Below are positions 1-64,000 of a stretch of 64,000 bases of DNA, one piece after another. The DNA comes from Aurantiacibacter rhizosphaerae (GTDB taxonomy: Bacteria > Pseudomonadota > Alphaproteobacteria > Sphingomonadales > Sphingomonadaceae): the NCBI RefSeq assembly GCF_009807005.1, contig NZ_WUBR01000003.1, positions 186,001-250,000 on the forward strand, written 5' to 3'. Both the position numbers and the translations under genes were made by a program. The notes below the pieces were generated by a model. It had not been told where the DNA came from and made no database searches. It saw nothing but the letters and a program-made list of their open reading frames with translations. Numbering within the stretch: position 1 is the stretch's first letter; every line of letters starts with the position of its first letter.

Positions 1-364
1 GCGGCAGGGGCTTGCTGACCGCTTCAAGGTTCTCGATCCCGCACAAGCCGCAGCTTGATTCCGCCACTCGCGTGCGAACGCGATCGGTCAGTTTTTCTAT
101 GCCCAGCCCGGTCAATTGCGCTCGCGCGATCCAGCCATGCTCCACCTCCACCACGGCGATGTCGTCGATATCGGCGGGAGTTTTCGCCAGCCCTTCGGTC
201 AGCGCAAAGCCGCGCGCGAAATCTTCCAGATCGTGCGGGCTGGCCATCATCACAGCATAGGAGAGGCCGTTATATTCCAGGGCAACAGGCACTTCAGGAA
301 CCCATGCCCGCTCCAAAGAGCGCGTGGTTCCGTCCGCCCCGAACTGTAGCGGCTTATCCGGCAT
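1..364 (-). CDS. fdhD: FdhD, formate dehydrogenase sulfurtransferase (3' end cut by window edge)
   Basis: FdhD moves sulfur from a cysteine desulfurase to the molybdenum cofactor, which formate dehydrogenases need for activity. The first 121 codons are visible. The reading includes the family hallmark SCGLCGIENL, whose two cysteines (CGLC) form the sulfur-carrying loop, and the upstream stretch ALEYNGLSYAVMMASP typical of the FdhD N-terminus. The ATG at 362-364 overlaps the end of the delta-subunit gene by 11 bases, so the two are translationally coupled. It is the last visible gene of the formate dehydrogenase operon. The identification is firm; the C-terminal half lies outside the window. 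Confidence 0.93.
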   Translation of the reverse strand, partial: MPDKPLQFGADGTTRSLERAWVPEVPVALEYNGLSYAVMMASPHDLEDFARGFALTEGLAKTPADIDDIAVVEVEHGWIARAQLTGLGIEKLTDRVRTRVAESSCGLCGIENLEAVSKPLP

Positions 365-638
365 CCGAATTGTGCAGCCCGCCCGCCTTGGAAAAATCGG
401 TGGCGCGGGTTTGCGAACCGGGGTGCGCGCCTTGGGCCAGCTGCTCGATGGCTTGGGCGGCAATCGGGTCCAGCCCGCTGCGATCGCCGGTGAATATGCA
501 TTGCTTCATCCGCGGATCCCAGAAGCTTTCGATATGGTCTGCCGTGGCCAGCACCGCCTTGTCGTGCCCGATGGCGACGAAGTTCTTGGCGATCTGGTTG
601 GCAAAGCGCGTCAGCGTTTCGAGCTGGCTCTTGCTCAT
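354..638 (-). CDS. fdsD: NAD-dependent formate dehydrogenase delta subunit
   Basis: This small 94-residue protein matches the delta subunit of FdsABG-type soluble formate dehydrogenases, thought to help assembly or stability of the complex. Its N-terminus (LTRFANQIAKNF) and a central WDPRMK motif are typical of the family. The start codon overlaps the stop of fdsA (ATGA, 635-638) and its 3' end overlaps fdhD, which places it in the complex's operon. The family has no known catalytic residues. Identification rests on length, position and these short motifs. Confidence 0.88.
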   Translation of the reverse strand: MSKSQLETLTRFANQIAKNFVAIGHDKAVLATADHIESFWDPRMKQCIFTGDRSGLDPIAAQAIEQLAQGAHPGSQTRATDFSKAGGLHNSDAG

Positions 639-3490
639 TCCGCCGGCTCCATCGTGTCTTCACCCGCAATGCGGCGGCTGCGTTCGCTGAGTTCCTGGTA
701 GTCTTCCTGCCAGTCCGTCGGCCCGTTGCTGGGCATCACCTGCACCGCCGTCACCTTGTATTCCGGGCAGTTGGTGGCCCAGTCGGAGTAATCGGTGGTG
801 ACGACGTTGGCCTGCGTCGCAGGGTGGTGGAAGGTGGTGTAGACAACGCCGGGTGCCACGCGATCGGTTACCTTCACACGCAGGGTCGTTTCGCCTGTGC
901 GGCTGGCAAGCTTCGTCCAGTCGCCATCCTTCAGGCCGCGGTTTTCGGCATCTGCGGGGTGCATTTCCAGCAGGTCCTCCTCATGCCACACGGTGTTGGC
1001 CGTGCGCCGCGTCTGCGCGCCGACGTTATACTGGCTGAGGATGCGGCCCGTGGTCAGCAGCAGCGGGAAGCGCGGGCCGGTTTTCTCATCGGTGGGGACG
1101 TAATCCGTCACCACGAACAGGCCCTTGCCGCGCACGAAGCCTTCCATGTGCATCACGGGCGATCCATCCGGATGCGTCTCGTTCACCGGCCATTGCACGC
1201 TGCCGCGTTCCTGCAGCATGTCCCAGCTTACGCCGGCAAAGCTGCCGGTAAGGCGCGCGATTTCGTCCAGGATTTCGCTCGGATGCTCGTACTGCCACTC
1301 CGCGCCCAGCGCGTTGGCCAGCAACTGCGTGACTTCCCAGTCCTCATAGCCATTGGCCGGTTCCATCACCTTGCGCACCGGCTGGATGCGGCGCTCGGCA
1401 TTGGTGAAGGTGCCGTTCTTCTCCAGGAAGGTGGAGCCGGGCAGGAAGACGTGGGCGTAATTCGCCGTCTCGTTCAGGAAGAGATCGTGCACGATCACGC
1501 AGTCCATCGCGGAAAGGCCATCGGCCACGTGCTGCGTGTTGGGATCGGATTGCAGGATATCCTCGCCCTGGATGTAGATCGCCTTGAAGGTGCCATCCAC
1601 GGCGGCATCCAGCATGTTGTTGATGCGCAGGCCGGGGTTGGGATCGAGCGAAACGCCCCAGTCCTTCTCGAACATTTCACGCGTCACGCTATCGGACAGG
1701 TGTCGATAGCCGGGCAGTTCGTGCGGGAAGCTGCCCATGTCGCAGGCGCCCTGCACGTTGTTCTGGCCGCGCAGCGGGTTCACGCCCACACCCTTGCGGC
1801 CGATATTGCCGGTGACCATCGCCAGATTGGCAATCGCCATCACGGTGGATGAACCTTGCGAATGCTCTGTCACGCCAAGGCCGTAATAGATCGCGCCATT
1901 GCCGCCGGTGGCATAAAGCCGCGCGGCGGCGCGCAGATCGTCGGCAGGAACGCGGGTTACAGGCTCCAGCGTTTCGGGGCTGTGGCGTTCGTCGGAAACG
2001 AAGCGCGCCCATTCCTCATAGGCATCGACTTCGCAGCGTTCCTCGATGAACTTGCGGTTCTCCAGCCCCTCCGTAACGATGACATGCGCCATCGCGGTGA
2101 GCACGGCGACATTGGTGCCGGGCTGCAAGGGCAGGTGATGCGCGGCTTCCACATGCGGGGTGCGCACAAGATCAATCCGGCGCGGATCGATCACGATCAG
2201 CTTGGCACCTTCACGCAGGCGCTTTTTCAGGCGGCTGGCGAACACGGGGTGGCCGTCTGTCGGGTTGGCGCCGATAACCAGCGCCACATCGGTGTGCTGC
2301 ACGCTGTCGAAATCCTGCGTGCCGGCACTGGTGCCGAACGTCGTCTTCAGGCCATAGCCTGTGGGCGAGTGACAAACGCGCGCGCAGGTATCGACATTGT
2401 TTGCGCCGAAAACGGAGCGGATCAGCTTCTGCACGAGGAAGGTTTCCTCGTTCGTGCAACGGCTGGAGGTAATGCCGCCCAGCGCGCCTGCGCCGTGCTG
2501 TTCCTTGATGCCCTTGATCTTGTTGCTGGTGAATTCCAGTGCCTCTTCCCAGGTCACTTCACGCCAGGGCTGATCGATGCTGTCGCGTACCATGGGCGAT
2601 GTGATGCGATCCTGGTGGTTGGCATAGCCATAGGCGAAGCGGCCCTTCACACAGCTGTGGCCGCGATTGGCCTTGCCATCCTTGTAGGGCACCATGCGCA
2701 CCAGCTGCTCTCCGCGCAGTTCGGCGCGGAAGGTGCAGCCCACGCCGCAATAGGCGCAGGTGGTAACGACGCTGCGTTCGGGCAGTCCGATTTCCTTGAC
2801 GCTCTTTTCCTGCAGGGTGGCCGTGGGGCAGGCCTGCACGCAGGCGCCGCAGCTTACGCATTCGCTGGAGAGGAAGTTGTCTTCCTCCTGCCCGGCGGAA
2901 ACCATGCTGGCAAAACCGCGCCCGTCGATGGTGAGGGCAAAGGTGCCCTGCACTTCGTTACAGGCGCGCACACAGCGCGAGCAGACGATGCACTTGCTGG
3001 CATCGAAGCTGAAATAGGGGTTGGACGTGTCCGTCGGCACTTCCAGGTGGTTTGCACCTTCGTAGCCGTAGCGCACATCGCGCAGGCCCACGGCTGCGGC
3101 CTCGTCCTGCAATTCGCAGTCGCCATTGGCGGAGCAGGTGAGGCAGTCCAGCGGGTGATCGGAGATATACAGCTCCATCACGCCCTTGCGCAGCTTTTCC
3201 AGCCGCGGGGTCTGCGTTTTTACCACCATGCCTTCGCTTACCGGCGTGGTGCAGCTGGCAGGCGTGCCACGCGCGCCCTCGATCTCTACCAGGCACAGGC
3301 GGCAGGAACCGAAGGATTTCACATTGTCGGTGGCGCACAGCTTGGGGATGTGGCCGCCTGTTTCGGTAGCGGCGCGCATCACGCTGGTGCCTGCGGGCAC
3401 GGTGGTTTTGCGACCATCGATGGTCAGCGTGACCTGCTGTTTCGACTCCACTGCCGGAGTGCCGAAATCCTTAGGGGCTTCATATCCCAT
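635..3490 (-). CDS. fdsA: Formate dehydrogenase alpha subunit (molybdenum, NAD-linked)
   Basis: This is the catalytic subunit that oxidises formate to CO2 and passes electrons through iron-sulfur clusters to the NADH-forming FdsBG module. The 951-residue length is usual. Domains in order are an N-terminal [2Fe-2S] ferredoxin fold (CRLC near residue 63), a His-Cys3 [4Fe-4S] motif (HPLDCLTCSANGDC), two ferredoxin-type clusters (CIVCSRCVRAC and CVSCGACVQACP), a [4Fe-4S] motif CAYCGVGC opening the bis-MGD domain, and the active site ARVCHSPT. In the last, Cys is the molybdenum ligand and the next His is the proton relay, so this is a Cys rather than selenocysteine enzyme. It follows mobA by two bases in a tight operon and is probably cytoplasmic. 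Confidence 0.97.
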   Translation of the reverse strand: MGYEAPKDFGTPAVESKQQVTLTIDGRKTTVPAGTSVMRAATETGGHIPKLCATDNVKSFGSCRLCLVEIEGARGTPASCTTPVSEGMVVKTQTPRLEKLRKGVMELYISDHPLDCLTCSANGDCELQDEAAAVGLRDVRYGYEGANHLEVPTDTSNPYFSFDASKCIVCSRCVRACNEVQGTFALTIDGRGFASMVSAGQEEDNFLSSECVSCGACVQACPTATLQEKSVKEIGLPERSVVTTCAYCGVGCTFRAELRGEQLVRMVPYKDGKANRGHSCVKGRFAYGYANHQDRITSPMVRDSIDQPWREVTWEEALEFTSNKIKGIKEQHGAGALGGITSSRCTNEETFLVQKLIRSVFGANNVDTCARVCHSPTGYGLKTTFGTSAGTQDFDSVQHTDVALVIGANPTDGHPVFASRLKKRLREGAKLIVIDPRRIDLVRTPHVEAAHHLPLQPGTNVAVLTAMAHVIVTEGLENRKFIEERCEVDAYEEWARFVSDERHSPETLEPVTRVPADDLRAAARLYATGGNGAIYYGLGVTEHSQGSSTVMAIANLAMVTGNIGRKGVGVNPLRGQNNVQGACDMGSFPHELPGYRHLSDSVTREMFEKDWGVSLDPNPGLRINNMLDAAVDGTFKAIYIQGEDILQSDPNTQHVADGLSAMDCVIVHDLFLNETANYAHVFLPGSTFLEKNGTFTNAERRIQPVRKVMEPANGYEDWEVTQLLANALGAEWQYEHPSEILDEIARLTGSFAGVSWDMLQERGSVQWPVNETHPDGSPVMHMEGFVRGKGLFVVTDYVPTDEKTGPRFPLLLTTGRILSQYNVGAQTRRTANTVWHEEDLLEMHPADAENRGLKDGDWTKLASRTGETTLRVKVTDRVAPGVVYTTFHHPATQANVVTTDYSDWATNCPEYKVTAVQVMPSNGPTDWQEDYQELSERSRRIAGEDTMEPAE

Positions 3491-3492
3491 TA

Positions 3493-4011
3493 CTATCGCT
3501 CCATCGCCGCAAGATCTGCGGGTGTGTTGATGTTTGCTGGCGCATCATCGCTCTTCACGGCCCGCGCCCTGGCGGCCTTTGCGAATGCGAGCATCGAATG
3601 GCGTCCTTCACTCTGGAGGATGGCCGAAACGACGGATGCGTTGTTGCTTTTCCAATGCCCGATAACGGGCTGCGTTTCAAGATAAGCCGGGGCCGGCGAA
3701 AGATCCGATAAGAGCGTTGCGGGCAGAGCGACAGAATCGACCCCGCAGGTCAGCACGCTGTCATAACCCTCGGCCTCGGCATGGCGCAGTGCACCGGCAA
3801 TGCCGCCGAGTGGGCCCATGTCAGACCTTGGCCAGTCGGGAACGGTAGGGGCGGGTGCGGTCTCTCGCCCCACCACGATCACATCGTCGCAAAAGCCCGA
3901 AAGCGTCTCCACCGCGCGCGCGATCAGCGTGCGACCGTCGAGCTCGGCCAGCGCCTTGTCGGTGCCGAAACGAGAGGACTTGCCGCCTGCAAGGACCGCG
4001 CCCAAAATCAT
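3493..4011 (-). CDS. mobA: MobA, molybdenum cofactor guanylyltransferase
   Basis: MobA adds GMP to molybdopterin to make the MGD cofactor used by FdsA. The N-terminal nucleotide-binding signature AGGKSSRFGTDKAL is clear, followed by LDGRTLI and a metal-site-type GVDSVALP segment. At 172 residues it is slightly short for MobA but complete. Its ATG overlaps the fdsB stop (4008-4011), and the gene sits between fdsB and fdsA. Cofactor maturation is therefore co-transcribed with the enzyme needing it, matched by fdhD at the operon end. Confidence 0.93.
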   Translation of the reverse strand: MILGAVLAGGKSSRFGTDKALAELDGRTLIARAVETLSGFCDDVIVVGRETAPAPTVPDWPRSDMGPLGGIAGALRHAEAEGYDSVLTCGVDSVALPATLLSDLSPAPAYLETQPVIGHWKSNNASVVSAILQSEGRHSMLAFAKAARARAVKSDDAPANINTPADLAAMER

Positions 4012-5567
4012 CCCGCGTTTTCCGGCAGGGCTTGTTCAACCAGTTCGGGGTTGCGGGTGAAATCTTCGGGCCATTGGCGCAGCGCGCTCATCACGGGGTA
4101 GGGCGTGAAGCCGCCCAGTGCGCAAAGCGAGCCGAACTTCATCGTTTCGCAAAGGTCTGTCAGCAGGCCGATTTCATCGCCTGCATCGCGGCCCTTGTCC
4201 TTTGGCGCGTTGTGCATTTGCGGGGCCAGCTCGATCCGGTCACGCTTGCGCCCGCCTTCGCGAATACGATCGAGAATTTCCACGCCGCGCACCGCGCCGA
4301 TGCGGCAGGGCGTGCACTTGCCGCAGCTTTCGACAGAGCAGAACTCCATCGCAAAGCGCGCCATCTCCAGCATGTCTGCCGTATCGTCGAACACGGTGAT
4401 GCCGCCGTGGCCGATCAGGGCTTCGGATGCAGTGAACTCTTCATAGTCGAACTGGATGTCGAACTGGTCTGGGTGAATGTAGGCACCCAGCGGGCCGCCA
4501 ACCTGCACGGCCTTTACCGGGCGACCCGATGCCGTGCCGCCGCCGATCTGGTTGACCAGATCGTCCAGCGTCACGCCGAAGCCGACTTCGTAAAGGCCGC
4601 CGTGCTTGATATTGCCGGCCAACTGGATCGGCATGGTGCCGCGCGAACGGCCAAAGCCTGCATCCTTGTATTCGTCCGCCCCGCCTTCGTTCAGGATATG
4701 CGGCACGGCCTGCAGGCTGAGCACGTTGTTCACCACGGTGGGCTTGCCAAGGAAGCCTTCCAGCGCAGGCAGCGGCGGCTTGGCGCGCACTTCGCCGCGC
4801 TTGCCTTCCAGGCTGTTGAGCAGCGAGGTTTCCTCGCCGCAGACATAAGCGCCGGCACCCACGCGCACTTCGCATTTGAACGGCGCGATGATGTCTGTGC
4901 ACAGTTCCAGTGCGGCGTTCAGCTTGCGGATGGCATCGGGATATTCGCTGCGCAGGTAGATATAGCCCTGTGTCGCGCCCACCGCCTCGCCAGCGATGGC
5001 CATGCCTTCGATAAGCGCGAAGGGATCGCCTTCCATCGCCATGCGATCGGCAAAGGTGCCGCTGTCGCCTTCGTCGGCATTGCACACGATGTATTTCTGC
5101 GGGCCTTCGGCTTTCATCACCGTGTCCCACTTGATGCCCGTGGGAAAACCTGCGCCGCCGCGGCCGCGCAGGCCGGAGTGCTTGACCTCTTCCACGATCT
5201 TTTCAGGTCCGATCTGGCGGGCACGCTTCAGGCCCGCCCAGCCGCCGGTCGCCTCGTAATCCTCAAGGCTGAGGGGGCGGGTCTTGCCAGCGCGCTTGAA
5301 GGTGATGCGCGTTTGCGTGGCGATGAAGGGATGATCCTCGATAACGCCGATGGACTTGTCGCTTGTGCCGTCCAGAATGGCATCGACGTCGTCCAGCGTG
5401 GCAGGGCCGAAGCCTTTTCCGTCGATTTCCACCATGGGCTCCAGCCAGTGCATGCCCCAGCTGGAGGTACGATGGACTTCGCAGCCCTTCTTCGCGAAAG
5501 CGTCTGCCAGCCTGTCTGCGCCGCCTGCGCGGGCAAGGGCATCGTCGGAAATGCGAACCAGCGTCAT
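4008..5567 (-). CDS. fdsB: Formate dehydrogenase beta subunit (FMN/NAD diaphorase)
   Basis: FdsB is the NuoF-like subunit that takes electrons from FdsA and reduces NAD+. The 519-residue protein carries the NADH/FMN loop GRGGAGFPTG, the FMN-site segment AYVCGEETSLLNSLEG, and the C-terminal [4Fe-4S] motif ESCGKCTPCR. An extra N-terminal thioredoxin-like region (about residues 1-120) is usual for FdsB. The gene overlaps fdsG upstream and mobA downstream by four bases each. Confidence 0.97.
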   Translation of the reverse strand: MTLVRISDDALARAGGADRLADAFAKKGCEVHRTSSWGMHWLEPMVEIDGKGFGPATLDDVDAILDGTSDKSIGVIEDHPFIATQTRITFKRAGKTRPLSLEDYEATGGWAGLKRARQIGPEKIVEEVKHSGLRGRGGAGFPTGIKWDTVMKAEGPQKYIVCNADEGDSGTFADRMAMEGDPFALIEGMAIAGEAVGATQGYIYLRSEYPDAIRKLNAALELCTDIIAPFKCEVRVGAGAYVCGEETSLLNSLEGKRGEVRAKPPLPALEGFLGKPTVVNNVLSLQAVPHILNEGGADEYKDAGFGRSRGTMPIQLAGNIKHGGLYEVGFGVTLDDLVNQIGGGTASGRPVKAVQVGGPLGAYIHPDQFDIQFDYEEFTASEALIGHGGITVFDDTADMLEMARFAMEFCSVESCGKCTPCRIGAVRGVEILDRIREGGRKRDRIELAPQMHNAPKDKGRDAGDEIGLLTDLCETMKFGSLCALGGFTPYPVMSALRQWPEDFTRNPELVEQALPENAG

Positions 5568-5992
5568 GCGTTTTCTACCAGGTTGGTGATCGCCTGTTCA
5601 TCCAGGCGGATATGAAGGTCATCGCCCGTGCGCGCGGCGGGGCCGGCGCTGCACAGGCCAAGGCAATAGACGGTGGAGATGCGCACGCGCTCTCCGGCGG
5701 CGCTGCTGGCCGTGTCGATCAGCTTTTCCACGCCGCGCGCCTTGCACGCCTCCGCCCGGCAGATCTGCACGTGCGGCCGCGCATCAGGGGTGGGCAGGTA
5801 ATCGTGATAGAAGGTGACAACGCCGTGCACGTCCGCGCGGCTGAGGTTCAGCCCCTTGGCGATCAGCGCCTCGCTTTCTGCATCCACGCAGCCAAGCTCT
5901 TCCTGCACATCGTTCAGGATCGGCAGCAGCGGGCCTTCGCGGTGGTGATGGCGGGCGATGATTTCGCCCAGGATTTCGCTATTGTCGCTCAT
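5564..5992 (-). CDS. fdsG: Formate dehydrogenase gamma subunit (NuoE-like)
   Basis: FdsG is the NuoE-type thioredoxin-fold [2Fe-2S] subunit that joins FdsB to form the NAD-reducing module. The four cluster cysteines are visible as CRAEAC near residue 89 and CLGLC near residue 126. The 142-residue length is typical. It is the first structural gene of the enzyme and overlaps both fdsB and the upstream S-formylglutathione hydrolase gene (5989-5992). Formaldehyde detoxification and formate oxidation are therefore physically coupled. Confidence 0.96.
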   Translation of the reverse strand: MSDNSEILGEIIARHHHREGPLLPILNDVQEELGCVDAESEALIAKGLNLSRADVHGVVTFYHDYLPTPDARPHVQICRAEACKARGVEKLIDTASSAAGERVRISTVYCLGLCSAGPAARTGDDLHIRLDEQAITNLVENA

Positions 5993-6828
5993 GCTTTCAG
6001 CCTTTCAGCGTGCCATTTCACATGCTCTGCGATGAAGGTGCTGACGAAGAAGTAGGAGTGATCATACCCTTCCTGCATCACGATCTTCGCGTTCATGCCG
6101 GCTTCGCGCACCGCGTCTTCCAGCAGCCAGGTCTTCAGTTCATCGTCGAGGAAATTGTCTGCGCGGCCCTGTTCCACCAGCAGGTGATCGATCCGCGCGC
6201 CATCCTCGATAAGGGCGCAGGCATCATATTCGCGCCACGCATCACGATCATCGCCCAGATAGTTCGACAGCGCCTTTTCGCCCCACGGGCAATTCATCGG
6301 GCTGACGATGGGGGAGAACGCACTGGTGGAGCGGAAACGATCCGGGTTGCGCAACGATACCGTCAGCGCGCCGTGCCCGCCCATGGAATGGCCGGAGATG
6401 GACTGGCGATCCATGTCGACATCGAAGTTCTCCGCCACGAGAGCGGGCAGTTCTTCCTCGATATAGCGGCGCATCTGGAAATGCTGGGACCAGGGGGCCT
6501 GCGTAGCGTTGACATAGAAGCCCGCGCCTTGGCCGAAATCATAGGCTTCGTCATCGGGCACACCTTCTCCGCGCGGGGAGGTGTCGGGACAGATGAAGAT
6601 CACGCCATGTTCGGCACATGCCTTGTGATAATGGCATTTGATCATCGCGTTTTCATGCGTGCAGGTAAGGCCGGAGAGCCACCACAGCACGGGCAGCTTC
6701 TCGCCCTCGCGATGCTCCGGTTGATAAACCGCGAAGGTCATCGGCGTGCCGGTGGACGTGCTCTCATGCTTGTAGACGCCCTGATTGCCGCCGAAGCACT
6801 TCGTTTCGCTGACGGTTTCGATAGTCAT
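5989..6828 (-). CDS. fghA: S-formylglutathione hydrolase
   Basis: This esterase-D family enzyme hydrolyses S-formylglutathione to formate and glutathione, the second step of glutathione-dependent formaldehyde oxidation. The 279-residue protein has the nucleophile elbow SGHSMGGHG, with the catalytic Ser near residue 147, the WLSGLTCTHENA segment near the oxyanion hole, and a C-terminal GYDHSYFF motif with the catalytic His. Its product formate is the substrate of the enzyme encoded immediately downstream, and the 3' end overlaps fdsG by four bases. Confidence 0.96.
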   Translation of the reverse strand: MTIETVSETKCFGGNQGVYKHESTSTGTPMTFAVYQPEHREGEKLPVLWWLSGLTCTHENAMIKCHYHKACAEHGVIFICPDTSPRGEGVPDDEAYDFGQGAGFYVNATQAPWSQHFQMRRYIEEELPALVAENFDVDMDRQSISGHSMGGHGALTVSLRNPDRFRSTSAFSPIVSPMNCPWGEKALSNYLGDDRDAWREYDACALIEDGARIDHLLVEQGRADNFLDDELKTWLLEDAVREAGMNAKIVMQEGYDHSYFFVSTFIAEHVKWHAERLKA

Positions 6829-6841
6829 GCTTCCGCTCCCG

Positions 6842-7222
6842 TCATGCCACGCGCTTGAGAGCGCACAGCTTGTGACCGTCGGGATCGCGAAGGTAGGCGA
6901 GGTACAGCTTCACATCGCCCATCTGGCGCAGGCCCGGCGGGTCTTCGATTGCGGTGCCACCAGCCTTCACGCCGGCCGCGTGCCAGGCGTCGGCCTGCTC
7001 TTCACTCTCCATGGCAAAACCGATGGTGGATCCATTCGCCACGCTGGCCGCATCTCCGTCGATCGGCTTCGTCACCAGGAAGGATGCACCGTTGTGGACG
7101 TAATGAACACGACCCTTGGGATCGATACGGCCAGGCTCACCCCCGATCGCCGTGAACAGCGCGTCATAGAAGGTCTTCGATTTCTCAAGGTCGTTCGATC
7201 CGACCATCATGTGGCTGTACAT
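6842..7222 (-). CDS. VOC-family (glyoxalase-like) protein, copy 1
   Basis: This 126-residue protein of the vicinal-oxygen-chelate fold reads from MYSHMMVGSNDLEKSKTFYD to a YLRDPDGHKLCA signature near the C-terminus. Length and the paired beta-alpha-beta-beta-beta pattern fit single-unit VOC proteins. It is the third of three tandem paralogues on this strand and lies just upstream of fghA, so it is probably part of the formaldehyde/formate transcription unit. The substrate cannot be read from sequence; a glutathione adduct is an attractive guess given the neighbours. Confidence 0.85.
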   Translation of the reverse strand: MYSHMMVGSNDLEKSKTFYDALFTAIGGEPGRIDPKGRVHYVHNGASFLVTKPIDGDAASVANGSTIGFAMESEEQADAWHAAGVKAGGTAIEDPPGLRQMGDVKLYLAYLRDPDGHKLCALKRVA

Positions 7223-7227
7223 TGTGT

Positions 7228-7614
7228 TCAGTCCTCAACATTCGTTGTGAAGGCGCAAAGCTTGTTGCCTACGGGATCGCGCAGATAAGCTCCGTATAGC
7301 TTGTTTTCGCCCATATCGCGGCGGCCCGGCGCGCCTTCGTCACTGCCGCCATTGGCAAGGCCCGCTGCGTGCCAGCTATTCACCTGATCCTGCGTATCGG
7401 CGGAAAGGCCGATCGTGCCACCGTTGGCAAAGGTCGCAGGCTCACCATTGCGGGGTGGCTGGACGGAGAAGAAGCCCGACTGGTACGATCCGTAATAGGA
7501 CGCCTCACCCGACCTGCCGCCCTCGATGCCGATGGCCGCGAAGGTGGCATCGTAGAAGTGTGCCGAAGCCGCGGGATCGTCAGTGCCGACCACGATATGG
7601 GTGAACATGCTCAT
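7228..7614 (-). CDS. VOC-family (glyoxalase-like) protein, copy 2
   Basis: This second tandem VOC paralogue has 128 residues from the ATG at 7612-7614; the in-frame ATG two codons on (7606-7608) is equally possible. The frame stays open further upstream, but that extension runs into copy 3 and has no VOC character, so it was trimmed. The C-terminal YLRDPVGNKLCAF motif is shared with the other copies, as is a W-HAAGLANGG segment. The function is not assigned. Confidence 0.84.
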   Translation of the reverse strand: MSMFTHIVVGTDDPAASAHFYDATFAAIGIEGGRSGEASYYGSYQSGFFSVQPPRNGEPATFANGGTIGLSADTQDQVNSWHAAGLANGGSDEGAPGRRDMGENKLYGAYLRDPVGNKLCAFTTNVED

Positions 7615-7624
7615 GCCTGAGCGA

Positions 7625-8005
7625 TCAGGCGTTTTCGTTAGGAGCGAATGCGCAAATCTTGTTGCCATCGGGATCGCGCAGATAGGCGCCATACATCTGG
7701 CCGGGGCTGTTCTCGCGAATTCCGGGAGCACCTTCATCCGTGCCGCCATTGGCCAGACCAGCAGCGTGCCAGGCATTCACCTCGTCATAGCTCTTGGCTT
7801 TCAGGCCCAGCGTCGCGCCGTTGGAAGGGTTGGCGGTTTCGCCATTGGCGGGTTTGCCCACGGCAACGGCGCCGCCTTCGTTGGCGTAGATGGTGGCGTG
7901 CGGCAGTTCGTTCACCGGGTTCACGCCGATGGCGCCCATCGTGGCGTTGTAGAACTGGCGTGATTTTTCGACATCATTGGTGCCGAGAAATACGTGATTG
8001 AGCAT
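7625..8005 (-). CDS. VOC-family (glyoxalase-like) protein, copy 3
   Basis: This 126-residue VOC protein is the promoter-proximal member of the three-gene tandem array. It begins MLNHVFLGTNDVEKSRQFYN and ends with the shared YLRDPDGNKICAF motif. It is more like copy 2 than copy 1 (both carry WHAAGLANGGTDEGAPG-type text), suggesting the most recent duplication. A terminator hairpin at 8113-8148 separates it from frmA, so transcription of the VOC-fghA-fds unit probably starts in the 8006-8112 gap. Confidence 0.85.
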   Translation of the reverse strand: MLNHVFLGTNDVEKSRQFYNATMGAIGVNPVNELPHATIYANEGGAVAVGKPANGETANPSNGATLGLKAKSYDEVNAWHAAGLANGGTDEGAPGIRENSPGQMYGAYLRDPDGNKICAFAPNENA

Positions 8006-8112
8006 GGTGAAAGTCCTCTCTCTTATGGGCGCGCAACATCGCAGACCGCATTGCGCGATTCTTCTGTTTCATCACATAGCCGAATTTTTCGGTCTTGTGA
8101 AAGAGTGAATGT

Positions 8113-8148
8113 CCCGAAGGCCGGTTTTAGCTTGGGCCAGCCTTCGGG
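8113..8148 (-). terminator. Strong stem-loop downstream of frmA
   Basis: The arms CCCGAAGGCCGG (8113-8124) and CCAGCCTTCGGG (8137-8148) pair over 12 bp with one G-T wobble around a 12-nt loop. It lies 18 bases after the frmA stop on the minus strand and before the first VOC gene. The U-tract is weak, so it could also be an attenuator or mRNA-end stabiliser. The placement suggests separate frm and VOC-fgh-fds transcription units. Confidence 0.7.
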
Positions 8149-8166
8149 AAATATGGAATGTGCCCG

Positions 8167-9273
8167 TCAGTAGACGACCACGGAGCGGATGCTTTCGCCC
8201 GAATGCATCAGGTCAAAGCCCTTGTTGATCTCTTCCAGGGTAAGCTGGTGGGTGATCATGGGATCGATGTCGATCTTGCCGTTCATGTACCAGTCCACGA
8301 TCTTTGGCACATCGGTGCGGCCCTTGGCCCCGCCGAACGCGGTGCCGCGCCAGTTGCGGCCCGTCACAAGCTGGAAGGGGCGCGTCTCGATCGTCTTGCC
8401 GGCTTCCGCCACGCCGATGATGATGCTGGTACCCCATCCCTTGTGGCAGGATTCCAGCGCCTGACGCATCACATCGGTATTGCCGGTGCAGTCGAAGGTG
8501 TAGTCCGCCCCGCCATCCAGCATTTCCACCAGGTGCGCCACCACATCGCCGACCTCTTTCGGGTTGACGAAATCGGTCATGCCGAACTTCTCGCCCCATT
8601 CCTTCTTGGAATTGTTGATGTCGACGCCAACGATGCGATCCGCGCCTGCCATCTTCGCGCCCTGGATCACGTTCAGGCCAATACCGCCAAGGCCGAACAC
8701 CACCACGTTATCACCCGGCTGAACCTTTGCCGTGTTGGTGACAGCGCCCACGCCCGTCGTCACGCCGCAGCCGATATAGCAGCTGGTTTCAAACGGTGCA
8801 TCAGTCCGGATCTTGGCCACGGCGATTTCGGGCAGTACCGTGAAGTTGGAGAAGGTGGAGCAGCCCATGTAGTGGTAGATCGTCTCTCCCTTGTACGAGA
8901 AACGGCTGGTGCCGTCCGGCATCAGGCCCCTGCCCTGCGTTTCGCGAATGGCGCTGCACAGGTTGGTTTTGCCCGACAGACACATCTTACACTGGCGACA
9001 TTCCGGCGTGTAGAGCGGGATCACGTGATCGTCCGGCTTCACGCTGGTGACGCCGGACCCAACCTCCCGCACGATGCCGGCGCCTTCGTGGCCCAGCACC
9101 GAAGGGAACAGTCCCTCGGAATCCAGGCCGTCCAGCGTGTAGGCATCCGTGTGGCAAATGCCGGTGGCCATGATTTCCACCAGCACTTCACCCTCTTTCG
9201 GGCCTTCGAGGTCAAGCTCGACAATTTCGAGCGGCTTCTTGGCTTCGAATGCAACGGCGGCACGGGTCTTCAT
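8167..9273 (-). CDS. frmA: S-(hydroxymethyl)glutathione dehydrogenase / class III alcohol dehydrogenase
   Basis: This enzyme oxidises the spontaneous glutathione-formaldehyde adduct to S-formylglutathione with NAD+. The 368-residue zinc-dependent MDR protein has the catalytic-zinc motif [12 protein letters not shown], the structural-zinc cluster [15 protein letters not shown], the Rossmann motif [18 protein letters not shown], and the class III-type [10 protein letters not shown] segment. Its ATG overlaps the stop of the upstream MFS gene by one base. With fghA and fds downstream, the whole formaldehyde-to-CO2 route is present in about 9 kb. Confidence 0.97.
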
Positions 9274-10655
9274 CAGGCATTGTCCTTCGTCGGGATGGAA
9301 TCAGTGGTTACAGGCGCGGCAACAAGATCGTCACCTTCACGCTCTGGCAGCATCAGGAACAGCACGAGCGAGACAATCGATCCCATCGCCATGATCGTTG
9401 ATACCACCAGCAACTCGTCATTCCCCAGCCACGCGAACAGGGCGCCTGCGATAAGCGGACTGCCAGCTGCGCCGAAGCGACCGATGCCCAGCACGAAGCC
9501 GGTGCCCGTGGCGCGGGCATAGGCGGGGAAACCGCGCGCAAAGGCGGCGTAGTAGCCGCTGATCGCGGCATTGGTGAAGAAGCCGGTCAGCACCGTCGCC
9601 CACTGCCAGCCGCTGAGGCTATCGCGGCCAAAGCCGAATGAGACCACCATGACGGAACCGATCAGCAGCATCAGCGCAGTCGGCCACCTGATGCCAAAGC
9701 GCGCCATCACGAAGCCGAACAGCGCACTGCCGAGGAAACCGCCGACATTGGCGAAGGTCAGCACCGTTGCGGCCGTGCTGGGGGCATAGCCGGGCGGGTA
9801 GTCGGCCACGATCTGCACGGCGAATTTCAGGATATAATAGAAAGTGATGGTGTGGAACATGTAGCCGAACGCCAGCAGCAGCGTGACCGGGCGAAGCTGC
9901 GGGTTGGACAGGATGTCCGTTACCTTGGGCTTGTTCTCGTCCGTCGACATCGGCGGCAGCGCCTCGATCGGCGGCTTGCCGAATGCCGCCAGCGTCTTGT
10001 TGGTGCCTTCAAGATTGCCCTTGCCGGCCTGGTATGCAGCCGTTTCCGGCACCACCAGCATCACCACGGGGATCAGCGCCGCCGTTACGATGGCGCCAAA
10101 ATCAAACACGCCGCGCCAGCCATAGGTATCCAGCAGCCATTCCGACGCGGCGATGCCGCCCAGGATAGCGCCCAGCGGATAGCCTGCGACGTAGATTGCA
10201 ATCGCGGCCTTGCGCCATTTGCTGTTCGTGCTTTCCGCAGTCACGGCATTGGTGGCGGCCAGCATGCCGCCGATGCCGATGCCGGTGATGAAGCGAAAGA
10301 TGATCAACGGGGTCACGCCATTGGCATGGCCAGCCATCCACATGCCGCCAGCCATCAGCAAAAGGCAGGCGATCATGGTGTTCTTGCGACCGAACTTGTC
10401 CGCCGCGCCGCCCAGCAGCACAGAGCCAAAGCCCATGCCAACCAGCTCTGCCGACAGCACGACGCCCAGCGCCGCACGCTCAATTCCCCATTCAGCCGAA
10501 ATGCCCGGCGCGGCAAAGGCGCTGGAAAGCACATCGAACCCGTCGAGCGCATTGAGCAGCACCATGAGGACGACAACCGCCCATTGACGCCAGTTCATTT
10601 CGGTATTGTTGATCACGTTAATGGGGTTCGCGCCCCCACCTGCTGGTCCGGCCAT
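9273..10655 (-). CDS. MFS transporter, aromatic-acid/H+ symporter-like
   Basis: This 460-residue 12-helix major facilitator protein has the loop-2 motif [11 protein letters not shown] and an N-terminal [17 protein letters not shown] segment resembling the DGFD/DGYD helix-1 signature of AAHS aromatic-acid symporters. It lies between a MarR regulator and frmA and is coupled to frmA by stop/start overlap. It probably imports a lignin-derived aromatic whose catabolism releases formaldehyde. The substrate is inference; the family is clear. Confidence 0.85.
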
Positions 10656-10684
10656 ATTGACTTTGTCCTCTCCTCGGAAAGCCC

Positions 10685-11140
10685 CTATTCGTGGATTCTT
10701 TCAAGCATTTCCACCAGTTTCTCGACTTCTTGCGGTGTGAAGCGGCCTTTTAGCCATGCCTCATGCTCCGCAATGCTATTTTTCGCCTGCTCCAGCGCTG
10801 CCTCGCCTTCGGGCGTAAGATGAAGCGCCTGCTTGCGCCCATCGCTGCTGGATCGCTCTCGCCGCAGATAGCCGCGCGCTTGCAGGCGATTGATAATCGT
10901 CATCGTCGTGGCCCGGTCCATCCGCAGCCGACCACCCAGCTCGATCTGCGCGACGCCGGGGTTTTCTCCCACCAGCCACAACACGCTGACCTGTTTCTGC
11001 GTCAGGTCCAGCCCCGTGAAGGTTTCCGTGAAATGGCGGTAGACCGCGCCGTGCGCCAGGCGGATGTGGAAGCCCACAATGCCATCAAGCTGCCCGAACT
11101 CCGGCGTGTCGTCTGCGTCGTTTCTGGCTTTTTCACTCAT
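10685..11140 (-). CDS. MarR-family transcriptional regulator
   Basis: This winged-helix regulator of about 151 residues has a recognition-helix region RLRMDRATTMTIINRLQARGYL and wing RRERSSSDGRKQALHLT, both typical of MarR. The ATG at 11138-11140 is preferred; an in-frame TTG at 11158 would add six residues. It is divergent from the lignostilbene dioxygenase gene with under 90 bases between starts and heads the MFS-frmA unit. It is therefore likely to control both directions in response to an aromatic ligand. Confidence 0.92.
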   Translation of the reverse strand: MSEKARNDADDTPEFGQLDGIVGFHIRLAHGAVYRHFTETFTGLDLTQKQVSVLWLVGENPGVAQIELGGRLRMDRATTMTIINRLQARGYLRRERSSSDGRKQALHLTPEGEAALEQAKNSIAEHEAWLKGRFTPQEVEKLVEMLERIHE

Positions 11141-11177
11141 CAATACGGACTGGTCCAATGTGGCGCTCTGGTTTGGC

Positions 11178-11206
11178 TTGCGAATTTGTTAGTAGAGCAT
11201 ACAATT
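11178..11206 (+). promoter_or_regulatory. Candidate promoter and operator of the dioxygenase gene
   Basis: A -35-like TTGCGA (11178-11183) and a -10-like TACAAT (11200-11205) are spaced by 16 bases ahead of the strong ribosome site AAGGAGAGG (11212-11220). The decamer GCATACAATT (11197-11206) recurs with one change, GCTTACAATT, upstream of the SnoaL-like gene at 24528-24537. A MarR-type operator overlapping the -10 is inferred, not shown. Confidence 0.45.
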
Positions 11207-11227
11207 ATCCGCAAGGAGAGGACAAAA

Positions 11228-12712
11228 ATGGCACAGTTTCCAGATACCCCAAGTTTCACGGGGTTCAACAAGCCGAGCCGGATCGAGGCCGACATCGCCG
11301 ATCTTCAGCACGAGGGAGAAATCCCTGCGGAACTGGATGGCGCATTCTTTCGCGTGCAGCCCGATCCGCAGTTTCCTCCGCGCATGCAGGATGACATTTC
11401 CTTCAACGGCGACGGGATGATCACGCGTTTTCACTTTCACGATGGCCAGTGCGACTTTCGCCAGCGCTGGGCGCAGACGGACAAATGGAAGCTGGAAAAC
11501 GCGGCGGGCAAGGCGCTGTTCGGCGCCTATCGCAACCCCCTCACCGATGATGAAAGCGTGAAGGGCAAGGTGCGCGGCACCGCCAACACCAACGCCTTTC
11601 TCTATGGTGGGAAGCTATGGGCGCTGAAGGAAGATAGCCCCGCGCTGGTGATGGACCCGGCCACGATGGAAACGCAGGGTTACGAAACCTTCGACGGCAA
11701 GATGACCGGCGAGACTTTCACCGCGCATCCCAAGGTGGATCCCGAAACCGGCAACATGGTGGCCATAGGCTATGCCGCCAGCGGCCTGCACACCGATGAT
11801 GTGACCTATTACGAGATCAATCCCGATGGCGAACTGGTGCGCGAGGAATGGTTCAAGGTGCCATACTATTGCATGATGCATGATTTCGCGATCACGCCCG
11901 ATTACCTGGTGCTCCATATCGTGCCCAGCACCGGCAGCTGGGACCAGCTGGAACAGGGCAAGCCCGCCTTCATGTTCGACACCACGCGAGAAGTTTACCT
12001 GGGTATCATCCCCCGCCGCGACGGATTGCGTAACGAGGATATCCGCTGGTTCAAGCGTGATAACTGCTTTGCCAGCCACGTGATGAATGCCTGGCAGGAT
12101 GGCACGAAGATCCATTTCGTGACGCCGGAATCGAAGAACAATTTCTTCCCCTTCTTCCCCGATATGCACGGGGCCGAGTTCAACCCTGCCGAAGCCATGA
12201 CGAAGCTGACGCAGTGGACCGTGGACATGGCCAGCAATGGGGAAGATTTCGATTCCGTTGAAGTCCTGACCGATACCGTCAGCGAATTTCCGCGCATCGA
12301 TGAGCGCTTCATCGGGCAGCAGAACCGCTACACCTGGGGCTTGGAAATGGACATGAGCCGCCCGATGGACGGCGAAGCGCGATCGGCTGGCGGTGCGCCC
12401 ATGAACTGCCTGTTCCTGCGAGACATGGAGACAGGGGCGGAGCAGCATTGGTGGGCGGGGCCAAGCAGCACGCTGCAGGAACCTTGCTTCATCCCGCGCT
12501 CTGCCGATGCGCCCGAAGGCGATGGCTGGGTTGTGCAGGTCTGCAATCGCATTACCGAGCACCGCAGCGATCTGCTGGTGTTCGATGCCCTGGATATCGA
12601 GAAAGGCCCGATTGCGACGGTGCATCTGCCGTTTCGTTTGCGTTTCGGCCTGCATGGAAATTTCGCCCGCAGTGAAGATGTGGGCCTTGTAAAAGAGAAA
12701 GAAGCAGTATGA
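11228..12712 (+). CDS. lsd: Lignostilbene-alpha,beta-dioxygenase (carotenoid oxygenase family)
   Basis: This Fe(II) dioxygenase of 494 residues cleaves the central double bond of 4-hydroxystilbenes to two aromatic aldehydes; lignostilbene would give vanillin. Four iron-ligand histidines fall at residues 167, 218, 284 and 476. Phe59, Tyr101 and Lys134, the residues reported to hold the 4-hydroxyl group in characterised sphingomonad enzymes (NOV1/LsdA type), are all present at the same numbers. The opening MAQFPDTPSFTGFNKPSRIE is nearly that of the Novosphingobium enzyme as I recall it. The ATG at 11228 with AAGGAGAGG upstream is favoured over a longer open frame. It is divergent from MarR, and its stop overlaps the next gene (ATGA). 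Confidence 0.94.
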   Translation: MAQFPDTPSFTGFNKPSRIEADIADLQHEGEIPAELDGAFFRVQPDPQFPPRMQDDISFNGDGMITRFHFHDGQCDFRQRWAQTDKWKLENAAGKALFGAYRNPLTDDESVKGKVRGTANTNAFLYGGKLWALKEDSPALVMDPATMETQGYETFDGKMTGETFTAHPKVDPETGNMVAIGYAASGLHTDDVTYYEINPDGELVREEWFKVPYYCMMHDFAITPDYLVLHIVPSTGSWDQLEQGKPAFMFDTTREVYLGIIPRRDGLRNEDIRWFKRDNCFASHVMNAWQDGTKIHFVTPESKNNFFPFFPDMHGAEFNPAEAMTKLTQWTVDMASNGEDFDSVEVLTDTVSEFPRIDERFIGQQNRYTWGLEMDMSRPMDGEARSAGGAPMNCLFLRDMETGAEQHWWAGPSSTLQEPCFIPRSADAPEGDGWVVQVCNRITEHRSDLLVFDALDIEKGPIATVHLPFRLRFGLHGNFARSEDVGLVKEKEAV

Positions 12713-14022
12713 TCCGCATGACTTTGACGGCGCTGTCCGCAGCAGCCGTGCTTGGCATGGCCTCTCCCGCAACAGCGCAGGATGCGGCCAGCGTGGCCGA
12801 TACTCAGGCCGCGCCAAAGGAGGCCTGGCAGGAATGGGACGTGGCCGAAGGCTGCCGCGGCCTTGCTCCACTGGACGATGCGCCGCAGGGTGAGGCGCTG
12901 AACTATCGCGTTCCTTCGCCCGCCACCGTCGCCATGCGGCGCCAGTTGCTGAACCCGCAGGTGAATTCCTTCACCTTCCGGGAGGCTGACGAGGTATTTG
13001 CAAACCGCCCCGTTCCCGCTGCCGATGCGCCGCGCACCTGGACCGAAGCGGAAGGCTTCACCATGCCCGGCGATTATCAGAAGTTCGCCTACGATACCCA
13101 CACCGATGCGCTGATGGTGGTGCGCGATGGCAAGATCCTGTTCGAGGATTACCGCAACCGCTTCGATCCCGAACAGCGGCACACCGGCTTCTCCATGTCG
13201 AAGACCATCATCGCCATGCTGGTGGGCCAGGCGCTGGACCGGGGCGAGATCGCCTCCATCGACGATCTGGCCACGGACTACTGGCCTGCGCTGAAAGGCG
13301 GCGGCTATGATGGCGTGACGATCCGCAACCTGCTGGAAATGCGATCCGGCGCGGATATCGAGGAACGCTACGATTTCGGGGATAACCCCAGCCTGGCGGG
13401 CTGCATCCACGATACCGCCATTGTGCTGAACCGCGCGCGCTTTGCCGATTTCGCCATCGATGTGGGACGCCGCAGCGCACCGGGTGCCGAATTCAACTAC
13501 GCCACTCTGGATACCGCCGTCCTCGGGCGGATTCTGGAAGAGGTGAGCGGCAAGCCACTGGAGCAGATTACGCAGGAGCGTTTGTGGCAGCCTGTCGGCG
13601 CGCAGCGAGAGGCTTTCTGGCTGGCCGATGGACCGCCCGGCACCGGACGTGCATTGGCCGGCATGGGCTTCAACGCCACATTGCGCGATTTCGGCCTGCT
13701 GGGTCAGCTGTTGCTGGACAATGGCGTGGCGGACGGTGTGCAGGTGCTGCCCGAAGGATGGGTAAAGCAGATGACGACGATGCGCCCGCTCGATCCGGAA
13801 ACCCCGTTTCCCGGCTACGCCTACCAGACCTGGAAACTGGGTGATGAGCCCGATGCGTATTCCGCCGTGGGCCTTGCCGGGCAGTATATCTATGTCCACC
13901 CGCAAACCCGCACGGTAATCGTGAAGCTGAGCCATTACCCGCCGGCGGCCGATCTGGCAGGCGAAGTGGCCGATTATTTCGCCATGGTGGCTAACACCCC
14001 AATGGAGAGCAGCGCGCCCTGA
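12709..14022 (+). CDS. Secreted beta-lactamase-fold serine hydrolase
   Basis: This 437-residue protein has a signal peptide ending near SPATAQ-DA and a class C beta-lactamase/EstB/NylB-type hydrolase fold. The Ser-x-x-Lys motif SMSK (in GFSMSKTIIAMLVG) is present, as are a Tyr motif FNYATLD and a C-terminal GLAGQYIYVHP strand. Family members cleave esters or amides and are not necessarily beta-lactamases. Its start overlaps the dioxygenase stop by four bases, so it is translated with it. A periplasmic hydrolase releasing phenolics from esters would fit but is speculation. Confidence 0.85.
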   Translation: MIRMTLTALSAAAVLGMASPATAQDAASVADTQAAPKEAWQEWDVAEGCRGLAPLDDAPQGEALNYRVPSPATVAMRRQLLNPQVNSFTFREADEVFANRPVPAADAPRTWTEAEGFTMPGDYQKFAYDTHTDALMVVRDGKILFEDYRNRFDPEQRHTGFSMSKTIIAMLVGQALDRGEIASIDDLATDYWPALKGGGYDGVTIRNLLEMRSGADIEERYDFGDNPSLAGCIHDTAIVLNRARFADFAIDVGRRSAPGAEFNYATLDTAVLGRILEEVSGKPLEQITQERLWQPVGAQREAFWLADGPPGTGRALAGMGFNATLRDFGLLGQLLLDNGVADGVQVLPEGWVKQMTTMRPLDPETPFPGYAYQTWKLGDEPDAYSAVGLAGQYIYVHPQTRTVIVKLSHYPPAADLAGEVADYFAMVANTPMESSAP

Positions 14023-14024
14023 CC

Positions 14025-14042
14025 TGCAGGCAATTGCCTGCA
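14025..14042. repeat. 18-bp perfect palindrome between convergent genes
   Basis: TGCAGGCAATTGCCTGCA at 14025-14042 is a perfect 18-bp palindrome. It begins directly after the serine hydrolase stop and lies before the 3' end of the convergent gene. It could form a compact terminator-like hairpin on either strand or be a protein-binding site; no T-run follows. Confidence 0.5.
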
Positions 14043-14063
14043 ATATCGCGCTGGGACCGGCTG

Positions 14064-14720
14064 CTAATCCAGTTCCACGAAGGTGCCGCTATCGGCATCC
14101 CACGCGAATGCGCAGCCGGGTGGGGAATCGATCAGGTAAAGCCAGCCGTTGTTTGAATTGAGCACCTTGCCGAGGGCAATGTATTGCGGATGCGCATCAG
14201 CTTGCGCATCCGCATCAATGGCATCCTGCGTGCCGCGAATACGCCAGCCGCTGTCAGGGTAGGCATCACCCTCGCACGTCATGTCGGGCTCCTCGCGATA
14301 GAGGTAGTCGATATGGCTGCGGCCATCCAGCACGCACTGATCGACAAAGCACCTGTCCCAATATGTGCGAACTGCCGGAACGGTGACGCGGGGCCTGTCC
14401 TTGCGGAAGGCCGTGCCGATGGCGTGGGATAGCGGCACCGTAACGCGGTCACCCTCGCGGATCAGGGCCATGCTGGCCGGCTGATTGTCCAGCGTGCCGG
14501 TAACCATCCCATCCTGCACGGATTCGATCAGGACCCACATACGCTCCGCCGAATATTCGGGATCGCCCTCGGTCTGCCGGAAGATCAGCTTTATCCCGTC
14601 CCCCTGCTGCACCGCTGCCAGTTCATCGGCATGAGGCAGGAAGAAGGTGTAGGGGCTGGCCGCTGCAATCGGGCGCGGATCATTGATGGCAATCCCGGGT
14701 GGCAACATCAGATCAGTCAT
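14064..14720 (-). CDS. Hypothetical protein with DUF2314-like segment
   Basis: This 218-residue soluble protein has no signal peptide or membrane segment. The middle (about residues 40-110) reads DGIKLIFRQTE, then ERMWVLIESVQDGMVTGTLDN, then REGDRVTVPLSHAIG. This resembles DUF2314 (YegJ-like), where a Mw-V strand, a G-L-N-P turn and a GD-V-V strand are conserved. The C-terminal part has several cysteines and acidic residues and no recognised motif. It is convergent with the serine hydrolase and divergent from the DUF3237 gene. Function unknown. Confidence 0.7.
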   Translation of the reverse strand: MTDLMLPPGIAINDPRPIAAASPYTFFLPHADELAAVQQGDGIKLIFRQTEGDPEYSAERMWVLIESVQDGMVTGTLDNQPASMALIREGDRVTVPLSHAIGTAFRKDRPRVTVPAVRTYWDRCFVDQCVLDGRSHIDYLYREEPDMTCEGDAYPDSGWRIRGTQDAIDADAQADAHPQYIALGKVLNSNNGWLYLIDSPPGCAFAWDADSGTFVELD

Positions 14721-14799
14721 CGCGCCACCATAGCACCAACTGGTTGACGTTTTATCCTGTGTATGGCGTCTCTTCGCATCAAGAGAGAGGAGAGCTGCG

Positions 14800-15261
14800 A
14801 TGATCCAGCCTGGATTGGAATTTGTCTACGAAGCGCATGGAGATCTGGAGCCGCCACGGCAGATTGGGGAAACCTATGACGGCAGCCGCCGCATCATTCC
14901 CATCATCGGCGGCGGGCGGGTGGAAGGCCCGAAAATTTCAGGCAGACTGGTGGGCAACTCCGCCGATTGGCAGCAGACCCGTAGTGATGGCGTAACCGTC
15001 GCAGATGCCCTTTATGCGATAGAGACGGACGATGGCGTGCTGATCCAGATCCGCAACCGGGGTCTGAGGCACGGCCCGCCCGAGGTGATGCAGCGGCTGG
15101 TTGCGGGCGAAGATGTCGATCCCTCGGAATATTATTTTCGCACCGTGCCGGAATTCATCGCGCCTGTTGGCGACTATGAATGGCTCAACCGGTCGATCTT
15201 CGTCTGCTCCGGCGCGCGATATGCCAATTCCATCAGACTGTGGGTGTGGCGTGTAACCTGA
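14800..15261 (+). CDS. DUF3237 family protein
   Basis: This 153-residue protein is the length of the DUF3237 fold, a small beta-barrel. The pattern GGGRVEGPKISGRLVG followed by TVADALYAIETDDGVLIQIRN and a C-terminal YEWLNRSIFVCSGAR is characteristic. A ribosome site GAGAGGAGAG precedes the ATG. DUF3237 genes often sit in aromatic-compound clusters, which matches the setting here, but no reaction is established. Confidence 0.85.
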   Translation: MIQPGLEFVYEAHGDLEPPRQIGETYDGSRRIIPIIGGGRVEGPKISGRLVGNSADWQQTRSDGVTVADALYAIETDDGVLIQIRNRGLRHGPPEVMQRLVAGEDVDPSEYYFRTVPEFIAPVGDYEWLNRSIFVCSGARYANSIRLWVWRVT

Positions 15262-15293
15262 TCGCCTGAAGGAGCAGTTCGAACAAAAACGGC

Positions 15294-15327
15294 GCGGGAG
15301 GGCAAACTTCCCGCCCCGTTTTGTTTT
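15294..15327 (+). terminator. Rho-independent terminator after the DUF3237 gene
   Basis: A GCGGGA/TCCCGC stem (15294-15299 with 15309-15314) is followed by CCCCGTTTTGTTTT. An A-rich complement upstream (AACAAAAACGG) extends the pairing, so it could also work on the minus strand. Confidence 0.7.
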
Positions 15328-15335
15328 GGGCATAG

Positions 15336-15362
15336 AAAAAGGGCGGCCCTTTCGAGCCGCCC
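15336..15362 (-). terminator. Rho-independent terminator of the adhesin gene
   Basis: The arms GGGCGGC (15341-15347) and GCCGCCC (15356-15362) flank an 8-nt loop. On the minus strand the stem is followed by five U (complement of AAAAA at 15336-15340). It lies about 45 bases after the adhesin stop. Confidence 0.8.
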
Positions 15363-15405
15363 CCTTCTTTTCCGTTCGGAAAGTCCGGCGCGAGGCCGGA
15401 GTGTA

Positions 15406-18300
15406 TTACCAGGTAACCTGGAAACCAGCGCGCGCGCCGACTTCGCCTTCGTCGAAGCCGATGCCGACACCGCCGGTGAAGGCGGCATTGTCGCTGATGC
15501 GGGCAGCAAAGCTGGCCGAACCGGCAACGCGGTCATTGTAGTAGCCAAAGCCACCGGCCAGGCCGAAGCTGTCGGTCGGCATCAGGACAGGCGATTCCAT
15601 CGACAGTGCCATGGCGACACCTTCGTTGGCTTCACGAACGCCCTGCGCATTCTGCGATGCGAGGTCGAACAGCGTTGCCGTCTGGCCCTGCAGTGCGCCG
15701 ATTGCCGAAGCGTTGGCAGCGATGTTGCCAGAGTTGACACCGATAGCCGCAGTGTTGGCCAGAACATCCGAGTTCAGCGCCAGGCCGGCAGTGCCAGCCG
15801 TGGTGGAGAGACCCAGAGTGCCGTTAGCGTCAGAGGTCACGAAAGTGATCGGACCTGCCTGCGAAGCGGTGCTGGCATCGAGGCTTGCAACAACGACCTG
15901 GCCGTCATTGGCGGCCACGGCGCCTGCGCCGATTGCTACCGAGTTTGCACCCGAAGCCACAGCAGCGTTACCCAGTGCGGTGGAGTTTACGCCGGTTGCA
16001 TCGGTGTTTTCACCGATGGCCGTTGCACCCTGTGCCGTGGCAACAGCAAAGTGACCGAAGGCAGCCGAACGAGCGCCGCTTGCGGTTGCGCCGTAGCCGT
16101 ATGCCGAGGCAGCAGCTGCCGAAGCGACCGACTGCGCACCCGTGGTAACGGAACGCGCACCGGAAGCCTGTGCATCGTTACCGATGGCGATGGAGCTGGA
16201 GCCGGATGCATCGGTGTTTTCACCAAGTGCGGTCGATTCAGCACCGCCAGCTACTGCGAAGTAACCCAGAGCCGTGGCGCGTTCGCCGGTTGCACTCGAC
16301 TGATAGCCGATTGCGGTGGTTGCAGCCATGGTTGCCTCTGCACGAGCACCAAGTGCCGTGGAGAAGACGCCGGATGCATCGACATTCTCACCGATAGCCG
16401 TGGAACGTTCGCCCGAAGCCACTGCGAAGTAGCCAAGCGAGGTTGAGCGTTCGCCGGTGGAGCTGGACTGATAGCCAACTGCGGTGGTTGCAGCCATGGT
16501 CGCTTCCGAACGGGCACCAAGTGCCGTGGAGAAGACGCCGGATGCATCGACATTCTCACCGACAGCCGTAGCCAGCTCGCCCGAAGCTACAGCGAAGTAG
16601 CCAAGCGAGGTTGCACGTTCGCCGGTGGAGCTGGACTGGTAACCAACTGCGGTTGAAGCGCCGCCAGTGGCTTCGGCGCTGGCGCCAAGAGCCGTGGTGA
16701 ACACGTCGGTTGCCTGCGCGTCGTTACCGGCTGCCAGCGAACCCTGGCCAGTTGCATCGACGTTTTCGCCAAGACCGGTGGAACGGTCGCCCGAAGCCAC
16801 AGCGAAGTAACCAAGAGCGGTTGCACGATCGCCGGTTGCGCTCGATTCATAGCCGAGCGCAGTCGCTGCAGCAGACGTTGCTTCTGCGTTGCGACCAAGG
16901 GCAGAGGTGAACGCGCCGTTGGCGATTGCGCCATCACCCACAGCAACCGAACCGGTGCCGGAAGCTTCGGAGACGCGACCAACTGCAGTCGAGAAATCAG
17001 CAGAGGCGTCCGACTGCCAGCCGAAAGCCTGCGAGCCGAGGCCCGATGCGTTGGATTCTGCACCCACGGCGGTGGAGTGGAAGCCAGAGGAAACGGCGCT
17101 TTCGCCGATTGCCGTTGCATCTTCGTCAGTTGCCTGAGCGTTGAAGCCGACAGCAGTCGAAGTCAGAGCAGTTGCAGTGGCCGACTGGCCGTATGCACTG
17201 GACTGGAAGCCGCTGGCGGAAGCCTGACGGCCCGTTGCGGTCGACTGGTCACCGGTTGCAGAAGCCTGCCAGCCGAATGCCTGTGCACCAACGCCGGAAG
17301 CGACGGATTCTGCACCCACGGAGGTGGAGTGGAAGCCCGAAGCAACAGCAGTCTGGCCGATTGCTACGGCATCTTCATCGGATGCAACGGCATCGCGGCC
17401 GATTGCAACGGAGTCGAGGCCGCTTGCGCTTGCCTGGAAGCCGCCTGCGAACGACTGATCGCCTGAAGCGTCAGATGACTGGCCATATGCACTGGACTGG
17501 AAGCCGCTGGCGGAAGCCTGACGGCCCGTTGCGGTCGACTGGTCACCGGTTGCAGAAGCCTGCCAACCGAATGCCTGTGCACCAACGCCGGAAGCGATGG
17601 ATTCTGCACCCACGGAGGTGGAGTGGAAGCCCGAAGCAACGGCGCTCTGACCGATGGCCACAGCATCTTCATCAAGTGCCTGCGCATTGTTACCGCTTGC
17701 TACGCTGTCTACGCCGGAAGCGTTGGCGTTGACGCCCGTTGCGGTCGCGCCGACAGCACTAGCGATAGAGCCCGCACCGAAAGCAGAGGCATTGTTTGCA
17801 CTTGCCGATGCAGTTTCGCCGAAAGCGGACGAAGCATCGCCGGTAGCACTTGCTGCGCCGCCGAATGCGTTTGCACCACTTCCAGTTGCGGAGGAATTAT
17901 CGCCGAAAGCATTCGACGCAAAATTTGTAGCAGTCGCGTTGATACCGAATGCGTTGGAGGAGCTGCCAGATGCCGTGGCGCCATTACCAACGGCTGTGGC
18001 GAAATCACCCGTGGCAGAGGCATCGGTGCCAACTGCGGTGGAGCTTAAACCCGTTGCCGTGGCGTTCGTACCGCAAGCAAGCGTATCGGTGCCGCCGCTG
18101 GTTGCGCCGCCGGTGGTGTCCACACCAGTGGTGGCGGTGCCATCATCGTTCGTGTCGAGCAGGCACTCTTCTGCAGAGGCAGCGTTCGGCGTCGCGCCGA
18201 CCATTGCAACCGTAGCGATGGCAAGGCCCGAAGCGCCGAGGGCCATCATGGTTGCCTTGCCGAATGTATTGTCTGAACCCTGGGTTCGCGAATTACTCAT
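15406..18300 (-). CDS. Trimeric autotransporter adhesin, YadA-like head repeats
   Basis: This 964-residue surface protein has a signal region of about 45 residues ending NAASA-EE. A very long head follows, built of 14-residue YadA/Hia-type repeats (A-xG-xxS-xA-xG pattern) from about residue 65 to 780. A short linker with alternating ANTAAIG/ANASAIG text then leads to a C-terminal membrane anchor of about 70 residues ending GVGARAGFQVTW-like, in Phe/Trp-terminated beta-strand style. No long coiled-coil stalk is seen. A strong AGGAGG ribosome site precedes the ATG. Repeat units are nearly identical at the DNA level, giving room for length change by recombination. It is monocistronic with its own terminator and presumably binds surfaces or cells; the ligand is unknown. 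Confidence 0.9.
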   Translation of the reverse strand: MSNSRTQGSDNTFGKATMMALGASGLAIATVAMVGATPNAASAEECLLDTNDDGTATTGVDTTGGATSGGTDTLACGTNATATGLSSTAVGTDASATGDFATAVGNGATASGSSSNAFGINATATNFASNAFGDNSSATGSGANAFGGAASATGDASSAFGETASASANNASAFGAGSIASAVGATATGVNANASGVDSVASGNNAQALDEDAVAIGQSAVASGFHSTSVGAESIASGVGAQAFGWQASATGDQSTATGRQASASGFQSSAYGQSSDASGDQSFAGGFQASASGLDSVAIGRDAVASDEDAVAIGQTAVASGFHSTSVGAESVASGVGAQAFGWQASATGDQSTATGRQASASGFQSSAYGQSATATALTSTAVGFNAQATDEDATAIGESAVSSGFHSTAVGAESNASGLGSQAFGWQSDASADFSTAVGRVSEASGTGSVAVGDGAIANGAFTSALGRNAEATSAAATALGYESSATGDRATALGYFAVASGDRSTGLGENVDATGQGSLAAGNDAQATDVFTTALGASAEATGGASTAVGYQSSSTGERATSLGYFAVASGELATAVGENVDASGVFSTALGARSEATMAATTAVGYQSSSTGERSTSLGYFAVASGERSTAIGENVDASGVFSTALGARAEATMAATTAIGYQSSATGERATALGYFAVAGGAESTALGENTDASGSSSIAIGNDAQASGARSVTTGAQSVASAAAASAYGYGATASGARSAAFGHFAVATAQGATAIGENTDATGVNSTALGNAAVASGANSVAIGAGAVAANDGQVVVASLDASTASQAGPITFVTSDANGTLGLSTTAGTAGLALNSDVLANTAAIGVNSGNIAANASAIGALQGQTATLFDLASQNAQGVREANEGVAMALSMESPVLMPTDSFGLAGGFGYYNDRVAGSASFAARISDNAAFTGGVGIGFDEGEVGARAGFQVTW
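16313..16819 (-). repeat. 168-bp tandem repeats inside the adhesin gene
   Basis: The text beginning GCGGTGGTTGCAGCCATGGT occurs at 16313 and 16481, and a diverged form at 16649, an exact 168-bp spacing. That equals 56 codons, or four 14-residue head units, so copy-number change would keep the reading frame. Boundaries are approximate because flanking units share the same pattern. Confidence 0.85.
17183..17640 (-). repeat. Pair of nearly identical 164-bp copies inside the adhesin gene
   Basis: Bases 17183-17346 recur almost unchanged at 17477-17640. The 294-bp offset equals 98 codons or seven 14-residue units. The few differences seen by eye are scattered single bases, pointing to recent duplication or gene conversion within the head. 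Confidence 0.85.
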
Positions 18301-18577
18301 TAATTCCTCCTGTTGATAGAACCGGGCCGAAATCCTGGGATTAAGACGAGCAGAAGGGGTTCGATTGTCCTGCAGACAGGCTCCCCAATTGCACGCCTTG
18401 ATCCCCCGATCGCAGCGGTTGCCCGATTCTGGGCAGATGCCTTGCTAGTGGATTTTTAGAATTTTGCATGCCTTAAATGAAGAAAACCACAGAAAAAGTG
18501 TGGTATACGGGGGTATGAGATAGCGAAAATGTCCGGTTAATGGCGGTGAAAGGATGGTTACATTCGGGTGAACGATA
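18301..18577 (-). promoter_or_regulatory. Adhesin upstream region
   Basis: This 277-base gap contains the adhesin ribosome site (AGGAGG read on the minus strand, 18304-18309) and an AT-rich stretch near 18440-18600 suited to a promoter. The other end is the 3' end of the ThDP decarboxylase gene. No clear operator palindrome was found. Confidence 0.4.
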
Positions 18578-20116
18578 TCAATTGATACGCAAGTCAACCA
18601 ATGTCGGCCCATCGCAATCGAAGCTCCAGCGAAGCGCCGCATCCAGATCGTCAATCGAATCAACCATGCGGGCAGAGACACCCTGGCCGCTCGCCAACTT
18701 CACGAAATCCAGCCCTGTAAGATCGCAGCCGGGAACGTGGTTCATGCCGAACTCGCCTGAAAACCCGGTCAATGCAGCATAGGCCGCATTGTTCATCACC
18801 AGAAAGCTGACCGGCAGATTTTCCTGAAACGCGGTGAACAATCCCTGGATCGTGTACATCGATGCCCCATCGCCCAGTATGGCGATCACCTTGTCATACT
18901 GCGCCATGGCAACACCCAGCGCGCCGGGGAGGGAGTAACCCAGCCCGCCGCTGGCGCATGTATAAAACCCGCCCTGGCGGGTAATGGGCAGCGTCCCGTG
19001 CTGCGAGCCGCGCGAAGTTGGGGATTCTTCCACGATAACAGAGCTTTCGGGGCGAAGCGCTGCAATCCGGGTGAGCACGTAGGCGGCAGACATCTCCGCC
19101 TCTGGCGTCAGCAATTTGTGCGTGGGGCCGGTATAATCGCGCTGGTTGGTCCGCTCTGCCAGCTGCGCCAGCCCTTCATTCACATCGCCCAGCACGCCGC
19201 CGCCGCCTGGCAGATTGGCGAGGTGCTGCGGATCGTCGGACAGCGCCATCAGCTTTGCGTGCGTCGGCCAGTGCGGACCTTCGCCCTCCACGTGATAGGT
19301 GAACACCGGCGCCCCGGCGACGAGGATCGCATCGAATGGGTCAAGCGCGTCGCGGATCTGATCGCGCCAGGCATTCAGGAAGCCGGCGAATTGCGGATGA
19401 TCTTCCGGGAAGGTTTCGCGCGCGGCATAGGGCGCGGCAAACACGGCGCAGCCCGCTTTCTCTGCCAGCGCGATGGCGCAATGCCATCCATCGCAATTGG
19501 CGACGCCCGTTCCCAGCACCAGCGCCGGGCGCTCCGCCTCGTCCAGAAGGGTGGCGAGCCGTTCGATCCCGGTGGCGGAGGGGATGGTGAGCGCATCGAT
19601 ATCGGGCAGGCCCGGCATCTCGCATTCCCTGTCCCAGTCATCCACGGGGATGGATACGAACACCGGCCCCATCGGCGGGGTAAGCGCGGTGATGAAGGCG
19701 CGGATCAGGGCCAGCGGCACATCCTGCGCGCGGGCAGGCTCCACCGAGTATTTCACGTAAGGGCGCGGAAATTCGCTGGGCCTTTCGGCGTAGAGGAACG
19801 GGTCGAACGGCAGGATGGATCGCGCCTGCTGCCCTGCCGTCACCACGACGGGGGCGTTATTCTTCCACGCGGTGAACAGATTGCCCAGCGAATGTCCGGT
19901 GCCCGCTGCGCTGTGCAGGTTTACCAGTGCGGGCTTGCGGCCGGCGCGGGCGTAGCCATCGGCCATGCCCACCACCACCGCCTCGTTCAATCCCATCACA
20001 TAGGGGAAGGGCAGGCCCTTCAGCATCGGCAGTTCGGTGGATCCGGGATTGCCGAACAATCGATCCACGCCGAAATGTTCGAACACTGCAAACGCAGCCT
20101 CACGCACCGTTACCAT
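18578..20116 (-). CDS. Thiamine-diphosphate decarboxylase, benzoylformate decarboxylase-like
   Basis: This 512-residue ThDP enzyme is most like benzoylformate decarboxylase or acetolactate synthase large subunit. It has the N-terminal FGNPGSTELPML segment with the Glu-containing cofactor strand (GLNEAVVVGMADGYAR), and the C-terminal ThDP/Mg motif GDGASMYTIQG with NN about 28 residues on. The ATG at 20114-20116 follows GGAGGTTTGAAGCG; the frame is open upstream but that part is not homologous. It ends a four-gene operon with LigW and an aldehyde dehydrogenase, so an aromatic 2-oxo acid giving an aldehyde is a likely substrate, with the dehydrogenase oxidising the product. Confidence 0.85.
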   Translation of the reverse strand: MVTVREAAFAVFEHFGVDRLFGNPGSTELPMLKGLPFPYVMGLNEAVVVGMADGYARAGRKPALVNLHSAAGTGHSLGNLFTAWKNNAPVVVTAGQQARSILPFDPFLYAERPSEFPRPYVKYSVEPARAQDVPLALIRAFITALTPPMGPVFVSIPVDDWDRECEMPGLPDIDALTIPSATGIERLATLLDEAERPALVLGTGVANCDGWHCAIALAEKAGCAVFAAPYAARETFPEDHPQFAGFLNAWRDQIRDALDPFDAILVAGAPVFTYHVEGEGPHWPTHAKLMALSDDPQHLANLPGGGGVLGDVNEGLAQLAERTNQRDYTGPTHKLLTPEAEMSAAYVLTRIAALRPESSVIVEESPTSRGSQHGTLPITRQGGFYTCASGGLGYSLPGALGVAMAQYDKVIAILGDGASMYTIQGLFTAFQENLPVSFLVMNNAAYAALTGFSGEFGMNHVPGCDLTGLDFVKLASGQGVSARMVDSIDDLDAALRWSFDCDGPTLVDLRIN

Positions 20117-20120
20117 CGCT

Positions 20121-21812
20121 TCAAACCTCCTCACCGCCGCGCCGGGCACGATCCAGCACGCTGTCTTCGTCACGGCGATAGCGCAGCAGCACGATAACCA
20201 ACAGCACAACGATGATCGGGGCGACCCAGTTGATGGTGATGATGGCGCTGGCCAGATCGCCGCCATTGCGATCAGACACGATGCCTACGACATAGGGGCC
20301 AAGGCCCTGGCCCAGCAGCGTCATGATGACGAGGTAGGTGGAAAAGATGATCCCACGCATGCGCGGCAGCACCAGCCCCAGCAGCAGGGTGTAGAGCGGC
20401 GGCAGCCACAAGGTCAGGATGATGCTGTAAACGGCATAGCGCAGATAGAAATCGGTGGTGGTCTCTGCGCTGAAGGTCCAGATGCCGAAGAACGGCGAGA
20501 TGCCGAGCGACAACAATACCAGCACGATCATCCCCCGCCCGCCCAGCTTCTTGCCCAGAAAATCCGTCAGCGGCCCGGCCAGCAATGCGCCGATCGTTGC
20601 CAGCAATGCCGACAGCAGGCCGAACTGTACGCCAGCCTCTGCCGTCGTCAGGCCGAAATGGCGGATCAGCAGGGACGGGGTGAAACCCATGATACCGTAA
20701 TTGATGGCGGTCTGCAGTCCGCCTGCCACCATCAGCATGATCAGCGACGGGTTCAGCGCCACGTGGAAGGTGGGCTTGTCCGTCAGCTTGAAGCTTTGAA
20801 ACAGGTTGAGCACCACGAACGCGCCAAAGCCGAACACACCCCACTGCAACACATGCGGATTGAGCGAGAAGCTGCCGAAATCAAGCATGGGCCGCGGCGA
20901 GAAGACGCCGGTGACCGTTACCATGAAGGTGCAGAAGGTCAGGATCACCGCCAGCCCGCCAAGATTGATGAGCCATTGGCGGGCGCCTGCATCCCTGCGC
21001 CACAGGAAGAACCAATTGCTGCCCGGCGTCACCGCGCCCAGCACGCCAGCACTGGCCTTGAACGGGGCGGGGTCTTTCTTGCTGGTGATGCCCTCCATAG
21101 CGCCGCGCTCCGGCTCGCGCAGCTTGTAGATCAGGTAAGCCAGTGGAAAGCCGGGAAGGGAGGCGACGAGGAAGGCGAATTGCCAGCCGGAAAAGCCCAG
21201 CGGCGCGGCGGTACCGGATGGATAGCGCAGATCCCACCACTCCGCCACGATCCCGCCCAGCGCCATGGAAAGGCCCAGTCCCAGCGCAAGGCCAACGCCA
21301 AGGCCGCCCATGGCCAGGCCACGGCGGCTTTTGGGCAGGCTGTCGAACAGGATGGAATTGGCAGCGGGCTGCGTTGCGCCTTCGCCAATGCCCACGCCGA
21401 TGCGAGAGATTGCCAGCAGGGTGAAACCTGATGCGAAGGCAGCAAGGCCCGCAAAGAAGGACCACGCCGCAAGGCAGATTGCCAGCAGCCTGGTGCGCAC
21501 CCAGCCATCCACCAACCGGCCCAGCGGTAGGGAGAACAGCGCATAGAACAACGCGAACACCGTGCCATACAGCAGGCCCATCTCTGCATCGCCAATGCCC
21601 AGATCGGTGCGGATATCATGCGCCAGAATGGAAAGGATCTGCCGATCCAGCAGGCTCATCATCTGCGCCGATGACATCAGGACAATGGCATGCCAGCCAT
21701 ATTTACTGATGCGGTCACTGCCACTACCGCTGGATGGCGGCGCTGCAGGCGCGACCGGCGCGCCAGCGGCATTGCCTGCGGCGGGCGGCGCGGATTGGGG
21801 AGTATCGCTCAC
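20121..21812 (-). CDS. MFS transporter, likely for lignin-derived aromatics
   Basis: This MFS protein of about 563 residues has the loop motif GRLVDGWVRTRLL, an N-terminal Ala/Pro-rich tail and a long central loop with charged residues. The GTG at 21810-21812 overlaps the ligW stop (GTGA) and reads VSDTPQSAPPAAG; an open frame further upstream is inside ligW and was discarded. The helix-1 text SLLDRQILSILA is typical of the spinster/DHA-like group common in sphingomonads. Position between ligW and the decarboxylase implies uptake of an aromatic acid used by this operon. Confidence 0.85.
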   Translation of the reverse strand: MSDTPQSAPPAAGNAAGAPVAPAAPPSSGSGSDRISKYGWHAIVLMSSAQMMSLLDRQILSILAHDIRTDLGIGDAEMGLLYGTVFALFYALFSLPLGRLVDGWVRTRLLAICLAAWSFFAGLAAFASGFTLLAISRIGVGIGEGATQPAANSILFDSLPKSRRGLAMGGLGVGLALGLGLSMALGGIVAEWWDLRYPSGTAAPLGFSGWQFAFLVASLPGFPLAYLIYKLREPERGAMEGITSKKDPAPFKASAGVLGAVTPGSNWFFLWRRDAGARQWLINLGGLAVILTFCTFMVTVTGVFSPRPMLDFGSFSLNPHVLQWGVFGFGAFVVLNLFQSFKLTDKPTFHVALNPSLIMLMVAGGLQTAINYGIMGFTPSLLIRHFGLTTAEAGVQFGLLSALLATIGALLAGPLTDFLGKKLGGRGMIVLVLLSLGISPFFGIWTFSAETTTDFYLRYAVYSIILTLWLPPLYTLLLGLVLPRMRGIIFSTYLVIMTLLGQGLGPYVVGIVSDRNGGDLASAIITINWVAPIIVVLLVIVLLRYRRDEDSVLDRARRGGEEV

Positions 21813-22864
21813 AGGCTGAACAATACCTCTGCATTGGTCTGGAAGAACTTGCGCTTTGCCGTGTCGCTGATGTCCATCGCGTCCAGCAGGCGCACCTCGT
21901 CGGGCACGTATTGGTAGGGATAGTCCATGGCATACAGCACGCGGTCTTCGCCCATCACCTCCATCATCAGCTTGATGCTGGCGGGGGAGGGCAGGCCGCT
22001 GTTGGTGCCCCACACATTGTTGCGCAGGTAATGATGCAGGCTGTGCTGCAGGGGTTTGAGCCGTTCATACCGCTGCGAACGTACACCGGCGTTGAACATG
22101 TAATTCAGCCGGTCGATCCAGAAGGGCAGGCCTTCCGCGCCATGGCCCAGCACAAGCTGGAGCGAGGGGTAGCGATCGAACACGCCCGTGGTCAGCAGGC
22201 GCAGCGCGTGGAAACTCGTTTCCATCGCAAAGCCGAAGATCGCCCCTTCAAGGCCTGCATCCACCATGGTGCCCACCATTTCATCGGGCGGGCCTTGGGG
22301 ATGGATATACAGCGGGATGTCCATCTCTGCGCAGGTGCGCAGGATGGGATCGAATTGCTCTTCATCCAGGTAATGGCCGTGCGTGTGGCTGTTCACCTGC
22401 ACACCGGCAAAGCCCAGCTCTTCCTTGCCGCGCTTCAGTTCTGCGGCCGACCATTCCGGGTCCTGCGGGCAGATCGCCGTCATGCCGATGAAGCGGTCAG
22501 GATACTTCTCGCACGCCGCGGCCAGGTGATCATTGGCACGGGCAGCGATGCCGCGCGCTTCCTCCACATCATGCAGCGATTGCACGCCGGGACTGGTCAG
22601 CGCCAGCACTGCCTTGTCGATACCGGCATCGTCCATCGCGGCAAGACGAAGCTCGCCAAGGTCCAGCAACCGCTCGCGAATGAATGTGGTGCGTTCGCTG
22701 GGGGAGGTTCCGTAGAAGCCCCATAGCGAAACGGTGCCCTTGTCGGCGCGGCCTTCCTTCACCAGCCGCAGGATGGCTTCCATCTGCTCCTGCGTGGCGA
22801 AGGCTTCCTCTGTCGCGATCCGCAAATAGCCATGCTGGCCGCCGGTCTTCAGTTCTTTCGTCAT
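21809..22864 (-). CDS. ligW: 5-carboxyvanillate decarboxylase (amidohydrolase family)
   Basis: LigW removes the 5-carboxyl from 5-carboxyvanillate to give vanillate, a step in catabolism of biphenyl-type lignin dimers. The 351-residue protein has Glu19 (in TEEAFAT), His188 (YIHPQG) and Asp314 (YAMDYPYQ). These are the three Mn-ligand positions I recall for the Novosphingobium enzyme, at identical numbering. The opening LKTGGQHGYLRIATEEAFAT and the segment SQRYERLKPLQ also fit. The related gamma-resorcylate decarboxylase is the main alternative. It lies in an operon downstream of an aldehyde dehydrogenase and overlaps the MFS gene. Confidence 0.9.
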   Translation of the reverse strand: MTKELKTGGQHGYLRIATEEAFATQEQMEAILRLVKEGRADKGTVSLWGFYGTSPSERTTFIRERLLDLGELRLAAMDDAGIDKAVLALTSPGVQSLHDVEEARGIAARANDHLAAACEKYPDRFIGMTAICPQDPEWSAAELKRGKEELGFAGVQVNSHTHGHYLDEEQFDPILRTCAEMDIPLYIHPQGPPDEMVGTMVDAGLEGAIFGFAMETSFHALRLLTTGVFDRYPSLQLVLGHGAEGLPFWIDRLNYMFNAGVRSQRYERLKPLQHSLHHYLRNNVWGTNSGLPSPASIKLMMEVMGEDRVLYAMDYPYQYVPDEVRLLDAMDISDTAKRKFFQTNAEVLFSL

Positions 22865-22895
22865 GCGCTTTTCCTCTCCCGTCAGGCGCGGATAT

Positions 22896-24326
22896 CTATC
22901 CTTCGTGCACGGTCTTCACGACCATGCAGGCTTTCACGCCTTCCGGCCCGTCTTCGCTGCCGTGGCCAGACCATTGCACGCCCTGGAACGGTGCATCGGG
23001 CCCTGCAATCATGTGGCTGTTGATGCCCATCATGCCCACTTCCACCTCGTCCGCCAGGCGGCGCTGGCGCTGGGCATCATTGGTCCATGCATAACCCGCC
23101 AGGCCGTAGGGCAGGCGGTTCGCCTCGGCGATCATGTCGTCTTCGTTCTTGTACGGATTGATCAGCGCCAGCGGGCCGAAGGGTTCCTCGTTCATAACCT
23201 CTGCATCCAGCGGGATTTCAGAAAGCACGGTGGGCTGGAAGAAATAGCCCTGGTTGCCGATGCGTTCACCGCCGGTGTTCAGCGTGGCGCCCTTGGCCTT
23301 TGCATTGGCGACGAATTTCTCCATCGCATCCGGGCGGCGCGCATTGGCCATCGGGCCCATCTGCGTGCCATCTTCCAGTCCGTTGCCCACCTTGATGGCG
23401 CCCATGCGTTCGGCCATGCCATCACGGAATTTCTCGAACACATTTTCCTGCACGATGAAGCGGGTGGGCGAAACGCACACCTGCCCGGCATTGCGCGTCT
23501 TGCCCATGGAGGCGGTGGCCAGTGCCTTTTCCATATCGGCATCGTCGAACACCAGCACCGGACCGTGGCCGCCCAGTTCCATCGTCGTGCGGATCATGTT
23601 GTCCGCCGCCAGCTTGGCCAGATGCTTGCCCACCACGGTGGAGCCAGTGAAGGACAGTTTACGGATGATCGGGCTTGATAGCAGGTGGCGGCTCACCTCG
23701 TCCGGCACACCGAACACGGCCTGCGCCACTTCCTTTGGCAGCCCTGCATCATACAGGCATTGCAGGATGCCCAGCGCCGATGCGGGCGTTTCCTCGGCGC
23801 TTTTCAGGATGATGGAACAGCCCGCCGCAACGGCAGCGGCCAGCTTGCGGCTGGGATTGCCAATGGGGAAGTTCCACGGCGCGAAGGCGGCGATGGGGCC
23901 AACTGGTTCCCACCGCACCACGCTGCGCTGGCCAACGGGGCGCACCAGTTCACGGCCATACAGGCGCTGGCACTCGCCCGCGGCAAAATCGAACCATCCG
24001 GCAGATGCCATGCATTCGATCTTCGTTTCGGCCACCGGCTTACCCTCTTCCATCGTGGCGATGCGGGCCAGATCGTCTGCGCGTTCTCTGATCAGGGACG
24101 CTGCCTTGTGCAGCACGGCGGCGCGCTGCGTTGCCGGGGTGTAGCGCCAGATATTGTAGCCGCGCTGCGCCGTTTCCAGCGCGCGGTCCAGATCGCTGGC
24201 ATCGGCCAGCGGCAATTCGGCCAGCGTTTCGCCGGTTACGGGATTGACGACATCGAAGGTGCGCCGGCCACCGCCAGACACCTGTTCGCCATCGATAACC
24301 ATGTGGAGGGCGGGATATTGGGTCAT
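22896..24326 (-). CDS. NAD(P)-dependent aldehyde dehydrogenase
   Basis: This 476-residue ALDH-superfamily enzyme has the catalytic Glu in TMELGGHGPVLVF, the nucleophile in RNAGQVCVSPTRF, the oxyanion Asn in FAPWNFPIGNP and cofactor-site KSAEETP. Sequence style is closest to the succinate-semialdehyde/vanillin-type branch. It is the first gene of the operon containing ligW and the ThDP decarboxylase, so an aromatic aldehyde such as vanillin (also the lignostilbene dioxygenase product) is a reasonable substrate. The exact substrate cannot be assigned by sequence alone. Confidence 0.9.
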   Translation of the reverse strand: MTQYPALHMVIDGEQVSGGGRRTFDVVNPVTGETLAELPLADASDLDRALETAQRGYNIWRYTPATQRAAVLHKAASLIRERADDLARIATMEEGKPVAETKIECMASAGWFDFAAGECQRLYGRELVRPVGQRSVVRWEPVGPIAAFAPWNFPIGNPSRKLAAAVAAGCSIILKSAEETPASALGILQCLYDAGLPKEVAQAVFGVPDEVSRHLLSSPIIRKLSFTGSTVVGKHLAKLAADNMIRTTMELGGHGPVLVFDDADMEKALATASMGKTRNAGQVCVSPTRFIVQENVFEKFRDGMAERMGAIKVGNGLEDGTQMGPMANARRPDAMEKFVANAKAKGATLNTGGERIGNQGYFFQPTVLSEIPLDAEVMNEEPFGPLALINPYKNEDDMIAEANRLPYGLAGYAWTNDAQRQRRLADEVEVGMMGINSHMIAGPDAPFQGVQWSGHGSEDGPEGVKACMVVKTVHEG

Positions 24327-24527
24327 TCTATCGCTCCGTCACCCCGGCGCGGGCCGGGGGGTGGTTTGGGTTTGCTGGGAAAATCCGTCCGTTGCTGGCT
24401 GATGCCGGACATCAGCCGCTTTGCCATTTCGCGGCGCAAATGCGCTTTTTACGTCAGCTCCCCAGCCTTGCCATGGTGGCGACAGGGGGTGCTTCGGACA
24501 TTACGACTCTCCCAATTCGTATGTTAT

Positions 24528-24537
24528 GCTTACAATT
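24528..24537 (+). promoter_or_regulatory. GCTTACAATT motif shared with the dioxygenase promoter
   Basis: GCTTACAATT at 24528-24537 differs by one base from GCATACAATT at 11197-11206, and both contain a TACAAT -10-like hexamer about 35-45 bases before a start codon. A common regulator is possible but unproven, since part of the match is simply a promoter hexamer. Confidence 0.35.
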
Positions 24538-24571
24538 GCGGAGGCACGCGGATAGAGTCAACGAGATTGAG

Positions 24572-25114
24572 ATGAGGGAGATGATTTTGCCTGTATATAA
24601 CGCAAGCTATGCGCAGGACCGCGCCGAAATCGAAGACCTGATGGCGCGCTATCTGTTCGCCATGGACTGGAATGATTTTGACACTTACGCCGATTGCTTC
24701 ACGCCCGATGGCGTCCTCGATTACGCCAAGGGCACCACGGTCGGGCGTGAGAATATCCGCGAGGAAGCCCGCGAGTTCAAGGAACGGGTGGGCACCATCT
24801 ACAAGGATGTCGACGGCAATCCCGCCGTGTTGCGCCACCTGCTGACGCAAAGCGTGATCCGCATCGAGGGCGACCGCGCCTGGCACACCGGCATGTGGTT
24901 CGAGATGGCCAATGACGGCCCGAGAATGGACGATGGCGGACGGCTGACGCCCACCGTCGGCACTTTCGGCACTTATGAGGATGAGTTGGTGCGCGTGGAT
25001 GGGGAATGGAAATTTTCCCGGCGCAACATCCGCAATGAATTTCTCGGCGGCCGTGAATCGTCAAAGGAAAATCCCGTCGCGGTGATGGATCGCAAGGCGG
25101 AAGGCGCAGGTTAA
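24572..25114 (+). CDS. SnoaL/NTF2-like protein, candidate gamma-formaldehyde lyase
   Basis: This protein of about 180 residues has the NTF2-like cone fold. It opens DRAEIEDLMARYLFAMDWNDFDTYADCFTPDGVLDY, the classic SnoaL_4 signature, with conserved His in RHLLTQ and the C-terminal strand GEWKFSRRNIRNEF. In sphingomonads, NTF2-like lyases (LdpA and phenylcoumaran-type relatives) eliminate formaldehyde from diarylpropanes or phenylcoumarans to form stilbenes, the substrate of the dioxygenase found at 11228. That role is inference from family and context; SnoaL-like hydratases or isomerases are alternatives. The start could also be the ATG at 24581. It is divergent from the aldehyde dehydrogenase-ligW operon. 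Confidence 0.75.
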   Translation: MREMILPVYNASYAQDRAEIEDLMARYLFAMDWNDFDTYADCFTPDGVLDYAKGTTVGRENIREEAREFKERVGTIYKDVDGNPAVLRHLLTQSVIRIEGDRAWHTGMWFEMANDGPRMDDGGRLTPTVGTFGTYEDELVRVDGEWKFSRRNIRNEFLGGRESSKENPVAVMDRKAEGAG

Positions 25115-25139
25115 GGAAACGGCGTTTATGGGTGGCGGC

Positions 25140-25508
25140 ATGATCCGTCTTGCAACCGCTCTCGCCCTGCTGGCCGCCCCCGTGATGGCCATTCCCGCCA
25201 TCGCCGCCGCGCAAACCCCGCCGCCCCAGCTCAACCTGGATCAGCGCATGCTGCTGCGCTGTTCGGCGGCGTTCGCCATGATCAGCTTCGGGCAGGAGAA
25301 CGGCAATGCCGAGGCCATGCAATATCCGACGATGGAAAAGCGCGGGCGCGAATTCTTCGTGCGGGCCTCTGCCAGGGTGATGGACGAGGCCGGGCTGGAT
25401 CGCAGCCAGATCGAGGCGGCGCTTTCTGCAGAGGCGCAGGATCTGGTGGACACCAACACCTTGGAAGAGGTGATGCCAGCCTGCCTCACACTTTTGCCCG
25501 CAGAATAA
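25140..25508 (+). CDS. Small secreted hypothetical protein
   Basis: This protein of about 122 residues has a clear signal peptide (MIRLATALALLAAPVMAIPAIAAA, cut near AAA-QT). The mature part is short and helical with two cysteines (LLRCSAAFAM and VMPACLTL), which may form one disulfide. An ATG 12 bases upstream (25128) is possible. It follows the SnoaL-like gene by 25 bases and could be co-transcribed. I do not recognise a function. Confidence 0.7.
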   Translation: MIRLATALALLAAPVMAIPAIAAAQTPPPQLNLDQRMLLRCSAAFAMISFGQENGNAEAMQYPTMEKRGREFFVRASARVMDEAGLDRSQIEAALSAEAQDLVDTNTLEEVMPACLTLLPAE

Positions 25509-25572
25509 TTTTCGCCACGCGCCAGCGATGCTGGACCCCGATGCCTGCTTGCGGCATTAGCAACAGGTAAGC

Positions 25573-26244
25573 ATGTGGCAACTCTATCACTTCCCCCTGT
25601 GCCCCTTCAGCCGCAAGGTGCAGCTGGTGCTTTCCGAGAAGAAAGTGCCCTTCACCCTGCAGCTTGCGTACCCGTGGGAAAATGACGACCAGTTCCATGC
25701 GCTGAACCCGGCGGGCAAGACCCCGGTTCTGCATAACCCGGAGAAAAGCCTGGTGCTGATGGATAGCCAGGCAATCTGCGAGTATTTCGAGGAAACCGAG
25801 AGCAAGAGCCCGATGATGCCCGGCTCTGCCGCTGCTCGCGCAGAAATCCGCCGCCTCACCGCGCTGTTCGACGGCGGGCTGTATGGCGATGTTACCGAAC
25901 CGCTGATCTACGAGAAGATGAAGAAGCGCCTGATCCTGCGGCAATCGCCGGACAGTGGCACTTTGCGGGCTGCCATGCGGCTGACGCATGAACATCTCGA
26001 TTATCTGGACTGGCTGATCGACAATCGCCGCTGGCTGGGCGGTGCGCAGTTGAGCCTGGCGGATTTCACCGCCGCAGCGCAGCTTTCCGTGATCGATTAT
26101 CTGGGCGGCATAGACTGGTCCGGCCATGATCAGTCGCACGGCTGGTATCGCGTGATGAAAAGCCGCCCCAGCTTTGCCCCGCTGTTGAGCCAGAAGATGG
26201 TGGGCCTGCCCGCGCCAAGACATTATTCCGACGTAAATGCGTAG
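25573..26244 (+). CDS. Glutathione S-transferase family protein
   Basis: This 223-residue GST has an N-terminal thioredoxin-like domain starting WQLYHFPLCPFSRKVQLVLSE and the cis-Pro/glutathione-site segment NPAGKTPVL, then an SQAICEYFEE helix. The all-helical C-terminal domain ends with the LADFTAAA N-capping motif. The CPFSRK motif suggests a Cys/Ser-type active site. Sphingomonad GSTs include beta-etherases of lignin catabolism, which would suit the neighbourhood, but the sequence does not settle this; formally it is an unassigned GST. Confidence 0.88.
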   Translation: MWQLYHFPLCPFSRKVQLVLSEKKVPFTLQLAYPWENDDQFHALNPAGKTPVLHNPEKSLVLMDSQAICEYFEETESKSPMMPGSAAARAEIRRLTALFDGGLYGDVTEPLIYEKMKKRLILRQSPDSGTLRAAMRLTHEHLDYLDWLIDNRRWLGGAQLSLADFTAAAQLSVIDYLGGIDWSGHDQSHGWYRVMKSRPSFAPLLSQKMVGLPAPRHYSDVNA

Positions 26245-26416
26245 TTTGTTGGGCCCTCAAGCACCGGGCGCAGGCCGTGCGGCCTGCTTGGCTTTCCTCG
26301 CATAAGCTCGGACGCGCAGCCGCGCTTGCGGTCGCTTATCGCGACCGATCATCTCGCGTTGCCTTGAAGGATGGCCAAGAAACGGTCCGCGCCTAGCGGA
26401 CTGCAAGGCCGACCGG

Positions 26417-26484
26417 CCGCCCGCAGGTGCCGCGCAGCGAAGCGGAGCGATTAGCACCGAGGACGAAGCCGCGGAGGCGGCTTC
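26417..26484 (+). repeat. Intergenic hairpin repeat, copy 1
   Basis: This 68-bp element starts CCGCCCGCAGGTGCCGCGC and ends in the stem GAAGCCGC-GGAG-GCGGCTTC (26465-26484). The second copy is at 26608-26675. The shared body is over 80 percent identical by eye, while the terminal stem sequence differs but stays self-complementary. The rest of the 443-base gap (26245-26687) holds no convincing gene. Confidence 0.8.
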
Positions 26485-26607
26485 AAAAAACATACATTCA
26501 AACCCCCAGTGCCCGGCCTTGCGGTTCGAGGCTTGCGAACCGATATAGTTACGGAAAGCCAATCCTGCGCGAAAGATCGATCACATGGTGATCGCAAGGG
26601 CAATCGC

Positions 26608-26675
26608 CCGCCCGCAGGTGCCGCGCAGCGTAGCGGAGCGAACAGCACCGAGGACGCTCGTGCGGAGGCGCGAGC
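26608..26675 (+). repeat. Intergenic hairpin repeat, copy 2
   Basis: The body matches copy 1 (CCGCCCGCAGGTGCCGCGC, then AGCGGAGCGA and AGCACCGAGGACG), but its terminal stem is CGCTCG...CGAGCG. The arms differ from copy 1 in a compensatory way. It ends 12 bases before the msrB start, so the hairpin lies in the msrB leader next to the ribosome site AAAGGAAAG. Confidence 0.8.
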
Positions 26676-26687
26676 GAAAGGAAAGAA

Positions 26688-27098
26688 ATGCCAGACAAGA
26701 CCAACCTTACCGAAGCCGAATGGCGCGAGAAGCTGACGCCGGAGCAATATCGCGTGCTGCGCGAAGCCGGGACGGAACGTGCTTTCACCGGCAAGTATGA
26801 AAAGAACAAGGCGGAAGGCGAATATAAATGCGCCGGTTGCGGACAGCCCCTGTTTGAAAGCGATGCCAAGTATGACAGCGGTTCTGGCTGGCCCAGCTTC
26901 ACCGCGCCGGCAGACCAGCAGGCTGTTGAAGTGAACAAGGATGAAAGCCACGGCATGGTGCGCACCGAAGTGGTGTGCAGCAATTGCGCGGGCCATCTGG
27001 GCCACGTTTTCCCGGACGGTCCCGGCCCGGAAGGCCTGCGATATTGCATCAATTCTGCCGCGCTGCAGTTCGAACCGGAGGATAAAGCGGGCGATTGA
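26688..27098 (+). CDS. msrB: Peptide-methionine (R)-S-oxide reductase
   Basis: MsrB repairs oxidised methionine (R-sulfoxide) in proteins. The 136-residue protein has zinc-binding pairs CAGCG and CSNCAGH, the substrate-binding GSGWPSF motif and the catalytic Cys in RYCINSAAL. Start and length are standard, with AAGGAAAGAA ahead of the ATG. Its partner MsrA is encoded separately at 39510. The leader carries copy 2 of the hairpin repeat. Confidence 0.97.
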
Positions 27099-27201
27099 GC
27101 GTGTTGCCCGTTCACGCTGGATTATGAATGCCCTATGCATTCAGCTTCCGGATTGAATGACGCGCATTAACTGGCGCGCTAACGCAGGAATCTGACGGTT
27201 C

Positions 27202-29466
27202 ATGGCCAGACGCGGGGGCAACGGCTCCAACAAAAGAGGAACCCGGTCGGCCCGCGCCGCATCGCAGGCGCGCGGTCGCGGCTATGGATCGGGCGGCTGG
27301 CAGGGCTTTCTCTGGCGCTGGACCAAGCGTCTGGCTCTCACTGGCGTGCTGGTGGCGGTGCTGGCCGTTATCGGCGTGGGCACGGCGGTATTCTTTGCCT
27401 CGCGATCCCTCCCTTCCTATGCCAGCCTGCGCGAAAGCCAGACCGGCCAGACCATTCTTGTGCGCGCCCGCGATGGCACGCAGATCGTGGAGCTCGGCCC
27501 CAGTTACGGGCAATGGCTATCGGCGGATGAAATCCCCGCGGTGATGAAACAGGCTATGGTTTCTGTTGAGGACCACCGCTTCAATTCGCATTTCGGCGTC
27601 GACCCGATGGGCCTTGCCCGCGCCGTGTTCAACGCCCTGTCGGAAGATCGGCAGGTCAGCGCCACATCCACCATTACGCAGCAGCTGGCGCGCAACGTCT
27701 TCCTCAATTCCAATCGCACGCTGGATCGCAAGGTGCGCGAAGCGATCCTGGCGATGGCGCTGGAATGGCGCTTCTCGAAAGAGCAGATCCTCGAGCTTTA
27801 TCTCAACAAGGTGTATTTCGGCGGCGGCGCCTATGGCATCGATTCTGCCAGCCGCAAGTTCTTCAGCCATTCGGCCCGCGATCTCAGCCTGGAAGAAGCC
27901 GCGATTATTGCCGGGCTGGTGAAGGCGCCCAGCCGCTACTCCCCTACTGCCGATGTCGATGCCGCGGTCAGCCGCGCGAATGTGGTGGTGGCGCAGATGG
28001 TGAAATACGGCGGGCTTGACCCGGCAGTGGCGCGGCAGGTGAATGTGGACGCGGTGAAGCTGGCCCAGACGGAGGGGCAGAACTCCATCCGCTATTTCAC
28101 CGATTGGGCCTTGCCCCAGCTGGACCTGCTGCTGCCCAACGGCACGTTCGAACCGATTGAGGTGTGGACCACGCTGGACGTGGGCATGCAGCGCGCGGCC
28201 ACCACGGCCATAAAGTCCAACGTACCGGGCGAGGCGCAGGGTGCGCTGGTCAGCCTGGACCGGGACGGGGCGATTCTGGCGCTGGTGGGCGGCACCGATT
28301 ACGTGACATCCAACTATAACCGCGCCACCGATGCGATGCGGCAGCCCGGTTCATCGTGGAAGCTGTTCGTTTATCTTGCCGCGCTGGAGGCTGGCTATAC
28401 GCCGGATGACCGCGTGCAGGACGTGCCGGTTACGATCAACGACTGGAGCCCGCGCAATTCCGGCGGCACCTATGCTGGCGAAATCGACGTGCGGTCCGCC
28501 TTCGCCTATTCCAAGAACACCGTGGCTGCGCAGCTGGGTAACGAAGTGGGCTTCTCGAATGTTGCCAGCATGGCGCGCCGTTTCGGCATCACCACGCCGA
28601 TCAGCACCTATCCTGCCATGGTGCTGGGCTCCTCCGAAGTGCGGCTCATAGACATGGTGCGCGCCTTTGCCGCGGTTTCCGCAGGCGGGCGATCGATTGA
28701 GCCCTATGGCATTTTGCGCGTGACCACCGCTGATGGCAGCGAGCTTTACCGCCACCGCGAAGGCCGCGCCTACACTCTCGTGCCCGATTACGTGGCGGCT
28801 GGCATTACGGACCTGTTGCAGACGGCGGTTGCCACCGGCACCGGGCGCGCGGCGCAGATCGGCCGGCCCGTGGCGGGCAAGACGGGCACCACCAGTTCCA
28901 ACCGCGATGGCTATTTCGTGGGCTTTTCCAGCGGCATCACCACGGGCGTGTGGATGGGCCGGGACGATAATGGCCGCGTTGCCGCCTTGCAGGGCGGACG
29001 TGCGCCTGCGCAGGCTTTCGCCGCCTATATGCGCTATGCCGTGAAAGACAGGCCGGTGGAGGAATTCGATACCGATCTGAAGCTGCCGGAATGGCAGTTG
29101 GAGCCGGATGACGAGTATTATTACGGCGATAATGACGATTATTATTTCTACATCGACGAGCAGGGCAATCTTGTGGACCCCAGCGGCGATCAGGGCCGCT
29201 ATGGCGAAGGCTTCGATGTTGAAGGAGAAGGGCCGAACGTGGTGCGCGATCCGCTTGATCCGCGCGGGATGCAGCCGCAGTCGCAATCGCAGTCGCAGTC
29301 GCAGCCAGCACCGTCTCCCACCCCGCGGCCTACTGCGCGAAGGGCTGAACCTCCGCAGGCGGCCAGCGACGATTTCCTGGAGCAGGCGACCGGCAGGGAC
29401 CTGCCGCGCGACGATAGGCGGCAGAACAACCGCCCCGCACAGGGCGTGCTGAACGAACAGCGATAA
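27202..29466 (+). CDS. Penicillin-binding protein 1A-type transglycosylase/transpeptidase
   Basis: This bifunctional class A PBP of 754 residues polymerises and cross-links peptidoglycan. A basic N-terminal tail is followed by one membrane anchor (about residues 38-60). The GT51 domain has its catalytic Glu in VEDHRFNSHFGVDPMG. The transpeptidase domain has SSWK (SxxK), SKN (YSKNTVAAQLG) and KTGTTSSNRDGYFVG. The C-terminal about 120 residues are acidic and then Pro/Gln/Ser-rich (repeated QSQSQ), probably disordered. Whether it is the main or an accessory class A PBP cannot be told. Confidence 0.93.
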   Translation: MARRGGNGSNKRGTRSARAASQARGRGYGSGGWQGFLWRWTKRLALTGVLVAVLAVIGVGTAVFFASRSLPSYASLRESQTGQTILVRARDGTQIVELGPSYGQWLSADEIPAVMKQAMVSVEDHRFNSHFGVDPMGLARAVFNALSEDRQVSATSTITQQLARNVFLNSNRTLDRKVREAILAMALEWRFSKEQILELYLNKVYFGGGAYGIDSASRKFFSHSARDLSLEEAAIIAGLVKAPSRYSPTADVDAAVSRANVVVAQMVKYGGLDPAVARQVNVDAVKLAQTEGQNSIRYFTDWALPQLDLLLPNGTFEPIEVWTTLDVGMQRAATTAIKSNVPGEAQGALVSLDRDGAILALVGGTDYVTSNYNRATDAMRQPGSSWKLFVYLAALEAGYTPDDRVQDVPVTINDWSPRNSGGTYAGEIDVRSAFAYSKNTVAAQLGNEVGFSNVASMARRFGITTPISTYPAMVLGSSEVRLIDMVRAFAAVSAGGRSIEPYGILRVTTADGSELYRHREGRAYTLVPDYVAAGITDLLQTAVATGTGRAAQIGRPVAGKTGTTSSNRDGYFVGFSSGITTGVWMGRDDNGRVAALQGGRAPAQAFAAYMRYAVKDRPVEEFDTDLKLPEWQLEPDDEYYYGDNDDYYFYIDEQGNLVDPSGDQGRYGEGFDVEGEGPNVVRDPLDPRGMQPQSQSQSQSQPAPSPTPRPTARRAEPPQAASDDFLEQATGRDLPRDDRRQNNRPAQGVLNEQR

Positions 29467-29572
29467 TCAGATTAGGGATGGGCCTGCTGTCAGGCTTTGG
29501 CGGCCAAGGTTGGGACCCCCCGGCAGGATTGGCTCTCAGGCCGTAGCCCTTGCACCATCACCGCAAATGAAA

Positions 29573-29605
29573 CCGGCCTCTCCATCCATAGGACGAAGAG
29601 GCCGG
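29573..29605 (-). terminator. Terminator between convergent PBP and degP-like genes
   Basis: A perfect 9-bp stem CCGGCCTCT/AGAGGCCGG with a 15-nt loop lies eight bases after the protease stop on the minus strand. T-rich text follows on both sides, so it may act bidirectionally. Confidence 0.8.
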
Positions 29606-29612
29606 ATCAGTT

Positions 29613-31160
29613 TTAGTTGTCCATGAAGCGGACGGGCAGCGACTGTGTCGCACCCTGGCGTGAACGCACGCGCAGTAGCACGGCTTCGCGGCCATCGTCC
29701 TGCACATCCTGCAGCACGGATTCCAGATCCTCCACGCTGCTGATTGCGCGGCCATTGGCGGAAAGGATCATCACGCCGCGCGACAGGCCGCGACGCGCCG
29801 CATCCGATGTGGGCGCAACGGCCAGGATAGCCAGGCCCTTCGTATCGGCGGGCTGGCCCAGCTGCCGAGCGATCTGCGGCGTGATTTCCACGGCCTGGAT
29901 GCCCAGCAGGCTTTCCATCACCCCGTTGCCCGCATCGGGCACGGGCGGCGTTGGCGCGTCTTCTTCATCGCCCTGGAACATATTCTGCTGCATCAGCTCT
30001 TCATCGCTGGGGCGGCGGCCCACGGTCAGGTTCACGCGGCTGCGCGAGCCATTGCGGATGTAGGTGAGGGGCACGGTGGTGCCCGGCTCGATATTGGCGA
30101 CGATGCGCGACAGGGTGTTGTCGGGCGTAACGTCCTGACCATTGACCGAGATCACCACATCGCCCGCCTGAAGGCCGGCATCCTCGGCAGCTTCGCCGGG
30201 CTGAACGCCCTGCACCAGCTCGCCAATGCCATCCTCGATGCCCAGCGCCTCGGCAATATCCTCATCCACCGGCTGGATCTGCACGCCCAGATAGCCGCGC
30301 ATGATCTCCTCGCCATTGATCAGTGCCTGCACGATGGGGGCAGCATCTTCTGCCGGAATGGCAAGGCCGATGCCCACGCTGCCGCCGGAGGGTGAGAGGA
30401 TGGCATTGTTGATGCCGATAACATTGCCCTGCATATCGAACAGCGGGCCGCCGGAGTTGCCGCGGTTGATCGCGGCGTCGGTCTGGATGAAACGGTCAAA
30501 CGCGCCGCCCTGCCCGGTGGAGCGGGATACGGCGGAAACGATGCCGCTGGTTACCGTGCCGCCAAGGCCGAAGGGGTTGCCGATGGCGATCACCCAGTCA
30601 CCCACGCGCGCCTGCGCGCTGTCACCGAAGTTGACGAAGGGGAACGGCTCTGCGCGCTGGATTTTCAGCACGGCGAGATCCGAGCTTGGGTCCGTGCCGA
30701 CAACCTCGGCGAGATATTCCGTGCCGTTGGGCAGGGTTACCGTCACCTCTTCAAGCTGCGCACGCTGATCTGGCGAGACAACGTGATTGTTGGTGACCAC
30801 GTAGCCATCGGCAGAAACGATGAAGCCCGAACCCAGCGAAGTCGCCTCCCGCGTTTGCGGGCCACCGCCGCCGCGGCGACGGTTGAAGAACTGGCCGAAG
30901 GGCGTGCCTTCGAACGGGTTCTGCGCCTGCGGAATGGTGATGGACTGGCGGGTGGAGATGTTCACCACCGCCGGTTGCAGGGCTGCTGTCAGGTCAGCAA
31001 AGCTGGCGGGGGCACCGGCCACGGGCACGGTGTTCTGGATCTGGATACGATCGTTCTGCGCGACTTGCGCACCGGCGGGGTAGCCGGTCATCAGCGAGAT
31101 TGCGGCCCCGCCTACAAGCAGGGCCGAAGTGATACCGTAGGAATAGCGCACTGGCTTCAC
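29613..31160 (-). CDS. Do-family periplasmic serine protease (DegP/DegQ-like)
   Basis: This 515-residue HtrA protease/chaperone for envelope protein quality control has an N-terminal signal/anchor segment and a trypsin-like domain. Its triad is His in VTNNHVVS, Asp in SSDLAVLKI and Ser in NRGNSGGPLFD. Two PDZ domains follow (GYLGVQIQPVDED and VEITPQIARQLG regions). It lies upstream of and on the same strand as hflC/hflK further left to right, a common alphaproteobacterial arrangement linking HflKC and HtrA. Confidence 0.95.
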   Translation of the reverse strand: MKPVRYSYGITSALLVGGAAISLMTGYPAGAQVAQNDRIQIQNTVPVAGAPASFADLTAALQPAVVNISTRQSITIPQAQNPFEGTPFGQFFNRRRGGGGPQTREATSLGSGFIVSADGYVVTNNHVVSPDQRAQLEEVTVTLPNGTEYLAEVVGTDPSSDLAVLKIQRAEPFPFVNFGDSAQARVGDWVIAIGNPFGLGGTVTSGIVSAVSRSTGQGGAFDRFIQTDAAINRGNSGGPLFDMQGNVIGINNAILSPSGGSVGIGLAIPAEDAAPIVQALINGEEIMRGYLGVQIQPVDEDIAEALGIEDGIGELVQGVQPGEAAEDAGLQAGDVVISVNGQDVTPDNTLSRIVANIEPGTTVPLTYIRNGSRSRVNLTVGRRPSDEELMQQNMFQGDEEDAPTPPVPDAGNGVMESLLGIQAVEITPQIARQLGQPADTKGLAILAVAPTSDAARRGLSRGVMILSANGRAISSVEDLESVLQDVQDDGREAVLLRVRSRQGATQSLPVRFMDN

Positions 31161-31304
31161 GTCCTTTTATCCTTTGTCTTTTCGAGGCCCCTCTCATGCT
31201 GTTCGCACGAGGGCCCGATTTGGTTCCACCCCATTCGCAATATCCAGCGTAGAGCGGCTGAACACGCGTTTAACGACAACTGTAATCGACCCGCCGGCGG
31301 CGGA

Positions 31305-32144
31305 TCAGTTACCACCCCCGCGGAACTGCCGCAGATATTCGTTGTCGGGGCTCATGATGATCGCGCTTTCACCGTCTCCTGATGAGAAGGTGGTGCGGTA
31401 CGACTGCATGGCCCGGAAGAAATCGTAGAAGCCGGGGTCCTGGTTATAGGCCTCGGCATAGATCTGCGCGGCTTCCGCCTCGGATTCGGCGCGGATGATC
31501 TGCGCATCGCGGCGGCCGCCTGCACGGATCGTCTCGGCCTCTTCCTCACGGTCTGAACGCATGCGGTTGAAAGCAGCCTGAAGCGGCGTGCCCACGGGCA
31601 GGTCAGCCTGCTTGATCCGCACGTCCAATACCTGCGCCCCGTAATTGCGGGCCTCGTCATCCAGCGTGTCACGGATGTTGGTCATCGCATTGCCGCGTTC
31701 AGGGGTCAGCAGGCTGGCGAATGTGCGCCGGCCCAGTTCCTGCCGCAGTTCCGATGTCAGGATCGGTTCAAGCTGGTTGCGCAGCTGATCTTCACTACCG
31801 GCGCGCTGGACGAACAATACCGGATCGAAGATGCGATAGCGGGCATAGGCATTCACCTGCAGACGCTGCTGATCATTTGAGAGAACGGTCTCGTCCTCCA
31901 TGTCCAGCGACAGGATGCGGCGATCCACCATCTGCACCCGTTCGATGATCGGGATGCGCCAGCTGACGCCGGCCCCTGTATCGGTAAAATCGGCAGCCGG
32001 ATCGAAGCGGTTGATCACGCGCACCGGTTCACCTGTGCGGACCACGACGGCCTGCTGCGTTTCCGGAACGATGACGACAGAGCTGACGATCACAACCAGC
32101 AGCACGATCAGGGCGATGAAAACAGCTTTATAGCGCTCCCACAT
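31305..32144 (-). CDS. hflC: Protease modulator HflC
   Basis: This 279-residue SPFH/prohibitin-fold protein is anchored by one N-terminal helix (AVFIALIVLLVVIVSSVVIV). With HflK it forms a large membrane cage around FtsH. The sequence follows the family with VVVRTGEPVRVINRF near the start and RSDREEEAETIRAGGRRDAQ in the coiled-coil region. One base separates it from hflK, so they are co-transcribed. Confidence 0.96.
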   Translation of the reverse strand: MWERYKAVFIALIVLLVVIVSSVVIVPETQQAVVVRTGEPVRVINRFDPAADFTDTGAGVSWRIPIIERVQMVDRRILSLDMEDETVLSNDQQRLQVNAYARYRIFDPVLFVQRAGSEDQLRNQLEPILTSELRQELGRRTFASLLTPERGNAMTNIRDTLDDEARNYGAQVLDVRIKQADLPVGTPLQAAFNRMRSDREEEAETIRAGGRRDAQIIRAESEAEAAQIYAEAYNQDPGFYDFFRAMQSYRTTFSSGDGESAIIMSPDNEYLRQFRGGGN

Positions 32145-32145
32145 G

Positions 32146-33345
32146 TTACTGGCCCTCCGGCTGGGCAGGGCCGACGGTCAAGGTCGGGCCCTGGCTGGCG
32201 CGCGAACGGCGCTGCACTTCGGGAAGCGGCAGATACGGCGTTACGCCATCGGTTTCGATAATGGTCTTGTCGGTGTCGCGCAGGACGCCCTCCATTGTCT
32301 CGTAATAAAGCCTGCGCCGTGTCACTTCGGGGGCGAGGCGATATTGTGAGTAGATCTCGTTGAACTCGGCGGCACTACCTTGGGCAGAGGCCAGCAATTG
32401 CTGCTCGTACCGGCGTGCTTCGTTCAGGCTGCGCTCCCTATCCTGACGCGCGGCAAGCACATCGTTAAAGGCATCGATCACCTGCTGCGGCGCTTCTGTA
32501 CGCGCGATGTCAACGCCCTGCACATTGATACCGGCCTGATAGGCATCGAGGATGGTCTGCATGCGAGCGCGCACGCGGATCTGCACCGTTTCACGTCCGG
32601 CACCTGACAGCACTGTGTCGAGATCGTTCTCTGCCACGGCGGCACGCATCGCCGCCTCTGCCACTTCGCGCAACGTCTCGTTGGGGTCTTCCAGCTCGAA
32701 CTTGTACTGCACCAGATCCTTGATGTTCCAGCGCACCAGATAGGACAGGTCGACCAGGCTCTGGTCCCCTGTCAGGATCAGGTTTTCAGCGCCATCGCCA
32801 ATCGTTTCACGGCGGATCTGGCTGACGTTCTCGATATCAACGGTTTGCAGCGGCCATGGTGCGGTAAACTCTGTACCGGGGTTGAGCGTGCGGTAATATT
32901 TGCCGCCCAGCCACGTCACCACGCCCTGTTCGCGCGGCTGCACGAAATGGATCGAGGTGGCGAAAATCCAGATGGCAAGGATCGCGACCAGCGCAATCGG
33001 GAACCAGCTGCCCCCGCCGGGACGCTGAGGAATGCGGAAGTTCGGCCCGCCGGGGCCACCGCCGCTGCGCCGCGGGCCTTCGGGACCGCGGTTCTTGAAG
33101 ATGTCTTCTATATTGGCGCTGCGGCGCGGACGATCAGAACCGCCGCCCGATCCACCACCCGGCAGCCAGGGATTGCGCGGACCGCGCGGCGGCGGCGCAT
33201 CATCGCCACTGCCATCGCTGCCCGGAACATCGCCGCCAGAACCCGATCCGCCGTCGTCCCCGCCATCGGAGCCGCCTGAGGGCTTGCCCCAGGGATTGCG
33301 CTTACCAGCCATTGCCAGGCCGAACCTTTCGAAAAACCCACCCAT
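32146..33345 (-). CDS. hflK: FtsH protease activity modulator HflK
   Basis: HflK partners HflC in the FtsH-regulating SPFH complex. The roughly 399-residue protein opens with a Gly/Pro/Asp-rich cytoplasmic tail containing NPWGK. One transmembrane helix follows (IALVAILAIWIFATSIHFV), then the SPFH domain with VDLSYLVRWNIKD and a coiled coil (AARQDRERSLNEARRYEQQL). The start is uncertain: ATGs at 33354, 33345 and 33312 are in frame, and none has an ideal ribosome site. Confidence 0.94.
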   Translation of the reverse strand: MGGFFERFGLAMAGKRNPWGKPSGGSDGGDDGGSGSGGDVPGSDGSGDDAPPPRGPRNPWLPGGGSGGGSDRPRRSANIEDIFKNRGPEGPRRSGGGPGGPNFRIPQRPGGGSWFPIALVAILAIWIFATSIHFVQPREQGVVTWLGGKYYRTLNPGTEFTAPWPLQTVDIENVSQIRRETIGDGAENLILTGDQSLVDLSYLVRWNIKDLVQYKFELEDPNETLREVAEAAMRAAVAENDLDTVLSGAGRETVQIRVRARMQTILDAYQAGINVQGVDIARTEAPQQVIDAFNDVLAARQDRERSLNEARRYEQQLLASAQGSAAEFNEIYSQYRLAPEVTRRRLYYETMEGVLRDTDKTIIETDGVTPYLPLPEVQRRSRASQGPTLTVGPAQPEGQ

Positions 33346-33447
33346 AAATGTCATGCCATTATCTATAGGAACGCTTTGCGCAAAAAACAGGGGGTTTGCA
33401 GCCAATATTGCTGACCTTGTGCGCAAGAGCGGCTAGCAGTCGCATCC

Positions 33448-34416
33448 ATGAGCAGTGAAGCAGCAGTCAAATCCGCCATCCCGGCCGAACTTTCCGGCAT
33501 GGTGCGGTCCGTCAAACTTGTGGACGGGGTCGCCACGATCGTGGCCGATGCCAGCGGCCTTGGCCGCAGCGCGGCCACGCAATTGCAGGGGGAGCTGGAA
33601 CAGGCCGTGGGCGCGGTGGAAGGCGTGAACGAGGTTCGCGTGGCGCTGATGGCGGACAAGGTATCGCGCAAGATCATCGCCGTCGGCTCTGGCAAGGGCG
33701 GCGTGGGCAAATCCACGCTCACCACCAATATCGCGGTGGCGCTGGCGAACCAGGGTATGAAGGTGGGCGTGGTGGACGCCGATATCTACGGCCCTTCGCA
33801 GCCATTGTTGCTGGGCACCGCGAATGAAAAGGTCCGGGCAGAGGACAAGGTGCTGATCCCCACGCAAAGCGAATTTGGCGTGAAGGTGCTGTCGATGGGC
33901 CAGTTGATAGAGCAGGGCAAGGCGATTGCCTGGCGCGGCCCGATGGTGGGGCAGGCGTTGGCGCAGCTGATGGAAGCGGACTGGGGCGATACAGAGCTTC
34001 TGATCGTGGACCTGCCGCCGGGCACGGGCGATGTGCAGTTGACGATGCTGCAGAAGTTCAAGCCGGATGGCGCGGTGATCGTCTCCACCCCGCAGGACCT
34101 GGCCCTGATCGATGCAACGCGGGCGATAGACCTGTTCAGGCAGGCGCAGGTGCCAGTTGTGGGGCTGGTGGAGAATATGGCCGGCTATCTCTGCCCCGAA
34201 TGCGGCGCTGTCAGCAATCCGTTCGGCCAGGGCGGGACGGAGGCCGCAGCGCAGGCCATGGGCGTGCCTTTCATGGGCCGTGTGCCACTTGCCATAGAGA
34301 TCCGCGTGGCCAGCGATACCGGCCAGCCGCCTGCTGCCAATGATACGCAGCACGGCCCCTATTTCGCCGGGATCGCTGCGCAGCTTGGCGAATTTCTCGG
34401 CACGGTAAAGGGCTGA
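33448..34416 (+). CDS. mrp: Mrp/ApbC-type iron-sulfur cluster carrier ATPase
   Basis: This 322-residue P-loop ATPase carries and delivers [4Fe-4S] clusters. An N-terminal DUF59/MIP18-like domain (about residues 1-80) precedes the deviant Walker A GSGKGGVGKST, the switch segment VDADIYGPSQP, LPPGTGDVQLT, and the cluster-binding CPEC motif (YLCPECGAV). It is divergent from hflK, with six bases to the molybdenum hydroxylase gene, which itself should need an iron-sulfur partner. Confidence 0.96.
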   Translation: MSSEAAVKSAIPAELSGMVRSVKLVDGVATIVADASGLGRSAATQLQGELEQAVGAVEGVNEVRVALMADKVSRKIIAVGSGKGGVGKSTLTTNIAVALANQGMKVGVVDADIYGPSQPLLLGTANEKVRAEDKVLIPTQSEFGVKVLSMGQLIEQGKAIAWRGPMVGQALAQLMEADWGDTELLIVDLPPGTGDVQLTMLQKFKPDGAVIVSTPQDLALIDATRAIDLFRQAQVPVVGLVENMAGYLCPECGAVSNPFGQGGTEAAAQAMGVPFMGRVPLAIEIRVASDTGQPPAANDTQHGPYFAGIAAQLGEFLGTVKG

Positions 34417-34421
34417 GCGGC

Positions 34422-36695
34422 ATGCAGGTTTCGCGGCGCGGATTGCTGGCCGGGGCCGCGATTGGCGGCGGGCTGTTGATCGCCTGGAACCTGTCTCCGC
34501 GCAGCTTTGCCAACCCGCTGGCGGCGGGCGAGGGAGAGATCGTCGTCGATGCCTGGCTGAAGATTGCCAGCGACGGCGTGATCACCGTGGCCGTGCCGCA
34601 GCTGGAGATGGGGCAGGGCGTCACCACAGTGCTGCCGCAGATCGTGGCGATGGAGATGGGGGCGGACTGGCGGCAGGTGGCGGTGGAGCCTGCGCCCGTA
34701 AGCGGTGCCTATGCCAATGTCCCGCTGGCCGCCCATTGGGCGCCGCTGTGGGGCCCGCTGATCCCTGAACTGTCCGATGAACCAGACGATCTGCTGCTGC
34801 GCAACTGGGCGCAGGACAAACGCTTTACCGTCACGGCGGATGGCACCACGCTGGCTGCCTATGAACAGCCCTGCCGCGATGCCGGGGCCGCGGCGCGGGC
34901 CATGCTGGCCATGGCAGCAGGAGAGCGGTGGGACGTGCCGTGGGATCAGTGCCGCGCGGAAAACGGCGTGATCTACCACGATGAACACGCGGCCAGCTTT
35001 GCCGAACTGGCGATGGATGCAGCGCGGTTCGATCCGCCCGACCCGCCGCCGCTGAAACCCGAAGCCCCGTTCGAACCTGCGCCGATCGCGGGCATTGAGG
35101 GCACCGATATAGCACCCGCCTATCCCCGGCTGGACCTGCCATCCAAGGTGGACGGCAGCCACGTGTTTGCAGGCGATGTGCGATTGCCGGGCATGGTCTA
35201 CGCCGCCATCCGGCATGGCCCGCAGAACAAATCCGAATTGCTGGAATTCGATGCCGGCCTGGCGCGCGGGCAACGCGGGCTGATCCAGCTGGTGCGGGGC
35301 AAGCGCTGGCTGGCGGCAATTGCCGATAACTGGTGGTCTGCCGAGCAGGCGCTGCAGGCCATCGCCCCGCGCTTTGCGGTGGAGCGGCCGGTGAACAGCC
35401 CTGCCATTGCAGAGGCGCTGGCCCGCCACCTGGACGATGGGCCGGGCACGGTATTCGAAACGCGCGGCACAGGGATCGATGGGTACACGCCCACCATGGC
35501 GCGCAAATATGATGTCTCACCCGGCGTCCATGCCACCATCGAGACCGCCACCGCCACTGCGCGCCTGCTGGACGGCACGCTGGAACTGTGGCTGCCGACC
35601 CAGGCGCCCGAATTCGCGCGCAGGGCGGCGGCTAAGGCGCTGGGTATCAGCGTGGGCAAGGTGGTGCTTTATCCCGTGTCCGCTGGCGGCAGTTTCGACA
35701 GGCGGCTGCAAAGCGAGATCGCCATTCAGGTCGCCTTGCTGGCAAGAGAGGCGGGGCGTCCGGTGCAGCTGACATGGTCACGCTGGCAGGAACAGGTCGC
35801 CAGCTTCCCGCGCCCGCCCGCCGCCGGATTGATGGCGGCAGAAACCGATAACGAAGGCAATATCCGCACCCTGCGCGCCCGCGTGGCCAGCCCGCCCACC
35901 ATGCGTGAATTCGGCCGCCGCCTGTTCGATAACGAGGTGAGCTGGGCCGCTATCGACGGGCTGGAGGGGGAGGCGGATCCCTTCGCGGTGTCGGGCCTTG
36001 CCGGGCCATATGGCGTGCCCAATCTTTCCGTGGAGCATGCGCCCGTCACCGCCATGCTGCCCACCGCGCCCATGCGCGGGCAGGCCGATGGCTACACTTG
36101 TTTCATGCGCGAAAGCTTTATCGATGAATTGGCGGAAAGGTATTTTCGCGAACCGATGAGCTATCGCATCGCGATGCTGGGGCAGGATCCGGGCATGGCC
36201 GAATGCCTGCAACGCGCCGCGCGTCTGGCATCCTGGGATGGCGGCAGGCCCGGCAGCGGGCAGGGTATCGCCTGCCATCGCATGCATCTTGGCACGGCAA
36301 CCGGACGCATCGCGCTGGTGGCAGAGGCCGGCGCGGGCGAAGGCGGCGTGCGCGCCCGGCGGCTGTTCGCTTGCGTCGACATTGGCCGCATCGTCAATCG
36401 CGACATTGCCCTGCAACAGATTGAGGGCGGGCTGGTTTTCGGCCTCGCCATGGCGCTGGGCTGCTCCACCGATTATTCCGACGGACTGCCCACGCATCAG
36501 CGCCTTTCCGCGCTGGCCATGCCCACTTTGGCCGATTGTCCGCAGATCAATATCGAGCTGGTGCAAAGCGATGCCGAACCATTCGATCCGGGCGAGATCG
36601 GCGTGCCGCCCGTGGCACCCGCGCTGGCCAATGCCTTTGCCAGTGCAACAGGGGTTCGCCTGCGCCGCCTTCCCCTGCTATCGGCGCTACCATGA
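34422..36695 (+). CDS. Molybdopterin-binding large subunit, xanthine dehydrogenase family (orphan)
   Basis: This 757-residue large subunit resembles the IorB/aldehyde-oxidase type of molybdenum hydroxylase. A Tat-like start (VSRRGLLAGAAIGGGLLIA) suggests periplasmic export. Domains include a repeated aldehyde-oxidase/xanthine-dehydrogenase fold, with cofactor-contact segments such as MGQGVTTVLPQIVAMEMG and a DLPSKVDGSHVFAGDVRLPGMVYA block. The usual small [2Fe-2S] subunit gene is not adjacent on either side, which is unusual. It follows mrp and precedes hemH on the same strand. Substrate unknown; an aldehyde or N-heterocycle is usual for the family. Confidence 0.88.
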   Translation: MQVSRRGLLAGAAIGGGLLIAWNLSPRSFANPLAAGEGEIVVDAWLKIASDGVITVAVPQLEMGQGVTTVLPQIVAMEMGADWRQVAVEPAPVSGAYANVPLAAHWAPLWGPLIPELSDEPDDLLLRNWAQDKRFTVTADGTTLAAYEQPCRDAGAAARAMLAMAAGERWDVPWDQCRAENGVIYHDEHAASFAELAMDAARFDPPDPPPLKPEAPFEPAPIAGIEGTDIAPAYPRLDLPSKVDGSHVFAGDVRLPGMVYAAIRHGPQNKSELLEFDAGLARGQRGLIQLVRGKRWLAAIADNWWSAEQALQAIAPRFAVERPVNSPAIAEALARHLDDGPGTVFETRGTGIDGYTPTMARKYDVSPGVHATIETATATARLLDGTLELWLPTQAPEFARRAAAKALGISVGKVVLYPVSAGGSFDRRLQSEIAIQVALLAREAGRPVQLTWSRWQEQVASFPRPPAAGLMAAETDNEGNIRTLRARVASPPTMREFGRRLFDNEVSWAAIDGLEGEADPFAVSGLAGPYGVPNLSVEHAPVTAMLPTAPMRGQADGYTCFMRESFIDELAERYFREPMSYRIAMLGQDPGMAECLQRAARLASWDGGRPGSGQGIACHRMHLGTATGRIALVAEAGAGEGGVRARRLFACVDIGRIVNRDIALQQIEGGLVFGLAMALGCSTDYSDGLPTHQRLSALAMPTLADCPQINIELVQSDAEPFDPGEIGVPPVAPALANAFASATGVRLRRLPLLSALP

Positions 36696-36708
36696 ACAGG
36701 AATAGGCC

Positions 36709-37731
36709 ATGACCTGGCAGCCCCAGCAGCTTCCCGCAGACCACCCGCCCGTCAACAGCGGCAAGATCGGTGTGCTGATCGTCAATCTCGGCACGCCGGA
36801 GGCGGCAGAGACTGGCGCGGTGCGCCGTTACCTGGGAGAATTCCTGTCAGACCGGCGCGTGATCGAAATTCCGGCGATTGCCTGGCAACCGATCCTGCGC
36901 GGCATCATCCTGAATACGCGGCCAAAGAAAAGCGCGGCTGCCTATCGGGAGGTGTGGACGGACAAGGGATCGCCGCTGGCCGCCATCACCGCCGATCAGG
37001 CCGCTGGCCTGCAGGATCGACTGGGCGAGAGCGCGATGGTGGAATGGGGCATGCGCTATGGGGAGCCTTCGATCCCCCGGCAGTTGCAGAAACTGATGGA
37101 TGCCGGGTGCGAGCGTATTCTGCTGGCCCCGCTCTATCCGCAATATTGCGCCGCCACCACGGCCACCGTGGTGGACAAGGCGGCGGAATGGCTGGGCGAG
37201 AAACGCTGGCAGGCCAGCCTGCGCACGCTGCCGCCATATCATGACGATCCTGCCTATATCGATGCGCTGGCCGCCGATATCAGCCGGCAGCTGGATGCGC
37301 TGGATTTCACGCCAGAAGTGCTGCTGCTGTCCTTCCACGGCATGCCGAAGCGCACGCTTGAACTGGGCGATCCCTATCACTGCCACTGCCGCAAGACGGC
37401 GCGCCTGCTGGAAGAGAAAATGGCGCGCAGTGATCTGCGCATGGTCACCACCTTCCAAAGCCGCTTTGGCCCGGCAAAATGGTTGACGCCTGCGACGGAC
37501 ACCACGCTGGAGGAAGAGGCGGCGAAAGGCACGAAGCGGCTGGCCATCGCGGCGCCGGGCTTCTCTGCCGATTGCCTGGAAACGCTGGAAGAGCTGGCGA
37601 TTCGCGGCAAGGAGCAATTCATGGAAGCAGGGGGCGAACAATTTGCCACCTTATCCTGCCTCAACACCAGCGATGCGGGGATGACCATGCTGGAGGCGAT
37701 CATCCGGCGCGAACTGGGTGGCTGGATCTAG
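36709..37731 (+). CDS. hemH: Ferrochelatase
   Basis: Ferrochelatase inserts Fe(II) into protoporphyrin IX, the last step of haem synthesis. The 340-residue protein has VLIVNLGTP near the start, the metal-site SFHGMPKRTLELGDPY with the catalytic His, FQSRFGPAKWL, and the C-terminal PGFSADCLETLEE with its conserved Glu. An unusual HCHC text after the SFHG motif may mark a cluster ligand but is not conclusive. The 3' end overlaps the opposite-strand SDHAF4 gene by four bases. Confidence 0.97.
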   Translation: MTWQPQQLPADHPPVNSGKIGVLIVNLGTPEAAETGAVRRYLGEFLSDRRVIEIPAIAWQPILRGIILNTRPKKSAAAYREVWTDKGSPLAAITADQAAGLQDRLGESAMVEWGMRYGEPSIPRQLQKLMDAGCERILLAPLYPQYCAATTATVVDKAAEWLGEKRWQASLRTLPPYHDDPAYIDALAADISRQLDALDFTPEVLLLSFHGMPKRTLELGDPYHCHCRKTARLLEEKMARSDLRMVTTFQSRFGPAKWLTPATDTTLEEEAAKGTKRLAIAAPGFSADCLETLEELAIRGKEQFMEAGGEQFATLSCLNTSDAGMTMLEAIIRRELGGWI

Positions 37732-37883
37732 AAATCGATGGCGATGCCGTCCTTCACCCAATCGCCGTAACGCGTGGGGCTGAGCTTTTCTTCCACTACG
37801 TTCGCCTCCGGCTTGGGCGGTGGATTGTTGCTCCAGTAGGCGGGCTTTTCAAAGCTTTCGGGTCGCTTGGTCGCTCTTTTCAT
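37728..37883 (-). CDS. SDHAF4/DUF1674 succinate dehydrogenase assembly factor
   Basis: This 51-residue protein has the family C-terminal signature SPTRYGDWVKDGIAIDF and a basic N-terminus (MKRATKRPESFEKP). Members help assemble the flavinated succinate dehydrogenase subunit. The ATG at 37881-37883 fits family length better than the upstream in-frame ATG at 37922. It is tail-to-tail with hemH, sharing the last four bases. Confidence 0.88.
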   Translation of the reverse strand: MKRATKRPESFEKPAYWSNNPPPKPEANVVEEKLSPTRYGDWVKDGIAIDF

Positions 37884-37941
37884 AGTGCCGTGTAACATGG
37901 GCGCTCTGGCGCGAAGGTGCAACTGGCCCTAGGGGCATGTC

Positions 37942-39195
37942 ATGGCCAAGACCCCCGGATTACTCCCGCGCCGCGCTGCGCTCAAAATGCTCGATGCCGT
38001 GCTGCGCCGTGGCGATACGCTGGAACAGGCGGGCGGGGCGGCCAATGGCCTCTCCAGCTTTTCCGACCGCGCACTGGCAAAGGCGCTGGCGAGCGAAGTG
38101 CTGCGCTGGCTGGTGGATCTGGATGCGCTGATCGACGGCGCCACGAAAAACCCGCTGCCCGATGATGCCAAGGCGCGCATGGTTCTGCGCATCATGCTGG
38201 CGGGCTGGCTGCGGCTGGAAACCCCGCCGCATGCCGTGGTTGCCACCGCGCTGCCATTGCTGGTGGGAGGGCCAAAGCGGCTGGCGCATGGCGTGTTCGC
38301 CACGCTGACGCGGGGGGAGGCGACCCTGCCCGATGTGCCCACCTTGCCGGAGGCTGTGACGCTGCGCTGGGGCGAAGGCACAAACTACGATCTTGGCGCG
38401 ATTGCTGCCGGTATCGCCGCGCCGCCGCCGCTGGACCTGCGGCTGAAATCGCCCGAACTGACGGCGGAAATTGCCGAGCGTCTGCAGGCAACCAGCCTGG
38501 CACCAGGCCATCTGCGCCTGGCGCGCGGTGCGTCTGTCTCCGATCTTCCAGGATATGACGAGGGCAGCTGGTGGGTGCAGGATCTGGCCGCCACGATCCC
38601 GGCCAGCCTGCTGGGCACTGGCGACGGGCCAGAGGGACAGATGCGCGTGCTGGACATCGCCGCTGCGCCGGGTGGCAAGACGATGCAACTGGCCGCTGCG
38701 GGCTGGGACGTTACCGCACTCGATGTCCATCCCAAGCGCATGCTGCGCCTGCGGGAAAACCTTGCGCGCGTGGGCCTTTCCGCAAACACCGTGATTGCTG
38801 ATGCGCTGGAGTGGGAGCCGGAGGAGAAATTCGACGCGATCCTGCTGGATGCGCCCTGCACGGCCACGGGCACCTGCCGCCGCCATCCCGAAGTGATCCA
38901 CCGTATCTCGGAACGCCAGATTGCCGAGATGGCCACGCTGCAATCCGCCGTGCTAAAGCGCGCATCCGGCTGGCTGAAACCGGGCGGCACGCTGGTCTAC
39001 GCCGTCTGCTCCATGGAGCAGGGCGAGGGTGAGGATATTGCCGCAAGTTGCACGCTGACGCCTGCACCGATCAGGGCAGAGGAGCTTCCCGCAGGCCTGC
39101 AGCCGCGCGGCGATGGCTGGCTGCGCACCGATCCCGGAATGCTGCCCGATGCAGATGGGCTGGACGGGTTTTTCATCGCTCGCTTCACGGCCTGA
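37942..39195 (+). CDS. rsmB: 16S rRNA m5C methyltransferase, RsmB-like
   Basis: This 417-residue protein has an N-terminal NusB-like helical domain (about residues 1-130) and a C-terminal SAM-dependent methyltransferase. The AdoMet motif is VLDIAAAPGGKTMQLAAAG, and the catalytic cysteines are in DAPCTATGTCRRHPE and VYAVCSMEQGEG, the NOL1/NOP2/Sun signature. RsmB methylates C967 of 16S rRNA; other RsmB/NOP enzymes share the motif, but the NusB-like fusion favours RsmB. Confidence 0.93.
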   Translation: MAKTPGLLPRRAALKMLDAVLRRGDTLEQAGGAANGLSSFSDRALAKALASEVLRWLVDLDALIDGATKNPLPDDAKARMVLRIMLAGWLRLETPPHAVVATALPLLVGGPKRLAHGVFATLTRGEATLPDVPTLPEAVTLRWGEGTNYDLGAIAAGIAAPPPLDLRLKSPELTAEIAERLQATSLAPGHLRLARGASVSDLPGYDEGSWWVQDLAATIPASLLGTGDGPEGQMRVLDIAAAPGGKTMQLAAAGWDVTALDVHPKRMLRLRENLARVGLSANTVIADALEWEPEEKFDAILLDAPCTATGTCRRHPEVIHRISERQIAEMATLQSAVLKRASGWLKPGGTLVYAVCSMEQGEGEDIAASCTLTPAPIRAEELPAGLQPRGDGWLRTDPGMLPDADGLDGFFIARFTA

Positions 39196-39370
39196 GAGGG
39201 TCGCTCTCTCGCCACAAGCTGCTTTGCGGATATGGTTAACAGCCGGCGGTCTTGCATGGCCCGCATTCCGGTCAGGCGCGCTTTCACCGTCAAGGTGGCG
39301 GGTTAACTCAACCTTGCTTTAGGTTTGCAAGCTCTGGCTCAAGACCGGGCGCGCCATCTAATTTTCACGG

Positions 39371-39491
39371 TTGCGAAAAAGTGACCCGCCCGTACCATTT
39401 CAACAATCGTCTTGTCGTTGCCCCGGAAGGCTGACGGACAGGACGATCTGACTATACAGGTCCGGGGCGCGCAGTTCTGAGCGCCCCGGAC
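39371..39491 (+). ncRNA. Candidate structured RNA between rsmB and msrA
   Basis: Within the 314-base gap after rsmB, a promoter-like pair TTGCGA (39371-39376) and TACCAT (39393-39398) with a 16-base spacer precedes two stem-loops. These are ATCGTCTTGTC/GACAGGACGAT (39406-39416 with 39437-39447) and a perfect 11-bp GTCCGGGGCGC/GCGCCCCGGAC (39460-39470 with 39481-39491). The second may instead be the msrA terminator. No T-run follows either stem. Evidence is structural only. Confidence 0.35.
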
Positions 39492-39509
39492 TGCTATAAA
39501 TCGAACAGC

Positions 39510-40043
39510 CTAGCTCTTCACCTTGTCGGCAAAGCTCTTGCGCAGCTTCATCAGCTTGGGCGGGATCACGGCCATGCAATAGGGGTTTCGCTGGCCTTCG
39601 CCCTCCCAATATTCCTGGTGGTAATCCTCTGCCGGATACCATGTGCCGCTTTCGATCGTGGTCACGGCCTTGCCATCGTGGCTTTCGTTCCAGCGCGCGA
39701 TGGCGGCTTCGGCCTCTGCCTTCTGTTCGTCTGACATCGGGAAGATCGCGCTGCGATATTGCGTGCCCACGTCGTTGCCCTGCCGGTTCAGCTGGCTGGG
39801 ATCATGCGTGCCCATGAACATGTCGAGGATTTCGGGCAAGGTTACCGTGTCTGTATCGAAGGTGACCTTCACGCCCTCTGCATGGCCGGTGTTGCCGGTG
39901 CAGATTTCCTTGTAGGTCGGGTTCTCGGTGGTGCCGCCGATATATCCGCTTTCGACGCTTTCCACGCCGATCACATCCTTGAAAACCGCTTCGGTGCACC
40001 AGAAGCACCCGCCTGCGACAATTACTGTCTCGCTCATATTCAA
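39510..40043 (-). CDS. msrA: Peptide-methionine (S)-S-oxide reductase
   Basis: MsrA reduces methionine-S-sulfoxide. The 177-residue protein has the catalytic GGCFWCTEAVF near the N-terminus, SGYIGGTTENPTYKEIC and GHAEGVKV segments, and the YHQEYW motif, all standard. The start could be the ATG at 40043 or two codons later (40037). A strong GC stem-loop (39460-39491) lies just past its stop. Confidence 0.97.
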   Translation of the reverse strand: MNMSETVIVAGGCFWCTEAVFKDVIGVESVESGYIGGTTENPTYKEICTGNTGHAEGVKVTFDTDTVTLPEILDMFMGTHDPSQLNRQGNDVGTQYRSAIFPMSDEQKAEAEAAIARWNESHDGKAVTTIESGTWYPAEDYHQEYWEGEGQRNPYCMAVIPPKLMKLRKSFADKVKS

Positions 40044-40156
40044 AACTCCTTCTTGCCTCTAACGGCTTGCAGGCGAGATGGGGGCCCTAAGTCCGCTTGT
40101 CATCTCCCCCATGCATCCTAAAGTGCCGCAAAGATTTCATTCCGGGAGAAATATCA

Positions 40157-40996
40157 GTGCGTCTTACCAGTCATTTGGCCCCTCTTTTCGCCGTTGCAGC
40201 CTTCGCGGTTTCCGCGCCTGCGCTGGCCGAGCATCACATGGCGCCATCGCTGGAGGACGTGCTGGCGATGGACATGCGCGCCGACGATGCGCCGCGTGAC
40301 GCATATCGCCATCCGGTTGAGACGCTGGAATTCTTCCAGGTGGAACCTGGCATGACGGTGGTGGAATACGGCCCCGGCGGCGGCTGGTACACCCGCGTGC
40401 TGGCCCCGTGGATCGCAGCGCACGGCACCTATTACGCTGTTGATGGCGATAGCGACCAGCGCAGCTTTTCCAGCCGGGCCGCTGAAGGTCGCACGAAAAG
40501 CTGGCCCGAAACCTTCCCTGGCGTGGCCGCCGGATGGACGGGCGTGGATGCTGACAAGATCGTGGCCTTTGAAAGCGACGAAGCGCCAGAGGGCGTGGCA
40601 GGGACGGTGGACCGCATACTGGTGTTCCGCGCACTGCATGGATTGCTGAACGGCAATCGCGCGGACAGCGAACTGCGCAACATGCGCAGCCTGCTGGCCG
40701 ATGATGGCATGGTGGGCGTTGTGCAGCACCGCGCAAAAGCAGATGCGCCGTGGTCCTATGCCAATGGCTCCAACGGCTATCTGAAGCAGGACGATGTGGT
40801 GGCGCTGTTCGCGCTGAACGGGTTCGAGCTGGTCGACAGTTCGGAAGTAAACGCCAACCCGGACGATCCCGCCAATTGGGATGGCGGCGTGTGGACGCTG
40901 CCGCCGGTGCTGCGGTACGGCGAAGACGATCGCGCGCGCTATGATGCCATCGGTGAAAGTGACCGTATGACCCTATTGTTCAAAAAGGCCGACTGA
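40157..40996 (+). CDS. Secreted class I methyltransferase-like protein (COG4798 type), copy 1
   Basis: This protein of about 279 residues starts with a signal peptide (VRLTSHLAPLFAVAAFAVSAPALA-EH). A Rossmann-like domain follows with the motif PGMTVVEYGPGGGWYTRVLAP, then VDRILVFRALHGL and DDGMVGVVQHRAK. GTG at 40157 follows GGGAGAA and gives a clean signal peptide; an ATG at 40097 is in frame but lacks one. These exported predicted methyltransferases have no known substrate, and AdoMet is not expected in the periplasm. It overlaps the next gene at TGATG. Confidence 0.85.
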   Translation: MRLTSHLAPLFAVAAFAVSAPALAEHHMAPSLEDVLAMDMRADDAPRDAYRHPVETLEFFQVEPGMTVVEYGPGGGWYTRVLAPWIAAHGTYYAVDGDSDQRSFSSRAAEGRTKSWPETFPGVAAGWTGVDADKIVAFESDEAPEGVAGTVDRILVFRALHGLLNGNRADSELRNMRSLLADDGMVGVVQHRAKADAPWSYANGSNGYLKQDDVVALFALNGFELVDSSEVNANPDDPANWDGGVWTLPPVLRYGEDDRARYDAIGESDRMTLLFKKAD

Positions 40997-41946
40997 TGCG
41001 TATTCTCACCTCCCTTGCCGCCATCGCGATCGCGGCCTCCGCTCCCGCTTATGCCCAGCAGCAACAGCAACAGCAGGAGGAGGAATCCACCGGCCAGCAG
41101 ATCTTGCGCGGCGTGCTGAATGTTCTGGGCGGCGGCCAGCAACAGAACCAGCCGCAGGCCCAGCCGCAAACCTTGCCCGTGCAAGGGCAGACCTCCAGCA
41201 TCGACAGCGTGTTGCAGCATCCCCGCCGCGCGGAAGACCGTGCGCGCGACGCCTATCGCAATCCGGCGCAGACGCTGAACTTCTTCCGCGTGGAACCGGG
41301 CATGACCGTGGTGGATTATATGCCCGCTGGCGGCTGGTACTCGCGCGTGCTGATCCCCTATCTGGGGAGGGAGGGCAATTACATCGGCCTCAACCCTGAA
41401 TTGCATCCCGAATTGACGGGGTATTGGGATATGTACCGCAATGCCTCCTCCCGCATTCCCGCCGATGCGCGGCAGTGGGTGGGGATGGACGGCGCGCGGG
41501 TCTACGGCCTCAACACCGATGACGATATGGCCAGCTTTGCCGGCAGTGCAGACCGTGTGCTGATCTTCCGCGAAGTGCACAACATGCGCCGTTTCGGCTG
41601 GTTTCACGATTCGATGATGGCCATCCGCACGCTGCTGAAGGACGATGGCCTTGTCGGCGTGGTGCAACACCGCGCCAGCCAGAACGCACCTGTCGAATAC
41701 ACCCTTGGCGACAATGGCTATCAGCGGCAGGAGGACGTGATCCGCCTGTTTGCCGCCTATGGCTTTGAACTGGTTTCCGCTGCGGAGATCAACGCCAACC
41801 CGCGCGATCCGGCCAATTGGAACGGCGGCGTGTGGAGCCTGCCGCCCAGCTATCGCGGCGCGGATGAAGGCAGCGCAGAGCGTGCCCGCCGGGCTGAAAT
41901 CGGCGAGAGTGACAGGATGACGTTGCTGTTCCGCAAGGTGAATTGA
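40996..41946 (+). CDS. Secreted class I methyltransferase-like protein (COG4798 type), copy 2
   Basis: This 316-residue paralogue of the previous gene has a signal peptide (MRILTSLAAIAIAASAPAYA-QQ) and a Gln/Glu-rich linker. Its methyltransferase-like domain carries PGMTVVDYMPAGGWYSRVLIP, where the usual E/D-GxGxG is degraded to MPAGG. Shared blocks such as DPANWNGGVWSLPP and IGESDRMTLLFRK show tandem duplication. The start overlaps copy 1's stop and its own stop overlaps the lipoprotein gene, so the three form one operon. Confidence 0.85.
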   Translation: MRILTSLAAIAIAASAPAYAQQQQQQQEEESTGQQILRGVLNVLGGGQQQNQPQAQPQTLPVQGQTSSIDSVLQHPRRAEDRARDAYRNPAQTLNFFRVEPGMTVVDYMPAGGWYSRVLIPYLGREGNYIGLNPELHPELTGYWDMYRNASSRIPADARQWVGMDGARVYGLNTDDDMASFAGSADRVLIFREVHNMRRFGWFHDSMMAIRTLLKDDGLVGVVQHRASQNAPVEYTLGDNGYQRQEDVIRLFAAYGFELVSAAEINANPRDPANWNGGVWSLPPSYRGADEGSAERARRAEIGESDRMTLLFRKVN

Positions 41947-42431
41947 TGCGGGCGGCACTGGTTACGGCCAGCGCGCTGGTCCTCGCCGCCTGCACGCCTG
42001 AGGCTCAGCCGGTCGAGCCTGCCGCAACGGAGACGGCGTCGACTATGCCGCTGCCAGTCGTCGAAATCGAATCGGTTATGCAGGATAGCGCGACCGGCTG
42101 GAACGAGGGCGACATGGATCGCTTTCTGGCGATCTATTCCGATGCGCCGGACACCAGTTTCGTAGGTTCGGGCGGCCTGATGCGCGGCAAGGATGCGATG
42201 GAAGATCGCTACCGCGAAGCCTACGACTGGTCTCAGCCGGGCCCGGCCGAGCGGGGTGTGCTGACATTCGAAACCGAAGACATCCGCGCCCTTGGTGAAC
42301 GCCACGCCCTTTACATCGGGCGGTACATCCTAACCTATCCCGATGGCCGCGAACCGGCAACGGGCTTCACCAGCCTAGTTTTCGCGCGCGAACCGGGCGG
42401 ATGGAAGATCGTGGCAGACCATAGCTCGTAA
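41946..42431 (+). CDS. DUF4440/SnoaL-like lipoprotein
   Basis: This 161-residue protein has a lipoprotein signal (ALVTASALVLAAC, lipobox LAAC), so it should be membrane-anchored. The mature domain is NTF2-like: a helix TGWNEGDMDRFLAIYSDAPDTSFVG, then RGKDAMEDRYRE, and C-terminal strands ending FAREPGGWKIVADHSS, the DUF4440 signature. ATG at 41946 overlaps the upstream stop. It may bind a small molecule; no catalytic role is evident. Confidence 0.85.
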   Translation: MRAALVTASALVLAACTPEAQPVEPAATETASTMPLPVVEIESVMQDSATGWNEGDMDRFLAIYSDAPDTSFVGSGGLMRGKDAMEDRYREAYDWSQPGPAERGVLTFETEDIRALGERHALYIGRYILTYPDGREPATGFTSLVFAREPGGWKIVADHSS

Positions 42432-42451
42432 ATCCGGCGTTCAGCCACGAA

Positions 42452-42496
42452 CGGCTTATTCCCCATGTGATATATTATAACATGGGGAATAAGCCG
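42452..42496 (+). promoter_or_regulatory. Perfect 16-bp inverted repeat abutting a start codon
   Basis: CGGCTTATTCCCCATG (42452-42467) and CATGGGGAATAAGCCG (42481-42496) pair perfectly around a 13-nt AT-only-type loop. The right arm ends at the base before the ATG at 42497 and contains the purine-rich GGGGAA ribosome site, so a folded mRNA would hide it. It could be a translational switch, an operator or a terminator of the preceding gene. Confidence 0.75.
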
Positions 42497-43270
42497 ATGA
42501 AGATATTGCCGATTTGCCTGCTGACCAGCGCCCTCGCGCTCTCCGCCTGCGGGGATACCGTGTACGATCCGCGCGGCGTGGAAAAGGCCGAAACTCTGTT
42601 GTCGGTCAGCGCCAGCGGACAGGCCGATACCCGCCCTGACGAAGCACAATTCAGCGCAGGCGTGCAGAATTGGGCCAGCAATGCGGAGGCCGCATCGTCC
42701 GAAACGCAGGAAGACATCGCCGAAATAGTCGCCGCCCTGCGCGAATTGGGCATTGCAGAGGATGACATTCAAACCAGCGCCGTGAACGTCCAGCGGATCG
42801 ACTGGGGAGACAGGCGCGGCCAGTTCCAGGCATCCAACACCCTCTCCGTCCGCGTGCGCGATATCGAAAAGGCCGGCGCTGCCGTTACCGCCGTGACGGG
42901 CGTGGGTGCTAATATCGTATCCGGCCCGGATCTGCGCATGTCCGATCCCGAAGCCGCCGCCAACACCGCCTATGCCAATGCCTATGCCGCGGCGATGTCT
43001 CGCGCAGAGGCCTATGCCGATGCCGCGGGCATGGAGGTCAGCCGCGTTCTCTACATTCGCGATGCGGGCGGACAGCAGGGCAATCGCTGGCTGGCAGGCG
43101 CGCAGGCCACCGCGATGGATGCGGCCATGCCTGCCCCGCCGGTCAGCGTGGCGCCGGTGGTCCGCACGCAGGCAGCGACAGCGCCGCAGAACGAGTCGGC
43201 CACGATCATGCCCGGCCAGACCACCAGCTCCGTCACCGTGCAGGTGGATTTCGCGCTGGTGGAGAAATAG
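42497..43270 (+). CDS. SIMPL/DUF541 domain lipoprotein
   Basis: This protein of about 257 residues has a lipoprotein-like start (MKILPICLLTSALALSACGD, lipobox LSAC) and a SIMPL domain: LLSVSASGQADTRPDEAQFSAGV, then AAALRELGIAEDDIQTSAVNVQ and ANTAYANAYAAAMSRAEAYADAAG. The C-terminus returns to VTVQVDFALVEK. SIMPL proteins are periplasmic or outer-membrane proteins linked to oxidative-stress tolerance, without a defined activity. ATG at 42497 is chosen because it follows GGGGAA; upstream in-frame ATGs lie in the inverted repeat. Confidence 0.88.
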   Translation: MKILPICLLTSALALSACGDTVYDPRGVEKAETLLSVSASGQADTRPDEAQFSAGVQNWASNAEAASSETQEDIAEIVAALRELGIAEDDIQTSAVNVQRIDWGDRRGQFQASNTLSVRVRDIEKAGAAVTAVTGVGANIVSGPDLRMSDPEAAANTAYANAYAAAMSRAEAYADAAGMEVSRVLYIRDAGGQQGNRWLAGAQATAMDAAMPAPPVSVAPVVRTQAATAPQNESATIMPGQTTSSVTVQVDFALVEK

Positions 43271-43311
43271 TCCTCTTGTAGAGAAATCGGCAGGCCAGTA
43301 ACGCCAGCAGC

Positions 43312-44175
43312 ATGAGCACACTGACTGTCGCCGCGCTGCAACTGGCCCTTTCCCGCGAAGACGAGAGCGAGAATATCGCCGCCGTTTCCGATCTGGTGGC
43401 CGAGGCCGCAGGGCAGGGCGCGCAGGTGATCCTGCCGCCCGAACTGTTCTCCGGCCCCTATTTCTGCCGGGAGGAGAAGGACGAGTTTTTCGCCCTTGCC
43501 CGCCCCACGGCCGAGCACCCTTCCGTCATCGCCATGCAGGCGCTGGCAAAGAAGCTGGGCGTGGCCATCCCCACCAGCTTTTTCGAGCGGGACGAGCACC
43601 ACTATTACAACACGCTGGCGATGATTGACGCCGATGGCGAGATCATGGGCACATACCGCAAAAGCCACATCCCGGATGGGCCGGGGTATGAGGAGAAATT
43701 CTATTTCCGCCCCGGCAATGACGGGTTCAAGGTGTGGGACGTGTTTGGCGCGCGCATCGGCATCGGCATCTGCTGGGATCAGTGGTATCCCGAAACCGCG
43801 CGTTGCCTGGCGCTGAAGGGCGCGCAGGTGCTGTTCTACCCCACCGCCATCGGTTCTGAACCCAAGGATGCGGAGATGGACACCAGCCGCATGTGGCGCC
43901 GCGCGATGATCGGCCATGCGGTGTCCAACTGCATGCCCGTGGTCGCCGCCAACCGCATTGGCCATGAAGGCAGCCAGGAGGAAGGCACCAGCTTTTACGG
44001 CCACAGCTTCATTGCCGATGAATGGGGCGACCTGCTGGCCGAATATGGCGCAGCGGAAACGGGCGTGCTGACGGCAAAGCTGGATCTGGCCGCCGCGCGC
44101 CAGCATCGCGCCAGCTGGGGCTTCTTCCGCGATCGCCGCCCGCAGCTTTACGGTCGCATTGCAGAGGACATTTGA
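43312..44175 (+). CDS. aguB: N-carbamoylputrescine amidase
   Basis: This 287-residue nitrilase-superfamily enzyme converts N-carbamoylputrescine to putrescine. The triad is visible as Glu in LPPELFSGPYFC, Lys in YRKSHIPDGPGYEEKFYF, and Cys in IGIGICWDQWYPETAR. The segment FYPTAIGSEP and C-terminal RRPQLYGRI are typical of AguB. The usual agmatine deiminase partner is not adjacent. The stop overlaps the TTG start of folK. Confidence 0.94.
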   Translation: MSTLTVAALQLALSREDESENIAAVSDLVAEAAGQGAQVILPPELFSGPYFCREEKDEFFALARPTAEHPSVIAMQALAKKLGVAIPTSFFERDEHHYYNTLAMIDADGEIMGTYRKSHIPDGPGYEEKFYFRPGNDGFKVWDVFGARIGIGICWDQWYPETARCLALKGAQVLFYPTAIGSEPKDAEMDTSRMWRRAMIGHAVSNCMPVVAANRIGHEGSQEEGTSFYGHSFIADEWGDLLAEYGAAETGVLTAKLDLAAARQHRASWGFFRDRRPQLYGRIAEDI

Positions 44176-44672
44176 CCGGGCCGCATCACTATCTGATCGC
44201 GCTGGGCAGTAACCAGCGCATGGCCGGCGTGGGCGGACCGCGCGCCGTGCTGCATCACGCCATCGCCCTGATGGAGAAGGCAGGCTTTGTCATCGATGCG
44301 GTCGCGCCCATCATCGCCAGCCGACCCGTTGGCCCTTCGCAAAGGACCTATGCCAATGGTGCATTGGTGGCGACCACCGATCTTGTGCCGGAGCAGGCGC
44401 TGGCAGCCCTTCAGAAGATCGAGAGGGATTGCGGCAGGCAGCGCCGCGGCCAGCGCTGGCGCGCGCGCCCGCTGGACCTCGATATCGTGCTGTGGAGCGG
44501 CGGCGTATTCGATGCGCCAGAGCTGAAAATCCCCCACACACTGTTTCGCGAAAGGGACTTCGTCCTCGGCCCTGCAGCGGCCATCGCCCCCGATTGGCGG
44601 GACCCGTTGACGGGGCGCACGCTAAAACAACTCCATGCCCGCTTGACCCGCAACCGCCCCGCCCCTAGGTGA
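44172..44672 (+). CDS. folK: 6-hydroxymethyl-dihydropterin pyrophosphokinase
   Basis: FolK transfers pyrophosphate to 6-hydroxymethyl-7,8-dihydropterin in folate synthesis. The 166-residue protein reads HHYLIALGSNQ at the start, ASRPVGPSQRTYANGALVA, and the HPPK signature RWRARPLDLDIVLW, followed by IPHTLFRERDFVL. The TTG at 44172 overlaps the aguB stop and puts the domain right at the N-terminus; a longer open frame upstream lies inside aguB and is not homologous. Confidence 0.93.
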   Translation: MTGPHHYLIALGSNQRMAGVGGPRAVLHHAIALMEKAGFVIDAVAPIIASRPVGPSQRTYANGALVATTDLVPEQALAALQKIERDCGRQRRGQRWRARPLDLDIVLWSGGVFDAPELKIPHTLFRERDFVLGPAAAIAPDWRDPLTGRTLKQLHARLTRNRPAPR

Positions 44673-44705
44673 GCGCCCGCAGCCATTCGCGCTGTCACCC
44701 CGTGG

Positions 44706-44781
44706 GGGCCCTTAGCTCAGTCGGTAGAGCAACTGACTTTTAATCAGTAGGTCGCTGGTTCGAACCCAGCAGGGCTCACCA
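44706..44781 (+). tRNA. tRNA-Lys(TTT)
   Basis: A full 76-nt cloverleaf can be drawn. The acceptor stem GGGCCCT/AGGGCTC has one G-U pair, the D-loop region is AGCTCAGTCGGTAGAGC, the anticodon arm ACTGA-CTTTTAA-TCAGT has anticodon TTT, and the T-arm is CTGGTTCGAACCCAG. The CCA end is encoded (44779-44781). It lies between folK and a convergent MFS gene. Confidence 0.97.
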
Positions 44782-44783
44782 CC

Positions 44784-46100
44784 TTATTTCCCGCCATCCT
44801 GCCCTTTTGCGGCAAACAGGAACACCGCCAGCCCCAGCGTTGTGATGGCGGCGGTAACGAAGAATGTCGCGCCGTAGCCGAAGCTTTCGATAACCTGGCC
44901 CGATGCCCCGGCCATGGTCGATCTTCCGAAATTCGGGATCGCCATCATAACAGCGAACTGGCTGGCCGCGACCGCCGGATTGCTCAGCATCATTCCCCAC
45001 GCGATCATCAGGATGGTTATCAGGGTGACGGTGACGGTCTGCACGATGAAGATCGTCATGAAAATCGTATTGCCTTCCCATGCGGAAAAGGTTGTGCCAG
45101 CTATCAATGCGGCCACGATCAGGACGAGGCTGGCGACAACGGTCAGTCGAACGATGCCGCACCATTTGATGAGCAGGCCCGTAAACACGATCCCCAACAA
45201 CCCGGCGCCTAGCATGACCGCCGAACCAAAGGTGCTGTAACCGTCGCTGGACCAGCCCAGCTCCTTCACCGCCAGGGTGGGGCCGACGCTTTCGATCTGT
45301 ACCCATGTTACCATCATCAGGAAGAAAGCGAGGAGATAGACGACGATCCGCACCTTCGCCAGCGAGCCGACAACCGCCTTGAGCATCGGCCACCACCCGT
45401 CCTGCCGCAAGGCCTCACATTCGGCGGAGGGGGATCCGCTGGTCCACGGCATCAGCCGTTCGCCCGGACGCTCTCGAAACAGGCCTACGATGATGGACGG
45501 CACTGCCACAAGGATCGCAAAGGCGAATGCAGTCGCCGCCATGCCGCCGCTCAGGACAAGCTGCCCACCGATATAGCCGGTCACCGCGAAGCCGACGCCT
45601 TGCGAGCCCATCATGCATCCGTTGATCGCACCGCGTTCCTCTATTGGCACGAGATCGATGGTCATGCCGTCTACGGCAACATCGTTGAAGATCGCGCAAA
45701 CGTTCAGCGCGAAACAGAAGCTGCCAAGCAGGGCAATTTCGCTGGCATCGGGGGCCGATATGGCAAGCATGATCAGCACGGCGACCATGGCGGCCTGTGC
45801 GAGCAGGATCCATGCCCGCCGCCGTCCCATCGGGCGATAGGCATAGCGGTCCATGAACAGGCCGGCCAAGGGCTTCATCGCCCAGGGCAGCGTTGCGAAG
45901 CCGATAAAAGCGCCCACTTCCAGCGCGCTGGCTCCGTTGGCCGCAAACCATGGCGGCAGGACGATCATGGACAGGCCGACCGGCACGCCCTGCATGAAAT
46001 ACAGGATCATCGTGGCGGCAAAGCGAAGTGGCTTGTTTTCGACCATCGATGGCCATGCGCGCTGCGCCCGGCCATCGATGGTCATTGCTGCGTTTTTCAT
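44784..46100 (-). CDS. MFS transporter
   Basis: This 438-residue 12-helix transporter has the loop motif GLFMDRYAYRPMGRRRAW and a central cytoplasmic loop rich in charge. The text YFMQGVPVGLSMIVLPPWFA near helix 1 resembles the AmpG/PAT group of MFS proteins, which move muropeptides or acyl compounds, but this is only a resemblance. ATG at 46100 follows GGGGGGAC; a second in-frame ATG is five codons in. It ends three bases after tRNA-Lys on the opposite strand. The start region carries three 12-bp direct repeats upstream. Confidence 0.85.
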   Translation of the reverse strand: MKNAAMTIDGRAQRAWPSMVENKPLRFAATMILYFMQGVPVGLSMIVLPPWFAANGASALEVGAFIGFATLPWAMKPLAGLFMDRYAYRPMGRRRAWILLAQAAMVAVLIMLAISAPDASEIALLGSFCFALNVCAIFNDVAVDGMTIDLVPIEERGAINGCMMGSQGVGFAVTGYIGGQLVLSGGMAATAFAFAILVAVPSIIVGLFRERPGERLMPWTSGSPSAECEALRQDGWWPMLKAVVGSLAKVRIVVYLLAFFLMMVTWVQIESVGPTLAVKELGWSSDGYSTFGSAVMLGAGLLGIVFTGLLIKWCGIVRLTVVASLVLIVAALIAGTTFSAWEGNTIFMTIFIVQTVTVTLITILMIAWGMMLSNPAVAASQFAVMMAIPNFGRSTMAGASGQVIESFGYGATFFVTAAITTLGLAVFLFAAKGQDGGK

Positions 46101-46137
46101 CTGGAAGTCCCCCCAACTTCGTTGATGTGCGATAGCC

Positions 46138-46173
46138 GGGCCCAGTAACGGGCCCAGTGACGGGCCCAGTCAC
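46138..46173. repeat. Three tandem 12-bp repeats GGGCCCAGTNAC
   Basis: The units GGGCCCAGTAAC, GGGCCCAGTGAC and GGGCCCAGTCAC follow each other without gaps at 46138-46173. They sit between the MFS start (46100) and the 3' end of the upstream small gene. Each contains the palindrome GGGCCC. They may be an operator array or a short variable repeat. Confidence 0.8.
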
Positions 46174-46244
46174 GAGCCTGGTGATCGGGGCGCATGCCCC
46201 CGCTTCCGCCGCGATCACCGGTCCGCACGGCTATCGGAGCCGGA

Positions 46245-46706
46245 TTATTCTGGCTTCATCCTAAGCTCGCGCAGCAAATATTCTCCGGTGATTTCCCGCA
46301 GGTCGGGATAGACCGTGGCGGTAATTTCCTCGTTTTCCAGCTTGTTGGCCTCGCCCCATTCGCGCATGAAAGCTTCGTAGCGCGCCTTGTTCGGGGCAAG
46401 ATCGGCCGTGTTGGCAAAGCGGACGACCAGTAGCAGGTTGAAATCGCCACTCGCGGGAAGGTCGCTGACGTAGATGGCGTAGCTTTCAATGTGCCCCATC
46501 TCCTTGCTCATCTCATTCGTGGTGACCCAGGTCTTGCGCAGGCCCTCCAGGTAATGGTCCATCATATTGGCGTTGACCTTCACGGTCGTGACGGATGAAA
46601 CCGAGTCGCTCACCGTGTAATCGGTGTACGGCTCAAGCTGCGCCATTGCCGGTGTGGCGAAGCCGGCCAGTGCGATTGTCGTGACGATTTTTGCGAAATT
46701 CTTCAT
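46245..46706 (-). CDS. Secreted hypothetical protein
   Basis: This 153-residue protein has a clear signal peptide (MKNFAKIVTTIALAGFATPAMA-QL). The mature part is mixed alpha/beta with a pattern (VKVNANMMDHYLEGLRKTW, then FNLLLVVRFANTADLAPNKARYEAFMREWGEANK) reminiscent of dimeric ferredoxin-like (ABM/Dabb) folds, but no family is firmly recognised. GGGGGAC precedes the ATG, the same ribosome-site style as the downstream MFS gene, with which it may form an operon. Confidence 0.75.
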   Translation of the reverse strand: MKNFAKIVTTIALAGFATPAMAQLEPYTDYTVSDSVSSVTTVKVNANMMDHYLEGLRKTWVTTNEMSKEMGHIESYAIYVSDLPASGDFNLLLVVRFANTADLAPNKARYEAFMREWGEANKLENEEITATVYPDLREITGEYLLRELRMKPE

Positions 46707-46881
46707 GGTTGCAGTCCCCCTGTTTCAGGGCTGGCTTGAGATCGTTCACACGATGTTGAAGCCGGCCTGCCAGCGGTATCGTTCACCTTCGCACCGGCTG
46801 TCCTTAAAGAATCCTGATGGAAATATGAGGTGTTTGAGAGTGCAGGAGAATTTCTGCAAATTGGCGTCACGCGGCGCGTGA

Positions 46882-48507
46882 TCAACCTGCCTGGCTGTCC
46901 CATATGGCGCCCAGCGCGCTAACCATGTCATCCCCGGAAGGATCGCTGCCGAACCAGTAGATCATCCGGTCGACCAAAAACCGGAAGTCCGCCATCGTGT
47001 AATCGGGGGCAATGAGCCTGATCCGGTCGATCACGCGCCTCGCCTCGTCATCCCGTCCGGCAAAGGCCAGCGCGGCGGCCAGCGTCACCAGATTGAGGCT
47101 GTAATCGGGATTGCGCTCGTCACATTCACGATAGGCCGCGATAGCCGCATCGACATTGCCCAACCGTATTTCGCAATGCCCGCGATAATGCGCCCACACG
47201 GCATAGCGCGGATGATGCGGCGCGCGCGCCTCTGCCGTTTCGATCATCGCGAGACCTTCGCGATTGCCATGCAGCCAGCAGTGCTGCCAGCCAAGCACGG
47301 CCAGCGTGTGAGGGTTGTTGGGATCGCGCTCCACCGCGCGGGTAAGATTGCGCACCGCAAGACGAGCATTGCCCATCATGGTGGCGGTGATCCCCGCCGC
47401 GGCCAGCACATCAGGATCGTCCGGCGCGAAGGATATGGCGGTTTCCACGTGCCGCTTCGCCTGGGCAAAGGCCTGCGAAGGATTATCGTCGAACTTGCTG
47501 GTGACGTTCTGCGTCAATTGCACGGCCAGCGCCGCGTGCACGGCGGCATCATCGGGCTGCAAGGTCACGGCACGGTCCAGCAGCTGGACAATCTCCTGCG
47601 CCGTGGACCGGTTGTAGTTAAGCCGCAGGTTCTCCGCCCTTTGCACCAGTTGATAGGCGTTGAGCTGGAACTGGCGGCGGCTCTGCAATTCCCGGGCGTG
47701 GGACACGACCAGTGCACTTGCCGTAGATGTCGATACGTCGAGGACGATCTTGTCCTGCACTTCGAAAAATTGATCGAGCGTGCTTTCAATCCGCTCCGCC
47801 CAGACCTGCGTATTGCCCACCCCGTCCATCAGTGCCGTGCGCAGCTGAAATTCATCGCCGCGCCGTTGCAGCGATCCACTCACCACATAGCGCACCCCAA
47901 GGCTGGCGGCGATGTCGGGCAGGGATGCGCTGCCCTCGTCAATCGCGAGCGCCGAACTGTAGGCGGCCACGTGCAGCCGCGGCACGCGTGACAGCAGCAT
48001 GGTGAGATCGCGGGTGATACCGTCGGCCAGAAAGGCATCTTCCGGCATGCCCGACATGTTCTGAAACGGCAGCACCCCTACCGAGAAATCGCCAGAGCAT
48101 TGATAGCGGGGAAGCGCTTCACTGTCCTCGGCCCGGCGCTCTTGCCCAGCCTCGGATCGCCGGGTTTCGGCCACCAGCGCATAGCCGCGTTTCCAGATTG
48201 TGGTGATGTAGGGCGCGTTCGTTTTATCGGCATTGAAGATTGCGCGCAGTATCGAGATCGCGCGGGTCAGACTTTCATCCGCACCCGGATTGAAGAACCA
48301 GACATGTTCGATCAGCTGATCACGGGTCACGACCTTGCCTGCATGCTCGATCAGGAACATCAGGACGTCCATGATCAGCGGCTCGATCTGATGCGGCTTA
48401 CCATCGCGCCAAATACAATTGCGATCGGGGTCGACGTTGAACGCGCCGACCATCCAATCCCCGCCCCCGCGAGCGGAATCAGTGTATTTACTGACTTCGG
48501 CTTTCAA
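46882..48507 (-). CDS. Winged-helix transcriptional regulator with TolB-like and TPR domains
   Basis: This regulator of about 541 residues has an OmpR/CadC-type winged helix at the N-terminus (KVVTRDQLIEHVWFFNPGADESLTRAISILRAIF and TIWKRGYALV). A TolB-N-like domain follows (VGVLPFQNMSGMPEDAFLADGITRDLTMLLSRVPRLHV, GVRYVVSGSLQRRGDEFQ), then TPR repeats over about the last 250 residues. No transmembrane helix is seen, unlike CadC. The start is uncertain: TTG 48507 has a GGGGGAG site, while TTG 48564 and ATG 48453 are alternatives. It is the likely regulator of the adjacent secreted protein and MFS genes on the same strand. Confidence 0.85.
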   Translation of the reverse strand: MKAEVSKYTDSARGGGDWMVGAFNVDPDRNCIWRDGKPHQIEPLIMDVLMFLIEHAGKVVTRDQLIEHVWFFNPGADESLTRAISILRAIFNADKTNAPYITTIWKRGYALVAETRRSEAGQERRAEDSEALPRYQCSGDFSVGVLPFQNMSGMPEDAFLADGITRDLTMLLSRVPRLHVAAYSSALAIDEGSASLPDIAASLGVRYVVSGSLQRRGDEFQLRTALMDGVGNTQVWAERIESTLDQFFEVQDKIVLDVSTSTASALVVSHARELQSRRQFQLNAYQLVQRAENLRLNYNRSTAQEIVQLLDRAVTLQPDDAAVHAALAVQLTQNVTSKFDDNPSQAFAQAKRHVETAISFAPDDPDVLAAAGITATMMGNARLAVRNLTRAVERDPNNPHTLAVLGWQHCWLHGNREGLAMIETAEARAPHHPRYAVWAHYRGHCEIRLGNVDAAIAAYRECDERNPDYSLNLVTLAAALAFAGRDDEARRVIDRIRLIAPDYTMADFRFLVDRMIYWFGSDPSGDDMVSALGAIWDSQAG

Positions 48508-48680
48508 AGAATGTCTCTCCCCCGATACATTCACTGATGATTGAAAAAGCGCCCCATGCTGCAAATTTTATTGCCGGGACAGGTTCGTCCTGCTCCGCGA
48601 CATTTCCATCCGGTGTTTTGCGTAAAGCTTTCTTCCACAAATGCCGCCCTTGCGCAATCAGGGCGGGCTGACGCCGGCGG

Positions 48681-49283
48681 TCAGCTTCGTTGTGCGGCAA
48701 GCGCTTCCATCACGCGGGCCAGAGCCTGTCCGGCAGGGTCTTCTTCCTGCAGCAGGGCGTAGCTACCCGTAAGCCACAGCGCGCAGTGGCCATGCACCGT
48801 GGCAATCAGGGACCGCACGAGGCGGCGGGTGGAGGCGTCTTCGGGCTGCCCCAGCCAGCGCGTAACCTCTGCATCGACGATACCGGTCAGCTCTTCGCGC
48901 GCTGTCTCATCCGCCTTGGCAACCGCGTTGGTGCGGTCAATACGGTGGTCGTAAATCGCCATCCACGCGTTGCGGTTGCTGTCGGCAAAGGCGAAATAGG
49001 CGCGCACCAGGGCCGCGATCCGCGCGTCGCCATCGCCGGTTTCATCGGCAAGGGCGCTTTGCAGACAGGCGCTCCATTTGCGGAAGGTGTGGCTGTTGAT
49101 CGCGATCAGATAGCCATCCAGCCCGCCGAACACATTATAGATGGTTCCCACGGAATAGCCTGCGCGCCGCGCGGCCTCCCTTGCAGAGAATTTGGCGAAG
49201 CCGCGTTCGGCCATCACTTCATGCCCGCGCGAAACCAGCAGGTCGTGAAGCTCATCAGGAGTGTGATCGGATCGCCGTCCCAT
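48681..49283 (-). CDS. TetR-family repressor of the biosynthetic operon
   Basis: This 200-residue protein has an N-terminal TetR helix-turn-helix (FSAREAARRAGYSVGTIYNVFGGLDGYLIAIN) and an all-helical C-terminal domain of the TetR_C_33/WHG type (WMAIYDHRID, then GHCALWLTGSYALL). It is divergent from the KAS III gene across about 100 bases holding two matching palindromes (49303-49343), which are the expected binding sites. The ligand is unknown, perhaps an acyl or product molecule of the operon. Confidence 0.93.
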   Translation of the reverse strand: MGRRSDHTPDELHDLLVSRGHEVMAERGFAKFSAREAARRAGYSVGTIYNVFGGLDGYLIAINSHTFRKWSACLQSALADETGDGDARIAALVRAYFAFADSNRNAWMAIYDHRIDRTNAVAKADETAREELTGIVDAEVTRWLGQPEDASTRRLVRSLIATVHGHCALWLTGSYALLQEEDPAGQALARVMEALAAQRS

Positions 49284-49302
49284 ACACGTCTGTTAACCGA
49301 CA

Positions 49303-49343
49303 AATTGAACGTTGTCTAATTTTTAATTGAACATCGTTTAATT
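49303..49343. promoter_or_regulatory. Two tandem 19-bp palindromic operators
   Basis: AATTGAACGTTGTCTAATT (49303-49321) and AATTGAACATCGTTTAATT (49325-49343) share the symmetric pattern AATT-N2-AC-N3-GT-N2-AATT. Their centres are 22 bp apart, about two helical turns. They sit between the divergent TetR gene and the operon start, as expected for autoregulated TetR control. Confidence 0.85.
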
Positions 49344-49384
49344 GTATGGGACTGTGTATTCGATTCGATAAGGGAAGGACTGTG

Positions 49385-50380
49385 GTGTTCAGCAATTTCG
49401 CAATCTCTGGCTGGGGCGCGTATCGTCCGCGCGGAGTGGTCACATCGGCGCAGCTTGATCTTCGGCATGGCCATGTTGCAGGCTGGACCGAAGGCGAATT
49501 CGGCATCGCATCGCGCCACGTTGCCGCCGCTGACGAGACGACATCGATGATGGCCGCAAGCGCCTGCCGCGCGGCGCTGGACTGCGCGGGGTGGGGCGAT
49601 GCACTGCCCGATGTGATCATCGGTGGCTGCGGCGTCATGGAACAGCCGATCCCCTCCACCGCGGTGCTGGTGCAGGATCAGCTTGGGCTTGGCCGTTCGG
49701 GCGTGCCCTGTTTCGACGTCAACCAGACCTGCCTGTCCTTCGTTGCTGCGCTGGATGTGGCGGCAACCGGAATCTCGGCGGGTCGCTGGCAGCGTGCGCT
49801 GGTGTTCGCCAGCGATATCGCTTCGGCAGGGCTTGATCCGGCGGTTCCGAAAACCCGTTCCATCTTCGGAGACGGGGCAGCGGCTGTTGCGATTGAGGCC
49901 GCAACGGATGGCGCGCGCGGCATGTTGAGCTGCGCCACTGTCACTCACGGCGCGCATCACTCGCTTGCCCAATTGCGCGCAGGCGGCACAAGGTTGCGCG
50001 TCAGCGAAGGCTATGATGCGCTGGTCGCCGGATCGCGCTTCGAGATGGACGCCTTTGGAATATTCAAGGCGGCGGCCAAGGCGCTGCCCGGTGTGATAGA
50101 CCGCGCACTGGCGGATGCCGGGGTGACGCGGGATGAGCTGGCCTGCGTCATCTGCCATCAGGCAAGCGCGCCGGGGGTGGAGCATGTGCAGCGCCTGTTT
50201 GCGCCGATTGGAGACCGGGTGATCAACCTGTTCTCTACCCACGGCAATCAGATCGCTGCCTCCATCCCCACCGTGCTGGCCCATGCGCTGGAAAGCGGCA
50301 AAGCCGGGCCGGGTGACGCGATCCTGCTGCTGGGCACGGCGGCGGGCATCAGCGCCACGGCCGTGGTGATCCGCCTGTGA
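49385..50380 (+). CDS. 3-oxoacyl-ACP synthase III-like (KAS III/OleA-like) condensing enzyme
   Basis: This thiolase-fold condensing enzyme has about 331 residues. The full Cys-His-Asn triad is visible: Cys near 116 (FDVNQTCLSFVAAL), His (CVICHQASAPGVEH) and Asn (FSTHGNQIAASIP). GDGAAAVAIE is also typical. GTG at 49385 is favoured by AGGGAAGGA five bases upstream; an ATG at 49346 would sit inside the operator. It begins a six-gene overlapping operon with a reductase and an adenylating enzyme, so it probably condenses acyl units for a dedicated product rather than for primary fatty-acid synthesis. Confidence 0.9.
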   Translation: MFSNFAISGWGAYRPRGVVTSAQLDLRHGHVAGWTEGEFGIASRHVAAADETTSMMAASACRAALDCAGWGDALPDVIIGGCGVMEQPIPSTAVLVQDQLGLGRSGVPCFDVNQTCLSFVAALDVAATGISAGRWQRALVFASDIASAGLDPAVPKTRSIFGDGAAAVAIEAATDGARGMLSCATVTHGAHHSLAQLRAGGTRLRVSEGYDALVAGSRFEMDAFGIFKAAAKALPGVIDRALADAGVTRDELACVICHQASAPGVEHVQRLFAPIGDRVINLFSTHGNQIAASIPTVLAHALESGKAGPGDAILLLGTAAGISATAVVIRL

Positions 50381-51387
50381 CGGCGCGGCGCATTCTCATC
50401 ACCGGGGCGACCGGCGGCTTGGGCCATGCGCTGGTGCAAGAGGCCATGGGCCGCGGCGCCGTGGTGCGCGCTACCGGACGCCAGACAGGTGTGGGCGCGG
50501 GGCTGTCCGCGCTTGGCGCCCAATTCGTGCGATGCGATCTAACTGCGCCTGATGCGGATCTTGCTGCGCTGCTATCCGGCTGTGACAGCGTGATCCACGC
50601 CGCTGCGCTGTCTGCCAGCTGGGGGCGGGAGGCGGACTTCATCGCCGCCAATATCACGGCCACGCGGCGGCTGCTGGATGCGGCCCGCGTGGCGAGGGTG
50701 ACGCGCTTCGTCTTCGTATCCTCCCCCAGCATATTCGCACAACTGGCCGATCAGGTTCAGATCGGCGAATATCATCCGCCTGCCGCCCGCCCGCTGAATG
50801 CCTATGCCCGCACGAAGCTTGCTGCAGAACGCATGGTGCTGGCCGCTTGTGACGAAAGGATGGCGACCTGCGCGATCCGCCCCCGCGCGCTTGTGGGGCA
50901 GGGCGACAGGGTGATCCTTCCGCGTCTTGCACAGCTTGCCAGCCGCAATCGCATGCCCTTGCCGCGCGGCGGGGCTGCGCTGATCGAGCTGACTGACCTG
51001 CGCGATGCGGCCTGGGCGATCTGCGAGGCAGAGGCGCGCACGCCTGCGCTTGGCGGACGGGCACTCAACATCTCCGGCGGCAAGCCGATTGCGGTGCGCG
51101 ATCTGGCGCTGCGTCTGGCCGCCGCACTGGGGAAAAGTCCGCGCCTCGTTCCCGTTCCGCTGCTGCTGGCGCGGCAATTGGCGCATGTTGCGCAGACTGT
51201 CGCCAGTATCACGGGCGCGCAGCAGGAGCCTGTGCTGACCCGCTATACCCTGGCGACGCTCGCCTATTCACAAACCTTCGATCTTGCGCCCGCGCAGCGG
51301 CGGCTGGGTTATCAGCCGCAGCATGATGCGGTTGAAACCCTGCTTGGCGAAGCGCGGCGGATGGCGTCAGTGGGAGGCGCGGCATGA
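50377..51387 (+). CDS. NAD(P)-dependent epimerase/3beta-HSD-like reductase
   Basis: This 336-residue extended short-chain dehydrogenase has the cofactor loop ITGATGGLGHALVQEA, HAAALSASWG, the Ser in VSSPSIF and the catalytic YARTK (Tyr-x3-Lys). It resembles 3beta-hydroxysteroid dehydrogenase/OleD-type reductases, which reduce beta-keto groups. The GTG start overlaps the KAS III stop by four bases. Reduction of the condensation product is the natural role. Confidence 0.9.
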   Translation: MTARRILITGATGGLGHALVQEAMGRGAVVRATGRQTGVGAGLSALGAQFVRCDLTAPDADLAALLSGCDSVIHAAALSASWGREADFIAANITATRRLLDAARVARVTRFVFVSSPSIFAQLADQVQIGEYHPPAARPLNAYARTKLAAERMVLAACDERMATCAIRPRALVGQGDRVILPRLAQLASRNRMPLPRGGAALIELTDLRDAAWAICEAEARTPALGGRALNISGGKPIAVRDLALRLAAALGKSPRLVPVPLLLARQLAHVAQTVASITGAQQEPVLTRYTLATLAYSQTFDLAPAQRRLGYQPQHDAVETLLGEARRMASVGGAA

Positions 51388-52241
51388 TCCGTGTCGGCCT
51401 GCAATGGATTGCGCGCGGCGCGTGCACTCACCCAGAGGTGATGACAATCAGCGGCGGCAGTCTGTGCGCCGTGGAATTTCCGGCCATGGTCGGCGTGATC
51501 CGCCATCCCACCCGCGGGATGTTCCTGTTCGATACGGGCTATGACCCCGCCTTCATCGCCGCGACCCGGCCATTTCCTGAACGGCTTTACCGCTGGACCA
51601 CGCCCGTGCGCATCGGTGAGGATGCAGAATGGCAGACCTGGCTTGCTGCACATGACATTGCTGAGAGCGAGATCGCGGGCACAATCATCTCGCACTTCCA
51701 CGGCGATCACGTGGCAGGGCTGGGGAACCTTGCGCATGTGCCTGTGTACTGCGCGCGCGCGGGTCTTTCCCAGCTGCGCAGTTCGGGACGGTTTGCAAGG
51801 GTGAGGCGCGGGCTGCTGGCGGCGCTGGTGCCGCCTGAGGTGGATACGCAGGCGCGCTTTTTCGAAGATGCGCCCGCGTGCCAGCTTCCATCCGCCTTTG
51901 CGCCATTCAGGGAAGCGCGCGACATTCTTGGCGATGGCTCTCTGCTGGCGGTGGAGCTGCCCGGCCATTGCGCGGGCCATTGGGGCCTCGCCCTGATTAC
52001 AGAGGCGGGGCAGCCTGTGCTGCTGGCGGCGGACGCGGTATGGTCTGGCCAGTCAATCACGCAGCATCGGCCCCCGCCGCGCATCACCACCGCGCTGCTG
52101 GGCGATACCCGACGCTATCGCCAGACTCTCGACCTTCTCAGCCGCGCGTCGAAGAATAATGGAGAGCTGGCAATCCTGCCCTCTCATTGTGCGGCCAGCG
52201 CAAGAAAATTCAGCGCAACCGGTGACAATGACGCAGGTTAG
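51384..52241 (+). CDS. MBL-fold metallo-hydrolase
   Basis: This 285-residue metallo-beta-lactamase-fold hydrolase has the zinc motif SHFHGDHVAG (HxHxDH), a downstream ligand Asp in LLAADAVWSG and His in ELPGHCAGHWGL, plus a C-terminal His (LPSHC). This set is typical of lactonases and thioesterase-like MBL proteins such as AiiA relatives. ATGA overlap joins it to the reductase gene. It may release or hydrolyse a thioester or lactone intermediate. Confidence 0.88.
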   Translation: MIRVGLQWIARGACTHPEVMTISGGSLCAVEFPAMVGVIRHPTRGMFLFDTGYDPAFIAATRPFPERLYRWTTPVRIGEDAEWQTWLAAHDIAESEIAGTIISHFHGDHVAGLGNLAHVPVYCARAGLSQLRSSGRFARVRRGLLAALVPPEVDTQARFFEDAPACQLPSAFAPFREARDILGDGSLLAVELPGHCAGHWGLALITEAGQPVLLAADAVWSGQSITQHRPPPRITTALLGDTRRYRQTLDLLSRASKNNGELAILPSHCAASARKFSATGDNDAG

Positions 52242-53466
52242 CCGGATCATCGCAGCATGGTGGCGCACGCGCCGCGCGATGCGTCGGTCTCCGGCGGCGC
52301 TGGCTGCGGGCCGCGCAAGGGCGTGGGCGGCGCTGCAACCTGCGCTGGCCCGCACACCTGCGTTGGCGAGTTTTACAGGTGGCGAGATAGAGGACTTTCC
52401 CATCACCGACATCGCCGATGTGCGCCGTGACTATGGCCTGTGGAACAGCCTTGGCCTGTCAGATGCCACACTGCGCGCCATGGCCAATGCTGCCGAGGAC
52501 GGGGCGGCTGCTTCGCCGACCGCTCTTTCGGCAGGGTGGTCAACCGGTAGCAGCGGCGGGGCGCGCGGGCTTTTCGTGGCAAGCCCGGCAGAGCGCGCCG
52601 AATATATCGGCCAGAGCCTTGCCCGTCTGCTTCCCGCGCGCGCGATGTTGCGCCGCCAGCGAATTGCCCTTTACCTGAGGGCGGGCAACGCGCTTTACAG
52701 CGATGCTGGGCGCGGGCGGTTTGCCTTTCGTCACCTGCCGTTGGGCGCGCCGCTGGCAGAGACGATTGACGAACTTCAGGCCTTTGCGTCCACCATCCTG
52801 ATCGCGCCGCCTCACCGCCTTATCGCGCTTGCCGAGGCAGGGGTGCGCCTGCCAGCCTTGCGCCACCTCTTCTGCGGCAGCGAGCCGATCAGCGCGGCGG
52901 AGCGCGCCTTTATTGCAGACCGGCTGGGACATGCCCCGCGCGCGATCTATCAGGCGACCGAGGGTTTTCTTGGCGCGGAATGCGCGCAGGGGCGGCTGCA
53001 TCTCAACGATCATGTGCTGGCGATTGAGCTGGAGCCGGTGGCAGGCACGCCGGGAGTTCGCCCGATCATCACGGATTTGAAGCGCACCAGTCAGCCCGTC
53101 GTGCGCCTGCGTGGAGACGATTATCTGGAGCTTGATCCGCGTGTCTGCCCCTGCGGCTTTGCGGGCAGAGTAATCGCGCCTGTTGAGGGGCGGATCGCCG
53201 ATATCTGGCCGGGCGAGGCAGGACCAGTCACCCCGCCGCAGATCGTCGCTGCGGTGGAGCGCCTGCTGGGCGCAGGGCACCGCTGGCAGGCGGTGGGCCG
53301 GACGGCGAAAGCAGTGCTGCGGGTTGCGCCGGAATGCCCGCCCGCGCTGGCAAGTGATGCCGCGGATGCGCTGTCTGCCTGCGTGGCAAGGCCTGTCACT
53401 GTGCAACAGGATTTGCCTGAATGGAGCGGACCGAAGCGGCGCAAGGTGATGTGGGCCGATGCATAG
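52228..53466 (+). CDS. PaaK/F390 synthetase-like adenylate-forming enzyme
   Basis: This protein of about 412 residues is of the phenylacetate-CoA ligase/coenzyme F390 synthetase group of acid-activating enzymes. It has the ATP loop AGWSTGSSGGARG, the acyl/AMP site YQATEGFLGAEC, the ribose-binding RLRGDDYLEL and the CPCGF-GRV zinc-like turn with EGRIADIW. It is shorter than CoA ligases and may only adenylate. ATG 52228 overlaps the MBL gene by 14 bases; a longer open frame lies inside that gene. In the operon it probably activates a carboxylate for the next enzyme, an ATP-grasp ligase. Confidence 0.85.
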   Translation: MTQVSRIIAAWWRTRRAMRRSPAALAAGRARAWAALQPALARTPALASFTGGEIEDFPITDIADVRRDYGLWNSLGLSDATLRAMANAAEDGAAASPTALSAGWSTGSSGGARGLFVASPAERAEYIGQSLARLLPARAMLRRQRIALYLRAGNALYSDAGRGRFAFRHLPLGAPLAETIDELQAFASTILIAPPHRLIALAEAGVRLPALRHLFCGSEPISAAERAFIADRLGHAPRAIYQATEGFLGAECAQGRLHLNDHVLAIELEPVAGTPGVRPIITDLKRTSQPVVRLRGDDYLELDPRVCPCGFAGRVIAPVEGRIADIWPGEAGPVTPPQIVAAVERLLGAGHRWQAVGRTAKAVLRVAPECPPALASDAADALSACVARPVTVQQDLPEWSGPKRRKVMWADA

Positions 53467-54619
53467 GCGCGTTCTCATCACCGGCGCACGCGCAGCCGCC
53501 GCGCTGGATCTGGCGCGCGACTTCAATGCTGCGGGTTGGCAGGTGCACTTGGCAGACAGTCGGCCGGTGCGCATGGCCCGCTGGTCATGCCTTGCGTTGC
53601 ATCATCACGAATACCCGCCACCAATAGAACAGCGTGAGGCCTTTCGCGCCAGCATTCTTGCACTGATGGAAAGAGAAGTAATCGACCTTGTCGTGCCCAC
53701 CTGTGAGGAGGTGTTCCATCTGGCCGCCCCTTCGCTCCACGCGCAGCTTGGCGCGCGGTTGTTCGCAACTGATCTGGCGAGGCTGCGACAGCTGCATGAC
53801 AAGTTCGCCTTCGCCAGTGCCTGCCGGGAATGGGGCCTGCCAATTCCCGAAAGTCACCTGCTGACACACGCTACCGATGTCGCGCGTTTTGCCCCTGCGG
53901 CGCAGGACTGGGTGTTCAAGCCATGCTTCACCCGCTTCGGCAATGCCGCGCTGATCGGCCCCACCTCGCAGATGCTTGCGCAAATTGCACCCACGCCGGA
54001 TGTGCCGTGGCTGGCGCAGCGGCGCGTATCGGGCGATGAAGCGTGTTTCTATGCCGTCGCGCATCGCGGAAAACTCGTGGCCTTTGCCGCCTACAAATCC
54101 GGCTGGCGACTGGATGGCGGGGCAAGCTATGCCTTTGAACCGCTTTGCGGTTCTCGCCAGCAGGCCTTGCGCGATATTGCCGAGCGGCTGGCGCTGCGCG
54201 CGGATATTCACGGCCAATTCGCCTGCGATGCTATTTTCGATGCCGCGGGGCAGCCGTTCCTGATCGAGTGCAATCCCCGCGCCACCAGCGGGGTTCACCT
54301 GCTGGCCGGCGATGGCGCGCTGGCCCGCGCTATCGGTGAAGGTGTCAGCTGCCCTGCGCAAAACTGCTGCCCGGCCTATCTTGGCCCGGCAATGCTGGCC
54401 TATGGCCTGCCCCATGCGCTGCGTCGGGCGCGGTTGGGGGAGTGGTTCAGGCTGCTTCGCAATGGACGCGATGCGATTGGCCGCGCGGGCGACCGCTTGC
54501 CAATGCTTGGTGCGGTGGCAGATGCCGCCGGGTTCTTCCGTGATGGCCGCAAGCATTCTATCTCCACCACCGCGGCCACCACCCGCGACATCGCCTGGAA
54601 CGGAGAGGACCTGGACTGA
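53459..54619 (+). CDS. ATP-grasp ligase-like protein
   Basis: This 386-residue protein has an N-terminal Rossmann-like domain (RVLITGARAAAALDLARDF), the ATP-grasp entry DKFAFASACREWGLPIPES, a lid lysine in DWVFKPCFTRFGN and the metal-binding IECNPRATSGVHLL. These resemble carbamoyl-phosphate-synthase-like ATP-grasp enzymes in natural-product clusters, which join a carboxylate to an amine or thiol via acyl phosphate. Eight bases overlap the adenylating gene and its stop overlaps the Rieske start (TGATG). Confidence 0.88.
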   Translation: MHRRVLITGARAAAALDLARDFNAAGWQVHLADSRPVRMARWSCLALHHHEYPPPIEQREAFRASILALMEREVIDLVVPTCEEVFHLAAPSLHAQLGARLFATDLARLRQLHDKFAFASACREWGLPIPESHLLTHATDVARFAPAAQDWVFKPCFTRFGNAALIGPTSQMLAQIAPTPDVPWLAQRRVSGDEACFYAVAHRGKLVAFAAYKSGWRLDGGASYAFEPLCGSRQQALRDIAERLALRADIHGQFACDAIFDAAGQPFLIECNPRATSGVHLLAGDGALARAIGEGVSCPAQNCCPAYLGPAMLAYGLPHALRRARLGEWFRLLRNGRDAIGRAGDRLPMLGAVADAAGFFRDGRKHSISTTAATTRDIAWNGEDLD

Positions 54620-55632
54620 TGAGCTTTCCTTCCGCAGTGCGCGATGCCTGGCACATGGTTGCCCTGTCCCGCGACGTGGGTGCAGGCACAGTGCGCAAGG
54701 TGACACTGTGCGACACGCCCATCGCGCTGTTCCGCAATGATCGTGACCTCGGCGCCCTGATCGACCGCTGCCCCCATCGCAATTACCCACTATCGGAGGG
54801 GCGCGTTCATCGCGGCGCGCTGGAATGCCCGTACCACGGCTGGCGCTTTGCCCCGGACGGCGCGTGTGCCGCAGTGCCCGGCTGCGCGGTTGAAACGGCG
54901 GATGACACGCGCCTCAGGGCCGATGCGCTGCGAGTGGCGGAGAGGCATGGTGCGATCTTCGTGACACTGTCCGACACCGCGCCTGCAGAACCGCCTCTGC
55001 CGCCCGATTTCGGCAACCCCGATCTCGATCATTTCTGGTGGCAGCAGGGCACCTGGGAAGGCCGCGCGTTCGATGCCATCGAGAACGTGATGGACCCGTT
55101 CCACACCAACCATCTGCACCACGGCTTCATCCGCCGCCGGGACAGGCGATTGCCGGTTGATCTTGTGGTGACGAGCCACGGCGACGGGATCGACATGGCG
55201 ATAGAGCAGACCCAGCCCGACCTCGGCCTGATGTCGCGCTTCCTTGAACGGGACCGGCAGCGCAGCGTTTCCCGATATTACCCGCCCACCACGGTGCAGG
55301 CCCGCTGGGAAGGGCAGACGCGGCTGACCCTGTGCGTGACGGCGATCTTCACGCCTGCAACGCAGACCACCTTCACGCCCTTTGCGCGCTTTTCCACGCC
55401 CAGGGGGCTTGCTCCCGGCTGGCTGAAACAGGCCGCGATCCGCATGTTTCTTGCCCCCGTGGTGGCGCAGGATCGCCGGGCGCTGGCGCTGCAGCACGGC
55501 GTGATTACGCGCTTTGGAAATCCGCAATTCACCTCCGGCCCCGGCGATATTCTCGGCAATCGCCTGCACCGATTGTGGCGGGGGGAGGTGCTGGAGCGCG
55601 GTCAGGATGCCAAGGTGCGCGCGCATCTTTAG
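54619..55632 (+). CDS. Rieske non-haem iron oxygenase
   Basis: This 337-residue oxygenase component has the Rieske [2Fe-2S] motif CPHRNYPLSEG...CPYHGWRF (C-x-H and C-x2-H) and the mononuclear iron site ENVMDPFHTNHLHHG. The length and single-component style fit vanillate-demethylase or steroid-type oxygenases rather than two-subunit dioxygenases. No ferredoxin or reductase gene is in the operon, so electrons must come from elsewhere. It probably tailors the product of the five upstream genes by hydroxylation, desaturation or demethylation. Confidence 0.9.
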   Translation: MSFPSAVRDAWHMVALSRDVGAGTVRKVTLCDTPIALFRNDRDLGALIDRCPHRNYPLSEGRVHRGALECPYHGWRFAPDGACAAVPGCAVETADDTRLRADALRVAERHGAIFVTLSDTAPAEPPLPPDFGNPDLDHFWWQQGTWEGRAFDAIENVMDPFHTNHLHHGFIRRRDRRLPVDLVVTSHGDGIDMAIEQTQPDLGLMSRFLERDRQRSVSRYYPPTTVQARWEGQTRLTLCVTAIFTPATQTTFTPFARFSTPRGLAPGWLKQAAIRMFLAPVVAQDRRALALQHGVITRFGNPQFTSGPGDILGNRLHRLWRGEVLERGQDAKVRAHL

Positions 55633-55884
55633 CGCATTGTTCTGATCCAGCGGCCTTACATGGGCGCTCCGACAAAAATCCGCTCTTTTCACGCGCGGCG
55701 TCTGCTTCGTTCGTTGAAAACACTTTATAATCTTTTGCGCGGTAATACTGCATTTGCATCAAGGGCTTGTGCCTGCGAAGCAATTCGCTAGCACCCCGGT
55801 GCAATTGATTTCGCCTGTTGCTGGAAATTTTGGAGCGCTCGTCCCTTTTACAGGGCAACAACGGTGCCGCTCTCTGGAGAAGAC
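55633..55884 (+). promoter_or_regulatory. AT-rich upstream region of the Rsb module
   Basis: This 252-base gap between the Rieske gene and rsbR is AT-rich for the window and contains a perfect TATAAT (55726-55731). No good -35 lies at the right distance and no EcfG-type GGAAC/CGTT pair was found. It is a likely promoter region. Confidence 0.4.
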
Positions 55885-56775
55885 ATGACCGAGAAAGTCC
55901 TGGAAACCACACTCGAAGTTCTGAAGGAGGACGCCGAAGGCCTCCTGATGGAATGGATCGATCAGGCGGACGAAGACGGTGCCAAGCGCAGCGATCTTTT
56001 CTCCGAAAGAGAAGAGCGCGATCAGGCTGCCAGCATGCTGCGCGCATTCCGGCTGGGCGTGCGGGACACCTCTCGCGAGGGCGATTTTGACCTGCGTGAC
56101 GAACACTGGGCCGATCTGCGTGGCATCCTTTCGGAAATCACGCATGAGCGGGTGGAGCGCGGCGTTCTTCCGGGCGAGATGGCCGCGCTTGTCCTTGCGC
56201 TGAAAACCCCGCTGTTCGGACGTTTGACGGATAAGCTGGTAGGCCAGCCGGATCGGTTGATCGAAGAAGTGCTGATCGTGTCTAAAGCGATTGATGCCTT
56301 CGCCCTCTACACCAACGAAGTGTTCATCGCAGAGCGTGAGCAGATTATCGAGCGCCAGCGTGACGAGATGCTGGAGCTTTCCACCCCGGTGGTGGAACTG
56401 TGGGACAAGGTTCTCACCCTGCCGCTGATCGGCACGCTGGACAGCATGCGCGCGCAGGAGGTGATGGAAAGCCTGCTGCAAGCCATCGTGGAGCGGCAGG
56501 CCGAGGTTGTAATCGTGGATATCACCGGCGTTAAGACGGTTGATACGCAAGTTGCGCAGCACCTGCTGCGTACGGCAGCCGCGGTGCGCCTGATGGGCGC
56601 GCGCTGCATCATCAGCGGTATCAGCCCCAAGATCGCGCAGACCATGGTGGAACTGGGCGTTGATGTTGGTGAAGTGCGCACGCGCTCTTCCATCAAGAAC
56701 GCGCTGACCGATGCGCTGACGTCTGTCGGCGTGGCGATCCGGCCTATCGAGCGTAACCAGCGGTCCGGCGCATGA
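55885..56775 (+). CDS. rsbR: RsbR-like stressosome scaffold protein
   Basis: This protein of about 296 residues has a variable N-terminal sensor domain (about 1-150, helical, globin-like in other RsbR proteins) and a C-terminal STAS domain (VELWDKVLTLPLIGTLDSMRA to VGVAIRP). The two conserved phospho-threonine sites are recognisable as GTLD and VKTVDTQ. The ATG at 55885 follows CTGGAGAAG; a GTG 21 bases upstream is also in frame. It begins a five-gene overlapping module, and the sensory input is unknown. Confidence 0.88.
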   Translation: MTEKVLETTLEVLKEDAEGLLMEWIDQADEDGAKRSDLFSEREERDQAASMLRAFRLGVRDTSREGDFDLRDEHWADLRGILSEITHERVERGVLPGEMAALVLALKTPLFGRLTDKLVGQPDRLIEEVLIVSKAIDAFALYTNEVFIAEREQIIERQRDEMLELSTPVVELWDKVLTLPLIGTLDSMRAQEVMESLLQAIVERQAEVVIVDITGVKTVDTQVAQHLLRTAAAVRLMGARCIISGISPKIAQTMVELGVDVGEVRTRSSIKNALTDALTSVGVAIRPIERNQRSGA

Positions 56776-57152
56776 ACGCGGCCGCAATCTATGCGGTCGA
56801 AGGCGTTCTCCTTGTCTCGATAACATCCGATATCACGGACAGTGACATTATCGAGCTGCAGGAACACCTTTCCAATCGCATCGCCGAAAGCGAGACGCGC
56901 GGCGTGGTGGTGGATATCTCCGCGCTGGAAATCGTCGATACCTTCGTTGGCCGCATCCTTGCGCAGCTGACGGCGATTGCGCGCCTGCTGGATGCGGAAA
57001 CCTATGTGGTGGGAATGCGGCCTGCCGTGGCCATGACTCTTGTCGAGCTGGGCATGTACCTGCCTGACAATCACACGGCCCTTACGCTGGATCACGCGCT
57101 GGAAAAGATTCGCAGCGCAAGGTCGGCCAATGGCATTTCCCGGCGGGCGTAA
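56772..57152 (+). CDS. rsbS: RsbS-like STAS-domain antagonist
   Basis: This 126-residue single STAS-domain protein would co-assemble with RsbR and hold RsbT until phosphorylated. The segment VVVDISALEIVDTFVGRILAQL contains the phosphoacceptor position; it reads IVDTF, so Thr replaces the Ser seen in Bacillus RsbS. ATGA overlap with rsbR. Its 3' end overlaps rsbT by 23 bases. Confidence 0.9.
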   Translation: MNAAAIYAVEGVLLVSITSDITDSDIIELQEHLSNRIAESETRGVVVDISALEIVDTFVGRILAQLTAIARLLDAETYVVGMRPAVAMTLVELGMYLPDNHTALTLDHALEKIRSARSANGISRRA

Positions 57153-57549
57153 AATCGCGACCATAGAATTGCGAACGGACCGGGATGTTTCCCGCGCACG
57201 TTCGCGTGTCAGCGATATCATGAAATCCAAGGGCAGCCGCGATCTGATGATCACCCGGTTCGTTACCGCCGTCAGCGAGATTGCGCGCAACGCCATCATC
57301 CATGGCCAAGGCGGGCGCATGTCCGTTTTCGAATTGCCCGATGCACGCCTGATCGGCGTGGAATGCGTGGACGAGGGGCAGGGCATCGACGACATCGAAC
57401 TGGCGCTGGGCGATGGTTATTCCACCCGCAAGAACAGCCTGGGGCGCGGATTGGGGGGAGCCAAACGGCTCGCCAAGACTTTCACTATCACAAGCGCGCC
57501 CGGCAAGGGGACTGTCGTGCGCATGATAGGAATGTGCACCACGCGATGA
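57130..57549 (+). CDS. rsbT: RsbT-like serine/threonine kinase
   Basis: This GHKL-ATPase kinase of about 139 residues has the N-box EIARNAIIHGQGG, G1 box DEGQGIDDIE and G2 box GRGLGGAKRL, all intact. RsbT phosphorylates RsbR and RsbS, is freed from the stressosome, and switches on a downstream partner. ATG at 57130 starts within rsbS and gives a standard-length protein. Confidence 0.92.
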   Translation: MAFPGGRKIATIELRTDRDVSRARSRVSDIMKSKGSRDLMITRFVTAVSEIARNAIIHGQGGRMSVFELPDARLIGVECVDEGQGIDDIELALGDGYSTRKNSLGRGLGGAKRLAKTFTITSAPGKGTVVRMIGMCTTR

Positions 57550-58547
57550 TCGGCTGGCTGAAAATTGAAGAATCGAGCGCGGTTGCAGAAGCCCGCCGTC
57601 GTGCGCGGCGCACGGCCAGTGCCCTTGGGTTCAATTCGACCAAGGTAGAGCATGTCGCTATCGTCGCTTCCGAGATTGCACAGAACGTCCTTCGCCATGG
57701 GGGCGGCGGCCTGTTGCTGGTGCAAGTGTTTGGCGCGCCTTCGCTGGAGCGGTTGCACCTGCTGGGCGTAGACACTGGCCCCGGCATCACGCGCGTCGAT
57801 CGCATGCTGAAAGATGGCGAGACGACGAAGCGATCCATGGGCACTGGCCTTGGCGCGATCAAGCGATTGAGCGACCGCATTGATATAGACACTTCCCCGG
57901 CGGGCACGGTTGTCGCTGCCGAATTCTTAAGAACACCCATGCCGCCGAAAAGCGCGGCTGACCACGCGGGGCTGCGCATTGCCTATCCCGGCGAACGGCG
58001 CTGCGGCGATGCCATTGCCGTAAGATCGGGCGATGGCGTGTGCCTGTATCTGCTATGCGATGGGCTGGGCCACGGCCCGAATGCGGCCACTGCGGCAGAT
58101 GCAGCGAAGCGGGCCTTCATGGCCGCTAAGGGCAGCGATCCATCGCGTTTGCTGATGGAAGTGGGCGAAGGGCTGGCCGGAACGCGCGGCGCGGTGGCCG
58201 CAGTGGTGGCGGTGAACCACACCGAAAAGCGCATGGATTACGCCGCTGTCGGAAATATCAGCACACTCGTCTGGCAGGATCGCAAGGTGCAGCGGCTGTC
58301 CGTGCGTGACGGCCTTTTGGGCGGGCGGGTCACCACCCCGCATTGCGAGACTATCACCCTGTCCGATGATGCCGTGATCGTGATGCACTCCGATGGATTG
58401 GCCACCATGCGCGGCCTTGCGGAAAGGGTAGCCCTGCTGGACCGCAGCGCACCTGTGATCGCCGCCCGATTGTTGAGCGATACCGAACGCAAGCGTGACG
58501 ATGCCTCCATCATTGTGGCCCGATTGCATGCTGGAAGGACATTCTAG
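57546..58547 (+). CDS. rsbX: HATPase-PP2C fusion, RsbX-like phosphatase
   Basis: This 333-residue protein has two parts. The N-terminal 130 residues are an RsbT/RsbW-like HATPase (SEIAQNVLRHGGGG, DTGPGI, GTGLGAIKRL). The C-terminal half is a SpoIIE/PP2C phosphatase (GDAIAVRSGDGVCLYLLCDGLGHGPNA, MHSDGL, and a final RDDASIIVARL). RsbX resets the stressosome by dephosphorylating RsbR/RsbS; the fused kinase-like domain is extra relative to Bacillus RsbX. ATGA overlap with rsbT. Confidence 0.9.
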   Translation: MIGWLKIEESSAVAEARRRARRTASALGFNSTKVEHVAIVASEIAQNVLRHGGGGLLLVQVFGAPSLERLHLLGVDTGPGITRVDRMLKDGETTKRSMGTGLGAIKRLSDRIDIDTSPAGTVVAAEFLRTPMPPKSAADHAGLRIAYPGERRCGDAIAVRSGDGVCLYLLCDGLGHGPNAATAADAAKRAFMAAKGSDPSRLLMEVGEGLAGTRGAVAAVVAVNHTEKRMDYAAVGNISTLVWQDRKVQRLSVRDGLLGGRVTTPHCETITLSDDAVIVMHSDGLATMRGLAERVALLDRSAPVIAARLLSDTERKRDDASIIVARLHAGRTF

Positions 58548-58548
58548 G

Positions 58549-59739
58549 ATGGAAATCGTCAGCGTAAGGATCGGGGTAGAGGCGGATATTCCGCGGGTCC
58601 GGCAGGTAAGCGATGTGATCGCGCGCAGCTTCTCTTTTGAAAATTTTGCCCGAACCCGCATGATCACCGCCATCCTGGAAATCACCCGCAACGCCTTGCA
58701 GCATGGCAGGGGCGGCAGGGCGTATTTCCAGGCAGAGCGCAAGGCCGAACATACCTGGCTGAAAGTGGTGGTGGAAGACCAGGGAGACGGGCTTCCGGAC
58801 GACAGCGTCTTTGTAAAAAGCAGGCGGCCTTTCCGGGCTAACCTTTCCCAATCGCGCGGCATGGGGCTGGGCCTCACAGGCGTGCAAAGCCTGGCCGACA
58901 GCTTTGATCTTAGATCCTCCAAGGAAGGCACTACGGCCGAGCTGGCATTCCAGACATCGGTGCCTGCCAGAGAGCTGGAAAGCCGGGTTGAGGATGTACG
59001 AGAGAAACTGGGCGACCTGAGCGCGACCGATCCCGTTGCAGAACTTTCGCGCCAGAACCGTGAACTGGCCGAGGCCATGGCGGAACGCGAACTGTTGATT
59101 GACGAGGTGCATCATCGCACGGGCAACAATCTGTCGCTCATCATCAGCTTCATCCAGCTGAGCAAGCGCAATGCCAAGGAAGAGGAAACGCGGGAGGCCA
59201 TGGCCCAGCTTGAGGCCCGCGTTCATTCCGTCGCCAAGGTCCATCAGGAATTGCAGCGCGCCCATCTGGGCGAACGGATTTCGCTGTTGCCCCTGCTGGA
59301 AAATGTCGCGCGCCACGCGCAGGATGCCTTTTCCAACCCGGAATTCGACATCAGCATCTCCGTGTTTGGAGACAATGCCAATGTCGTTGGTGCAGCCGCC
59401 ATTGATCTTGGCCTGATCGTGAACGAACTGGTCACCAATTCCTACAAGCATGCCTTTGCAGGGCGGCAGCAGGGCAAGGTGCAGATCGCGTTCGAGCGCG
59501 GCCCCGATGATGAATATTGGGAGCTTTCCGTGCAGGACGACGGTGGCGGCATTCCAGAGGACATGAAGCCGGAACGATCGGATTCGCTGGGCTGGCGTAT
59601 GGTCCGGGCGATGGCCACGCGCCATGCTGGCAAGATTACCACAAGCGGTGAAAAGGGCTTCCGCACTTCCATCAAGTTCCCGCCGGAATTCGCCAGCGCG
59701 GGCAGGGATACTTCGGGCAGCGCCTCCTCTGCAGAGTAA
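58549..59739 (+). CDS. RsbT-like HATPase fused to HRXXN (HWE/HisKA_2) histidine kinase
   Basis: This 396-residue protein opens with a third RsbT-like HATPase (LEITRNALQHGRGG, DQGDGLP, GMGLGLTGVQSL). A short coiled linker leads to a HisKA_2 histidine-kinase core with the phospho-acceptor in DEVHHRTGNNLSLIISFIQL and its own C-terminal HATPase (ELVTNSYKHAF, DDGGGIP, SLGWRMVRAM). HRXXN kinases in alphaproteobacteria phosphorylate PhyR-type regulators of the general stress response. It is the likely output of the module, though no PhyR or EcfG gene is in the window. The ATG at 58549 follows the rsbX stop by one base. Confidence 0.9.
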   Translation: MEIVSVRIGVEADIPRVRQVSDVIARSFSFENFARTRMITAILEITRNALQHGRGGRAYFQAERKAEHTWLKVVVEDQGDGLPDDSVFVKSRRPFRANLSQSRGMGLGLTGVQSLADSFDLRSSKEGTTAELAFQTSVPARELESRVEDVREKLGDLSATDPVAELSRQNRELAEAMAERELLIDEVHHRTGNNLSLIISFIQLSKRNAKEEETREAMAQLEARVHSVAKVHQELQRAHLGERISLLPLLENVARHAQDAFSNPEFDISISVFGDNANVVGAAAIDLGLIVNELVTNSYKHAFAGRQQGKVQIAFERGPDDEYWELSVQDDGGGIPEDMKPERSDSLGWRMVRAMATRHAGKITTSGEKGFRTSIKFPPEFASAGRDTSGSASSAE

Positions 59740-59850
59740 AGCGCGCGGTCTTGCTCGCCTTTGCGGGCTGATCACCGCCGGAATGTTCCAAAATGGAAGA
59801 CAATTCGGCACCTGCTTGCAATCCCGACTGTTATCGGCATCATTTGGTGC

Positions 59851-60871
59851 ATGGGGGATTTTTCAAGAAAAGGCCTGCTTATAGGCTACGCAAGCGTCGT
59901 GCTTCTGTCGCTGGTTCCGTTTGTTGTTCTGGCAATTGCAAACGTGCCAATTGTCGATGTCGGTACGCCGCCATATGCGGTGTTTGCGATTGCGATTGCC
60001 GTGGTCCTGATCGTCCTTCGCCCGCTATGGCTTGTGGCACGCCTGCATCCCGAGCCCATTCGGCAACTGGGCAGGGATCTTCTCAACTATGCGCCCTGGC
60101 TCCTCACCTCCGGCATTACCCTTCTGGCCATAGCCGAAACGGTGGAGGGGGCGCTGTCGATCAAGCAGGCCATTCCCTACCTCAACCCCTTCTGGGCGGA
60201 TGCTGCCCTGATACGGATCGACCGAATCCTGTTTTTCGGTCACGATGCCTGGCAGGCGACCCACGCCGTGCTCCCATCCGGCGGCACGCAGGTGATCGAT
60301 TGGCTTTATGCCATCTGGCACCCCGTGAAAGTGGCATTCTGCATGGCCATGATCCTCTCTTTCGACAGGCGGCTACAGCTCCAGGCGGTGTTGAGTTTCC
60401 AACTGTCCTGGCTGCTGCTGGGGAATTTGACGGCCGTTTCGCTTTCCTCGGTTGGGCCGGTATTCTTCTCCCACTTCTGGGGCCGCGATGATTTCGCGCC
60501 GCTGATTGCGCAATTGCATGAAGGTAATGCCAGTCGCAATCTCTTCCGCCAGATATCTGCTGGAAGCGCAGGGCACGAATGCGTTTGCCGGAGGCATTTC
60601 TGCGATGCCATCCATGCATGTTGCCATCGCAGTGCTGGTTGCGCTTTTCCTGAAAGAGCGCCTGCCGTCCTTGCAATGGATCGGCTGGGTCTTTGCCGCG
60701 ATCATGTATTTCGGATCGATCCACCTTGGCTACCACTACGCGACTGACGGCATTGTTTCGGCAGTGGGCGTCATATTTATCTGGAAGATGACGAGCCTGT
60801 ATCTCGCGTGGCTGGCGCGCCTGTCGCCTGCGCCATCCAGCGGAACTGCGGATGCATTGGCGGCCAGGTAG
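59851..60871 (+). pseudogene. PAP2-family membrane phosphatase, frameshifted
   Basis: The first part (from about 59851; a TTG at 59761 is also possible) encodes six or so membrane helices ending around SSVGPVFFSHFWGRDDFAPL. From about 60506 the rest of the protein continues in a different frame, with the PAP2 catalytic motifs GISAMPSMHVA and SIHLGYHYATDG. Neither frame alone makes a full enzyme. The switch must lie between 60503 and about 60580. It is either a real inactivating indel or a sequence error; the protein would be an Aur1/inositolphosphotransferase-like PAP2 enzyme. Confidence 0.85.
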
Positions 60872-61103
60872 CGGTAAGTATTCAGAATATCTAAAACTAT
60901 GAAATTGCAGAAGTTTGGATGGCTGAAGGGTCTATTTCTTCAAACTTGCAAGATCGACTGAAAGATAGTTCTGCAATCGTAAAAAAATCATTCGAACAGA
61001 CCCATAATCAATCCTGTGTGATGCTGTTGCAGGGGTGCCCGATTACGCGATCTTTGTATTTTGCTTTCAAGTTGTCTATCAGTTGCTTGGGGGCAAATAA
61101 AGT
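60872..61103. other. AT-rich gap without a gene
   Basis: This 232-base stretch is clearly more AT-rich than its surroundings. A 69-codon open frame (60919-61128) has no ribosome site or protein-like composition and overlaps the next gene, so it is not called. A promoter for the gene at 61104 probably lies here. Confidence 0.4.
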
Positions 61104-61898
61104 ATGGCAACAGCTACGTTTTTCGTAATCAAGTCTGACCAGCTTATTGCGCTCAATTATCTGCCAGATGTGTGTCCTGTGCCCGTGTCAGCGGAGTGGA
61201 TAGACCGCGGCACGGACCGCAACCTGTCGCCATCGCGGGTGGAGCAATTGCTGCGCACCTACCATCGCAAGGATCCATCCCCCAGCGTCCTCAGGCTGCG
61301 CGAAACCGCAGGAATCCGCGCCATCTTTGGCATCGAGCACGAAAGAAACCTGTTCGCGCGTGCCTTTGCAGATGCCTGCGCGCGGCAGGAGGCGGACCGG
61401 CAGCGGTTCCTGACAGCCATCTATCCCGCAATTGCCGACGCACAGCAGGCCGTGGATGCCTTGGTGAATGCGGGCGTGGATCAGGATGCGATCGCCATGC
61501 TGTGGAACGCGAACCGGTATATGGACCCAGATCTCGCCCTGCCGGCAGGGCACAGCAAGGGCAGGGTGATCGGCAATGTTTCAGCCGGTGGTCTGGCCGC
61601 TGCCGCACTGGGGACGGCGATACTCATCGTGCCGGGCATCGGCCCTGTGGCGGTTGCCGGTGCCGCCGTGGCTTCCGCCCTCAGCTCTGTCGCCACCGCC
61701 AGCGGGATTATCGGTGCAACAGGCGCCGCCATGGCCACCATGCTCAGCGACGATGATGTGGAGGATGTGGCCGCAAACCACCTGGAAGAGCAGCTGCGCC
61801 GCGGCCGGATATTCGTATCGGTCGACAAGGAGCGATGCGGTGTGACGAGTGACACGGTCGGCTGGCTGCTGGAAACAACAGGGGGATGGCTGGTTTAA
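61104..61898 (+). CDS. Hypothetical membrane-hairpin protein, YflT-like general-stress pattern
   Basis: This 264-residue protein has a helical N-terminal region and a stretch resembling the start of the general-stress YflT/DUF1269 fold (AQQAVDALVNAGVDQDAIAML). A long Gly/Ala-rich hydrophobic hairpin follows (about residues 155-210: GLAAAALGTAILIVPGIG... with repeated small residues). It ends with VAANHLEEQLRRGRIFVSVD, the closing strand of the same fold. The match is by eye and partial. Its position after the Rsb module makes a stress role plausible, but no function is shown. Confidence 0.65.
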   Translation: MATATFFVIKSDQLIALNYLPDVCPVPVSAEWIDRGTDRNLSPSRVEQLLRTYHRKDPSPSVLRLRETAGIRAIFGIEHERNLFARAFADACARQEADRQRFLTAIYPAIADAQQAVDALVNAGVDQDAIAMLWNANRYMDPDLALPAGHSKGRVIGNVSAGGLAAAALGTAILIVPGIGPVAVAGAAVASALSSVATASGIIGATGAAMATMLSDDDVEDVAANHLEEQLRRGRIFVSVDKERCGVTSDTVGWLLETTGGWLV

Positions 61899-61944
61899 CA
61901 GACTGACACAGTGCGATTTGATGCAAGGTCTGCTCTGATAATTC

Positions 61945-62235
61945 ATGCCTTCTAACCTGATCTTTACCAATAGTGCCAATAGTTACGGCATGACTTTCAA
62001 GCGACTGAACTTCATCCGACTGATCCTGCGATCCGCTGCTGTATTGCTGGCGCTGAACGAAATCCGCGGGCTGGTGCTGGCAGCGCCGGTTTTTTACGCA
62101 ATGTATGAAGCGGGCGGTTCGCTGATGGCGATCTGGCTTGGGATTTCATCCCTTCTTGGCATTGCGCTCTCGGTGATAATCCCGATGTTCGCGCTCAAGA
62201 AGATAGAGGCGAAGCTGCAACCGGCCTCGACCTGA
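61945..62235 (+). CDS. Small hypothetical membrane protein
   Basis: This 96-residue protein has two predicted membrane helices (LVLAAPVFYAMYEAGG and IWLGISSLLGIALSVIIPMFA) and a positively charged N-terminus. The ATG at 61990 (MTFKRLNFIRL) is an alternative start; neither has a good ribosome site. No family recognised. Confidence 0.55.
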   Translation: MPSNLIFTNSANSYGMTFKRLNFIRLILRSAAVLLALNEIRGLVLAAPVFYAMYEAGGSLMAIWLGISSLLGIALSVIIPMFALKKIEAKLQPAST

Positions 62236-62681
62236 TTATTCGCCGCAAATCATAGCGCCGTTCGACCGGCGCAAGTGGCGGCATCCAACCCTGCAAAAAC
62301 TGGCTGCGATTCGCGATTCGATCACGGCAGTGAAAAGCCGAATCACGATTCGCTTTTGCCCACCCAGAACTGCTCCAGGCTGGAACACAATAAATCATGG
62401 TTACCGCGCCGTTAACCAACGGCGTTAGTTCTTTGCCAGAATAACTAATTGCAAATTGGAGATATTTTTTAACCGAATTAAGTTTCCTTGCTTTGGAAAC
62501 CGATTCTCACGACGATTGTGTGGTCAGAGGGGGCAAGCACTCCGGACCAGAACTGAGCTGAGGTTTTAATTGAAACCATTAGCACAGGGGGCTGGTCGCA
62601 GGGGTTCTACCTCGGGCGTCGACGGTAACCGGAAATAGATGCTGGGCCGCCGGATAGAACAACTGAAAAGTGAGATGACTG
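62236..62681 (+). promoter_or_regulatory. Upstream region of the tad pilus operon
   Basis: This 446-base gap holds a likely terminator (62407-62434), a GCGCCG/CGGCGC stem (62255-62272), clustered GATTCG/CGAATC motifs near 62307-62350 and an AT-rich stretch at 62430-62520 suited to a promoter. The remainder to 62681 would be an unusually long leader for the pilin gene. No gene is seen. Confidence 0.45.
62407..62434 (+). terminator. Rho-independent terminator
   Basis: CGCCGTT/AACGGCG (62407-62413 with 62418-62424) closes a four-base loop and is followed by the T-rich TTAGTTCTTT. It is the probable end of the transcript coming from the small membrane protein gene. Confidence 0.65.
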
Positions 62682-62900
62682 ATGAAAACTTTCCTGAAAA
62701 ACTTCATTGCTGACGAAGCTGGCGCATCTGCTGCCGAATATGCCCTGATCATCGCCGTCGTCGGCGTTGGTATCGGTGCTGCGGCCCTTATTCTGGGCGC
62801 CAACGTTGAAGAGGCCATTGGTAACGCTGCAAACGACGTTAACGAATGTAACAATGCTTCTGGTGCTGCTGGTACGTGGTCCACTGCTTCGACTTGCTAA
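62682..62900 (+). CDS. flp: Flp-type IVb pilin
   Basis: This 72-residue prepilin of the tad system has a short basic leader (MKTFLKNFIADEAGASAAEYALI) with the conserved Glu-Tyr pair of Flp pilins, then a single hydrophobic helix IAVVGVGIGAAALILG. The C-terminus is short and polar with two cysteines (NECNN and STC), which may form a disulfide. A perfect terminator follows, allowing high-level pilin mRNA separate from the assembly genes. Confidence 0.95.
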   Translation: MKTFLKNFIADEAGASAAEYALIIAVVGVGIGAAALILGANVEEAIGNAANDVNECNNASGAAGTWSTASTC

Positions 62901-62910
62901 TGTCGAGTTA

Positions 62911-62951
62911 AAAGCGGCCCCTGTGATAATTTGACTCGCAGGGGCCGCTTT
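62911..62951 (+). terminator. 13-bp stem-loop after the pilin gene
   Basis: AAAGCGGCCCCTG (62911-62923) and CAGGGGCCGCTTT (62939-62951) pair perfectly over 13 bp around a 15-nt loop. It lies ten bases after the flp stop and before cpaB, a usual place for partial termination in tad operons. Confidence 0.85.
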
Positions 62952-62994
62952 AATGCTATAGTTTTAAGACTATCCACTTTCTGGGGGGAAAGTC

Positions 62995-63930
62995 ATGGGG
63001 GCGCGAAATTTCGCCATTCTGGCGATTGCAATCGTACTTGGCGTTTTTGCCGTAATAATGGCCAATGCCTGGTTTTCCGGCGTTGAAGAACGTCAGGAAC
63101 GCGTTGCAGAAGAACAGCAGTTAACGCGGATCGTGGTGGCAACGCAGCCACTTGAATTCGGTTCTGCGCTGACACCTGAAAATTTGCGGATGCAGAATTT
63201 TCCTGCCGGATCGGTTCCCGCAGGCGCTTTCAATTCCATTGAGGCTGCCATGCAGGGCGGCCGCGTGGCGCTTCGCCCGATCGTTCCGGGAGAACCGGTG
63301 CTGGCAGACAAGGTCAGCGGTTCAGGCGGCCGGGCGGTTCTTTCCACCCTGTTGCCCGATGGCATGCGCGCCGTCTCCATTCCCGTTTCCGCGGTCACCG
63401 GTGTTTCCGGCTTTGTGAGGCCGGGCGACATCGTCGACATCCTGTTGACGCGGCAAATTCCGGGCCTTGGGGCAACCCAGCAAGACCAGATGGTGGATAT
63501 CGTTATGGAGGGCGTACAGGTCCTCGCTATCGACCAGATGGCCACGCAGGCCGAAGGGTCCGAAGCGCCGCAGGTTGGCAACACGGCCGTGGTGCAGGTG
63601 GATCAGTTCGGTGCCCAGAAACTGGTGCTGGCAAACCGCGTCGGACAGCTGAGCCTGGTCTTGCGCAATGTCGAGAACCAGGAGCCCGGCCCGATGCTGA
63701 CGGTAACGTCGCGCGATCTGGGTGATCCCAGCATTTACCTGGCCGGACGCCAGACGCCGCCACCCGCCGACAGCCGTCCCGCACCGCAGATCGTTTATGC
63801 GCAAGCTCCGGCTCCCGCTCCGGCGGCAGCGCGGCCTGCGGCCCCGCCGCGTCCTTCCGGACCGAGCATGTCGGTCATTCGTGGCACCGACTCCACAGAA
63901 TATCCCGTTGGCCGCCTGGGAGGGCAGTGA
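62995..63930 (+). CDS. cpaB: Flp pilus assembly protein CpaB (RcpC)
   Basis: This 311-residue periplasmic tad assembly protein is anchored by one N-terminal helix (AILAIAIVLGVFAVIMANAWF). An SAF domain follows (IVVATQPLEFGSALTPENLR, LRPIVPGEPVLADKV), then the RcpC/CpaB segment GMRAVSIPVSAVTGVSGFVRPGDIVDILL. The C-terminus is Pro/Ala-rich. The 3' end abuts cpaC. Confidence 0.95.
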   Translation: MGARNFAILAIAIVLGVFAVIMANAWFSGVEERQERVAEEQQLTRIVVATQPLEFGSALTPENLRMQNFPAGSVPAGAFNSIEAAMQGGRVALRPIVPGEPVLADKVSGSGGRAVLSTLLPDGMRAVSIPVSAVTGVSGFVRPGDIVDILLTRQIPGLGATQQDQMVDIVMEGVQVLAIDQMATQAEGSEAPQVGNTAVVQVDQFGAQKLVLANRVGQLSLVLRNVENQEPGPMLTVTSRDLGDPSIYLAGRQTPPPADSRPAPQIVYAQAPAPAPAAARPAAPPRPSGPSMSVIRGTDSTEYPVGRLGGQ

Positions 63931-63931
63931 G

Positions 63932-64000
63932 ATGCGCAATTTGAAAGCCCTGCTCGCCTTCGCCATGATGACGGCGACATTCTCCGCCACTCCGGCACTG
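63932..64000 (+). CDS. cpaC: CpaC/RcpA secretin, 5' fragment
   Basis: An ATG one base after the cpaB stop begins a signal peptide (MRNLKALLAFAMMTATF...). Only 23 codons are in the window. The call as the outer-membrane secretin of the tad system rests on gene order in tad operons, not on visible domain sequence. Confidence 0.6.
   Translation, partial: MRNLKALLAFAMMTATFSATPAL

Follow-up and report, generated by a model that had tools for sequence, protein, structure and literature searches.

The locus considered here raises the question of what six overlapping enzyme genes make together in Aurantiacibacter rhizosphaerae. The whole stretch of DNA analysed (64,000 nucleotides) is called the window. 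An earlier note on this stretch had described a row of six genes behind a divergent tetR gene, with overlaps of 4, 4, 14, 8 and 1 bases between neighbours, intact catalytic motifs and an enzyme family assigned to each. The ORF coordinates give the same overlaps, the tetR gene is found where it was placed, and the main catalytic residues are also invariant across the 23–48 aligned sequences of each family. Pfam and NCBIfam agree with the family assignments, with the named NCBIfam matches below their cut-offs. As a block conserved in distant bacteria, the six genes probably serve to make one small molecule, not yet described, out of fatty-acid-like units, and their own TetR repressor apparently switches them.

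Table 1. Features of the six-gene locus and its upstream region (positions in the window).
Feature	Position	Strand	Remarks
TetR-family regulator (TetR_N + TetR_C_33)	48681..49283	-	Pfam/NCBIfam; divergent from operon
Operator-like imperfect palindrome 1, AATTGAACGTTGTCTAATT	49303..49321	+	Repeat comparison across loci
Operator-like imperfect palindrome 2, AATTGAACATCGTTTAATT	49325..49343	+	22 nt from palindrome 1
KAS III-type ketosynthase, MxnB/CorB-like	49382..50380	+	Cys117, His259, Asn289, numbered from GTG 49382
Extended SDR, 3beta-HSD/OleD/HpnA type	50377..51387	+	YARTK, Y143/K147
Metallo-beta-lactamase (MBL)-fold hydrolase, lactonase branch	51384..52241	+	HFHGDH
PaaK/F390-synthetase-like adenylating ligase	52228..53466	+	TEG, CPCG, Lys403
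ATP-grasp ligase	53459..54619	+	ECNPR metal site; fold near L-amino-acid ligases, PylC, CPS, PurK
Rieske non-haem iron oxygenase, VanA_C type	54619..55632	+	C51 H53 C70 H73; D159 H162 H167

The start of the KAS gene is uncertain among ATG 49346, GTG 49382 and GTG 49385. The frame is open from ATG 49346, only 2 bases past the second operator-like repeat, and the starts of the homologues align with GTG 49382/49385. For the PaaK-like gene, the start implied by the earlier note is used; the longest frame begins at 52159.

Searching with the PaaK-like protein or TIGR02304 led to 33 other genomes, of which 31 have the KAS III, SDR, MBL and ligase genes in this order. Two Halomonas loci (L008 and L009) have the same order of genes and the same five overlaps (4/4/14/8/1; start codons chosen by homology to the window proteins), and the arrangement is therefore far beyond chance. 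Conservation of all six genes together, the lack of which would have refuted the proposal of the earlier note, holds within the family and beyond it in Halomonas; as a unit, however, it is genes one to four that are conserved. This four-gene core recurs with partners that can be exchanged, a new observation, and the ATP-grasp and Rieske genes make up one such set among several. ATP-grasp and Rieske accompany the core in sphingomonads and Halomonas, GNAT and Rieske in the Rhizobiaceae type, ATP-grasp and GNAT in Paenibacillus, and PAP2/hydroxylase/desaturase in the Enterobacteriaceae type. Two loci from the same genus (L084 and L085) have the TetR gene and the core with no ATP-grasp or Rieske match in the 20 kb examined, so that these two enzymes are dispensable or unlinked there. 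Among the plasmid records with a match (n = 14; H5, H8, H12 and H14 left out), partial ones are also found (L030, L041), one with only ATP-grasp and GNAT and another with only ligase and ATP-grasp. In the 50-locus survey, L043 was scored as lacking KAS, though its record annotates a KAS and tblastn finds it.

The enzymes are co-inherited. Their identity matrices correlate with rho of 0.75 (KAS-SDR), 0.77 (KAS-ligase) and 0.84–0.91 (Rieske versus the other five enzymes), part of which is shared descent. The right flank (window 55874-59699) is present in three same-genus genomes that have no ligase match, and the similarity ends near 55874. No left flank was detected in the compared stretches of those genomes, so no precise empty site is given. 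The set is a real, conserved and horizontally moving operon. (The fragmented cluster L080 was left out of the tree, as was L083, which is the same contig as L010 with an identical ligase; L083 is kept in the residue-invariance counts, whose alignments leave out proteins under the length limits.)

The region between tetR and the KAS gene should also be noted. Of the 50 loci examined, ten, counting the window, have tetR next to the operon, and all ten have twin 19-bp operator-like repeats between tetR and the KAS gene. No exact match to the repeats exists elsewhere in the genome besides the two copies. These twin repeats, a new observation, are a predicted operator. TetR would repress the operon until a ligand, probably an acyl compound of the pathway, binds. 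The TetR identity matrix tracks the enzymes less closely (rho 0.27–0.77).

The profile of the cluster KAS proteins scores 4v2p and CorB at 314 and 308 bits, FabH at most at 257 bits, and OleA at about 115–122 bits. With the window sequence alone, the scores are 150 (CorB), 143 (4v2p) and 138 bits (best FabH). By both comparisons of sequence, the KAS is nearer to MxnB/CorB than to FabH; 4v2p, for which the PDB entry itself says 'ketosynthase', is taken by us to be MxnB. MxnB and CorB are ketosynthases that join two acyl chains and terminate large polyketide assembly lines, whereas the KAS here belongs to a six-gene operon without PKS genes. Both are its nearest solved relatives by profile and have the VNxSCLSF-type active-site context in common with the cluster KAS proteins, but the catalytic Asn is followed by Cys in MxnB/CorB and by Gln in 42 of 44 cluster KAS proteins. 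The Cys/His/Asn triad is invariant (44/44).

The earlier note had likened the set to the OleA/OleD/OleC logic; a kinship of the KAS with OleA is not supported. The slot of OleA Glu117 is occupied by Ile (22) or Leu (21) in all 43 cluster KAS proteins compared (L083 left out) and by Glu in none, whereas the two OleA sequences compared have EP (Glu then Pro) there. This glutamate is described as essential, with two exceptions among OleAs, in PMC7064751. The slot, together with the profile scores, rules out the KAS as an OleA, and the Ole logic is therefore only an analogy, strongest for the SDR.

The best NCBIfam match of the window SDR is OleD, at 189 bits, below the cut-off of 580; three genomes above the cut-off scored 639–642 bits. 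The SDR is 31–32% identical to two OleDs, barely below its 34% identity to the cluster SDRs from Paenibacillus and the Enterobacteriaceae type, and the profile of cluster SDRs scores the two OleDs at about 258–264 bits. Its catalytic Tyr and Lys are invariant (44/44). OleD-like chemistry is compatible with this comparison. Sterol C4 demethylation by SdmA/SdmB (60 and 55 bits versus cut-offs of 600) and an HpnA identity (121 bits versus 368) were rejected.

The HxHxDH motif and the further metal ligands of the MBL are kept in 47/47 aligned sequences, and the best matches of its profile in the PDB are lactonases, acting on AHLs and pyridoxol lactone. The hydrolase thus falls in the lactonase branch, with a predicted lactonase activity.

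For the PaaK-like protein, Pfam gives no match at E 0.001. Its profile matches PaaK, AjiA1 and ClxA among the structures (4r1l, E 4e-24; AjiA1, 7e-17), and Foldseek with a poor model (pLDDT 64) adds NatL2. By this sequence and weak-model evidence, the ligase is assigned to the PaaK branch of adenylating enzymes. The TEG motif and the C-terminal Lys are invariant (48/48), while R295 (41/48), D297 (39/48) and the CPCG cysteines (46/48) vary. AjiA1, NatL2 and ClxA belong to the same branch, but the window ligase is only about 16–21% identical to them in structure alignments. According to PMC12519233, ClxA and NatL2 act on amino-hydroxybenzoates, ClxA forms amide and ester, and NatL2 has an ester intermediate. 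Ladderane clusters also have an F390-synthetase/PaaK-like gene beside fatty-acid genes, but their gene set, as described in PMC2649909, is different, and a match was rejected.

The model of the ATP-grasp ligase (pLDDT 82) is nearest to RizA, the L-amino acid ligase of B. licheniformis (3vot) and PylC, and its fold is also near CPS and PurK. In the Rieske enzyme, the residues of the cluster and the iron ligands are invariant (23/23).

The window proteins fall below the cut-offs of three further NCBIfam models, of which the Paenibacillus cluster passes two. With TIGR02304 ('F390 synthetase-related', cut-off 251.9), the window ligase scores 147 bits, while those of Paenibacillus (490) and of the family f199, Enterobacteriaceae by inference (587), pass. 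With the KAS III model PRK07204 (cut-off 402), the window scores 299, Paenibacillus passes with 425 and the f199 KAS misses with 321. With the ATP-grasp model PRK06849 (cut-off 406), both the window (276) and Paenibacillus (364) miss. No paper describing the function of these families was found in the open-access literature. The earlier note knew of no characterised pathway with this gene set, and none was found in the open-access literature searched. The Vfm quorum-sensing cluster of Dickeya was also considered as a candidate.

From these assignments, we infer a pathway of acyl condensation, reduction and ligation whose putative product is an ester, amide or lactone in oxidised form. The KAS III would condense an acyl thioester with another acyl unit or a malonyl unit, giving a beta-keto product, which the SDR would reduce to the beta-hydroxy product in an OleD-like manner. 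The PaaK-like enzyme would adenylate the carboxylate and hand it on to a nucleophile (O, N or S), giving an ester, amide, lactone or thioester, and the MBL may cleave a (thio)ester or lactone for release, editing or protection. These four steps would be the common core. As the local partner set, the ATP-grasp ligase would attach an amine or amino acid by way of an acyl phosphate, and the Rieske enzyme would hydroxylate or O-/N-dealkylate with a reductase encoded elsewhere. The operon itself has no ACP, transporter or Rieske reductase gene, which counts against a biosynthetic pathway. The conserved set and the intact catalytic residues support the dedicated pathway proposed in the earlier note, and on balance we lean slightly toward the operon being a self-contained, TetR-controlled, horizontally mobile biosynthetic set for one small acyl-derived metabolite.

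The product of the core may instead be an acyl chain or a head group of unusual kind that remains part of a glycolipid or other membrane lipid and is modified by the partner enzymes. The f199 loci point in this direction: PAP2 and FA_hydroxylase genes come after the core in 12 of 17 and a desaturase gene in 11, four have a second SDR, and all three glycosyltransferases tested next to the core belong to GT21. However, the window operon has ATP-grasp and Rieske genes in place of these lipid genes, the f199 clade is distant from the window, and PAP2 and the hydroxylase are also missing from 5 of the 17 loci. Lipid tailoring is accordingly considered unlikely for this locus.

A signal of the PQS type is a poorer candidate. 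In the PQS pathway, PqsA activates the acid, PqsD is the KAS III for condensation, PqsE the MBL thioesterase and PqsH the oxygenase, and these classes agree with those found here; the KAS profile gives the PQS synthase 3h76, presumably PqsD, 158 bits. However, this synthase scores below many FabH proteins, and the window KAS is nearer to MxnB/CorB and FabH. Among the matches of the MBL profile are AHL and pyridoxol lactonases; of the 53 PDB matches listed, none is named PqsE (names only compared), and the reductase and ATP-grasp ligase are extra.

The lactonase-type MBL adjoining a bond-forming ligase could also mean degradation. In an inducible catabolic or detoxifying operon, TetR would sense a foreign lactone or aromatic compound, the MBL, ligase and Rieske enzyme would degrade it, and the KAS would serve as a thiolase. 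TetR control, the lactonase-branch MBL and the VanA_C-type Rieske enzyme fit. However, the operon has no uptake or beta-oxidation gene, and a KAS III whose C-H-N triad is intact, with two ligases beside it that consume ATP, speaks for bond formation, leaving catabolism with little probability. An Ole-type olefin or beta-lactone pathway is very improbable: the order of condensing enzyme, reductase, hydrolase and adenylating ligase and the OleD-like SDR are retained from the analogy drawn earlier, with PaaK-like and MBL proteins in place of OleC and OleB, which are absent from the operon, but the KAS has neither the OleA glutamate nor an OleA-like score, the SDR is far under the OleD cut-off, and ATP-grasp and Rieske are extra.

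Extending the biosynthetic reading, we tentatively propose, as a possibility short of an expectation, a natural-product family in Pseudomonadota and Bacillota. Its four-enzyme core (MxnB/CorB-type ketosynthase, OleD-like reductase, lactonase-type MBL and PaaK-like ligase) would make a common acyl building block, and exchangeable cassettes (ATP-grasp + Rieske, GNAT + Rieske, ATP-grasp + GNAT, or lipid desaturase/hydroxylase/glycosyltransferase) would turn the block into signals, conjugates or glycolipids. A defined core, its variants and a predicted operator make an annotation curiosity a testable biosynthetic family, whose carriers include Erythrobacter and Halomonas, which are not known as pathogens and where loss of tetR should turn on the product. 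Families named by NCBI only 'F390 synthetase-related' or 'hypothetical protein' would thereby gain a pathway.

The open reading frames agree with the earlier note on the positions of the six genes and of the tetR gene divergent from them; successive operon genes overlap by 4, 4, 14, 8, and 1 bases. The families first assigned hold in a Pfam search for all products but the PaaK-like protein (table), for which Pfam gave no match at E 0.001; among NCBIfam models it scores best with TIGR02304 ("F390 synthetase-related"), reaching 147 bits against a cut-off of 252. The catalytic motifs, described earlier as intact, are so in their main residues: the Cys/His/Asn of the KAS and the Tyr/Lys of the SDR (44/44 aligned sequences each), HxHxDH and the further ligands of the MBL (47/47), TEG and the C-terminal Lys of the ligase (48/48), E-x-N-P-R of the ATP-grasp enzyme (30/30), and the cluster and iron ligands of the Rieske protein (23/23) are invariant. 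Some ligase positions vary among relatives, since R295 is kept in 41/48, D297 in 39/48, and the CPCG cysteines in 46/48. Judged from the alignments, the function of the operon enzymes is under selection. When pairwise identities are compared as matrices, those of the six enzymes correlate with one another at rho 0.59–0.91 and with that of TetR at 0.27–0.77 (in 8–10 loci), both sets of values being inflated by shared descent.

The PaaK-like ligase was found in 5/199 genomes of the same family (whole-genome search), 3/385 of the class, 10/398 of the phylum, and 9/40 of the genus, the window's own genome counted each time and the samples overlapping one another. In f199, another family that we infer, with gene content among the grounds, to be Enterobacteriaceae, TIGR02304 matches 16/119 genomes; 6/14 control genomes also matched, 1 over the cut-off. 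Together, these searches gave 33 distinct genomes besides the window's own, and all 33 neighbourhoods were compared. The core, KAS-SDR-MBL-ligase in order on one strand, is found in 31 of them; because the genomes were picked by the ligase, this count gauges the company of the ligase, not its frequency. The exceptions are L079, without a KAS match, and L080 (G987, f199), where the KAS is in two pieces, the ligase is partial, and no MBL matched; the latter is probably a decaying cluster.

A search with the ATP-grasp protein gave six further loci (Erythrobacter donghaensis, E. colymbi, Erythrobacter UBA3075, two Halomonas, and a Geminicoccus MAG), all six with the core in order. Five are new, as UBA3075 (L010) and L083 of the 33 are one and the same contig. 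Two Erythrobacter are the nearest named operon relatives found, so the host is taken as probably erythrobacter-like. The same protein matched 14 plasmid records, 10 of which were compared. The core is in order in records of Novosphingobium, Rhizobium, Shinella, Roseateles, and Paraburkholderia, and is present in those of Paenibacillus and Pontibacillus with the ATP-grasp gene inserted 3' of the KAS gene. Three records depart from this pattern: only ATP-grasp and GNAT are present in Deinococcus L030, only ligase and ATP-grasp in Pseudomonas L041, and L042 has no KAS within 21 kb. On both Pseudomonas megaplasmids (L041 and L042), the ligase lies near an ATP-grasp relative, in L042 with SDR and MBL too, and no KAS matched in 21 kb; these gene sets suggest that the families also have another use.

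The complete six-gene set stands on one strand at 16 distinct loci besides the window (table). In two of them the SDR frame is seemingly interrupted by a frame change, the other five genes matching at full length. The partners of the core differ elsewhere. GNAT and Rieske genes accompany it in Rhizobium, Shinella, Roseateles, G623, and G725, with an ATP-grasp gene on the opposite strand; in Geminicoccus and G505 the partners are ATP-grasp and a GNAT gene that is divergent; Paenibacillus has a GNAT besides its ATP-grasp, and Pontibacillus is alike minus an annotated GNAT. Paraburkholderia has ATP-grasp, GNAT, and an interrupted Rieske frame, which in strain PREW-6R lies 3' of the GNAT gene and is absent from the listed annotation. 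In L084 and L085, of the same genus, tetR and the core are present, but neither ATP-grasp nor Rieske matched in 20 kb. Because the partners differ and these two loci lack such matches, the minimal unit is the four-gene core. The six genes stand together at the 16 loci, and ATP-grasp with Rieske is one of several partner sets that are exchanged.

In f199, PAP2 and FA_hydroxylase genes follow the core at 12/17 loci, a desaturase gene at 11/17, and a second SDR gene at 4/17, and the three glycosyltransferases tested are GT21. This version of the cluster strengthens the alternative that the core makes an unusual acyl chain or head group that stays in a membrane lipid or glycolipid. Near the f199 cluster, two genomes that belong to one genus have a luxI/luxR-type pair, luxI being Pfam-confirmed in L034.

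The two Halomonas loci (L008 and L009) have the window's overlaps, with start codons chosen by homology, at 60–77% protein identity. A tree built from the core proteins (four proteins, 45 taxa) places both, and the gammaproteobacterium-like G618, inside the sphingomonad clade; the node enclosing them with the window has a support of 1.00, the nearest-neighbour node only 0.46. In Novosphingobium THN1 the operon is on a plasmid typed as conjugative, and in a list of the 45 most widespread ORF families, those containing the window all fall within tetR and the operon. These observations point to transfer of the operon as a unit.

Two 19-bp imperfect palindromes, spaced 22 nt, lie between tetR and the KAS gene. 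Their common pattern, expected by chance 0.04 times per window at ≤3 mismatches, was found at both sites, and at copy 2 on the other strand too. Across the genome (6 contigs, 3.42 Mb), a looser pattern hit only these two sites when no mismatch was allowed; at ≤2 mismatches it gave 5 matches, versus 2 for the reversed control. A consensus built on the two window copies was compared with 19 upstream regions. Wherever a divergent tetR is adjacent (10 regions), both copies are present, each matching at ≥16/19 positions. Two such sites also occur in L014 and L028, where tetR is not adjacent; the Halomonas-type loci L008, L009, and L031 keep one copy, and L010, L015, L032, and L087 lack both. The comparison is good sequence evidence for a dedicated switch at the twin palindromes, which TetR would bind. 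A simple sigma-70 scan gave no promoter between tetR and the KAS gene. The first protein of the stressosome-like block directly 3' of the operon occurs in 4/40 same-genus genomes, the window's own included; the other three have no match to the operon ligase.

Features of the window and of compared loci
Feature	Position	Assignment or remark
Palindrome copy 1	49303-49321	AATTGAACGTTGTCTAATT
Palindrome copy 2	49325-49343	AATTGAACATCGTTTAATT
tetR product		TetR family (Pfam); divergent from operon
KAS III		ACP_syn_III and its C domain (Pfam)
Extended SDR		Epimerase/3Beta_HSD (Pfam)
MBL		Lactamase_B (Pfam)
ATP-grasp enzyme		ATP-grasp_3 (Pfam)
Rieske oxygenase		Rieske with VanA_C (Pfam)
Far side of tetR	44784-46100	MFS transporter, AmpG/RhtX-like, below cut-offs
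Far side of tetR	46882-48564	CadC-like regulator with TPR repeats, below cut-off
Stressosome-like block	55864-59739	STAS/RsbR-like, RsbS-like, RsbT-like, phosphatase-like, histidine-kinase-like ORFs, named by reading sequence
PAP2-type membrane phosphatase gene	59761-60871	by reading; seemingly split by frame change
PAP2-type gene, N-terminal part	59761-60747	frame
PAP2-type gene, part with SMH motif	60506-60871	frame
Interrupted SDR	L007:5013-5916	Erythrobacter colymbi
Interrupted SDR	L031:7482-8491	G618
Interrupted Rieske	L027:12270-13352	Paraburkholderia PREW-6R
luxI/luxR-type pair	L034:3245-4613	f199
luxI/luxR-type pair	L035:15101-16463	f199
Loci with complete set		L006-L010, L012-L015, L028, L031, L032, L081, L082, L086, L087

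The KAS profile scored 314 bits with PDB 4v2p, which we take to be MxnB, 308 with CorB, at most 257 with FabH, 158 with the PQS synthase 3h76, and 106–112 with PqsC. MxnB and CorB are ketosynthases connecting two polyketide chains, and the operon KAS has the active-cysteine setting common to them. With the window KAS alone as the query, the lead is small (150/143 bits for CorB/4v2p versus 138 for FabH). The proposal that the KAS III follows OleA was not upheld: OleA structures scored about 115–122 bits, and the glutamate described as essential to OleA in PMC7064751 is Ile/Leu in 43/43 operon sequences. The likeness of the reductase to the Ole pathway was borne out, the window SDR being close to OleD (31–32% identity, against 34% to the SDRs of Enterobacteriaceae-type/Paenibacillus clusters).

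The ligase profile matches PaaK (4r1l), AjiA1, and ClxA, and its weak structure model (pLDDT 64) matches this group too, plus NatL2; ClxA forms amides and esters, and NatL2 has an ester intermediate, according to PMC12519233. The MBL profile matches AHL lactonases, GcL, and pyridoxolactonase. The predicted ATP-grasp structure (pLDDT 82) is nearest to RizA, the B. licheniformis L-amino acid ligase 3vot, and PylC, with CPS, PurK, and Ddl also among its matches. The TM-scores are about 0.5–0.6, so that we are sure of the class of the enzyme but not of its substrate.

Because of these relatives, found by profile, sequence, and structure-model comparison, we commit to reading the operon as a pathway in which condensation, reduction, and adenylation and ligation would take place, and amine coupling and oxidation would come after a lactonase-type release or editing step; we infer the step order and the acyl chain. 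No paper on the cluster was found in a search of mainly open-access literature, and passages in papers that use the term "F390 synthetase" did not deal with this operon. NCBI family models already exist near three operon members. As far as our searches show, the parts are catalogued and the pathway is not. We rate the enzyme combination and its minimal core as new within acyl-condensing biosynthetic operons.
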